Assembly (NCBI GenBank): GCA_963924555.1 | Contig: OZ004598.1 | Coordinates: 3,682,501 to 3,746,500, forward strand | DNA: 64,000 bases | Origin: Crambe crambe | Taxonomy: Eukaryota > Porifera > Demospongiae > Poecilosclerida > Crambeidae | Reading direction: 5' to 3' | Shown: positions 1-64,000 of the stretch, one piece after another | How positions within the stretch are numbered: the stretch's first letter is position 1 | How the letters are laid out: the number at the start of each line of letters is the position of its first letter | Notes under the pieces: model-generated | The model's database searches: none | The model's input: the letters and a program-made list of their open reading frames with translations, nothing else | What the model was told of the DNA's origin: nothing | Made by a program: the position numbers and the translations under genes

Positions 1-3000
1 TATAATCTGAAATATTCACTTTGTATGTCACTTATGAGTTGGTAAGTCAGCTTGAATTGGATTTGTCTGGCATTGATCAGTACTGATAAGAACTTGAGGA
101 ATTTCTTGATCTTAAGCAAAGTAACATCTTTAGTAACAACATTCTCACTATCAAAGTAATCAGAGAGCTGTGAAGAATTTATAATTTCTAGAAATTTTAA
201 TGTTTCAATGAAAATCAAGATCAAGAATTTATCTTCAGAGCTTAGAGTTGCAATTTGTGAACTTTGGAGTTCACAGAGAGAGGATGCGATTGCAGGCATT
301 GGCTTATACCTAACGAAAGAATCATTCCATCCATAATACATTTCTTTCCGGTTTTGTTTCTTTCTAAGTTTATATTCAGTGTGGCCAATTTCTTCAAAAT
401 CATCAGAGTCTACAATTTCATTTATATACTCAAATAATGATTCAATATCTCTCTCTTCAGGCAATTTGAAATTTCCAGGAACATCTTTAAGGATGACATT
501 CACATCTTGCATGTATGAGAGTGAAAGCTTCATTTGATTTCCATATCGATAGCTGCAGCTGAAAGAAGCAGAACATCCTACAACTGGACATAGAAGAGGA
601 CCAACAGGGATATCTGGATTGGGTTGAACTTTTTTTTCCACATATTTATCAAGGAATTCCACTGTGAAGATATGTTCACAAGGTAACTGGTAGTACAACA
701 TTTCTTGGCTGAAGCTATCAACAAATTTCAGTTTCTTGTTGAAGTTTTTGAGTTTGCAAATGGGGCATGAAGATAGACATGGCTCACTGCAAACACCATA
801 ACACCTGTGGCCACATTTCAATTTCTGATCACAGCGCACATCACACCGAGGCCGATCACACATTTCTGAGCAAGTTCTTGAACAAGCAAAGTGAGGACAA
901 ATCCAGTCACATGGCTTATCACAGGTGTGGTAATCTTCAATTGGACACTCCTTTTGAATAGTTAAATGCGAGCAACGAATGAGAAATGTTTTCCTCCCGG
1001 GGTGGGTATCTGATAATCCAATGCATGGAAGTGTAATCTGGTGGCCGCAGAATCGATCAATTGATATTTCAAAAGGACATAGTTTGTGAATATGCTTGGA
1101 AGAACACTGTGAACATTTTCCACTGCATCTATGTCCACAAGCCAAAATGTGTGCACATTTATATGTGCAGGGATGCTCAGATGGGTTAGAATGACATGGA
1201 ACTACCATTAGATGTCCACATGGATATTTCTTGTTAACATTCACCGTGCACTTCTTGACACATGGTTTTCCACAGATGTCTGGACATGTGTGTCCACATT
1301 CTAGCTCTTTCTCACAATTTTTATTGCATGGAAATTCCTCGGGAGTTGAAACCTGGTAACATGGTCTCTTCAATTTATGACCACAAGGCCAAGTTTTGTT
1401 CACAATTACATTGCACTTCGTCTTGCATGGTTCACTACATTTCAAACCACAATTGTGACCACAAGGAAGGTTTTTAGTACACTTTTCGTCACATTTGAGT
1501 AGTGATGGGGATTCGCACTGGTAGCACAAGACTCTCTTATTGTGTCCACAACCTGCTAATTCTATCGTCACTGGTTTCATGCATTTTCTAGATGAGCAAA
1601 TTTCACCACATTTGAGAGAGCATTGGTGGTTGCAAGGAAGAATCTTCTCACATGGTTCTGTACACTTGCTGTGCTCTGGTTTCACATGGCAAGCAAGCGA
1701 TACTTTGTGGTTGCATTCTGGTATGGCTTTCATTATTTTGTATGTGCAATTCCCACACTCCTCATAGCATCTCTTTGGACATAGATGCCCATTCTCACAT
1801 TTATGAGAGCAAGGTGCAGCACATTTGATTGAGTTGGGATTCTCATGGCATCTTATCTGTTGTTCATGGTTACATGAGGGCATTTGTACAGTCAATACAA
1901 CTATACAACTCCTGCACACTTCATAGCATTGAAGAGGACAATCATGACCTTTTGGGCATTTGTTTTTGCATGGATTGACACACCTTACCTCACTGGGCTT
2001 TTGATGGCAAAACATTATCTGGTCATGATTGCAGTCAGGCATAGATCTTGTCACACGCTCTACACACTTACACTCAATGTTGCATCTTTTAGGACACGAA
2101 TGTCCTTCTGGACACTTTCTAGCACAAGGCTTAAGGCATTCATAGTTTTCATGATTTGGATCTGTATAGTGGCACTTCTGAGCACATACATGACCACAAG
2201 GCAAACGATAAGTACAATCTTTAAGACAACCACCATTGGGTGATTTTTTAATGAAATCTTTTGCTGTCTTGGCAATAAAGTTGACATCGTGATGATTACT
2301 GCAATGGAGAAGTAAACCATCTCCCAATTTACCTTTATTTTCCATGTCAGATATTATGGCCTCCCAGAGGCGAACTTCTTCTCGGAGCATTTTGAAGTTA
2401 CCTATGCAATAGAAACCTTCTCGAGCACGAGAAAGAGCAACACACATTCGATTCTCTTCTCTCAAAAAACCAACTTTCTTGCTTTCATTGCTCCTCACCA
2501 GCGACAGTAGGATGATATCATTTTCTTCACCTTGGAAGTTATCAACAGTTTTTATCTTCACACCAGCAAAATCTTTCTTTGGCATGAGTCGTCGCATGGC
2601 CAAGAGCTGCCCAGAATAGGTGACGAGAATAGTTATCTGCTCGGGTGTGTAATTTTGTCGAAGCAGGTACAAGCATAACTGAACTAAGTACTCCGCTTCA
2701 TGGCTATTTGAATGACTCATAAGATTTTCATCTTCTCTTTCTGGAAATTCATGTTGAATGAAGAAAAGATTTGTACTAACCCCTCTGACATCAGGATATT
2801 TCTCGACTGACGAATGATTATAAAGGGTTTGGTAGATATGTGGCTTCACCAGTTGGGATATTTCTGGTCGCATCCGGTGCTGAATCTCCAATGTAACATG
2901 TGGAAACTGATTCAAAAGCAAACGCTCAAATAACGAGATATCAAGTTTATATTTTTTAGCCAACTCGTATTCGTTGGGTTTGGGTCTGAGCTGTTTGTGG

Positions 3001-6000
3001 TCACCAATCAAAATGAGATGCTGTGTCCCGGCATTCAAGGCAGACACAATGTGAGACTCGAGGACTTCTGCAGCTTCTTCAACTATGACTATCCTTGGCT
3101 TCACCAAATGCAGTATATGTTGGTATTTGGCTGCACCAGTTGTAGTCATGCCGATGATGTCAGCTGCTTCCAATGCATACCGATCTGCTTTCTTTCTGGC
3201 CTCATCTTGCTGTTTGCATAGCACATCATATTCTTCAAATTTCTCTTCACATTCTTCACCCAAGGCATTGAGGTACTGCAAGTGCCAGTACTTGTATAAC
3301 CTCCAACGATTCTCTTGTGAAAGATAATGAATATCTGTTACGTTAAAGGCATCCTCTTCTGACATGGGTTCAAGAGAGTTCCCCCATTCAAATAGTTCTC
3401 TTCCTTGTGGATTGAAGAAACACAGAGTCCTTCTCTTAGGTCCATTATCATCAGGATTACCTCCAGGATCACTTTGGTTTTCTCCAACTGAAAATATAGT
3501 ATTGTCACAAATGTTTTCTGCCTGGGTAGCAATTTCGATAGTTTCTCTCTGACTGTACTGGTCATCATCAATGTTACGCTCTGACTGTTCAATTGTAGCC
3601 TCCCCTACCACTTCAATAAGAGTTCCTCCATCATGTTCACTTTCCTCCTCACTAGATTCAGAATCAGTTGAGTCTTCTTCCTCGCTACTGGAAAAATCTG
3701 AACTCTCTGATTCGCTGGAGTCACTTGCTGAATCAGAACTTGTTGAATCTGAATTTGTTGAATCTGAATCTTGGGGTGGATTTTCAACCTGAATATCAAC
3801 ATCATTATTCATTTCAGCTTGACTGCCTCTTTCATTTATCTCACTTTTCCTTTGCTCTTGTGAGTCTTCATCATCACGTTCAGCCATTGCCATTTCAGTA
3901 TGACTGGTATCATCGATCAGCTCTTGTTCTTTAGGTGGCTCATATGCAGAAGGATCAGGTTCTAGCACTTGTACCATTACAATTCCAAGCCATATTTGTA
4001 AAGCAAATTTTTCTTCTTCTTCGGTATTTACATAGTAAAATAGCAAAGATCGATGCTGAGGATATATGATGTTGTACTTCAGGAGTTCTTCAAGCTCTAT
4101 GAGTCGATGAACTGATCTGGAATATTTATACACCACTGATTTTTCAAATGATAATACCCTTTTTTCTGCCTCCCGTTTTTCGTCCAATACTTCCCAAGGT
4201 AAGTGGACCTTTTGTCTCCACTTACTTAAGTTCAGTTCAGCTATGCTTTCACTCTGGCTCCTGCCACCAATTCGGACTAATTTGAGCTTTTCTCTGGAAT
4301 TGAAACTGGATGGATTTTCATACAAAGGATTGCTTATAATTCCCTCAAGGAATTGATCAAGTGCATGGTTAGTGAGGCACATGACTAATATTGGTGATTT
4401 AGTGCCACTGGAATTCCAAATGGCTTTATTAGTCATCAAAGCCTCAACTACTTTTAGGCCAATGTAAGTTTTTCCAGTTCCTGGTGGACCTTGAATTACG
4501 GCTATTTCTTGAGTCAGTGCCATTTGGAGTGCTTTCATTTGAGAACTATCAAGTTCTGTTAGGTCTACTGAAGGCCATTTGACAAAATCTGTGATGTTGT
4601 CAACAAGGAAACATTCCTTTAGTAATTTAGATTCTGAAAGTGACAGAGATATGCTGTCATCTGAATCAGTAGAGAGAGAATTATCTGGATTGCCCTCCAA
4701 TGGAGGCTCTGTGGCTGGATTATCTGTATTACTTCTCTTCATTGCTGCAAGCTCTTCTTCCTTCAGAATGAAACTCAAGTTATAAGGGTTACCATTTTCA
4801 ACAAGATACTCTGGCACTTCAACTGATCTGCACTCACCATCAATAAGATACTTTGTAAAAGGCATTGTATCCACTTCAGCTGTTTGAAGGCTGCGTAAGA
4901 TGTGACTGCTTGCTTCAAAGTAAGCTGTAGATTCAATCATCGAAAATTCAAACACTTCTTTGCAGCTGTAAGAGAAAATTTTTGCGCCATCTTGAAACAT
5001 TATTTCAAGGTAACCATCAGCTATTTTTTCCGAATCACGATCCATTACAGTGGCAAAATAGATATCATTCTTGAAGTGATCTGGGGAGAGACAGAGTAGA
5101 GAACCATGGAGAAGTCTTTTAGAATGCTCCCAGTTGCAACGTCTAAAGCGGGTAACATCGATTCTTATCTTGTAGCAGACACCAGATGCTGAGAAAACTG
5201 GTTCTTTCACGAGCACATTTTTGTAAACTCGAATACACTCCAGTTTCCTACCTCGTAGGCTACTGAGATAATCACAAACACCTTTACGCAATGGAGCTAA
5301 AAAATCTTCTCGTAACAACCGAAACTGAATGTCATAGTAATGAAGCCAGCTTGAATAGCTCCCAGAAATAATGTTCTTCCGTAAACGAGAAGGTGCATGA
5401 TTTGTACAGACTTCTTCCCACTTGGGAAGGATTTGAACATCCTTGTACTCAGAGTTGTCCCACTCTTCAGCTGGCTCCTTGGGGTGTTGAGCTTGTCTCG
5501 AGTGCTCTTCTCGAGCAGTTTTACGAAGCAACAAGAGACTTTGAACATCTTTCTGAATGGTCTCTTTATCAAGCATCAAGAATGTTCCGTATTTCACTAC
5601 ATTTTCAAGCTCATCCGCAGGAAGACAGGACCATGAGGATCCTGGTAAAGTAAGTAACAGATCATGAAATAATTTACAGACACGATGAACTTGTTCTCCT
5701 TTGGATATATTTTGGACATACATTTTCAAGTGGAATTGAAAAGTTGAACACCTTGTGCTTAACACTTCTCCGAGGATTTGGTTGGCTTTATAGCGAAGGT
5801 CATCATTATTAGTAGTTAGACTATTGCAAATTTTAGACAGGATAAGCAAAATTGCATCCATAATACCAGGCTTTTCCAGAGTACGTTGATACTGCAATGT
5901 CGTCTGTAAAGATTTAATTTTGCTAAATAGCTCACTGATCAAATCTTCTGGGGGTGAACGAGAAAGAGACATGATATTTTGAAGGGATAAACTTCGAACA

Positions 6001-7028
6001 CTGTCGTACCATGACTTGTCTTTATCTGTCCTTTTCTGTTGGTGAGGAGATCTGTCACTATCTCGAATACCTTTACCTTTTTGAAATTCTCTTCTTTGAA
6101 AATTTTCTTGATGATGATAGAAGGATGGATCTCTGTCGATATTCATTTGGTTACTTCTTGTATGACCTCCTTCAGCATGTGATCGATGATGAGGCAAGTT
6201 TATATCTTTTCCTAAAGCTTCAGTTTGATCATTGTCATGGTGTTTTTTTCCATCACCTCCCTCAGTATAAACTTCAAGTTGATCTTCAGCACTGCTGAAT
6301 CGTCCACCTCTACCTAATCGTCTACCTCTACCAGATTGTCCACCTCTACCAAACCGCCCACCTCTACGGTAACCACTATAGCTCTCGGTATGCACTCCCC
6401 TTTGATCTTTTTCACTGCCAAACTGTCCTCCTCTACTAGCATCCCTGTCACCATGTGCTCCTCTTGGATCATCCGATTTCCTGGTATATCGTCCACTTCT
6501 ACCACTATCTCTTTCAGTACGATCTTTTATACTAAAATGTTTACCTTTACTTCTACCTCTACCAAACTCTCCCCTTCTACCAGCATCCCGGTCACCATGT
6601 GCTTCTCTTTGATCATCTAACTCCCAGCTGCCATACAATGGCTGAAATGATTGAGTGGGATCCTCACGTGTGGGGTACTTCCTCCTGACACGTTCATGCT
6701 TTTCCTGAGGATCATCTGCCCTTCGCCTCCTACCATAACCTGAAGATGACAAGGCATCAGAATTCCCACGAGGGTAGTGCCTGTGTTTATAACTTGGTGT
6801 ATGCAATGGAATATCAAGGTCTTCTTTCGTATGTATTACATCTTCTCTCTTCGAAAAATGCAATACCTTTTCTTCTTGTTGTTCTTCATTTTCATGAGCA
6901 CCGGCTGAGCTGTATTGCTGTGATCTGGTGAGCTTCTTAGAGGTACTTCCCTTTAATTCTTTATAAGGGGAGAGAGAGTAATCCCTCTTAATTTTCCTTC
7001 TGTCTCCATCTCCCTGGCCACTGGCCAT
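1..7028 (-). CDS. ZNFX1: ZNFX1-like SF1 RNA helicase with NF-X1 zinc fingers (partial, C-terminus off the left edge)
   Basis: I translated most of the minus strand from the ATG at 7028-7026, including both helicase motifs and the whole zinc-finger and C-terminal part. Every stretch lies in one frame with no stop, giving at least 2342 codons as a single exon. An in-frame stop lies at 7058-7056, so this is the first ATG. Order of parts: a Lys/Arg-rich N-terminus; an Arg/Gly-rich stretch (about residues 155-240); a helical, ARM-like region; Walker A GPPGTGKT (about 847-854); a Ser/Glu-rich acidic tract (about 1080-1142); the motif II variant EEAAE (about 1317-1321); further SF1 motifs such as GDHKQLRP; then Cys/His-rich NF-X1 repeats (about 1580-2100). 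ZNFX1 family members bind RNA and act in antiviral sensing (vertebrates) or small-RNA inheritance (nematodes). The gene stands in tandem with the next one, 271 bp apart on the same strand. No RZ finger is seen before the window ends. Confidence 0.93.
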   Translation of the reverse strand, partial: MASGQGDGDRRKIKRDYSLSPYKELKGSTSKKLTRSQQYSSAGAHENEEQQEEKVLHFSKREDVIHTKEDLDIPLHTPSYKHRHYPRGNSDALSSSGYGRRRRADDPQEKHERVRRKYPTREDPTQSFQPLYGSWELDDQREAHGDRDAGRRGEFGRGRSKGKHFSIKDRTERDSGRSGRYTRKSDDPRGAHGDRDASRGGQFGSEKDQRGVHTESYSGYRRGGRFGRGGQSGRGRRLGRGGRFSSAEDQLEVYTEGGDGKKHHDNDQTEALGKDINLPHHRSHAEGGHTRSNQMNIDRDPSFYHHQENFQRREFQKGKGIRDSDRSPHQQKRTDKDKSWYDSVRSLSLQNIMSLSRSPPEDLISELFSKIKSLQTTLQYQRTLEKPGIMDAILLILSKICNSLTTNNDDLRYKANQILGEVLSTRCSTFQFHLKMYVQNISKGEQVHRVCKLFHDLLLTLPGSSWSCLPADELENVVKYGTFLMLDKETIQKDVQSLLLLRKTAREEHSRQAQHPKEPAEEWDNSEYKDVQILPKWEEVCTNHAPSRLRKNIISGSYSSWLHYYDIQFRLLREDFLAPLRKGVCDYLSSLRGRKLECIRVYKNVLVKEPVFSASGVCYKIRIDVTRFRRCNWEHSKRLLHGSLLCLSPDHFKNDIYFATVMDRDSEKIADGYLEIMFQDGAKIFSYSCKEVFEFSMIESTAYFEASSHILRSLQTAEVDTMPFTKYLIDGECRSVEVPEYLVENGNPYNLSFILKEEELAAMKRSNTDNPATEPPLEGNPDNSLSTDSDDSISLSLSESKLLKECFLVDNITDFVKWPSVDLTELDSSQMKALQMALTQEIAVIQGPPGTGKTYIGLKVVEALMTNKAIWNSSGTKSPILVMCLTNHALDQFLEGIISNPLYENPSSFNSREKLKLVRIGGRSQSESIAELNLSKWRQKVHLPWEVLDEKREAEKRVLSFEKSVVYKYSRSVHRLIELEELLKYNIIYPQHRSLLFYYVNTEEEEKFALQIWLGIVMVQVLEPDPSAYEPPKEQELIDDTSHTEMAMAERDDEDSQEQRKSEINERGSQAEMNNDVDIQVENPPQDSDSTNSDSTSSDSASDSSESESSDFSSSEEEDSTDSESSEEESEHDGGTLIEVVGEATIEQSERNIDDDQYSQRETIEIATQAENICDNTIFSVGENQSDPGGNPDDNGPKRRTLCFFNPQGRELFEWGNSLEPMSEEDAFNVTDIHYLSQENRWRLYKYWHLQYLNALGEECEEKFEEYDVLCKQQDEARKKADRYALEAADIIGMTTTGAAKYQHILHLVKPRIVIVEEAAEVLESHIVSALNAGTQHLILIGDHKQLRPKPNEYELAKKYKLDISLFERLLLNQFPHVTLEIQHRMRPEISQLVKPHIYQTLYNHSSVEKYPDVRGVSTNLFFIQHEFPEREDENLMSHSNSHEAEYLVQLCLYLLRQNYTPEQITILVTYSGQLLAMRRLMPKKDFAGVKIKTVDNFQGEENDIILLSLVRSNESKKVGFLREENRMCVALSRAREGFYCIGNFKMLREEVRLWEAIISDMENKGKLGDGLLLHCSNHHDVNFIAKTAKDFIKKSPNGGCLKDCTYRLPCGHVCAQKCHYTDPNHENYECLKPCARKCPEGHSCPKRCNIECKCVERVTRSMPDCNHDQIMFCHQKPSEVRCVNPCKNKCPKGHDCPLQCYEVCRSCIVVLTVQMPSCNHEQQIRCHENPNSIKCAAPCSHKCENGHLCPKRCYEECGNCTYKIMKAIPECNHKVSLACHVKPEHSKCTEPCEKILPCNHQCSLKCGEICSSRKCMKPVTIELAGCGHNKRVLCYQCESPSLLKCDEKCTKNLPCGHNCGLKCSEPCKTKCNVIVNKTWPCGHKLKRPCYQVSTPEEFPCNKNCEKELECGHTCPDICGKPCVKKCTVNVNKKYPCGHLMVVPCHSNPSEHPCTYKCAHILACGHRCSGKCSQCSSKHIHKLCPFEISIDRFCGHQITLPCIGLSDTHPGRKTFLIRCSHLTIQKECPIEDYHTCDKPCDWICPHFACSRTCSEMCDRPRCDVRCDQKLKCGHRCYGVCSEPCLSSCPICKLKNFNKKLKFVDSFSQEMLYYQLPCEHIFTVEFLDKYVEKKVQPNPDIPVGPLLCPVVGCSASFSCSYRYGNQMKLSLSYMQDVNVILKDVPGNFKLPEERDIESLFEYINEIVDSDDFEEIGHTEYKLRKKQNRKEMYYGWNDSFVRYKPMPAIASSLCELQSSQIATLSSEDKFLILIFIETLKFLEIINSSQLSDYFDSENVVTKDVTLLKIKKFLKFLSVLINARQIQFKLTYQLISDIQSEYFRL

Positions 7029-7299
7029 TTGAGTAGTTACAGTTCCTAATAATTTTTATGGGAAAAAAATATAAGTGCTGATTTCTTTTTTAAACTGCTT
7101 ATAATAATGAATACACAAAAAATGTGGTGCACTGTATAAGTATTGCATATAAAGACGTGCACTCTGATAACTTGTTTTTAAAGTGTTTTTTTGATTGAAG
7201 AGAAGAAAAAAATGCAATATTAAAAATAAAGTGCCTTGCAGTGAAGGTGAAGATGTGCATAGAGAATTCACTAACTAGTTAATGGCTAGCTATTATGCA
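7029..7299. other. Spacer between the tandem ZNFX1-like genes
   Basis: This AT-rich spacer of 271 bp holds the downstream end of the complete paralogue and the upstream region of the partial one. No ORF or repeat is seen. It is short enough that the two genes may share transcription, but nothing in the sequence proves it. Confidence 0.5.
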
Positions 7300-10200
7300 T
7301 TAAAAATGCAATTGGTTCAGATCAAAGTTAGCCAAATTGGCTGCCTCTGACCATGCAGGATGACTCGAGCCGTCAATTTCTGGAGCATGCACATTACCAC
7401 TTGTCAACGTATGCTGCTGTCCTCCAATTGTTTCCCCACACTCGGGACACTTTGACGTCTCCATTGCCCCGCCACACTCACCAATACAATACAAGTGGCC
7501 GTTGGGACACTTGAACCAGTGTCCCTTGGGAAGACCAATGGCACTAACTATCGTGTTTCTCTCTTTTACTGATAATCCATCAACATGGTAAGTCTCACTA
7601 ATGTCCTTTATCACTTTCAATACAGCACTTTCATGCTCTTCGTCCATTCTCTTCCTCTTCCAACCACTTTCATGTATCACTTTAACTTGATAAGAGATGC
7701 TGAGCTCTTCATTTGGATTCAGCTTGCAATTTTTATCATGGAGTTTACACAGCAGGTCACACAGCTTTGCAGCACAAGATAATCGTCGACATTCACACAC
7801 AGCATCCTCAACCTGTTGCTGAGACAAAAAATCTTGCATGATGAATCTCTTTGTTCCTTCTAAGGCATTAGAAATGCTCTTCAAATCACAAATGATGGAA
7901 TTAGACACAAGCTGGGATGCTACACTTTGTTTTATGGTTGAAATAATCTTGCATACATCCAACATGCTATTAAGAATTGTGATTTGAACTAGCATGGCAT
8001 TGATACGGTATGGATGAAGATTTTCTTGAGCTGCATGACTTTTGAGCAACTCAATCTCACTTTCAATAAAGGAAAGACTCGAAGAATTCTGAGTTCCTCT
8101 TTCAAATGTTTTTAACTTTTCCATCAAGTCATTTTTCGATATAAACTGCCTGCGTTTAATTTCTTCGACATCTTTTAAAATTTGCTTGATTTCATTGCAA
8201 TAACGCAGGCTTTTACGTATTGGAGTCTTGCACTTGGGACAGGTCTTGAACTGTACTATACCTGGTTGATTACTCTCTGCTTCAATCCATTTATCAAGAC
8301 TACAAACCTCCAGTAGATGTCCACAATCGCTCAGCATAATAAAACGAGCATCATCATCGTCTTCAGTACCAAAAAAAACTTTACAAACTTCTTCTTCATT
8401 GCAAACCCGACAAAACTTTGGACAAGTCTCACCACAGAGGCTAATACATGGGTGTCCACATTTTAAGATCTTCTCACATGGCTTATTGCATGGAGGGCGA
8501 TTGCAAAGCTCCCCACAACGCTGAGTACACTTATAGTGCTTGCACCTCCACTGGCAAGGTTCCATACAGGGAGTGCATATTTCATAGCATCTCTTTGGGC
8601 AGTGACTGTGAACACATGAGTTGTTGCACTGCGCCATGCACGGAGGACATGTGGAGGCACAAGGGTAATTGCAGGTGTGTCCACAAACAAGCTGGCGACC
8701 ACAGTTTTGGTGGCACCTTACATGCAAGCGACCTAAATAACATTCGCCACAGGTACCCACACAAGGATGTCCACAGTCTAAAAGAGTGCTACATTTCTCA
8801 GGGCATGTGATTGAGTCTGTTAATTCGTGACAGAAACATTCGATATCATGTCCACATTGCAGAGTCTTCTCTACCTTAACCTTGCACTTGAGAGTGCAAG
8901 GGTCCGAGCACAAATTCTGACAAGGATGGCCACAATGCAAGGTCTTGCCACACAAGATGGGACAGGAATAAACTTTAGGGTCAGAGTTGCAAGGCATTTT
9001 CACTTTATGACGACATGAAGGCATGACTTTCTCCACATTGACCTTACAGCGGCCACATCCCCGTAGATTGCAATCGTGGCATCTGTTTTGACATTGGTGC
9101 CCACAGGGCAGTGTTTTAGAGCATGGTTTTGAGCATTTATACTTTGAGTGGCTACTATCAACAGGGTGACATACACGAGGGCAGACATGTCCACAGTCCA
9201 ACCTAGCACCACACATCTTGTCACAACCACCTTCAGGACACTTAGAGAAGTCCTCTGGAACTGCAGCATATACTTTTTTCTCTCTGTGTACTTGGCAGTA
9301 GAGAGGAAGTGCAGCAGCAACACACTGTCGTTGTTCCAGATCACTTATAATTTCAGGCCACTTTGTGCTGTCCTTATCACGCAGCATGGCCAGGTTGCCT
9401 ATCACATAAAATCCTTTTCTGGCTCGTGAGAGCGAAACACATATTCTGTTGGGATTACCGAGAAAGCCTATGATGCCGTCAGAGTTGCTTCGTACCAGTG
9501 ATAGGAGAATTATATCGTTTTCTTCCCCCTGAAAATCATCGACTGCTGCTACTCTGACGCCATTGAAATCTGTCCTTCGCATCTTTTGTTTCAGCTTCAG
9601 CAGCTGTCCGCGGTACATGGTAAGAATGGTGATATGACATGGTTGGTAACCTTGTTTCAGCAGATATCGGCACAAGGCAACTACGTAATCTGCTTCAAAT
9701 TCATTAACATGTGTAGTGGCATCACTATCATTGTTAGACTGCTCTGGTTCTTTGTGGTCTATCATGAAAACATCTTTTGCAACCCCACGTATGTGCTCGA
9801 ATTCTGTAACAGAAGCATGGTTTTTGAGGTCACTGTATATGCTAGGATGAATGAGCCTTGAAATTTCCGGCCTCATCCGATGCTGTACACCAAGTGTAAC
9901 ATACGGGGCTTCATTTTTTATGAGTCGTTCAAAGAGTGACACTGCTAGACCATACTTGACCTCAAGATCATAAGAATTTGGTTTTGGGCGGAGCTGTTTG
10001 TGGTCGCCAATGAGGATGAGTTGCTGAACACTAGGGGCAAGGGAAGTTATGACATGTGCCTCAAAGATCTCAGCTGCCTCTTCAAATATCACTACCTTGG
10101 GGTGAATTTTCTTCAAAAAGTGATGATGTTTGGCGGCACCAGTTGTCGTCATTCCTATCACATCAGTGCCACAAAGAATGTATTCGTCCAGCTCTTTGAG

Positions 10201-12765
10201 AGAGTCACTGTACCTCTCACATGCATCTTCATATCGCTCAGAGATTTTCTTTGCTTCATCGTGCTTGTATTTTGCATATTCCTTCAACCAGAAGCAGTAG
10301 AGTTGCCACCTTTGCTTGAGGGAAAGGTGCCAAATGTTGCCAATTTGGTCGACTTCTTCAACGGTCATTGACTCATTACTCAACCCTTCTTTGATCAACT
10401 TATTTCTCTTTGCATCATCAATCTGAATAGTTGTCCAACCATCTTTGTTGACTTGACTCTCTCTAGCATGGAAACGTTTGTCATTTCGTTGCTGAGCTTT
10501 GGGGCCAGTGCTATCAGAAAATAAAATTTCTTCTCCTTCAAGAATGCGTTCCTCTTCCATCAGCTGAACTTCATTATCCACATCAATGTATGCATCCAGA
10601 TCTTCATTGGACCCTTGTATGACATCATCATTGCTCCTTGCTTCAATATCTTGATTTAATTGGACACCAGGTTCATTCAGGGTGGGGTACCATAACTCAA
10701 GCCACACCTCAATTTCCTTTCCACGTTCACTGTGGATTAGCTGATGGATATGTTGTTCTGATATAATCTTAAAGAGCTCAGAAAGACCAACGAAATGCTG
10801 CCCTTCGGTATCGTGCTTCAGCAAGTCACTGATAGTGTTTCTGCTTGAAAACATTTGATCTCGTGATGCACTCAACCTCGAGTGCAGCCTTCCTGGTACA
10901 CTTTTCGCAGACATGCACTCTTTGACCTTGTTTCGTAAAATGTAATTTGATAGCATCTCACTCTTACACCTTCCACCGACACGTATAATGTTAGGTGGTA
11001 GTTTATCAACGCACATGCTATGAATTCCCTCAAGAAACTGATCCAGTGCATGATTTGTGTAACAGACAACCAGTATTGGGGCATCTCTGTTACGATCCCA
11101 GACAGAACGATTTCGAAGCAAAGCTTCTACAATCTTCAGACCGATGAATGTCTTACCAGTGCCTGGAGGACCTTGAATCACTGACAGTTCCTTTGTGAGT
11201 GCCATTTTAATGGCTTCAAGTTGGGATTCATCTAAGCATGTGTCTTCAGGGGATGGCCAACTCGAGTCACTGTTAATCGTGGTAACAGAGTTTATATTCA
11301 GAATGCTTCTGAGGTCAAACCTCACCCCCTTATGATGTAAATATGAGGGTGGAGGAATGTCATTCAATTTGCTATCGATGATATAGCGCTTAAATGGAAT
11401 TTCCTCTTTTATGGATGATATTTCCTTGAGCTTTTCAAGCACATGCCTATAAGCTTCAAAGTAGGCTGTGGTTTCAGCCATGGTGAAGACTTTATTGGGA
11501 TCTAGTTGAAAACCATTAACATCGCCTTCAAATTTCACTATTAAACAGCCCTCCTTCAGTAGGTCTGGATCCCTCTTCATCACTGTTGCAAATATTACAG
11601 AATGCTCAAAACTGTCATCCGAAAGACACAGTAGAGAACCAAAGATCAAACGACGAGAATACTCCCACTTGACTCTACTGAAATTTGATGCATTGAACTG
11701 AATTTGGAAACCAATTCCAGTGAATAAGCACACGGGATTCAGAACCCTCACTCCGCTGTAAATTCTCAAATCCTGCATCTTCCCAGATCTTGAGGAGTAT
11801 TGCTGGATACCATGACGCAAGGGCCTCAGAAAGTCTTCACGCAGCAAGCGGTACTGAATATCCAAATAGTGATCCCAGTTTTTGTAACGACCTTTCACGA
11901 TGTTAGGTCTGAGATAAACTCCCTCATCTTTGGAATGGACTTCATCACGATCTGGGAGGATGTCCACATCAACAAATTGTTTTGGCGGTTCGGGAGTATG
12001 ATCTTCAATATCGACAGGGACCCTCAGTCGCTCTTCCCTGGCTAATTTGAATGCTTCTTCCAGTGACTCCACTTTTCGTTCAAGTGTGTCCAAGCTATCA
12101 CCCTGCTTGATGAGGTCTTTAATAGTTCTCTGTATCACAAGCAATGGATATGTGTTGAGAACAGTTTCGGGGATGGTAGTGATGGCTTTTGAGCCTATAT
12201 CAAGAAGATAGTTGATATATTGTGGGTTTTCTCTCCTTATATGTCCTCTCTGTTCTGTGACCATTTCCTTGATCAAAAAATCAAGCCTCATGATAAAGAG
12301 GGCATATTGCCCATCAGCACTCAATATCCTAGCCAGTATTCTTGGTGCTACTCGATTGAAGTCATCATGTTTAGACAGCAAGTATAAGATCTTAATCAAG
12401 TGCTTCAGCATCAAGGGATTCTGGCAGAACTTATCGTTTCTGTATGCAGCCAGAAAACCACTCTCATTCTGATTCACACAAGTTAAGATGTCGTCAGAGG
12501 TCGACTGCGCTAGCGCTGTAATATCATCTCGCGATAAATACTTTATGGATGAAGAAGAGCGTGGACCTCTATGTGAACCAGAATATGCATTTTGCTGTTG
12601 TCCTTGTCCCCATTGCTCTCTCCCTTCTCTGTGTACTCTTCCTTGCTCTTGAGCATGCACTTGATCTCGTCCATAATCTCGCTGCCATCGGCCTCGTCTT
12701 TGACCCCGTCCTTGCCCTCGCCCTCGCCCTCGCCCACGATTGTTTGGGTTCAAATCACGTGACAT
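7300..12765 (-). CDS. ZNFX1: ZNFX1-like SF1 RNA helicase with NF-X1 fingers and C-terminal RZ finger
   Basis: This is an intact single-exon ORF of 1821 aa, close to the length of human ZNFX1 (about 1900 aa). Order of parts: an RG-rich N-terminus (RGRGRGQGRG repeats, residues about 10-45), typical of RNA binding; an ARM-like helical region (about 70-250); the SF1 helicase core with Walker A GPPGTGKT (532-539), EEAAE (895-899), GDHKQLRP and the late motifs VDDFQGEE and SLSRARKG; a run of Cys/His NF-X1 repeats (about 1165-1455); a helical linker; and a C-terminal RZ-type finger (about 1745-1785, CPNGH...CGECGG-like spacing ending CPECGE). RZ fingers define ZNFX1 and RNF213, and in RNF213 the finger has ubiquitin-ligase activity. 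The gene is a tandem paralogue of its neighbour. It lacks the long acidic Ser tract seen there. Function is inferred from family membership. Confidence 0.96.
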   Translation of the reverse strand: MSRDLNPNNRGRGRGRGQGRGQRRGRWQRDYGRDQVHAQEQGRVHREGREQWGQGQQQNAYSGSHRGPRSSSSIKYLSRDDITALAQSTSDDILTCVNQNESGFLAAYRNDKFCQNPLMLKHLIKILYLLSKHDDFNRVAPRILARILSADGQYALFIMRLDFLIKEMVTEQRGHIRRENPQYINYLLDIGSKAITTIPETVLNTYPLLVIQRTIKDLIKQGDSLDTLERKVESLEEAFKLAREERLRVPVDIEDHTPEPPKQFVDVDILPDRDEVHSKDEGVYLRPNIVKGRYKNWDHYLDIQYRLLREDFLRPLRHGIQQYSSRSGKMQDLRIYSGVRVLNPVCLFTGIGFQIQFNASNFSRVKWEYSRRLIFGSLLCLSDDSFEHSVIFATVMKRDPDLLKEGCLIVKFEGDVNGFQLDPNKVFTMAETTAYFEAYRHVLEKLKEISSIKEEIPFKRYIIDSKLNDIPPPSYLHHKGVRFDLRSILNINSVTTINSDSSWPSPEDTCLDESQLEAIKMALTKELSVIQGPPGTGKTFIGLKIVEALLRNRSVWDRNRDAPILVVCYTNHALDQFLEGIHSMCVDKLPPNIIRVGGRCKSEMLSNYILRNKVKECMSAKSVPGRLHSRLSASRDQMFSSRNTISDLLKHDTEGQHFVGLSELFKIISEQHIHQLIHSERGKEIEVWLELWYPTLNEPGVQLNQDIEARSNDDVIQGSNEDLDAYIDVDNEVQLMEEERILEGEEILFSDSTGPKAQQRNDKRFHARESQVNKDGWTTIQIDDAKRNKLIKEGLSNESMTVEEVDQIGNIWHLSLKQRWQLYCFWLKEYAKYKHDEAKKISERYEDACERYSDSLKELDEYILCGTDVIGMTTTGAAKHHHFLKKIHPKVVIFEEAAEIFEAHVITSLAPSVQQLILIGDHKQLRPKPNSYDLEVKYGLAVSLFERLIKNEAPYVTLGVQHRMRPEISRLIHPSIYSDLKNHASVTEFEHIRGVAKDVFMIDHKEPEQSNNDSDATTHVNEFEADYVVALCRYLLKQGYQPCHITILTMYRGQLLKLKQKMRRTDFNGVRVAAVDDFQGEENDIILLSLVRSNSDGIIGFLGNPNRICVSLSRARKGFYVIGNLAMLRDKDSTKWPEIISDLEQRQCVAAALPLYCQVHREKKVYAAVPEDFSKCPEGGCDKMCGARLDCGHVCPRVCHPVDSSHSKYKCSKPCSKTLPCGHQCQNRCHDCNLRGCGRCKVNVEKVMPSCRHKVKMPCNSDPKVYSCPILCGKTLHCGHPCQNLCSDPCTLKCKVKVEKTLQCGHDIECFCHELTDSITCPEKCSTLLDCGHPCVGTCGECYLGRLHVRCHQNCGRQLVCGHTCNYPCASTCPPCMAQCNNSCVHSHCPKRCYEICTPCMEPCQWRCKHYKCTQRCGELCNRPPCNKPCEKILKCGHPCISLCGETCPKFCRVCNEEEVCKVFFGTEDDDDARFIMLSDCGHLLEVCSLDKWIEAESNQPGIVQFKTCPKCKTPIRKSLRYCNEIKQILKDVEEIKRRQFISKNDLMEKLKTFERGTQNSSSLSFIESEIELLKSHAAQENLHPYRINAMLVQITILNSMLDVCKIISTIKQSVASQLVSNSIICDLKSISNALEGTKRFIMQDFLSQQQVEDAVCECRRLSCAAKLCDLLCKLHDKNCKLNPNEELSISYQVKVIHESGWKRKRMDEEHESAVLKVIKDISETYHVDGLSVKERNTIVSAIGLPKGHWFKCPNGHLYCIGECGGAMETSKCPECGETIGGQQHTLTSGNVHAPEIDGSSHPAWSEAANLANFDLNQLHF

Positions 12766-13157
12766 CCTGTAATAAATTATTATTGTGACTGTTTAGTACC
12801 AGTAGTCCAGTAGAGATGTTTATTCATATTAGGTTGGAAATTTGGCAGAGTTTATAAATTTGGGAATTGAAATTGAATTGAGCTGTCAATAATTTAAATA
12901 GTTAGAGTTTTTATCCGGCTAGTTTAGCTAGAGTCCTGACACAAATCTCACATATTATGATAGCTAGGCTGCTTTTGGTTTTCAGTAAGATACAGCAATT
13001 CAAACTCCTAGATTGTGCAGCTAGCCTACATAATACCAGCTATCTCCCCCTGGGTCCTCCTCTCTCTCTCTCTCTCTCCCCCTCCCCCCCCCCCCCCTCC
13101 CTTCTCTCCCTCCTCAAGAATTAGGCACTGACTTCAAATTCCTGCTACAAATATCAT
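12766..13157. other. Upstream region of ZNFX1-like gene with a CT/C tract
   Basis: The first 290 bp are AT-rich and carry no convincing ORF. A pyrimidine tract, (CT)n followed by a run of C, occupies 13054-13113. This is the likely promoter side of the minus-strand ZNFX1-like gene. I see no defined promoter element. Confidence 0.4.
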
Positions 13158-13745
13158 TTCTGGATTCCACCAAGATAGTAGAGCTGCTTAGCATTTCTTA
13201 TGTGCACTTTGTGATAGAAGCATGAAATTTGGTCCATAGTCTCTTCACATCCTAAATACTCATTTGAGATTAGGACCCATCTTGGTGATGACCTTTGTAA
13301 CCTTTAAGTGCTAATTAATTAGGAAAATATTACGAGTTTTAGCCAGTACCGATTGTATTCTACAGAAACACTAAGTGTTTGGTATCAGGATGAAGCTGAC
13401 ACTCTAAGGAGTAAAATGGAACTGGAATTATGTTCATATCTCGTCCCATTCCAAAGCTATGAGCAATTTAAGTTTTGCAAGTGGTCACAATACCTTGTTA
13501 ATTAGCCTTGTAGATGCTTGATAACAAGAGTGCTTAGCTGCAAAGACAGGTCTAATTAGGCAAGAGCAATCATGCATGAAGGTGCGAGCACATGCATGAA
13601 GGTGCAAGCAGATGGTCCACAGTCCACAGAACCCAGTGAGTTTGAAGAAGCTAGAAGACATTAAAGTAAGGAACTAGTGTGACTTTAAAGAAGTAGCTTT
13701 TAGTATGTTTGATGTGTAGGTGTATCAGTAGCTGCAGCTGGCCCA

Positions 13746-14753
13746 ATGGCTAAATGCCACATGGTCATAGATGCTTGCACATCTTCACCAAAACATGCTG
13801 CCATTAGTACTGACTGGGATCTGTGCGTGCTCTGCCAAGAAAAAACTGGTGAAGGATTGCAGTGTCCATATGGATCTAAAGGCAAGCTTGGCACTGGCTA
13901 CAAATCCTTATCAGATCATCTCATTGGCTTTAGTCAAATTGGGTACATGCCAATGAATGTAGACTTACTACAACTTGATGATGGGGATGGTATAGAGTCA
14001 ACTTTAATGAGGCATCATGCTGGCTGGCATAGGACATGTCGCTTGAAGTTTAGCCAATTGAAATTGGAACGACTACAGAAGAAATCCGAAGAAGGGACTA
14101 GCACAACAGCTTCTGTTTCAACACGTTCAAATAAAAGCACGAATGATCCTGCAATGGACAATTGTTTCTTTTGTGATAAGCCCGCCGGGTCGGAGGGCTT
14201 TCACAATGCATCTACTTACAATATCGATGCAAAAGTTCGGAGGTGTGAGCTAGAACTAGAGGACACTAATCTGTTGGCAAAACTTGCACCAGGAGACATG
14301 ATTGCTCTGGAGGCCAAATATCCTAAGTGCCTTACTAATCTCTACAACAGAGCAAGAGCTTTAGAGAATGCAGATGCTGAAAAGGGTAGTAATGAACGTT
14401 TTCATGGAATTGCATTTGCAGAATTAGTGTCATTTATGGAGGAACTTAGACGAGAAGAAAGTATTGCTCCCATTTTCAAGCTCACTGATCTAGCGTACAT
14501 GTACAAGACACGGCTGGAACAGCTTGGTGTTGTTGTAGAAGGCCGCATACACACTTCAAGACTGAAGACCAGGTTGATGTTGGTGTTTCCAAATCTCAAA
14601 GCACATTCAAAGGGGAAAGGCATAGTTCTGACTTTCGATGATGATGTTGGTGGTGCTCTGAAGAAAGCCTGTGACTATGATAATGATGCAATGCACTTGG
14701 CACATGCTGCAGAAGTTGTGCGTAAGCAGCTCTGTCCATTTCTCAGCTTCTGA
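13746..14753 (+). CDS. Zinc-binding ORF of a multicopy metazoan family (N-terminal part)
   Basis: This is a 335-aa open frame. Residues about 24-40 carry a C-x2-C pair (CVLCQ), followed by H..H and H-x3-C positions near the WHRTCRLKF motif (about 95). A second CxxC (CFFCDKPAG) lies near 140. The central block holds EAKYPKCL, GIAFAELVSFMEEL, FKLTDLAYMYKTRLEQLG and RIHTSRLKTRLMLVFPNL-type sequence. I recall these from uncharacterised proteins that are numerous in Hydra, corals and oysters; those are much longer and end in a tesmin/TSO1-like Cys-rich block. Here the ORF is the N-terminal third only. The flanking inverted repeats suggest it belongs to a mobile element. No enzymatic function can be assigned. 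Confidence 0.6.
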   Translation: MAKCHMVIDACTSSPKHAAISTDWDLCVLCQEKTGEGLQCPYGSKGKLGTGYKSLSDHLIGFSQIGYMPMNVDLLQLDDGDGIESTLMRHHAGWHRTCRLKFSQLKLERLQKKSEEGTSTTASVSTRSNKSTNDPAMDNCFFCDKPAGSEGFHNASTYNIDAKVRRCELELEDTNLLAKLAPGDMIALEAKYPKCLTNLYNRARALENADAEKGSNERFHGIAFAELVSFMEELRREESIAPIFKLTDLAYMYKTRLEQLGVVVEGRIHTSRLKTRLMLVFPNLKAHSKGKGIVLTFDDDVGGALKKACDYDNDAMHLAHAAEVVRKQLCPFLSF

Positions 14754-14929
14754 TGTTCAACAGTGTGAAGAAGGGACGCAACACATTTCTCTCGTCACAA
14801 GCGTGACCGTGAAACACCACTTCCATTCCTCTTCAGCAGGGGCTTCCTGAACCGACAGACTGGTGATGGACAAAAACTTCTTCAGGTTGGGAACCACTGT
14901 GGACAATTCTTTCAGAAGCTTCACAGGCG

Positions 14930-15043
14930 TGCTCTGAGTTGATACGTTGTGGATGCAAGAAAGGCTGCAATCAACGATGCAAGTGTGTGAAAGCTGCCCT
15001 GGACTGCACTGCTCTCTGTAACTGTGGTGGCAAATGCCACTAA
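14930..15043 (+). pseudogene. Cys-rich (CXC/tesmin-like) C-terminal remnant of the same element
   Basis: One frame reads SELIRCGCKKGCNQRCKC and on through a closing CNCGGKCH to TAA at 15041-15043. The dense CxC and CxxxC spacing resembles tesmin/TSO1 CXC repeats, which close the full-length relatives of the upstream ORF. The frame differs from that of the 335-aa ORF, and the central part of the family's protein is absent between them. It is read as a leftover of the element and not as a separate gene. Confidence 0.5.
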
Positions 15044-15345
15044 TTAAGTAACTAATTGTTACATTAATCTAGATCCATTCCACACCTAAATACCCATCGA
15101 TTTGAGACCTAGTTGTTTTACCTCTATAAAATAGGAATTTGCATACTTTCCGAAGTTAATTGACCTTTAAAGGTCACCAAAGGTCGATCCAAGATGGGTC
15201 TTGATCTTAAAATGATCAATAGGATATGTAAGAACTGTGTACCAAATATCATGCTTCTATCATTAAGTGCACAAAACTCACATTTTTTAATGCTAAGCTG
15301 CTCCACTAAGATGCTGAGCAATCCATTACAGCCATATAAGGTATA

Positions 15346-15865
15346 GGGTCTTCCGAATTATGCTAATTTTTTTCTTATTATGCTATTCCAGCAATGCTAC
15401 TTTTTTCTTTTATTATGCCACTGTAATGTAAGTATTATGCTCAAAATTATGCTCGGTTTCCAAGAAACAACCACAAACCCACAACACAACAGAAACCAAG
15501 GCACATGTGACATGACTCATGTCACATGAGTGACATGTCACCACTATTGCAATCATGTACCCCAAAGTGATGAATATCACCTGCTTTAGTCAGGCTCTAG
15601 GATCGAAGTTTGTGACCCCTATCTTAGATAAATTCACGAAAAACTGGTTTATGATTGCATTGGAAGACTATATAGAACTATCTTTAATGTCATAATGTAA
15701 CAATAGAGACAAGTTGTTGTTTTTTTTGTTTGTTTTTTTTTGTTTTTGTTTTTTTGGAGTCATCAATTTTTTGCTGGCCTAAATGTCTTATTATGCCAGC
15801 ATTATGCTCGTATGCTTTTAGCACCTATTATGCTCAAAATTATGCCAGCATAATTCGGAAGACCC
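15346..15865. mobile_element. MITE, 520 bp, with TA target duplication
   Basis: GGGTCTTCCGAATTATGCT at 15346 is matched by its exact complement ending at 15865. The element is flanked by TA on both sides (15344-15345 and 15866-15867), as for Tc1/mariner-type insertions. The interior is rich in ATTATGC repeats and T runs and has no ORF. The near-perfect ends suggest a fairly young insertion beside the older transposon. Confidence 0.75.
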
Positions 15866-15867
15866 TA

Positions 15868-17457
15868 ATAAGGTATTATTGATCTATAATGCCAATAGCT
15901 TCCTGTTACACATGTACATTCCGGGAAGGCCCATGCATGTACATGCTATGTTTTGTAAAGTTGATTCTGTGGTTCAAATAACAATTCATAATGAAGCACG
16001 GCCTGGGTACAAGGCTATTCTTGCATATCCTACAGCACAAAGTTTTCATGTACACACACCACAAACCCTGATCAAAACCCAACTAGAAGTCAATTGTTAG
16101 CAAATTCCTCACACCCAAATTTCAAAGTGTATCAAGGATCAAAAATTTTCATACAAATTAATTTTCACAACAGATCCGTGTATGAAAATACACATGCATG
16201 GCCACATTTTCTGTCTACTTGGACTGCTGTAGAATGTGAAGCACTTCATTGTAGAAGGGAGCCAAGCAATAGGCATGATTCTTTCACACTGTGTCAGTCA
16301 CTTACCTTGGACTCTGCTTGCTGTTTTGTTCATCGCTTGTCTTCTGGGGGTAGTGTGGTCATGTGACCACATCTAGGGGTATGGGGGTTGCTTTCTCACG
16401 GTATTATGACCAAACCTAGGTGTATGGAACTTACTGCTGTGGTTTTCGTAGCTCCAAGGCTAGGGTCGTATGGCCAAAGGGCTTGGTAAAGGCTAAGGTC
16501 TACTTCTTCACTTCTTCTTTCTCTGTCGAAAAGGAGACTTAAGTACTTAAGGTTTTAGCTGACTAGTTAATGAGTGCCAAAATGCATGCACATAAATGTT
16601 TCCTGATGGTAACTAGCTAGTAATGCTTCCATTGCATTTTATATGCATTCACATTATGTGAGTATGCAATGATATTCATTACTTCCATAAAACAATAAAA
16701 CATGTAACATACCTCTTGATGAGATTATAAAAGGAGTGTGATCTCTGCTATTTCTATAGCTACCTATATAGCCATAGAATTTTTTTAAAATATTGACCAT
16801 AGATGAATCACATGACCTGCATCATGTAAAAAGGGGTGTGGTTGCTACCATTTCATAGGGCAAGAAGGGAGAGCACAGCAGTGATCCTTTATAAAGGTCA
16901 CTAAACTGTGTCTATTCTAATGGAGAGGTGGTGTTACCATCATTATCTGATCCACATAATATAGGACTCAATACTGAGCTAGTATGACACATTCAAATAC
17001 CAAAGCAACCTCAGGAATCTGCTGACTTGATAGATTTCTCGCGTATAGTACTAAAGTGGCATACAGGATCCTTCTCATCTCATCCAGTATTCACACAGAT
17101 AGCTAGCTACGCCAAGCAAAAGCTAAAATAACTACTAGCTTGCTTGCTAGCTACGCTAAGCCTTGACTTACGTAGCTAGCAATTGGACTCACCAACCTTC
17201 TGTCACGGAGTCCAGCAGACGAACCAGAGTGATCAAGATCCAACCAGAAGGCAAACTGAGTAACTCTCTAGAACAAGACTTGTTTTTGACTTATTAAAGA
17301 CCCAACCCCGAAAATAATTATTCACATGAGCTAGATATAAGAGGGCGTAAATGGGGCATGCGCAGTTCACGATTTGCTACTGGGCTGCGCTGGTAGCCAT
17401 AGCACGCTTATTCGAAATCAATTTCAAAATCTTGGTGTGCATGGCTGCATTTGAGCT
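15868..17457. other. Intergenic, no gene seen
   Basis: Only short unconvincing ORFs occur here. At about 15998-16015 there is a GCCTGGGTACAAGGCTA block that resembles the ends of the TAGCCTCG...CCAGG MITE family found elsewhere in the window (20250, 29168). TAGCTAGC-type short palindromes are frequent near 17100. The last few hundred bases would contain the promoter of the first SRCR gene. Confidence 0.4.
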
Positions 17458-21217
<3,760 letters not shown>

Positions 21218-21502
21218 CATTTATTTTTATGAAAGGATGCTATTGATGCTAGAATAATTTGTTACATTAATATAGGGGGAGGGTAGCAGCATAAAGTTAT
21301 TATAGCATAGATCTAGCGGAGCATCCTGTGGTTAAAGTACTTCCTTACTGTGTGGACTTTGAACTTGATATCATCATAACTAGGTTCCGGTTATGCATAA
21401 TCATTAGCTTAGTATAGCCGTTATAAGTAGCCAGAAAATTCGCCATTTACCCACAATGCTATAAAGCAAATAGCTATGTACCAGTGGATGATAAACGTTC
21501 AG

Positions 21503-23788
<2,286 letters not shown>

Positions 23789-24878
23789 ACATCTCATACT
23801 AGTTCATTTTCACTGTCACCATAAGCATCTCAATTTTCATGTAACTTATGGCAACCATGCAGTAACTTTTGTAAACCTCAAATGAAGTCCATCAGTTGTA
23901 ATATTAAATGAAATATATAAAACGTCTTCCTCAGGGGATAAAATTACAAAAATGAAAAAAATACATGTGGTGTAAGAATTTTTAAGCTACTGTAGGCCTG
24001 GTGCTATGTCAGATGTGAATAAGAATTTTTTAAAGCTAGTATCTAGCTGAGAGTAGTAACAACAACAAGAGTTTAATACTTTTTGAAGCCACAAAAATTC
24101 ATTTCATTGACATAGCTGTAGCATGATGAAGAATTGATGAGCATACGTACACATGGAGCTTTGGGCATACAGGCTACAGCCTTCAGTGTGTAAATAGCAT
24201 ATATGTCTAACTTTTTCCGGAATCATTTTTTATGCAGGAAGAAGTCAGAATCAATGTAGCTGCAGGAGTGAGTATGGCCATTCAGTTTATATTGGCATAC
24301 GTATATCATACTCTGCATAGTTCCTCCACCATATCCTCCAGGCGCCCCCTCCCTCCTATCAATGTATCAAAATTCATTTCAGTAACACAACTAATAAATA
24401 AGTCATAGCAAATGGATACACAGGGCTCATGAACCAGTCCTTTTAAAAAGAGGGTATTCCAGCAGATTAATTCAGCTAGTCACAGATAGCTACATCCAAT
24501 AGTTATCAGCAAAGAAAGAATCAGCTGCTATAAACATAGGTATAATGAGATTACTTCCCATGGATTGATCAAGAAGGTTAGGATTTTCTTGCAACACCAG
24601 GATTATTATAGGTCAATGATATCGCATACCATCCTGCTCAGCTGAGTCGGCTCCTAATATTATACTAGTAGCTATACAGACACAGTATGTAAACACCAGC
24701 TATAGAGGCTACTTCCTGTGCCTAATACATGCACTTAAAAAAGGAAGCATGGGGTCAATGTACTTTGAACTTGATTAGTCATCATTGTTATAGGTTATAT
24801 AGGCAGTGATGTAACTGAGATGATATCAGTAGCTTAAAAATTCACCAGTAATCTGACAATATTCTTATTAAATCAAAA
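23789..24878. other. 3' region of gene B and spacer
   Basis: The first 150 bp are the likely 3' UTR, with an ATTAAA-like signal near 23910. The remainder has no gene except a decayed receptor-exon copy at 24238. Gene C begins at 24879. Confidence 0.5.
24238..24365 (+). pseudogene. Relic of an SRCR membrane/tail exon
   Basis: After a TTTTATGCAG acceptor-like site the sequence resembles GSQNVAAGVS of the membrane exons. It then jumps to a block matching the PPPYPPG tail codons of genes B and C. Most of the membrane helix and tail is missing. This is a broken copy left by tandem duplication. Confidence 0.6.
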
Positions 24879-33863
<8,985 letters not shown>

Positions 33864-34264
33864 ACATCTCATAGCTATCTCATGTTATTGGTAGCTCCAG
33901 CTAGCTATTATAATCAGTTTAGTCTTATAATCAGTTCAGTTTCAGCTAGAAAGTTAATTTTGTACATTCCATAAATACTATTCATAAATAATATGTGCAT
34001 GCCAAGGAGACACAGGAAGTCACCAGACCTTTTTTCCCCCTCCCTCTGTGTGCACCCCAAAATTGTCTCCATCTTAGCTACGGTGGTGCACAACCAAAAA
34101 TAGAACATGGAAAAACAGACTTACCTCACAATGTGTAGATGACATGATCATACACACAACACAACACATACACAGAAAATACTCAATTATTTTTAACATC
34201 TCTTTGTTAAATATACTAGCTGGAGTTGTGCTAGCTATTCTGACAATAATTATAGTTCTTTTAG
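33864..34264. other. Convergent 3' spacer between SRCR gene C and the minus-strand CYLD
   Basis: About 400 bp holding both 3' UTRs. An AT-rich stretch lies near 34180-34220. No ORF or repeat is seen. Confidence 0.5.
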
Positions 34265-37200
34265 CTACCTAATGTAGTTGTAATTTTGTGTCTCAGGCTG
34301 AGAATAGATGCACATGTAAATGTCCTGGGTGAAGCGACGAACGAGCTCTGGAAGTTCACTCGGAGAGGTCTCAAGGATACGAGAGGGATCTCCATTCTCT
34401 GGATAAACCCATTCATTGAGCTCACTGCTACAGTCAACCACTTTAGGGATGTTATATTCATCATCTATAGCAACATGAGATTGAAGTTAGCATACTATGA
34501 TCTAGGGATCCAGCTATAGACTAGATGCAGTAAAGATTTTCGAGAAATACTTCACCATTGGAAATATACTATGTAGCTAGCTTCAAATACTTATGGAGTA
34601 CTGAGCATTCTATGTATGTGTTGCTTGCTATTAAGCCTGAAGTCCACTACACCTATAAGCTTCTTTCTGATCATAGACAATATTATGTAGAAAACTCTCT
34701 CTGATGCATATAATGAACTTACAGACTCTGCTGGCCATGCTATCAAAGAAAATCCATCGATTCCCTTGTCTTGTGAAGCAGACATAATGACTAGTTTCAA
34801 TGCATATCACAGATAAGAGCTCAAGACTGTCAAGATTCCCAATTTCTTTTCTCCACTCGATCCGATGATTGGATCGGGATGCTTCATTGTGCATTCTTTC
34901 GCAACAAATATCACAGAAAAAGCGACTATCCTCACCAAAGTCAGTGGTAGATGTTCTACACGTCCACACAGCATCAGATGCTTTACAGATATAACATAAA
35001 CCTGCAAGTAAAATAATGTAGTATTATAGCCATGCAACCCAACATGTCAATGATGATATCATGCATCATGCATGAAGGGAAATATCTGGAGTTAGCAAGC
35101 TAGATATAGTAGTAATTAACTACTATCTTTGGAGGATACCTAGCTATTACATCAAGACAATTAACTGTTATATTTAGAGGCCTATTAATGTATACTCTAT
35201 TATTATGAAGACAACTATATGTCTGGAGGCTAAACTCTATTACATTTAAATGTATACTATAATTATTGCATGTAGCTACTAATAATGGAGGCTTGTATAC
35301 TCCATTATAGATGACTCACGAGAGGACTGAGAATCTACGTTTTTCGAAATGTTCAATGTTTTGGATGGAAGTATTTTCTGAAACGTTTTAAAGTGTCTTC
35401 CAAATCGTGGCACCAGAATCAAGAGTTTGGATGGGATCTGCATGTCCAGTCATCAGACAGAATGATACAATAGCATAGCATAACAAGAATGATCTTAGAT
35501 TTCATACTCCATGCATGGACATTTGCATACGGTAAACTGTGGTAATTTTGAATAGGCATGAGCTCTGGACGTTTCAAATCTGTGGGGTCTAAGTTGGATA
35601 AAATTATAGAGCCCATAAGCCTCAGGTTTTAAGCATTCTAACCATCGTATGCCTTTTGGACATGTTTCAAATTAGATTCATATGCACTGAAAAAATATTA
35701 TAGCAAGAAGACTTATAAGAAGCGGTAAAGAAGGTACTTCTGCTGTTCAATAAAATTGAGGCACAATACAGAATAGCCCAGATGATTGCTTAGCCCCTAC
35801 TACAATAACAGAAATTTTTGCAGCTATGTTAGCCTTCCATGCATCTTGTTGAAGAGCTGGTATGCATGAACATATATACCTCAGTGAAAGAAATTTGTTG
35901 TTCACGAAACATTTTATTCAGCAGGTCACCAACTGATGGTAGCAGCATTGACTCATCCATCTCCAAGAACAACTGTATAAAGAATTCCTTCTCTATACCA
36001 TAAGGACGTCTGCAAGCATAAAAGTATAGATAAAGATACAATAAAATGAATTTTTGGTGACGTAGGAATTTATAATGAGGTACATAATTCATACTTTCAT
36101 GGAGCCACAATAATGTTTGTCAGAATAGTGAACTTTCTCTCTTAACTTACGTACTTGATACTAATGAAAGGAGGTATTTGAAGAGAATGCTTAAATAGCA
36201 CATTGAGAAATTCCTCAGGATCTGTACAAAATAGAGAGATCACCACTGTATTACTGTAGTACAATGAGAGACTTGACTTTAGATACAGTGAAAAGTCTCC
36301 TTCATTGGGAGGTTATTATTTCGATTGTGTCAAAGGTTATAACTATGAGTTAAATGACTATGATTCCTCAGGATCCGTACAAAATAGAGAGATTACCACC
36401 ATTTTAGAGGCAAAACTGTACTACTGTAGTACAATGAGAGACTTGACTTTAGATACATTGAAAAGTCTCCTTCGTTGGGAGGTTATTATTTCTATTGTGT
36501 CAAACTCAGGATCCGTACAAATAGAGAGATCACCACCATTTTAGAGGCAAAACTGTACTACTGTAGTACAATGAGATATTTGACTTTAGATACATTGAAA
36601 AGTCTCCTTCGTTGGGAGGTTATTATTTCTATTGTGTCAAACTCAGGATCCGTACAAATAGAGAGATCACCACCATTTTAGAGGCAAAACTGTACTACTG
36701 TAGTACGATGAGATACTTGACTTTAGATACATTGAAAAGTCTCCTTCGTTGGGAGGTTATTATTTCATTGTGTCAAAGGTTATAACTATGAGTTAAATGA
36801 TAGCCATACCCTTTTCGTCCTGTGTGATTCCATTGAGCTGTTCAAGGTGTTGCAAACGTTCTCGCAACTTCATAACTGATTCATATCTCACAATGCCATG
36901 CCTAAAAAAATAACAACAGTTAGTGCCAATTGTATACAGGTATTGTGATTTACAGTCTAAGAGGATTGATGATGTGTTTCCATAAGATCTGGCCTGTAAG
37001 ATCAGTGAATTTTTGGAGAAAAATCTTGTCAAAGTCATTACTTAGAGCAAACAACCCAAATACAGTGGCATCCAGGTAGCAGGAATTGAAGTGACCTTGA
37101 ATTCCTTTCCTCTCTCCGATATACTTTTCAATGTTAGTATCAATAATGGTTTCTTCTATAGCGTGTTCTGTGATGACATCACTGAGTGCTATATACAGAT

Positions 37201-37476
37201 GAGATTAATTATAACAGAAGCTATAGATGTATATACAATACTTACGATTTCCATCTGTAGATGTTTCCATGATATACCTCTCATCTGGCATTAGCTGTGC
37301 AAAAGGATGGTACCAACCCCTACCAGGAGGACAGCTAAAGTGCCTTTCGTTAGTGGATGCATACGCTCCATCTGTGCCACCTTTCACCGAGTCATCCTAT
37401 ACAGTTGTGCACATTGTAGCCAGCAAATATTAAATCTAGCTAGCTAGCTAAGTTTTAGTTAATGTTGCTGTAGTGG

Positions 37477-37516
<40 letters not shown>

Positions 37517-39627
37517 CGTTACTGCTGCTGCTGCTCCTGTTGCTCACTTTTATTTACTTGCTAGAAGAGATCAGCTTATGTCAGAATAGAGAAGTAGCTA
37601 ATTTTGGTTGCATAGCACTAAATTTCAACTAATTTCAAGCAACGCTGTAATGGTCAGGAAAATGGCTGGGATCAAACTCTATTTTTTTCCTGGATAATTA
37701 TAGTTGTCTTTGTGTCAGACTGTTAGAATTGTCCCTGCCTACATGTACTTATGTACACAGGTCTATTTACCATTTCAATTCCAGCTATCAGCTCCTCAAT
37801 GTCAGACACATATCCTATCCACTTGATAACTCCGTACTTTGTGCAATTTTTGGCTTTGCGGGATGGTATCTCTAGCTGTACAAGAGAGCCAACTTCCAGG
37901 TCCTGGATTATTAGAAATTACAGTTGAATCATAAAGCTTCTGGACCATGCATGCATTAGGTTTCACATGCATGGATACTTAGTATCAACACTGTAAAAAT
38001 ATATGTGTAAAATAAAAAACAATCTTATCTTGAGTTGCAAATTGAAACTCTGATAACCTACAAATGTTTTTACACATTTGTGTTTACAGTGAAGTATCCA
38101 AATAGATGTTAGCTGTATAATATACTATATCCAAAGATGTTCTATACATAAATTATATGTATCCAAAAGATCAAAAGAATAGGAGGGGGTTACATAGTAC
38201 ATTATCAGCTATTAATTTTTATGTGGACACAATCATAACAAGTTGCTAGTGGATGTGCACTTAGATACCGATATCTGCATACAAAGCATCCATATCTTAG
38301 TGGATGGCCTAAGGGTGCAGAGTATCCCCACTAGAGCCCCACCCCAGAATGTTTAGGATATGAAAATACTATGAGAATACATTGTTAAACAGAAAGTCTT
38401 CAAGGTTTCTGGTCTCTCCATGCAATAGTTAACAGCAACTCCAATAAACTTTTAGATGAAACCCTGATTATGTGGCTATGGCTAACTAATATAGATTCTA
38501 ATTTCGAGATTAGAAGGAGAAAGTGTGGACCACCATAAAAGAACACACAACTCACATGCTTGGCTGGACATGGCCAAGAGGCAGGAGCTAAAGAGGAACA
38601 CTGTTTTGGAAGTATACCAGCCACTTCAGTGGCCTGGGGAGCACTGGATGATATCCTATCAAAGGACACAAAGAGACCACACCCATCACTGCATTCAAAG
38701 TATCGCTGATCATTGTAAGTGCCATCTGTGGTCCCATAGTGTCCAGATCGATAATTATCATCCTATGATAGAAAGAATAAAGAAATGTTTGGGCAAATGG
38801 ACTGGGAAACATGCTAGCTACCAATGTATGTTTGAATTCTAATAATATTATCATGTGTTGCGTAAACAGACTGGTTTTCTGTGGAACTTCTCTTAGTGAA
38901 CTCTCTATAGCTATTATAATTATTCAGGAGGCAATACTCCCTATTAAGGACAATCTCTCTATTAAGGAAAATACATAAGGATAAAAATAGCTGGTTCCCT
39001 ATTATGGAGGTATCACTGCTATAGCCCAATACCTGCATGTATACAGCTATGTGTACTTTTACTTCTTCAATTTGAGAGTTAGTAGCTAGTGGCCTGCCAG
39101 TGCGAGTTTATCTTAACAGGTTCAGTGCTTTTAGCTACAACCTGTGGTATTATAGCTAAGTGAGATTGACTCACTAAAAGTTCTACTCCAAATACTGTGC
39201 CCTGATGATCCTTAACCTCTCCTTTATATCGAATAATAGCCCTGGCATGTTCTGGCTCAGTGTGGTCATCTGCAAATATCTTGACATACACAATCGAACC
39301 TGGTTTCAGAGAAACACCCCAATCCAATAAATTATAGACACTCATTACATCCACAGGGGAATTGATTGCTTCCAAAATCTCAAATTCTTGTCGATTCAGT
39401 GGTGCTATGCCATCCAACTTGCAAGACAGAGAAATACTAGGATCATGGTACAACTGATAGTCTGAGCTTGGTTTTTCCTTGGCTGTGATCAATTCCCCCC
39501 TTGAAATATACTCATCTGATGTAGACGAATATCTAAATAGTCTATTTAAGCAACCACCATGGTTCAACCTCAGTCCAGTGACATTAGTTAGTAGAATATA
39601 ACCAACAGCATCGTTTGAAGTCTCCAT
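34265..39627 (-). CDS. CYLD: CYLD-type deubiquitinase, 687 aa, catalytic residues intact
   Basis: Eleven exons in transcript order: 39627-39175, 38762-38556, 37902-37771, 37396-37246, 37188-36954, 36901-36810, 36221-36155, 36009-35880, 35437-35320, 35001-34723, 34464-34265. The phases agree throughout. N-terminal CAP-Gly-like module, about residues 100-175 (ending GTTDGTYN...RYF). Second CAP-Gly, 221-310 (LEVGSLVQ, YGVIKWIG, GGTDGAY). Then the CYLD USP domain with GIQGHFNSCYLD (Cys351), PRFG, a CxxC...CDICC B-box-like zinc finger, ETSHYV (His600) and FFDSM (Asp615). CYLD cleaves Met1- and Lys63-linked ubiquitin chains and damps NF-kB and necroptotic signalling. Compared with the paralogue at 44944, it lacks the middle CAP-Gly and the long linker. 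The acceptor of exon 7 lies in a tandem repeat. Confidence 0.93.
36214..36780. repeat. Minisatellite, four units of 137-153 bp, containing a copied splice acceptor
   Basis: Units start CTCAGGATC at 36214, 36367, 36505 and 36642 and share CTGTACTACTGTAGTACAATG and AAAAGTCTCCTTC modules. The first unit overlaps the acceptor of exon 7 of the minus-strand CYLD. On that strand it reads TTTGTACAG before the exon, whereas the other units read GTACGG and so lack the AG. Confidence 0.9.
37478..37533. repeat. (GTT)n/(GCT)n microsatellite
   Basis: A trinucleotide run in the intron between exons 3 and 4 of the minus-strand CYLD gene. Confidence 0.9.
37988..38091. mobile_element. Palindromic MITE related to 28577-28701
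   Basis: ACACTGTAAAAATATATGTG opens and CACATTTGTGTTTACAGTG closes. The core GAGTTGCA...AACTCTGATAAC also matches the 28.6-kb copy. It lies in the intron before exon 3 of the minus-strand CYLD. Confidence 0.7.
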
Positions 39628-40102
39628 CTATTCTCTATTTGTACAAATCAAGGGTTAAAGACTGGGTATATTATAGTCTTGCAGAGCCCTGCCCCCCTTT
39701 TTTAAATGAAAGCCATGGACACTGATGGTTCTCAGACCCTCTACTCTTGAAATATTTTCTTGGTACCAGCTAGCTAGCTAGTAGCGAAAGTGGTGGATGA
39801 TAGGATGAAAGATTAACTGACCATCGGCTTCGGATAGCTAGTATGCACTTACTTCATGATGTCCTAAGTTTTCTAATTTAGAGGGCGTGTCACCATAGAG
39901 ATTCGATCGAATTAGGTAGGGGTCGACAATGTTATTATTACGTCGCGCGTGCGTATTTAACCAGACGACCATGTATATGCGCATATGCCCACAGAACACA
40001 CATCTCTCCTTGTCGTCCATTTCCTCCCACTAATATGCATATGTCCACTATTAAATTTGAAGTTATGGATATCACGACCCTTTACCAAAAAAGGATGTAA
40101 TG
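39628..40102. other. Spacer between PIGU 3' end and CYLD 5' end
   Basis: 475 bp on which both flanking genes run on the minus strand, so it carries the CYLD promoter side and the PIGU 3' UTR. No element or ORF is convincing. Confidence 0.5.
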
Positions 40103-43100
40103 TTATGTAAGCTTGAGAGGAATGGTGTTGTTATCCTTATCAACTCTTGGGAGACCATGCAACAGGTCATAGCGATACACCAAGAAGGAATATATCACAT
40201 CAGCCACCAAAAAAACCTGCAATGATAAAACCAAACATAATAAAAAGTTACCAACAATCATGTGCATGCATTATCCCTCACCTGAGCTAGAGAATACGTA
40301 AGGGTCATGGCAAAAAAGAAGTTAGCATTGGCACTGCCAGCATGGATCCAGAGGAACCAGAGGACCGGACAAAGCACAGAGGATACGAGGAACATCACCA
40401 TCACAACAAGTGTATAGCGTAAATCTGTCAAGTACAAAAAACTGACTAGTACTGACTGCCAAAAAGCAAAGAAACAGGGGCTGCAGTTAACAGTGAAACC
40501 AGACCATCTTGTAATGAGACCACCTTTCTCTCATATTCAACTTCAGACCCACCTCTCTAGGCCTCTCTACTCTTGTCCCAACCTATTTTCAACTTCCCTA
40601 CAGAGATCATTCCCTATTGTGGTCACAGCAAGCAGGTTTCACTACATGTTACAAACGATCATGAAAGAGATTGATGATGAAATGGAGGTAGCTGGATATC
40701 CAGTTACAAAAAAGGGATGACTTACATTTGAATGTGTGCCACCATAGAGGCAGGAGTGCTAGAGGCAAGGTGACGTCTCCCACACAAGGGTAGGACTTGA
40801 ATAAAGCCACGAGGGAGAGAAGAATATATGTCAAAAACATTGGATGGTCACTGTAAGGCATTGGATAAAGGGTCATTATTAAAAGGTAAAGGTCATCATA
40901 TCAGGTAAAGGGTCTACAACTCACAAGCTATAGCTGGAGTGTACCTTTGTACCTGAATCTGACTGTCAATGGAAGAACATAGATGAAGGCATTAATTTGG
41001 AAGACACACAGAAAAAAGATTCTGAAGTGCTCAAATGTCTCCGTGAAAAAGTACCAGAAGAGACCAAGGTTGGGTGTTTGGTCAGGAACAGCCAGGCTGC
41101 AAATAAAAAAGAAGTACCTACCACCTTAATACATAAGTATGGTTGAATCAACCTTTATACTTCACCCCAGGATACCTCTTCAATCAGGACACAGTCCCAA
41201 GTATACTAGACACATTCATTTTTGGCCACTTTTTAAATTTTGGCTCACCATAACTCATGCCTACTAGTGGCCATAGTCTGGAAATTTGATAGTCTAACCA
41301 TTATAGAAATACATGACATAAATTATTTAATTGAGAATAAATTCACCATTTTGAGAAATAGCAGAATTCAATAATCTACTTGGGGACATGTCACATGTAC
41401 TTTTCTAATCAGATAATATTATGTGAACACAGCTGTGATGTTTTGAGGATACCAACACTCTAATCAGAACTGATAAGGATACCACCCTTTTTTTTTCCTG
41501 GTCCCTAAAGTGTCTACACTGAAAGTTCACATGGGACCATGACTCATTCAACCATGGATTAATCTTTATTAATAACCAGAAGATGAGCTAAACTGACTCC
41601 CCATGCCCCTAGTTTGACATACATGACACCATAAGAGGCTGAGAGGAAGTCCCAGGATCCTGTGAACCAGAAGGATAGAGAGAGGAGGAGAGATGCCCAG
41701 AATGCCAGGAAACACAGCTGTCTAACCACTCCAGGAAGAGATGAGTGCTAGAGAGGGGGGAAAAGGGGGAGGAATGGCCCCAGTCAATTTTTAAGAGGAG
41801 GGAGGGAGGAAGGAGGGCTAGCTAGAAAAAGACCATTTTTATTATTTGCCACTGATCGATATATATATATATATATATATAATATATATACGGTCATCAC
41901 TCTATTGAATAAGCACATAGTAAGGAAAGAAGCCCACTAACCACATCCCTCACACAGTGAATCTCTCATTCTAGAGAATGGGCATTTAGCTAGTGAGGAG
42001 TCTCTTTATTCTGTTTCTCAAATTGATGACTACAAATTCCCTGATACTGCTATACATTTATATATGTACATATAGCAAAGCTTTATAAGTCATAATGCCA
42101 GTCATCATGAATGATGGGCAATATGAGTCATATTGCCTATTGTCCATGAAACGCTTAATTAATCTCTATGGAGACAAGAAAGCGCGGCCTGCTAAAGCAT
42201 CATGGTAAAGTTAGCTAGCCTAGTCTATACTCGCCTTAGCTAGCTATGGCAGGATATAAAATAGTTATAACATGGGTGCCATGGGTTTTATGGATTATAA
42301 ACAACCCTTGCCCTTGGGCTGCACCCTCGGAACTCGGGTTGTTTATAATCCATAAAACCCTGGCACCCATGTTCTAACTATTACATACCTTATAAGACAT
42401 GAGCAGAAATGGGAAGATGAGGACCAGTGGATAGAGAGAAAGGTAAGCAGCTAACACAGCTCCAAGAGATGATAGAATTTCCGATCCTGAGGAGAAAGTT
42501 TCAAGTGAGCATACATTATGCAAAACTTTGCACAATATAATGTACCTCTGAGCTTCATCCAGATGGCCCAGGCCACAGTAAGGGTGGTGAGGGAGACAGA
42601 GGAGAACCCGGCACAGGTCAAGATGGAGTACGGATTCAGCAAGTAGCTGTGTGTGTTGTGTGTGTGTGTTCAAGAGCAAATCGTACTTAACAACACGAGA
42701 GAACTGTACATACATACCTACATACATACATCTGGCCTGAGCTACATATGTAGTCAGAGAGTAGGGTACTGAATGTCCAATCAAATTTAGCTTGTGACCA
42801 AATTTGTTGCCTTAAGCTCTCTGTATAGCCAGTCAGGCTATATACACAGTATTATTCTGATGACATGTACCCAACACACATCAATTTACAGGACAGTATA
42901 TACTAGTTTGTGCTACATACAACAGTGCTACACATGATAGTTAATTTATGAGTACTACACCTACACAGCTGCCATAAAGAGAGGTATGGAGTGATTCTCC
43001 TTGATAAGAATGTCGTCCACTCCTTTCCCATAACTCTTACGTTCATTATTTTGACAGGTTAACTTCAACAATAATATCAACAATCAACAACAATAATATT

Positions 43101-44202
43101 GCTATAGTAATATATACCTGGTTTCTATGGTACAGAGTGGCAATATTAGCTATGCAGATTGCAACCATGAAGTCTACCAACTGCATAAATTGAGAATTGT
43201 GATTGGTACAATAAATTATATATTTCAGAGTGTACGCACCACAAAAAATAGTCCCACTACTGTTTCTCCTGCCAATAGCAGAAACCTGAATAGTAGCAAT
43301 ACCAATGGAGTCTGGCAAAAAAGGATTCATCACATTTAATATACAGTCATGCATGATACATGCATACCTCATGAAAAATGTCTCCCGAGTATGGAGAGAG
43401 CCCATTCTCCATCAGTGCAATGCCTTCCTTTACTAGGGTAATGAGACACATAATGTATAATGTAACAGGGCTGATATATAAGTAGTCTTACGAGCCAGAT
43501 ATATTGCGGAAGAAGGGGGAGGGGAAGGAGAAAATATGTCTGGTGAAAGACACAAGGTTTTCATATCCAAATGAATGTTGACTACATCATATTACATCAT
43601 TTCCCGCATGACTTGACTGCAAATTCCAATCAAATACGTGGGAGCGATAGACAACGTGGCAATTGAAGTTCGTAATTGTCTTTTCGATGCTTGGTCTGAC
43701 CTCAGATCATAGCACAGTTGCACATTTGCTGTAGACAGCACTTCAACTTTCACATCCAAGGCCTATAGCATGCAGAACTAATTCTGGCACGATGATGTCA
43801 TGCACATGTGATCTAGCGTGTGATAACTTGTAAATCAACGATTTGATTGGCTCTGCCAATATCCTGGCTGAAAACCTTGCGTCTTTCACCAGGTTCTCCT
43901 CCCCCCTCCCCTTCTTCCGCAATATACATCTGGCTTGTGATGAGACTAATAATATGGTGCTCTCTCATTAGAAATGTAAAGGTGGTCTCTAATTAGAGTA
44001 ATGGTGCTCTCTAATTAGAATCTATACTGCCAGTTCATAAAATTTAGCAGTACGCATGCGTTCTTGCCTTACTTCTCATCCATTGGTTGATTGGAGTGCT
44101 TATCTCTATCCTCTTTCCCAGCCAGTCGTGAGATCCTTGCCAAAGCAACAGCAAGCGCACCAAAAGAGGCACACACAACACCAAAACACTCTCCTTCCTC
44201 AT
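40103..44202 (-). CDS. PIGU: GPI transamidase subunit PIG-U, 416 aa
   Basis: Twelve exons in transcript order: 44202-44073, 43432-43368, 43311-43240, 43180-43118, 43035-42965, 42646-42546, 42486-42389, 41747-41623, 41096-40953, 40850-40726, 40424-40282, 40216-40103. The phases close to 417 codons, close to the 435 aa of human PIGU. Family signatures visible: [11 protein letters not shown] near the N-terminus, [36 protein letters not shown] and [20 protein letters not shown]. It is a multi-pass ER membrane protein; hydrophobic segments fill most exons. PIG-U is a subunit of the complex that attaches GPI anchors to proteins in the ER. It lies between two oppositely oriented CYLD genes and shares a 741-bp divergent promoter region with the plus-strand one. 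There is no sign of decay. Confidence 0.95.
42260..42382. mobile_element. Palindromic MITE, about 120 bp
   Basis: AACATGGGTGCCATGGGTTT and its complement form arms around a short CCCTTGCCC centre. The right arm ends only six bases before the PIGU exon 7 boundary at 42389, so the donor site is hard against the insertion. Confidence 0.75.
43493..43935. mobile_element. MITE, about 440 bp, inverted-repeat ends
   Basis: AGCCAGATATATTGCGGAAG plus a GGGGGAGGGGAAGGAG tract opens it. The complement, CTCCCCTTCTTCCGCAATAT...ATCTGGCT, closes it. It lies in intron 1 of PIGU and has no ORF. Further shared blocks (AACCTTGTG/AAAACCTTG) lie inside the arms. Confidence 0.7.
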
Positions 44203-44943
44203 GACCACCGCTAGTCAGCCGACATATACATACATACACTCGACTCACGATCACAGAGCTAGAACTAGAGAGATATATATCATCACCGATCGCGACCCCT
44301 TACCGACTGGGTTGACGTTAGTTTATGGCAATGACGTCACTTCTATAATCGATCAGCCTTCGTGGTTGTGAAATAACCTATACGTACCGTGTCTTTTAAG
44401 CCGCCTCTATCTCCTATCTATCTTATATCGTGTGAGTGAATCTAGCTGTACCTGTTATGTTTAGCCGTAAGCGTAACGTTTATGAGTCATTTTGCTAGCT
44501 AGCAGGCCTATGTGGGTGTGGTTGTTGTTATTAGTGTTATTAGCATTATTAGCCATATTTATAGAGCTGACTAGTTCTGTCTCGTAAAAGCAATTTCTAC
44601 TGCTACAAAGGATATCAGATTGAAAACTGTAGACACTGCAATTTCTATCCAGGGGATTACCCTTGCCCTGATAGGGAAACTCCCTGTTGGTATGCTTTAT
44701 GTACTGGGACATAGTCACATATCTGTGCCTGTGCAGTGCTGAGGATTAAGTGCTTTTGTATGACTATCGATACTGTCGGTGGCTTGTGGGGGTTGACCTA
44801 GAACAGCATGAGGCAAGGCAAAGTTGATTCCCTTGTTTCAGTGAGGAGGGAGGAAGAGAGGGTGATCAAGTGGTTCCAAAGTTTTGCAATTAGGAAGGGG
44901 GTTCTGGAACAAGGAATCCACTTTATTTGTTACTTTTAGTTAA
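44203..44943. promoter_or_regulatory. Divergent promoter region between PIGU and the plus-strand CYLD
   Basis: 741 bp separate the two oppositely directed starts and would have to serve both. CpG sites cluster near 44285-44400 (CACCGATCGCGACC). No TATA box or named operator can be claimed. Short ORFs inside it show no family resemblance. Confidence 0.4.
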
Positions 44944-47900
44944 ATGGAGTCGTCAACAGTTGGGTATATCTTACTGAAAGATTCACGGGGAACGAGCAAA
45001 TCTATTGTCAAGAAATATCTTCCTGGAGCTAATCCATACACAGAAGTGATTGTTTTGCGAGGAGAACTCGTTACTGTGAAACAAAGCTCTAGTTCAGAGT
45101 CAAAGTGCAACTATCAGTTACGTCGTGATCCAAGTGTTTATGTGTACAGTGCTATTGAAGACATAGCACCTCTAAACCAGCAAGAGTTTCTACTGATGGA
45201 AGGTATTGAAAAGCCCGCTGACAGAATGGAAGCTTTTAACAATGGAAAATTGGACTGGGGTATTAATCTGAAACAAGGTTTTGAAGTATATGTCACCTTG
45301 AATTCACCTAATGCACAGTATACAACAGCTGTTGTGCATTTTAAAGGTGAAGTTGGAAATGTTCCAGGTATTCAATTTGGAGTGGAACTTCTTGTGAGTA
45401 TTTATTTATTCAGGATAAAAAATATAAAAATTTGGGGGCCTGTTCCCCCCCCCCCCCCTAAAAAACTCTGCTCTAATTTTGTTCCCAAAAACAGTCATTG
45501 AGAGTTTTTCAATGTTAGTATCATGTATTGATCCATCCATAGGTATCAGAGAGTGCGCTAGCACTCTCTAAGTAGGGATGGCGGGTCAAAGGTCATAAGA
45601 CTTTCTCTTCTACCCTTACTCTACAGGTTCTCAGAAGGCTACAGTGAATTATTACATCTACAAAGAAGAGAGGAGAATGTTCAAAAACCAAAAATTCATT
45701 CGCTAACATAAGAAAAAAAAGAGTTCTAAAATTGACTTTTGTTCTTTTTCTTTATAATAAATATAAGATCGACCTACCGACTTACTGGAAAATTCTGCTT
45801 TGGCCATCTGTTAGAGCGGCACCTAGAGGCTGATCTTTTGCTATTAGTTTTGACTAAAGCGCTACTTCACAAATCAGTGATATCGATAGCACTCGGCTAA
45901 TCTTTCTATGCCATTTTGAAGCGCACGTCGGTAGGGGGTGGAGCGTATGGGCGGGGCCACGTATAAGTGCTACAATGAGTTCAGTAGCTAAGCTAGGTCT
46001 TCAGTTTAATCGTTCAGCTAGCTATTTATTCTTATCTGATGATCTTCCTGACACTCTTTGCTGCATTGCAGTACAAATGCTCATTATTATAGCCAGTACT
46101 TGGCTGTAGTGTAGTCAGCTCACTTCATGCCATGCACATGTCATATACATTGCTGTTGCTGTAAACTTTTATATTAAATAATAAACAAAACTTAAATAAA
46201 TTCTTCCAGAGACTGTATGTGCCTACAAAAGAAAAAAGATAGGTTTAGAACTATGTAGAGCTGGCTTTGTACTGTAGCCTCATGTAAAATATTAATAATC
46301 ACTGCATACTCTCAGTTCAAGTGACGATCAATACTTCCACCCTCAATTCTTCACTTATACAAACTTACTTTCAACTTCAAGCACTAAAAAAAGGATAGAA
46401 ACAAGTGAGCGCAAAAAATTTCCTCTAAATAAAAAGTTAAGTAGGGATAGCCTAAAATCTAACTGGGCTGTACAATGTACTGCAGCCTCGTATGAAAACA
46501 ATCCCTACTTTTACAATGGCCCATAGCTAACTATAGGCAGTGAATGTAAATGTAGGGATTGTTTTCATATGAGGCTGCAGTACATTGTACAGCCCAATTA
46601 GATTTTAGGCTATCCCTACATAACTTTTTATTTAGAGGAAATTTTTTGCGCTCACTTGTGTAGATAGATGTGAATGTGCACTTGCTGGGTTGTAGATAGA
46701 AGTATTATCTTCTAGTCTGGCGGCACCAACCCTTTTTGGTGGGTGGGGTTTGATGACTCTATTTATGTGCAGCCAAATCAGATTGCAGTATTCCACTTAT
46801 TGCATTCTTCTAGCCTACTACTGTCAATGTCTAGTTTCTTATTTCCATTCGCGATATCCTCTCCACATAGAAGAGTATGACGCCTACTTTCTAAGAATTC
46901 TTCTGCCTCCAACCACAAGAACACTTAAAATGAAAAGCGCAAAGTTTTATTCTAAATCCCTGCTGCACAAGTACATAGCTGATGCTAGAGTCACCAGACC
47001 TTTTCCCTCCACCGCCCACCAAAAAGGAAAGGGTACCACCAGACTAGGTATCTTCGTGATTTATTTTCGTGTTTATTTACATTTAGGAAGGACGTTATAG
47101 GACTGGCAAGTATGGTACTACTGATGGTACCTTCCAAAATCACAGATACTTTAAGTGCCCGGACAACTGTGGTTTGTTTGTGTCATTAGCTCGGCTATCA
47201 CAGCAAGCTTTTGTGGCTGCCTCATCTGGTAATCCCTCGGTGAATAGTAGCTCGACAAGGGAAGCATCCAAGCCTAGAGGAACCAAGTCCTATGCAGCTG
47301 CAGCAGGTAATGATAGAAGAGAGACTGAGTCTCCTGCAGATAATACTCGTTCCAAGTCTACAATAAAGGAAACCAGTGTGGATGCACGTGTACCTTCAGC
47401 TCCAGCTCCATCAGAGTTTCATATTGGTCAACGTGTGAAATTCTATGATAAGACTGGTAAACTCTACCAAGGAGAAGTATTCTGGCTTGGAAGAGGAACA
47501 CCTCATGGAATACCAGAATGTAACGTGGCAGGAGTCAAAACTGTGAGTTTAATGATGCATATAATAGACCTACTGGGAAATTTTCGTTAGATAATACTTC
47601 ATGTTTACAATTTTCATGTTAAAGCTTACTTGTAATTAGCTTTTTTAAGGTAATTAAATTTCATATGATTAATTTTCGTTGCTGGACATGACCACGAAAA
47701 TAAATCAATATCGAAAATTTCCCAATCTATGGAAGCATCAAAATTAGAACACTGGTATATATATTTTTTACTACTTCACGAAAAATCAGTATAGCTACTG
47801 AGCTTTCAGTCAAACTTTTGGTTATTGCATGCCATAGGAATGATGAAGAAAAGTGCAGTACCATCTCCATCACATTCTGTCCATCAGTGCTTGACATGTC

Positions 47901-50900
47901 TAAACTTATCAGTAGTAGCTATTCCTATTTTTGCATATACCAGGTAGTGGGGTAAGGGTTATAGGGAGATAGATTCCTCCTTACACAAATAATTACTTCA
48001 TAGGATAACATTGTCTTCAGAATCGACTTTGAGCACACCATTCCACCAGTATCTGTAGTATCTTCTGCTCCAAAAAATCATTTACTTTTTCTCCCTGAAT
48101 CTCTCATGGATCATGCCGATGATAAAAAACGTTCTACTACTTCTGAGACTGAAAATGTTGAGGAGATGAAGGAAAATGAGGCACTGATGAAGCAGCAAGA
48201 GAAACTTATGGCAGAAGTAGAGAAATCTAAGAGAGCTACTGATAAAAAGCATCCTACTTCTCAAAATTCAGAATTAGAGAAGTTGAGAGCAGATAGAATT
48301 AAAATGGGACAGCAAGTAAGCATGGTGGATGATGCAGCGAAAATCAAGAGAGCTAAAGATTTGCAACAACAAAGTAGCTTTGATGAAGCTAATAATCAAG
48401 TTTATCAGCACCATCAAGACCGTCAACGCCGTGAAGAAAATCGTATTTATGATGAGATTTCAGATCTTCGCCCTGACCCTCAGGGCTGGAAGAGTCATCC
48501 TGATGCAGAAAATCGTCAGGCACTTCATGGAGCTAATTATGAGAACAGATTTCCACAAGGTCCTTCATACCAACGATGCCATGATGGTATTGATAATCAC
48601 CGTCCGAAACCACAGCAACCCATGCCAAGAGCTGCTCCTCCTCAACAGCCGTATGATAAGCATGCTGATTCAGCCAGCCCAAGAGATTCTGCATCAACTT
48701 ATCAATCTTATGATCATGATGCTAATCTTGCACATACCATGCAAGATCCTTCAACTAATACACACAAGGATGAAAATATCGTGGCAAAAACTGGTGGTGG
48801 TGGTGGTGGCGGCTTGTATAACCACAACTTGGAAGTCGGTTCTCTCGTACAGATGAAATCAAATGACACTAATCCAAGATATGGCACAATTAAATGGATA
48901 GGGAACATGGATAATGTCCAGGGAACCATTGCTGGCATAGAACTGGTAAATCAATTACAATGTTTTCATGGTTAAGAGTAGCTTTCATAGGTTCCAAGCA
49001 CATGTACATAGTATTTAGCTCCCCTATACTAAGTTCTAACATCTGTAGTGCTTGAATAGACAGTATAATAATTATCCAATTTCGAACACAGCACTCGACA
49101 TAATACTAGGGACTATTGTACATTATTTTTTATATTACACATTCACTTTGTTATGCTAAATAACAGGATGAAGAAATGGATGGCTGCACTGATGGAACTT
49201 TTGAACGAACTGGTAAGAAATTTTTCAATTGCCCTGAGCGTAAGGGTATCTACTATCCATTGGAAAGCCTGAAACCAGATGAAAGATATGCTACTGAAAT
49301 GGCTGTGGATGGAAACCGTAAGAATTCTAAACAGTATGTTGTGTTTCCTATTACTTCTGCATGTGTGTACTAATTTAGCACTGAGAAACGTCACTGAAGA
49401 AGTCGAACAAAATGTTTCTAACTTCATCATTGACCAATATCTTGGTGAAGGGAAGGGTATACAAGGTGACCAAAACTCCTGCTACTTGGATGCAACTGTA
49501 TTTGGACTGTTTGCTCTCAGTATTGATTTCGATGACATGTTTCTCCAGGGATCCCAAGATCCCAACAATACTATAGGCCAAATCCTATGGAAGAATATCG
49601 TCAATCCTCTGAGGATGTAAGGAACTTGATACCCTATTGATTCATCCTTAATTTTTTTTTTTTTTTTTTGGATGGTACAGGCATGGAGTGGTGAAATTTG
49701 AATCGGTTATGAAATTACGAAAAGAATTAGAATCTTTGGGGAGAATGAAGGGAATCACTAAAGATGAAAAAGGTCTGTGTATTGTCAATCTGAAAAAAAA
49801 TTTTTTTTTTATTTCTTGATACCTAGATCCTGAAGAATTCCTGAATATGATGTTCAAGCATACTTTGCACACACAGCCTTTCATAAGTATCAGGTATATA
49901 CTTCTAAATAGTGCCCGCCCACTAGCATCATTACATTGTTTTAAATAGTGCCCGCTATCCTTCTTATGTTATGCTGTCTACATAATATCATACTGCCACA
50001 GGCGCCCCTTTGGTGTGGAGCAGGAGTATTTTGTGCAGCTTTTCTTTGAGATGGATGAATCTATGAGTGTACCAACAATTAGTGATTTATTGAAGAGAAT
50101 GTTCCATGAGCAGCAAATTTCCTTCACTGAAGTATGTCTGTAAAACCTGCAGCATTTAAGTGATACAAAAAAAACCTAGCTCCCTGTGGGTTATCCAGAA
50201 GGTGTGCGTTATTAAGACATTTACCTGTATATGGCTATTAGTGAGAGTGTCGGTAAAGCAGCAAGAGGGCATGCATCTTCCTGAAATCTTAATGTAATGT
50301 ACTAAATTGGCTGAGCATTATGGTAGGTTCTGTCTGCACATGTCTGGATACTGCAGTAAGTAAACTTGGTAACCATTTATATTACTAGTTTCATGCCCTC
50401 TTGCTACTTTGTGGCTTGTTACACCCTTGCTATTACAGTGAAACCTCCGAATAATGGGCACACTTGGGACCCAACCTTTTGTAGAAATACTTTAGATAGT
50501 CCTTTGTTGAGAGGTTTGTCCTCCTTCTGGAGTGTCCTTTATTGATGTTATGTATAGGTACCATCCAAGCTGCTTATTCAAGTGCCACGATTTGGGAAGA
50601 AGTTCAAGACTTTTCAAAAAATTATTCCGTCAGAACTCCTGAATGTTGCCGATGTTGTGGACCTTGAGATTCCATGTAGGTTTAGATATGTTTCTATAGC
50701 CACAAAACCATCATAGTTTGTGTATTTCATAGATATATGCCATATATGTGGGGAAAAAGCTCTAAAACTTTGTGGTGACTGTATGAGTGACTTCCAATCA
50801 AGAGATCCTGTTGTGCACTTTTGTGAAGATTGTTGTGAAAAGGTGCATCAACATCCAAATCGGAAAGATCATCATCATGGGTGGTGTGAGGAAATGGACA

Positions 50901-51842
50901 ACTTGCAGCAAGTATCCAACCTTGAGCTCCTGTCTGTCATTTGCATTGAGACTAGCCATTATGTCTGCTTCACAAGACGTGATAATCGATGGATTTTCTT
51001 TGACAGCATGGCCAACAGAGTCTGTAAGCAGTTTATTAGCTGCATGAGGTTGCTATAGTTTAGAACATACAGTGCTTCCAGCTAAAAGAGTCCATTTTTG
51101 CCACTAATTTAAATTTTAGTTGTCTTCTAGAGTCAAAGCTAATTACACAAGACTGGTCTATAATAAACTCCTCCTATAGCCACTCCCCCAATTTATTTCT
51201 AATTATGATGGAAAGAATATGTTCCCTAAAACCTAAAACAATGAAGAAATATGGTATGGTTCTTAACTGTCATTCCTAAAATATTTTTATTACTTCGAAG
51301 TTTACATCATTACTCAAGATTTTTATTAGCTCTAACTTGGTGCCAACAAGGATTTCATTTAGCAAAAGCCTTCTTGCAAAACATGGTTTCTTAACTCCCC
51401 AAAGAAACAGTTCCTGTCTGTTTACTCTTTAAGCTATAATAGCTACATGTCGATCTGATTGGTCAAACCTTGAACATAATAATTATTAATAAGCTTATAT
51501 TAGGGCTCAATAATTAATTTAGAAAGTGTGAGGACATTTCGTCAGACTAATCACAAAAATGTCACCCTTGCTCTCAGGGCATACTTTTTTATGGTTGCTA
51601 TGGCTATGCTCTAAATAATAGTTTAATTAAAGGCATTTCTATCTCATTTGCTAGATGACAAGTATAATATCCCAAAAGTGAACGAGTGTACTGCTGACCT
51701 TAATGAATGGGTGTATCCAAAGGAGGGAGATATTAATCGTCTCCTCAAGACTCCACCTCGTGAACTTCCTGAACTTGTTCGTCGTTTCACCCAGGACATT
51801 TATATGTGTGTGTATGTTCAGCCTGACTTAGGAATGTATTGA
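44944..51842 (+). CDS. CYLD: CYLD-type deubiquitinase, 1040 aa, three CAP-Gly modules, catalytic residues intact
   Basis: Eleven exons: 44944-45393, 47087-47542, 48004-48945, 49167-49317, 49379-49616, 49681-49772, 49827-49893, 50002-50131, 50558-50675, 50733-51023, 51655-51842, giving 1041 codons in consistent phase. Modules: CAP-Gly 1 about residues 99-190 (GKYGTTDGTF), CAP-Gly 2 about 267-330 (IGQRVKFYDK), a coiled-coil/Gln-rich linker with YDEISDLRPDPQGW, and CAP-Gly 3 about 580-660 (LEVGSLVQM, YGTIKWIG, GCTDGTF). The USP domain follows with GIQGDQNSCYLD (Cys701), a CHICG...FCEDCC zinc finger, ETSHYV (His957) and FFDSM (Asp972). Human CYLD has 956 aa and the same order, so this is the better match to the vertebrate gene. 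In vertebrates CAP-Gly 3 binds NEMO. The first intron carries a repeat of about 1 kb. Confidence 0.94.
45541..46690. repeat. Composite repeat with hairpin end, in intron 1 of the plus-strand CYLD
   Basis: It begins with the small palindrome AGAGAGTGCGCTAGCACTCTCT and continues through GTAGGGATGGCGGGTC and GGCACCTAGAGGCTGATC. It ends with a palindrome of two arms of about 110 bp (46387-46665, arms GCGCAAAAAATTTCC and GTAGGGATAGCC). Most of it recurs in inverse orientation at 58930-60726. There is no coding capacity. Confidence 0.7.
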
Positions 51843-52216
51843 GCAAACTTGTTTATCCAGGCTTTAATTTTTGCCTCACTTTTTTTGTGATTAAAAAAAA
51901 AATTTTTTTTAATGTTCATTGTGAATATCAAGGTGACTAGAACTCCAACTACTTGATGTTTGAACTACACTATTACTCTCAGCATTGATTTCATTGACAA
52001 GATCCCACATCCTCTGGCAATGTAAGATTGTGTAGGCATGGAGTGGTTTAAGTTAGTCTGTAAAATTAAGAGTTGGAATCAAGTTGGTGGCTAATATGAT
52101 GTTACGTAGCTTTTCCGTTATTTTGGTCTACAATGCTGGAGAACTATTGGAGAAGAAGAATGAACTCTATACATAGCTAAAACCATAAAAGATAGGAAAA
52201 AAGACCAGGAACAAGT

Positions 52217-52505
52217 AAGGGAAAAAGCATTTCGTGAAATGAAAAAAGATGTAGGGATGACCACTGCTCAAAAAAGTAAGGAAACAAGAAGGATGAAAAT
52301 GGGATCAATCTTTGTTCTGTATATCCAGCCAACAATCCCTACATATACGTACATTACCTGAAGCTACCCGACGTATATGTAGGGATTGTTGGCTGGATAT
52401 ACAGAACAAAGATTGATCCCATTTCCATCCTTCTTGTTTCCTTACTTTTTTGAGCAGTGGTCATCCCTACATCTTTTTTCATTTCACGAAATGCTTTTTC
52501 CCTTA
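52217..52505. mobile_element. Long-hairpin MITE, about 290 bp
   Basis: Arms of about 130 bp run from AAGGGAAAAAGCATTTCG to the complement ending at 52505, around a short centre near 52360-52378. The arms are nearly identical, which suggests a recent copy. It is inserted in the CYLD pseudogene block. A single arm is found at 31196-31375. Confidence 0.8.
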
Positions 52506-53026
52506 TAATCATAGTCTCAAGCCTGCATTGATCAAAAATTAATTAATCATAGCTACTCATGGACCAGAAGTGGATCGTGTCGTGCATACCTCTTGCCACT
52601 GAGAAGCGGCACGAGGGTATGCAATATTTTGAGCTCTTAATGTAATGTAAGATGTTATAGTAGGCTCTATTCACACATATCAGATACTGCAATAAAACTT
52701 AGTGTTTTGACATCTACACTAGTTCCATGCCCTTTTGCCACTTATGCTCTTGCTATTACAGTGGAGGGGTTGTATGTTACACAAAGGGTCCTTTTGTTGA
52801 GAGGTTTGTCCTCTTTTGGAGCGTCTTTTGTTGGAGGCTTCACTGTACTATGTATAGGTACCATCCACAAGCTGCTTATTCAAGTCCCATGATTTGGGGG
52901 AAAATTATTCCTTTAGAACTCCTGAATGTTGCCACTGTTGTGGACCTTGAGATTCCATGTAGGTTAAATGTCATAAAATTAAACCATCAGTTGTTTATGT
53001 ATTTCATTGATTAATTATAGCTATGT

Positions 53027-53051
53027 GGGGGGGGGGGGGGGGGGGGGGGGG
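53027..53051. repeat. Homopolymer of 25 G
   Basis: Pure G run within the exon-10 relic of the CYLD pseudogene. The length may be uncertain because such runs assemble poorly. Confidence 0.9.
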
Positions 53052-53889
53052 AAGCTGCAAGAATTTGTGATGACTGTACGACCTATCAAGAGATCCTGTC
53101 ATCCACTTTTGTAAAGATTGCTGTGAAAAGGTGCATGAACACCCAAATTGGAAAGTCCATCGTCATGGGTGGTGTGAGGAAATGGACAAAGGTAATCGAG
53201 TAGCTATCCAAACTTGAGCTCCTGTCTGTCATTTGTATTGAGACTAACCACTATGTCTGCTTCACAAGATATTATAATCAATGGATTTTCTTTGACAACA
53301 TGGCTAACAGAGTCTGTAAGCAGTTTACTAGGTTGCTATTTCGTATTTAGTGATTGGTCAGTTAGAGGATATGACTTGTGTAGTGTCCTCACTAAACTTA
53401 CTGTAAAATTTGAACATATTTAGCTATTAAGCTTACATTAGCTCTCAGGGCATAGTTTTTATGGTGAGATTGTATATTGCTATGGCTATGTAGACACCTT
53501 GACCAATAAAGACGGCAACGAGTGTGGCTTGCAATTCATTTTCTATCTTACTTGCTGTATAACATCCCAAAAGTGGAAGAGTGTACAGCTGACCTCAATG
53601 AATGGGTTGTATCCAAAGGATGGAGATATCTCTCGTCTCCTCAAGACATCGCCTCGTGAACTTCCTGAACTTGTTCGTCGTTTCACCCAGGACATTTATA
53701 TGTGTGTGTATGTTCAGCCTGATGTAGAAATGTATTGAGCTAACTTGTTTATCCAGGGTTTAATTTTTGCCTCATTTTTTTGTGGTTAATTTAATGTTCA
53801 TTGTGGTGCATGGAAATAGCTATATACAAGGTGACCAGAATTCCAACTACTTAGCTGTTTGGACTATCTCTAGCTCTCATCATCTAAGT

Positions 53890-54890
53890 CAAAGTCAAAG
53901 TTCATTGCAAAGACCCAAGTGGGCATATAACAAAATATGAGATACAGGGTTCAAGTTTGAAATAGTTTAGTGAAATGACATAATTGGTTGATGTGACAGA
54001 TGAAAGCTCTCGGAGGAGTTCTTTGCTGCTGAGGTGGCAGTTTGTGTGAGTGTTGAGGATGTGGCTGAGCAGGGAGTCTCTGCAGATGTCCTCTCTCACA
54101 TAAGGGGCAATCATGCATGGCATGGGGTGGGAATGTAATCACCCATAAGAGATTCCTCAGCCCTTTGATGCACCTGGCACTGTTGTCTAGCACAAGGTCC
54201 CATAATCGTGGCCATCCAATTTCACTCTCCACCTCCACCACAATGCCCTTCTTTCATGCTTGCACGATCCTTTGAACTTATGTCCTCCTTAATTTTGCGT
54301 GGGTGGGGACAGGAATCAGTTCCTTCTTTAAGGATAGCTGATGTGAAATCTGTTCCAAAGTAATGCTCCAGGTCCCTACATTCCCGAACTAGGCAGGTAT
54401 ATAGAGTTGATGTCATCTGAGAGTGATGCTAAAGTCTGGGCACTCACAGCCTCATTGGTGAGATTTTCTGAAGGAAGTTCAATTTCCTTGTGAGGCACAG
54501 TGCTCTGGCAGATCTCTGTCCAGCTGCTATGCACGCTGGGGTGTTTGAATACCATTGTGGGAGCTTCAGGAGTCTCTTGCTGAGTTCTCCAAGGAAGGAG
54601 TCTAGTACTTGTATCGAGTTCTGTGAGAGGCACCAATTCTCTGCACCATAGAGTAGGATGGGTAGGATGCATGTGTCCACCATTGACCTTCCAGATAAAG
54701 GTGACAAGTCTCCCTGGAAGAGGCCCATACTGCCATACGCAAAGAAGGACTTCCTTGCCTTTGAGACATTATATTCCACTGATGGCTTAGCAGAGAGGTC
54801 GTGGTTCCATTGATAACCAAGCGGTTCCACTTGCCTGGAGGACTTCCCCCCCTCAATGTTGTTCTGACAGAAAGCACTTACGCATGCCAT
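53890..54890 (-). mobile_element. 5'-truncated LINE, C-terminal end of the reverse-transcriptase ORF
   Basis: The minus strand at 54890-54444 reads GRSMVDTCILPILLYGAENW and LGELSKRLLKLPQWYSNTP, the post-RT connection region common to LINEs of sponges and corals. The continuation (SAQTLASLSDDIN, then CLVRECRDLE, ILKEGTDSCP, then WDLVLDNSARCIKGLRNL and FPPHAMHDCPLC) lies in successive other frames, so at least two frameshifts have occurred. The endonuclease and RT core are absent. The fragment sits directly upstream of the kinase-CYLD fusion gene. Confidence 0.8.
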
Positions 54891-54985
54891 GCGCGTGCGC
54901 GCATAGGCGCAGTGGCCTAGCCTAGCGCCTATGGCCTAGCGCGCGCCTAGCGCCTAGCGCCTGACGGCGGCGACCCTTTACCTCC
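54891..54985. repeat. GC-rich tract with GCGCCTAGC tandem units
   Basis: Short units of GCGCCTAG and GGCCTAGC repeat several times, followed by GGCGGCGACC. The composition is far from the AT-rich surroundings. It lies 45-140 bp upstream of the kinase ATG and may be a CpG-rich promoter or a tandem expansion. Confidence 0.6.
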
Positions 54986-55030
54986 TTTTTCTTGGGGGTG
55001 GGGAAAAGGAGGCGGTGCCGCCAGACTACC

Positions 55031-57113
55031 ATGGGTGGGCAAGCTAGCTCTATGGATTCAGCTGCAGAAATTTTGCGCTGCGGTACTGTTGAAATCTATA
55101 CTGGGGAGAAACTGGGCGAGGGAGCCTATGGCAGGGTCTGCAGGGCCAAATATGGTCAGCTTCCTTGCGCTGTCAAACTTCTTCACAATCACCTGTTCTA
55201 TTCAGAGGTTTTCACTAAGAAATTCGAGGAAGAGTGTGAATTTCTCAGCACCATCAGACATCCGAATATTGTTCAGTATCTAGACACTATAAAAATTCCT
55301 AACTCAACAAACCCTGCTCTCCTGATGGAGCTAATGGATGAAAGCCTCACCAAATTCCTGGAACGGTCTAATGGCCCCCTCCCTTACTATTCCCAAGTCA
55401 ACATCTGCTATGATGTAGCACTTGCCCTAGCCTACCTCCATAACAAAGGCATCATCCATAGGGATCTCTCGGGCAACAACGTCTTACTGATTGATGAAGG
55501 CAGCAGGGCAAAAGTGACTGACTTCGGGATGTCTAAACTGGTAGATATGAATCCACGTGCGACTGCCAAGACCCTCACTAAAGTTCCAGGAACGTCAGTC
55601 TACATGCCTCCAGAAGCACTGATAGAAAAGCCGAGCTATTCCAACAAACTAGATTGTTTCTCCCATGGAGTGCTCACCATTCACATTATAACAAGGAACT
55701 TTCCTGACCCTGGTGATGCATACAAGTCTGTGGGTAACAGTAGATATCCTACTGGACAAATATCAGTGCAATTTCCAGAAAGTGAGCGTCGTAAGAAGGA
55801 TATCGATCTGATTAAGCCCGATCATCCCCTCCGCCCTATTGCATTGCAATGCATTAAAAACAGGAAAAAAAAGAGACCATCATCTGATGAACTGTGTGGT
55901 CAGCTAGCTTCTTTAAAGAAGGGTGAAAGGTACACACGCAGTAAAGATCAGAACAACAATCGAATAAAAGAATTACAGCTAGATCTTATTAAAAAAGAGC
56001 AGGAAATCCAATCACAAAAAGAAGAATTGAAGGAGGCAATGAAAAAGAAGGAAGAGGCTATCAAGATGAAAGATGAAGAAATAAATGAAAAAAACCAAAT
56101 CATTCAAAAGCAAGCACGCATGGATCAGTATGGCATGCTACACCATGATGACAGTCCTATTGCAAGCTTTACTATGCATACCACATCCATGCCGAAAACT
56201 ATGCCAATTCAACGAACATTCAAGTATGAACATGAAAGATATGCTACCGAAATGGCTTTGGATGGAAACCGTAAGAGTTCTATATAGTGTGTTGTATTTC
56301 CTATTACTTTCTTTTACACATATGTACCATTTTTAGCACTGAGAGATGTCATTGAAGAAGTCCCAGAAAATGTTTCTAATATCATCGTTGACAAATATCT
56401 TGGTGATGGGAAGGGTATACAAGGTGACCAGAACTCCGGCTACTTGGATGCAACTGTATTTGGACTGTTCGCTCTCAGTATTGATTTTGACAACATGTTT
56501 CTCCAGGGATCCCAAGATCCCAACAATATTATAGGCCAAATCCTATGGAAGAATATTGTCAATCCTTTGAGGATGTAAGAAGCCCTACTGATTTCATCTT
56601 TATATATATGTATATATATTTTTGGGTGGTACAGGCATGGAGTGGTGAAATTTGAATCGGTTATGAAATTACGAAAGGAATTAGAATCTTTAGGGAGAAT
56701 GAAGGGAATCACTAAAGATGAAAAAGGTCTGTGCGCATATAAATTAACAAATACTTTTATTTCTTAACGATACCTAGATCCTGAAGAATTCCTGAATATA
56801 ATGTTCAAGCACACTTTGCACACAGAACCTTTCATAAGTATCAGGTACATAATTATTACAGTTGCATTGTTCTAAATAATGCCCATCATTAGCATCGTGA
56901 ACTCAAATCTTGCAGCTAGTCTATATAATGCAGTGCCTGCCATGCTGTCTATATCTTTATATCTGCAGGCGTCCCTTTGGTGTGGAACAGGAGTATTTCA
57001 TGCAGCTTTTCCTTTTCTTTGAGATGGATGAGTCGATCGTACCAACAATTAATGACTTACTGATGAGAATGTTCCATGAGCAGCAAATTTCCTTTACTGA
57101 AGTATGTATGTAA
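55031..57113 (+). CDS. Chimeric TKL-like kinase fused to catalytically dead CYLD domain
   Basis: The start is ATG 55031 in good context; upstream in-frame codons lack another ATG. MGGQASS fits an N-myristoylation signal (Gly2, Ser6). Kinase domain about residues 22-297: GEGAYGRV (29-36), Lys49, HRDLSGNN (143-150), DFG (164-166), MPPE (192-195), all key residues present. A coiled coil follows (about 310-362). Residues 401-413 (HERYATEMALDGN) are the end of CYLD exon 4, and the exon ends at 56270 in the same phase. CYLD-like exons follow: 56337-56574, 56635-56726, 56778-56844, 56969-57101. The catalytic motif reads NSGYLD, with Gly448 (codon 56438-56440) replacing Cys. Exons for the zinc finger, catalytic His and Asp are absent downstream. 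Reading past 57101 stops at 57113 (593 aa). Confidence 0.8.
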
Positions 57114-57290
57114 AACCTAGTTAGTGCTAGTAGCCACATGCAGTATTAAAGTGAAAAATTTTTTTTAGCTGAGCCAGCATATGACTCTGTCTGCAAATGT
57201 CTTGATATGGCAATAAGCTATTATTTTGCCATCCACACTAGTTCTATGCTCTATTGCTATTTTGCAGTTTGATATGCCCTTGCTATTACA

Positions 57291-57375
57291 GTGGAACCTC
57301 CGAATAAGGGACACACTTGGGACCCAACCTTTTGTTCTTTGTAGAGAGGTTGTCCTCTTTGGAGGCTACCGTACA
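57291..57375. repeat. GAACCTCC-type MITE copy
   Basis: CAGTGGAACCTCCGAATAAG opens it and GGAGGCTACCGTACAG closes it. The same insertion is found at the equivalent intron position of the intact CYLD (50437-50545), so it predates the gene duplication. Confidence 0.7.
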
Positions 57376-57469
57376 GCGGGATAATTTCGGTGGGGATAAA
57401 ATTTCAGTAATTTCGGTAATCAGTCTATCTATCAAAATTTTTCTATCAAATTTTTTTAAAGTTTAGTTG

Positions 57470-58080
57470 TTCTTTTCATTTGTACATTCAACGTTAACTA
57501 CAGCAGCGCATCTGTTGGAAGATTGTTCCACATTGATGTTGTCAACAGTAAAAGACATATTGGAAGCATTTTGTTTTCAAATGTGGTTGACAGAACTGGT
57601 TAAGCAGACAACCATCCCTATAAATTTTACGAACAAAGACATCACTTGGGAAATAAAGCAGACCTGTATGTATTTTGAACAGAGTGCATTGCTTCAGAAA
57701 CATTCTTCGGTTTCTCAGAGTAGGCAGTCCAGCTTTGTCTAGGAGATCATTATAGCCACAATCCCACTGACGCAGACACATCCTCAATGCAAACTTCTGG
57801 ACCTATTCTAGTTTTTCAATATTATTGACAAGGTGAGGGTCCCATACTTGAGCAGCATATTCCAGGTGAGGACGATATACAACTGTAGAAGACCCTCATT
57901 ATCCATATTCCCATAAAACCTCCAGTAGAGTAGGCCAATTAGTTTTCTAGCCTTTATTCACATGCAATCAACATGCTGCAACCATGTGAGATCAGATGTT
58001 AATGGTACACCCAGGTACTTGAATGAAGTAACATGCTGTAGACTTAGATTGTTTAAGCTGGTTCCACCTTAGGAACTTAC
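57470..58080 (-). mobile_element. LINE fragment, end of reverse transcriptase
   Basis: The minus strand contains FALRMCLRQWDCGYNDLL and GLPTLRNRRMFLKQCTLFK. Upstream, in broken frames, it reads FKYLGVPLTSDLTW, KARKLIGLLYWRFYG and VRPHLEYAAQVWDPHL. These are typical of the thumb/C-terminal part of a LINE RT, of a different lineage from the one at 53890. It is truncated at both ends, with internal stops. It lies where the fusion gene has lost its zinc-finger exons. Confidence 0.75.
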
Positions 58081-58241
58081 CTAACCTTCCTTCTTAGCTA
58101 GATTCCAAAAAGTCGCCATGATCGCAAAGAGGGCTATACCTGAAAAAATGAAGGCCAAAAAATAGGCAATATAAATGTAATATAAGTGTAATGGAGTATA
58201 AATGCGGTAAATAGACTCATTTAAAAACCTTGTCCGAAATT

Positions 58242-58268
58242 CTTTTTTTTTTTTTTTTTTTTTTTTTT
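58242..58268. repeat. Homopolymer T run
   Basis: A T run of about 25 bp, non-coding. It could be the A-tail of a minus-strand insertion, but no body could be assigned. Confidence 0.6.
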
Positions 58269-58929
58269 CATTTGGCAGAAACTCCAAAAGTGTGGTATGT
58301 TCACTTCTATGATGTAAGAATAGATTGTTTTTTAAAAAATAGATGATGGGAGTGAAGTAGGAATAGTATCTTGTACTTGATGATGGGTAAGGGTCACTTC
58401 ACTAAGTTCACTCTCTTGCATGCAGTTATAATACATATTCCAGCTCGATTTTTGGGCCATACTGCTTCGATGCTGCAGTACTTGGTTTTCATAATGAAGC
58501 TGCAGCTATAATAGCATCCCTACTTCACATTTTTATTTCGAAGAAATTTTTTGCATTCACTTGTTTGCATTCTTTTTCTTTGTGATTATGAAAATTGATA
58601 GACACTAAAGGCTTCCTTGATTGAACTAATGATCAGTATTTCATTCTGTTCAGGGAGGAGAGTTTGAAGGATGATCATCTGCAGTGTAATGGAGTACTGA
58701 AAGGAGTGAACATTTTAAAAAGTGAACAGCATTAGCTAATTGTTACATATGTGATCACTGAAATAATTATTGAGATGGTACGTACGTCTTGCTTGAGGGA
58801 GGAGTATGGGGAGTTTATGCATTTGGTGTAGTGATCATAATAGTGGATGCCATCAAATGGCCACATCCTGTGCAGGTGTTATATGAGGAGAACTGCTATT
58901 AATTGCCCCACCCCTTTTATGAGGTAATA

Positions 58930-60726
58930 TCGCGAAGATTTTTTTCATACGAGGCTGCAGCACATTATAGATAGCCCAGCTAGATTTTAGGCTATCCCGA
59001 ATTAACCTTTTAATTTTTTACGCTCACTTGTTTCTATCCTTTTTCTTAGTGCTTGAAGTTGAATGAGGGAGGCTACAGTACAGTACTATACAAAGCCAGC
59101 TCTACATAAACCTCTTTTGTAGGTACATACAGTGTCTCTGGTTGAAGAATTTGTTTAGCTATTTAAGTTTTGTTGATATAAAACTTTACAGCAACAGCAA
59201 TGTAAATGACATGTACACGGCATGGTGAAGTGAGCTGACTACACTACAGCAAAGTACTGGCTATAATGCTACTATAGGATGAGCATCTGTACTGTAATTC
59301 AGCAAGGAGTGACTGGAACATCATCAGATAATGAATGAAGACCTTGGCTATAGCTAAACTTAAGCTTACGTGGCTCCGCCCATAAGCCCCGCCCCCTTCA
59401 AAATGGCGTAGAAAGATTAGCAGCTGTGTTCCGAGTGCTATCGAATAGTGAAGTAGAGCCTTAGTCAAAACCATAGATATAGTAGACACGGAACAGGATT
59501 GGAAACTGCCTACGTCATGTGACGTCACGCCCATTAAGCTAATACATTTCGCGCATGCTATCCGCGTTGTAACCATAGAAAATTTAGCCCTATTGTCGCA
59601 ATACATTTTCTGAGGAAGAGAGGTACAGACTTTGTGGGACTAGAGCTACGAGCGCAAGTGCTTTTCTAGCAATTTTATCCTATAGAAGTTTGGAAGGTAA
59701 AGTTTCTTACTGGAATAGACTGAAATTAAGAATGTAATAACTGTTTTTGGTGTAGGATATGTTGCTAAAGATTTTATAGGCCTACCAATTTGTGGGACTA
59801 GAACAGGACTCACATAAATTTAGAAGTCAAGTGTTTGGTATCTTTTAGTAGTATAATAGTTTGTCTATCGGATGATATATGTTATATTGATTCATAGCTG
59901 TTAGTTTTCTTTTAATGCAGTGTTAAACTATGGGTTAAATAGTTATTATTATTACATTTCTATTATTTATTTGCATTATCATGTTTTATTATCCACTCCA
60001 TGAAGCTCTCTGCACAAGAACGGGCATCTGTAGATGGTTGGAGAAGAAGACTAAACTCTTCATCTTTCAAAATTTGAGATACGAATCTCTCATAGATATG
60101 TACTATCTAGCTAGATCTAGTCTCATATCAAATTTTATTATTTTTATAAAAGCACAACATGGAAACACTCTAGTCCAGCTAATATTAAGCTACTAGACTA
60201 ATATCCGCTCTGATATCTTTTGCAGAACTCATTCTTAACTATTATGTGGTAACTATGCATTCATATCTCGCGCCAAAATTTCCCGGCAAACACGGATAGC
60301 ACGCGCATGGTAGTATTAAGTTTCCAATCCTGTTCCGTGTCTACTATCTATGGTCAAAACTAATAGCAAAAGATCAGCCTCTAGGTGCCGCTCTAACAGA
60401 TGGCCAAAGCAGAATTTTGATGACTATAGCCTGTAAGTCGGTACGTCGATCTTATTATTATTATTATCCTTATTATTATTATTATTATTATAAAGAAAAA
60501 GAACGAAAAGTCAATTTTAGAACTCGTTTTTTTCTTATGTTGGCGAATGAATTTTGGGCTTTTGAACATTCTCCTCTCTTCTTTGTAGATATAATAATTC
60601 ACTGTAGCCTTCTGAGAACCTGTAGAGTAAGGGTAGAAGAGAAAGAAGAGTTTTTAGTTTATACTGTCCTATGGACTTTGACCTGCCATCCCTACTTAGA
60701 GAGTGCTACCGCACTCTCTGATAGCT
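58930..60726. repeat. Inverse copy of the 45.5-kb composite repeat, split by a younger insertion
   Basis: Read in reverse, the flanks repeat the blocks of 45541-46450. At the right end are the GAGAGTGC..GCACTCTC palindrome and the GGCACCTAGAGGCTGATC complement. Further left are the CCGCCCATA, CAAAATGGCGTAGAAAGATTA and TAGTGCTTGAAGTTGAA blocks. The copy is interrupted at 59472-60352 by an element with a target duplication. Confidence 0.75.
59472..60352. mobile_element. hAT-like non-autonomous DNA transposon, 881 bp, 8-bp target duplication
   Basis: The terminal inverted repeat is about 35 bp (CATAGATATAGTAGACACGG at the left, continuing GAACAGGATTGGAAACT, with a 2-bp indel between ends). GTCAAAAC is duplicated at 59464-59471 and 60353-60360. 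The same GTTTTGAC occurs once at the empty site in the copy at 45541-46690. There is no transposase ORF. The 8-bp duplication points to hAT. Confidence 0.85.
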
Positions 60727-60766
60727 ATGTTCTTAAAAAGCATTTTCTATCTCACTTGCTATATAG

Positions 60767-61402
60767 ATGGCAAGTATAATATCCCAAAAGTGGAGGAGTG
60801 TACTGCTGACCTTAATGAGTGGGTGTATCCAAGGGATGGAGATATCTCTCGTCTCCTCAAGACATCGCCTCGTGAACTTCCTGAACTTGTTCGTCGTTTC
60901 ACCCAGGACATTCATATGTGTGTGTATGTTCAGCCTGATCTAGATCCTCACCCTGACCCTCAGAAGTGGAAGAATCATGCCCCTGTGGATGAGACAACAC
61001 TTAAAGTGGAGGAGACCGAGAGGCTCTTTCAAGAGGTACATATTATGTATGTACGTATGTGTAAATAGCAATGGTCAGCAACATGATCAATACTGGATCT
61101 TGTATGAAGCATAAAATTGCACATAAATAATAGTTAGACACTGAAACCTGTGTAAGTAAGTATGTGTGTATGTATGTATGTATGTGTCAGAGAGTGCAGT
61201 AGCACTCTCTATGTAGGGTTAATACGGAATGGGCATGGCTTCTCTCATTAGAACAATATAAACTAGACTCTCTGTATCTCTTCTATTCTTGCTACAGGCT
61301 CAACTAAACTTCTTACGTCTGGAAAACAATGCAGAAGATGATGATATGACCGCTCAAACTCTTCCAGAACAGCGTCAACGATTGGCACCAGCCACCACCT
61401 AA
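60767..61402 (+). CDS. CYLD last-exon copy with acidic tail plus terminal exon (partial gene or fusion-gene 3' end)
   Basis: Exon 60767-61035 matches CYLD exon 11 (KYNIPKVEECTADLNEW, RRFTQDIHMCVYVQP). It does not stop where the parent does but continues with DPHPDPQKW and an acidic stretch to a donor at 61036. Exon 61298-61402 adds AQLNFLRLENNAEDDDM and ends at TAA. The exon expects an incoming phase of 1, whereas the last good exon of the kinase fusion (57101) leaves phase 0, so a direct join would shift frame. An exon such as the lost exon 9 (118 nt) would have fitted. It is therefore either the 3' end of a decayed fusion gene or part of another transcript. The PHPDPQKW segment echoes RPDPQGWK in the linker of the intact CYLD. 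Confidence 0.5.
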
Positions 61403-61862
61403 ATGTATAATTTTTATGATTCGTTCATCAGATTCATCTTCTTTGACGGCTGTAACTCCATGATCCTTTCACATACGACAATGAAATTCATATCAACTTG
61501 TGCAGTTATAACCACACAATGTGCTTTTACCATCGTTATATCCACAGCTTCAATCACTCGTATCGAACGACTTTTCATCATAACTATGTCAGCCATTTTA
61601 AAATGACATCATTTGTCATGCGCACGCGTCTGTCACTATCTGCGCAGCGTGCTGCATGTGCCAACCAGCTATTTTTACTTGAAAACAATATTCAACCTTT
61701 AGGTCGCAGCTTGGTGGGAGGCAGTGATATAGGGATTATTATTGAAGCCAGCATAATTTTGATTTTTGTTGACAGAAACTGTTAAAGTACAGGCTAACCC
61801 TACATGGCCTTTTTATTTAGCATAGTTTTTTTTCCTTTCACTTGTGTATGTATGTATGTATC

Positions 61863-62245
61863 ACACTGGCAGTGAGTGGTTTGCACTCTGGGCTTGTAAG
61901 CGGGAGACCGTGAGTTCAAGTCCCACCAGTGACATATGGTGTTTATCCATCCTCCTTTTCACCATGCCACCAGTCCACCCAGCTTAAAATGGGTACCTGG
62001 AATTTCCAGGGTGCAAATCTAACTGGCTATCTCTCCAATATTAGTTGTGGTCCAGGTGGGACTTCGGCTGCCCACACCACTTACTGAGAAGAGGTAGTCA
62101 GTCCTCCTGCGAGTTCCTAGCCCGGGCTCCAGGAGGTTGCCAGCACTGGCTCATAGTGCCTGCTTAGTGCACAGGCATCCTGGCTTGACCAGGTGTGCAT
62201 GACCGCTCAGAGGCAGCTAGATGATTTGCATTTTTTTTGGCATGT
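61863..62245 (+). mobile_element. tRNA-derived SINE
   Basis: The head reads CACTGGCAGTGAGTGGTTTG (A-box like) and GAGTTCAAGTCCCACCAGTG (B-box like, with a complementary acceptor-stem end). An unrelated body follows, ending in a T-rich tail. Short ATGTATGTA runs flank both ends. The anticodon arm pairs poorly, so this is not a functional tRNA. Confidence 0.7.
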
Positions 62246-62264
62246 ATGTATATGTACCAAGGGA

Positions 62265-62370
62265 TTTAGCTACGGTATTTAGAGTCCCTAAGGCCTGAGG
62301 CTGTAGCAACCCAAGCGCAGTGAGAGTGCTACTAAGGGCCTGAGGGTCTAAATACCATAGCTCCCATTGG
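62265..62370. repeat. Imperfect palindrome, about 100 bp
   Basis: TACGGTATTTAGAGTCCCTA and its near-complement (GGGTCTAAATACCATAG) enclose a GC-richer centre. It looks like another small hairpin MITE. Confidence 0.55.
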
Positions 62371-62737
62371 TTGAGGTGTCTAACTCAAATATGTAGTCTC
62401 ATTTTCAGGCACTGCTTTTATAATGAAGGCTGCACATAGCAACAGTGCACATCAACTCTGGAGGTTACTCATGGCTGGCTCTTTTTTTGAACTGTGGAAG
62501 TTCAAAAATTAAGTCAGATCATAGAGAAGCTTGTGACAAATGAAATGAAAAGTAGCTGCTAGGTATACCTATTAGCCAAATCTTTATTAATTTGACATGT
62601 CCACTCTGGAAGTAGTCTAGTGTAGGCTCCTGGCCACTCAATGTAGTAGCAGAATATATGGCCATACTCCACCAAAGAGTCATTTCATCCACTGTTCCGC
62701 TCAGAGTAGGTGTCATGTATATCCGTCAGATCAAGCA

Positions 62738-62779
62738 TCTCTCTCTCTCTCCCTCCCTCCCTCCCTCCCTCCCTCTCCA
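62738..62779. repeat. CT/CCCT microsatellite
   Basis: A CTCTCT then CCCTCCCT run, ending 62 bp before the RING exon at 62841. Its end does not form the acceptor, which is TTTTCAATAG. Confidence 0.9.
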
Positions 62780-62840
62780 TGCACTGTAGCTAACACTAGC
62801 TAGTTTGATTGAATCATACTAATAACCCTCTTTTCAATAG

Positions 62841-63297
62841 TTCACTCGAAAAGGAAAAGAACATGATGATGGACAGCCAGCGGTTACAAATGCAGAGCCA
62901 TTTGATTGCCCCATATGTTTTGACGACATCAAAGCTGGTGAGGGCATCATTTTGAAGGGCTGTCTTCATCAATTCTGCAAGTAAGGAAGTGTTCATTAGG
63001 ATGAGTACATTTATCCATACTTAACATACATATCCTTTTCTTCATAAAGGGAATGTCTGAGGGGATCTGTAGTCTACAGCATTGACCCTGAGGTCCAGTG
63101 CCCCTTTGACAATGGAGAATACAAGTGTGCTGTTACCATATCTCTGAGAGATATTAAAGCTGTGAGTATATTACCTTCTTTTTTTTTTCTTTTTTTTTTT
63201 TCAAGACTCAACCGCATACTAAGTAGAAAAAACAGGCAATAAGTCTTATTCATATTTACAATGTATGATTTTTTTTACATTACAGATGCGTCACTGA
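62841..63297 (+). CDS. RING1-only exons resembling HOIL-1/RBCK1 (5' end not identified)
   Basis: Exons 62841-62980, 63050-63161 and 63286-63297 join in phase. They encode a basic/acidic lead (FTRKGKEHDDGQPAV), then NAEPFDCPICFDDI, GEGIILKGCLHQFC and ECLRGS..., VQCPFDNGEYKC and LRDIKA, and stop as MRH. In RBR ligases of the HOIL-1 (RBCK1) type, RING1 with this CPICF...CLHxFC...CPF pattern and REIKA is followed by IBR and RING2; here nothing follows. The first exon begins in phase 0, which matches the donors at 61036 and 57102. It could therefore be an alternative 3' end of the gene upstream, or a truncated copy. No independent start codon exon was found. Confidence 0.55.
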
Positions 63298-63922
63298 GAG
63301 AAGCTGTCAAGGCAATAATTATTTTGATCATTAAAAATATTATTTTGTAGCAAGTTAACAGGTGAAAGGTCAGGAAGCACAATTCTACTCTCTCCTAGTG
63401 TCCCAAGTCACAGATTATTGAAGCTGGAAGGCCATAACCTGATAAAAGATAGGATATACAAGCAGTTGATTATGACCTAACTGCTTTTTGTCAGCTATTA
63501 ATACAGATGAGAGTTAAAGCTGACTAGATACTCACCTGAACCACATAATGCCTGTACACGAGTCCTATCTCTGTCTGCAATCAAGGCTTGCCGCTACAGG
63601 AGAAAGCTAAAGAACTCTGCTTGCATGTGTTCTTAGATTGCATGGTAAAGATCGTAAACTTGGAGACAGTAGTACTACCGATGGATAGTAAGCCTAAAGT
63701 TGACTAGATACTCACCTGAACCACATAATGCCTGTACACACTGCTGCTTAGCAGAGTCTCATCTCTGTCTGCAATCAAGGCTTCCCACTACTACAGGATA
63801 AAGCTAAAGAACTCTGCTTGCATGTGTTCTTAGATTGTTGGTCAACATGGAGATGGTAGTACAATTTCCGACCTGATGCGCAGTCCAAAACGAAGTCGAG
63901 TTAGGCGCTCTAAGTTAATAGC
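63298..63922. repeat. Spacer with a tandem direct duplication
   Basis: About 145 bp at 63506-63648 (ACTAGATACTCACCTGAACC through TTGCATGTGTTCTTAGATTG) is repeated at about 63695-63838 with a 15-bp insertion (CTGCTGCTTAGCAGA) and a few changes. No ORF is seen. The far end should contain the upstream region of the next ORF. Confidence 0.8.
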
Positions 63923-64000
63923 ATGAAGAAGGACGAAGTTGCTTTAGAGATCCGTGATGGCAGCGAAGCGCTGAGGTACTCAGGGAAGAAACGCGCTTTG
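63923..64000 (+). CDS. Start of an unidentified ORF (partial, runs off the right edge)
   Basis: The ATG at 63923 opens 26 codons to the window end (MKKDEVALEIRDGSEALRYS, then GKKRAL). An in-frame TAA lies four codons upstream. Local GC content is higher than in the spacer, as for coding sequence elsewhere in the window. The product is not recognised. Confidence 0.45.
   Translation, partial: MKKDEVALEIRDGSEALRYSGKKRAL

Follow-up and report, generated by a model that had tools for sequence, protein, structure and literature searches.

The closest described system to the genes treated here is CYLD itself. In the sections of PMC8511506 considered here, the second and third CAP-Gly domains of CYLD (CAP-Gly2 and CAP-Gly3) are reported to bind ubiquitin. 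Exchange of Leu475 to Pro or Arg abolishes ubiquitin binding by CAP-Gly3, and no ubiquitin binding was seen for the CAP-Gly domain of KIF13b, which carries Phe at the Leu475 position. According to the same sections, CAP-Gly3 binds NEMO as well, and the linker between CAP-Gly2 and CAP-Gly3 is a phospho-patch that is phosphorylated by IKKs (PMC8511506). Catalytically inactive CYLD rescued a defect of TNF signalling as an adaptor, as stated in the consulted part of PMC10919355, and the account of pseudo-deubiquitinases (pseudo-DUBs) given there names no kinase-bearing example. PMC5796713 shows CYLD homologues, among them one of the sponge Amphimedon; the figure legend labels their domains as RING, CAP-Gly and DUB, and no kinase is mentioned in the portion of this paper considered here. 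Likewise, no CYLD-kinase protein is named in the listed titles and abstract openings on CYLD, sponges, kinomes and pseudo-DUBs, a body of text to which most subscription papers do not belong.

We analysed a stretch of 64,000 nucleotides from the sponge Crambe crambe (assembly GCA_963924555.1, contig OZ004598.1, positions 3,682,501 to 3,746,500; hereafter the window). It contains a kinase exon joined to CYLD exons, here called gene C, and we compared this gene with three kinase-bearing CYLD gene models, K1 to K3, on the same contig. K1-K3 resemble CYLD in their CAP-Gly-containing N-terminal half, in CAP-Gly3, in a USP with B-box insertion and in the positions of His and Asp, and their exon order is that of CYLD-B, an intact CYLD of the same genome. 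They differ from CYLD in a kinase ahead of CAP-Gly3 and in Ser as nucleophile. Gene C differs from CYLD in having Gly at the nucleophile position, and it has neither CAP-Gly domains nor the latter half of the USP. With the pseudo-DUBs of the USP family, K1-K3 and gene C share a recognisable USP without nucleophile, whereas the kinase domain in the same protein sets them apart. We regard K1-K3 and gene C as variants of the known CYLD and not as a system of a new kind.

Gene C and its CYLD surroundings

Two CYLD genes with an intact NSCYLD motif lie upstream of gene C. CYLD-A (34280-39627, minus strand) was delimited by tblastn only and gave no match to e3a. CYLD-B (44944-51842, plus strand) is an 11-exon model of 1040 aa and the nearest relative of the gene C USP exons. 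Two stretches of CYLD-B exceed the Pfam CAP-Gly cut-off, and its USP matches human CYLD (2vhf) with 1.3e-76. Past e8 it comprises e9 and e10, which bring the zinc finger and the His and Asp that we take to be catalytic, and e11.

The open reading frame of gene C spans 54965-56287, with the first in-frame ATG at 55031, and a single exon (55031-56231, plus strand) covers the kinase domain and the coiled-coil tail of its family. The first-pass annotation had described a kinase with all key residues, and this holds: GEGAYGRV, AVKLL, HRDLSGNN, TDFGM, PPEAL and DCFSHG are kept, and Pfam Pkinase is matched with 1.2e-41. About 62 residues of the tail align with the coiled coils of paralogous kinases. 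In the annotation, moreover, the kinase frame continues unbroken into the final 13 codons of CYLD exon 4 and leads on to USP exons of matching phase, which we could reproduce. Identified by their match to CYLD-B, these codons (56232-56270, plus strand) follow in the same frame and end at a predicted GT donor at 56271 (GTAAGA); exon-4 end and donor together (56232-56309, 78 bases) are 91% identical to CYLD-B 49279-49356. The intron thereafter reads GTAAGAGT at the donor past 56270 and ATTTTTAG at the acceptor ahead of 56337, and it leads to the USP exons e5 (56337-56574), e6 (56635-56726), e7 (56778-56844) and e8 (56969-57101, donor at 57102), all on the plus strand. With splicing read from the sequence, all predicted introns are GT-AG and in phase, and 590 codons stay open; the 1240-base kinase exon and the four USP exons contain neither a stop nor a frameshift. 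The change from NSCYLD to NSGYLD was found as described, the nucleophile codon at 56438-56440 in e5 being GGC (Gly), while CYLD-B has TGC at 49480. At the level of the sequence, the kinase-CYLD join of gene C is confirmed as real.

The same annotation saw in gene C an arrangement of kinase, coiled coil and pseudo-deubiquitinase. Kinase, coiled coil and lost nucleophile stand, but the USP is present by half. In 57102-60764 of the window we found no credible copy of e9 or e10, which would bring the B-box/zinc finger and the presumed catalytic His and Asp: the best tblastn matches had E 0.99 (e9) and 3.8 (e10), and blastn returned only short pieces, the best of which (E 0.001) was the edge of an e11 copy. 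Read on beyond the donor of e8, the frame meets a stop immediately (FTEVCM*, ending at 57113). The copy of the last CYLD exon, e11 (60764-60943, plus strand, 92% to CYLD-B), is out of phase with e8, and since e8 ends on a codon boundary while e11 needs one preceding base, a direct in-frame join is impossible. Thus, with e9 and e10 missing, e11 out of phase and an immediate stop, gene C amounts to a kinase with its coiled coil and one half of a USP. Because the USP is only half present, the suggestion that gene C makes a decoy for ubiquitin chains appears doubtful.

Besides the e11 copy, further CYLD debris surrounds gene C. Fragment D (52901-53735, plus strand) retains part of e9, and its e10 and e11 are each split over two frames. 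Two decayed e5 relics (51929-52007 and 53823-53852, both plus strand) carry AAC at the Cys codon and have no kinase.

Some smaller features were observed at gene C and its flanks. Its N-terminus reads MGGQASS, which we take to resemble an N-myristoylation signal. ATTAAA at 57145, 32 bases past the read-through stop, is a possible poly(A) signal, a hexamer that is common by chance. By eye, the reading frame of the e11 copy at 60764 extends into a stretch resembling e3, and it may splice to a further short exon that ends with TAA near 61402; if so spliced, 60764-61402 would represent a last exon of CYLD that has acquired a new C-terminus.

Kinase-bearing CYLD models elsewhere on the contig

A genome search with the C-terminal half of CYLD-B gave 42 matches with E up to 0.01. 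All but one are located on C21, the contig of the window, and the remaining one is weak (E 0.0035). The 41 matches on C21 comprise the cluster in the window, a fragment near C21:3779.8k and a cluster at C21:5.014-5.054 Mb. The search for related kinases yielded 101 scored matches out of 511 first-look candidates; four of these 101 lie on C21, and every one of the four stands beside CYLD exons.

The distant cluster holds K1-K3, three tandem models (C21:5014443-5053733) 1.3 Mb away from the window. K1 (C21:5014443-5021824) has 13 exons and 1288 aa, K2 (C21:5031400-5038788) 12 exons and 1210 aa, and K3 (C21:5048182-5053733) 12 exons and 1261 aa; each is open from ATG to stop, and every intron is GT-AG. 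In all three models kinase and upstream CYLD sequence share one open exon, the donor of which is in phase to the CAP-Gly3 exon, and the USP frame stays open over seven exons. The kinase of K2 and K3 is inserted in the linker after the second CAP-Gly region, ahead of CAP-Gly3, this second region being placed by position and not detected by Pfam. Both the first and the third CAP-Gly of K3 are above the Pfam cut-off. Upstream of its kinase, K1 also carries a CAP-Gly3 of the B-like type together with exon 4. The kinase exons of K1-K3 stop soon after the kinase domain, without a coiled coil. NSSCLD replaces NSCYLD throughout (3/3), which puts Ser at the nucleophile position. Judged from these models, K1-K3 repeat an architecture similar to that of gene C: a kinase lies within CYLD, and Ser takes the position of the nucleophile.

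The USP of K3 matches human CYLD (2vhf) end to end (8.3e-50, query residues 21-364); such whole-domain homology is not given for gene C, where it covers e5-e8 only. The His, Asp and zinc Cys positions are kept in K3 (NNHYVCF, WIFFDSM), and K1 and K2 show the same motifs. A hairpin of the K3 USP is shortened at the human segment rfgkdfklfkk, as it is in the other K USPs. In the CAP-Gly3 of the K proteins, aligned to 1ixd, 7owc and 7owd, the position of human Leu475, numbered by setting the start of the 7owd fragment to 467, is occupied by Phe, and by Leu in CYLD-B. The lost hairpin and this Phe would speak against full retention of ubiquitin binding in the K proteins. K1-K3 are better candidates than gene C for the function that the first-pass annotation had in mind; its finding, incomplete in gene C itself, points to these more convincing genes nearby.

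Within the K cluster, a partial CYLD copy was observed between K1 and K2 (L050 6470-6865 and 8165-8389), with an in-frame stop in e1, a truncated e2 and no kinase seen. An ORF with WD40 repeats (Pfam) lies downstream of K3 (L051 6789 onward), and by eye a similar sequence follows K2 (L053 4753-6063), so that the WD40 ORF seems co-duplicated with K2 and K3.

Origin of the joins and loss of the nucleophile

Glycine loop, Lys, HRD and DFG are kept in the kinases of gene C and K1-K3 alike (4/4), and the kinases match both PF00069 and PF07714. The best PDB match is CTR1 (1.9e-23), followed by an EGFR entry and TAK1 entries; CTR1 and TAK1 we take to be TKL kinases. In related kinases elsewhere in the genome, a single open frame covers both the kinase and a coiled coil. 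Over the loci L010 to L038 of this free-standing family the kinase domain is 61-67% identical, and the kinase exon is likewise intronless. Gene C has the coiled coil in common with the family but then continues with CYLD exons, whereas the kinase of K1-K3 sits inside CYLD and lacks the coiled coil.

A kinase tree of 31 rows, the subset of the 101 scored matches with retrieved loci, groups gene C with K1-K3 (99/91), gene C forming a long branch. Placement of gene C with L048, L010 or L012 gave p-AU values of 0.077, 0.115 and 0.052, none of which is rejected. The joins themselves are of different layout, since the kinase leads to the exon-4 tail in gene C and to the CAP-Gly3 exon in K1-K3. Therefore, we favour two joins that would have used related kinases. 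A single kinase insertion in the ancestor of CYLD-B, gene C and K1-K3 would need a clean loss in CYLD-B, and we rejected it because the layout of CYLD-B is uninterrupted and the gene C USP exons are B-like.

The nucleophile codon is TGC in CYLD-B, GGC in gene C and AGC in K1-K3. In a tree of e5-e8 (CYLD-A, CYLD-B, gene C and K1-K3; 6 rows, 176 columns), CYLD-B and gene C are sisters (95/93), and K1-K3 split off with 100/100. Since the USP exons of gene C group with CYLD-B and apart from K1-K3, the Cys was lost at least twice. As far as can be read from these exons, there are at least two Cys losses among the copies that still read open, both of them kinase-linked; the loss of the Cys in the two decayed relics without kinase tempers the weight of this. 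A scan of bacterial and archaeal contigs with an e5 pattern gave 51 pattern matches, none of them confirmed, which says little because of the bacterial and archaeal nature of the collection.

Other members of the kinase family were observed next to further domains. Kelch repeats lie downstream of the kinase at L055 (1474-4627; Pfam) and L054 (1589-4124; by eye), and a Cul7-type domain at L056 (1148-3558; Pfam); read from the sequence of these three loci, the kinase exon looks as if it were swapping C-terminal partners. At L057 (820-2229; G000:C13:3886500-3891500) a 469-residue ORF contains a CAP-Gly match and after it, by eye, a coiled coil and a kinase domain, apparently a different CAP-Gly-kinase fusion in the same genome.

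Constraint, possible function and rival readings

Between CYLD-B and gene C, dN/dS over 187 codons is 0.20 (NG86), 0.29 (YN00) or 0.32 (ML), and the aligned bases differ by 7.1% in exons and by 32.6% in introns. Synonymous changes account for 19 of 34 single-difference codons (P = 0.0004, 5000 neutral simulations). Polarised with K1-K3 and CYLD-A, the e5-e8 changes comprise 12 synonymous and 12 non-synonymous ones on the gene C branch, Cys to Gly among the latter, and 6 of each kind on the CYLD-B branch, with 2 undecided between the branches. For the kinase of gene C, private changes were scored at sites invariant in 12 other family members, K1-K3 included; 12 of 35 are synonymous and 23 non-synonymous, compared to an expected synonymous share of 0.065-0.082 (0.074). 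Over much of its history, each part of gene C was under constraint, which may predate the loss of e9-e10.

A rival reading takes gene C for a pseudogene, its kinase exon recombined onto a CYLD-B fragment amid CYLD debris and the joined protein without function. The missing e9-e10 and the out-of-phase e11 copy fit such an origin, as do fragment D, the two e5 relics and the stray e11 nearby, and half of the 24 polarised e5-e8 changes on its branch are non-synonymous, the loss of the Cys included. On the other hand, a kinase exon of 1240 bases and four USP exons free of stops and frameshifts are not expected from it, nor are the low exon divergence compared to the introns and the synonymous excess in e5-e8 and on the kinase branch, although all of the latter may predate the loss of e9-e10. 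We regard the pseudogene as a serious possibility that falls a little short of an even chance.

Among the K models, constraint is clearest on the kinase. Its dN/dS in the three pairs is 0.19-0.23 (NG86) or 0.31-0.38 (ML), and in each pair the observed synonymous share was reached in 0 of 2000 neutral simulations. For the USP exons e5-e9 the values are 0.35-0.43 (NG86) and 0.51-0.70 (ML), with P 0.002, 0.034 and 0.041, for CAP-Gly3 plus e4 P is 0.024, 0.068 and 0.198, and for the linker ahead of the kinase 0.008, 0/2000 and 0.61. In the same three pairs e10-e11 are indistinguishable from neutral (P 0.19, 0.77 and 0.33). Thus the kinase domains of K1-K3 are clearly under purifying selection by these codon comparisons, and the CYLD part seems maintained as well, less clearly than the kinase. 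One might ask if K1-K3 are kinases on a microtubule- or NEMO-type adaptor, with the USP an inert leftover that reads no ubiquitin. The absence of detectable constraint on e10-e11, the lost hairpin and Phe in place of Leu475 in CAP-Gly3 would agree with this, but a USP frame open over seven exons in three of three models, the synonymous excess in e5-e9 and the kept zinc Cys, His and Asp positions would not, and we consider it conceivable yet less likely than not. That kinase and CYLD exons belong to separate transcription units and are in frame by accident is very improbable: the gene C kinase exon could indeed end in the intron, at the stop at 56287, but in each of K1-K3 a single open exon holds both upstream CYLD sequence and the kinase, and its donor continues in phase to CAP-Gly3.

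We lean, with some caution, towards K1-K3 being kinases on a non-cutting CYLD scaffold and gene C a separate, decaying or transitional fusion. Anchored by the CAP-Gly domains and the non-cleaving USP, the kinase of K1-K3 would be brought to receptor complexes, microtubules or Lys63/Met1 ubiquitin chains; there it could phosphorylate neighbours and at the same time shield the chains from real CYLD. Since the scaffold no longer cuts chains, its product would attach phosphate at places where CYLD takes ubiquitin off, and K1-K3 would act as kinase effectors and CYLD antagonists instead of deubiquitinases. Gene C, if expressed, would yield a kinase that ends in a short tail derived from CYLD. One might go further and speculate that CYLD was turned into a chain-reading, non-cutting kinase at least twice: nucleophile loss together with gain of a kinase of the same family would then reflect selection for a ubiquitin-guided, CYLD-antagonistic kinase. 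This we hold to be unlikely. What makes the genes worth attention is a kinase built into the CYLD linker together with the loss of the cutting residue. Provided that they are expressed, K1-K3 would offer natural and testable cases of a deubiquitinase turned kinase scaffold, and they would show that an insertion and a point change can rewire ubiquitin erasers into signal writers.

In the remainder of the window, two foldback elements were observed, one between CYLD-B and fragment D (52216-52350 and 52371-52505, arms 99% complementary, 20-base spacer) and one further upstream (46401-46515 and 46545-46659, arms 97% complementary and 29 bases apart). On the minus strand, a single ORF at 7300-12792 encodes 1830 residues and contains ZNFX1, helicase and RZ zinc-finger domains.
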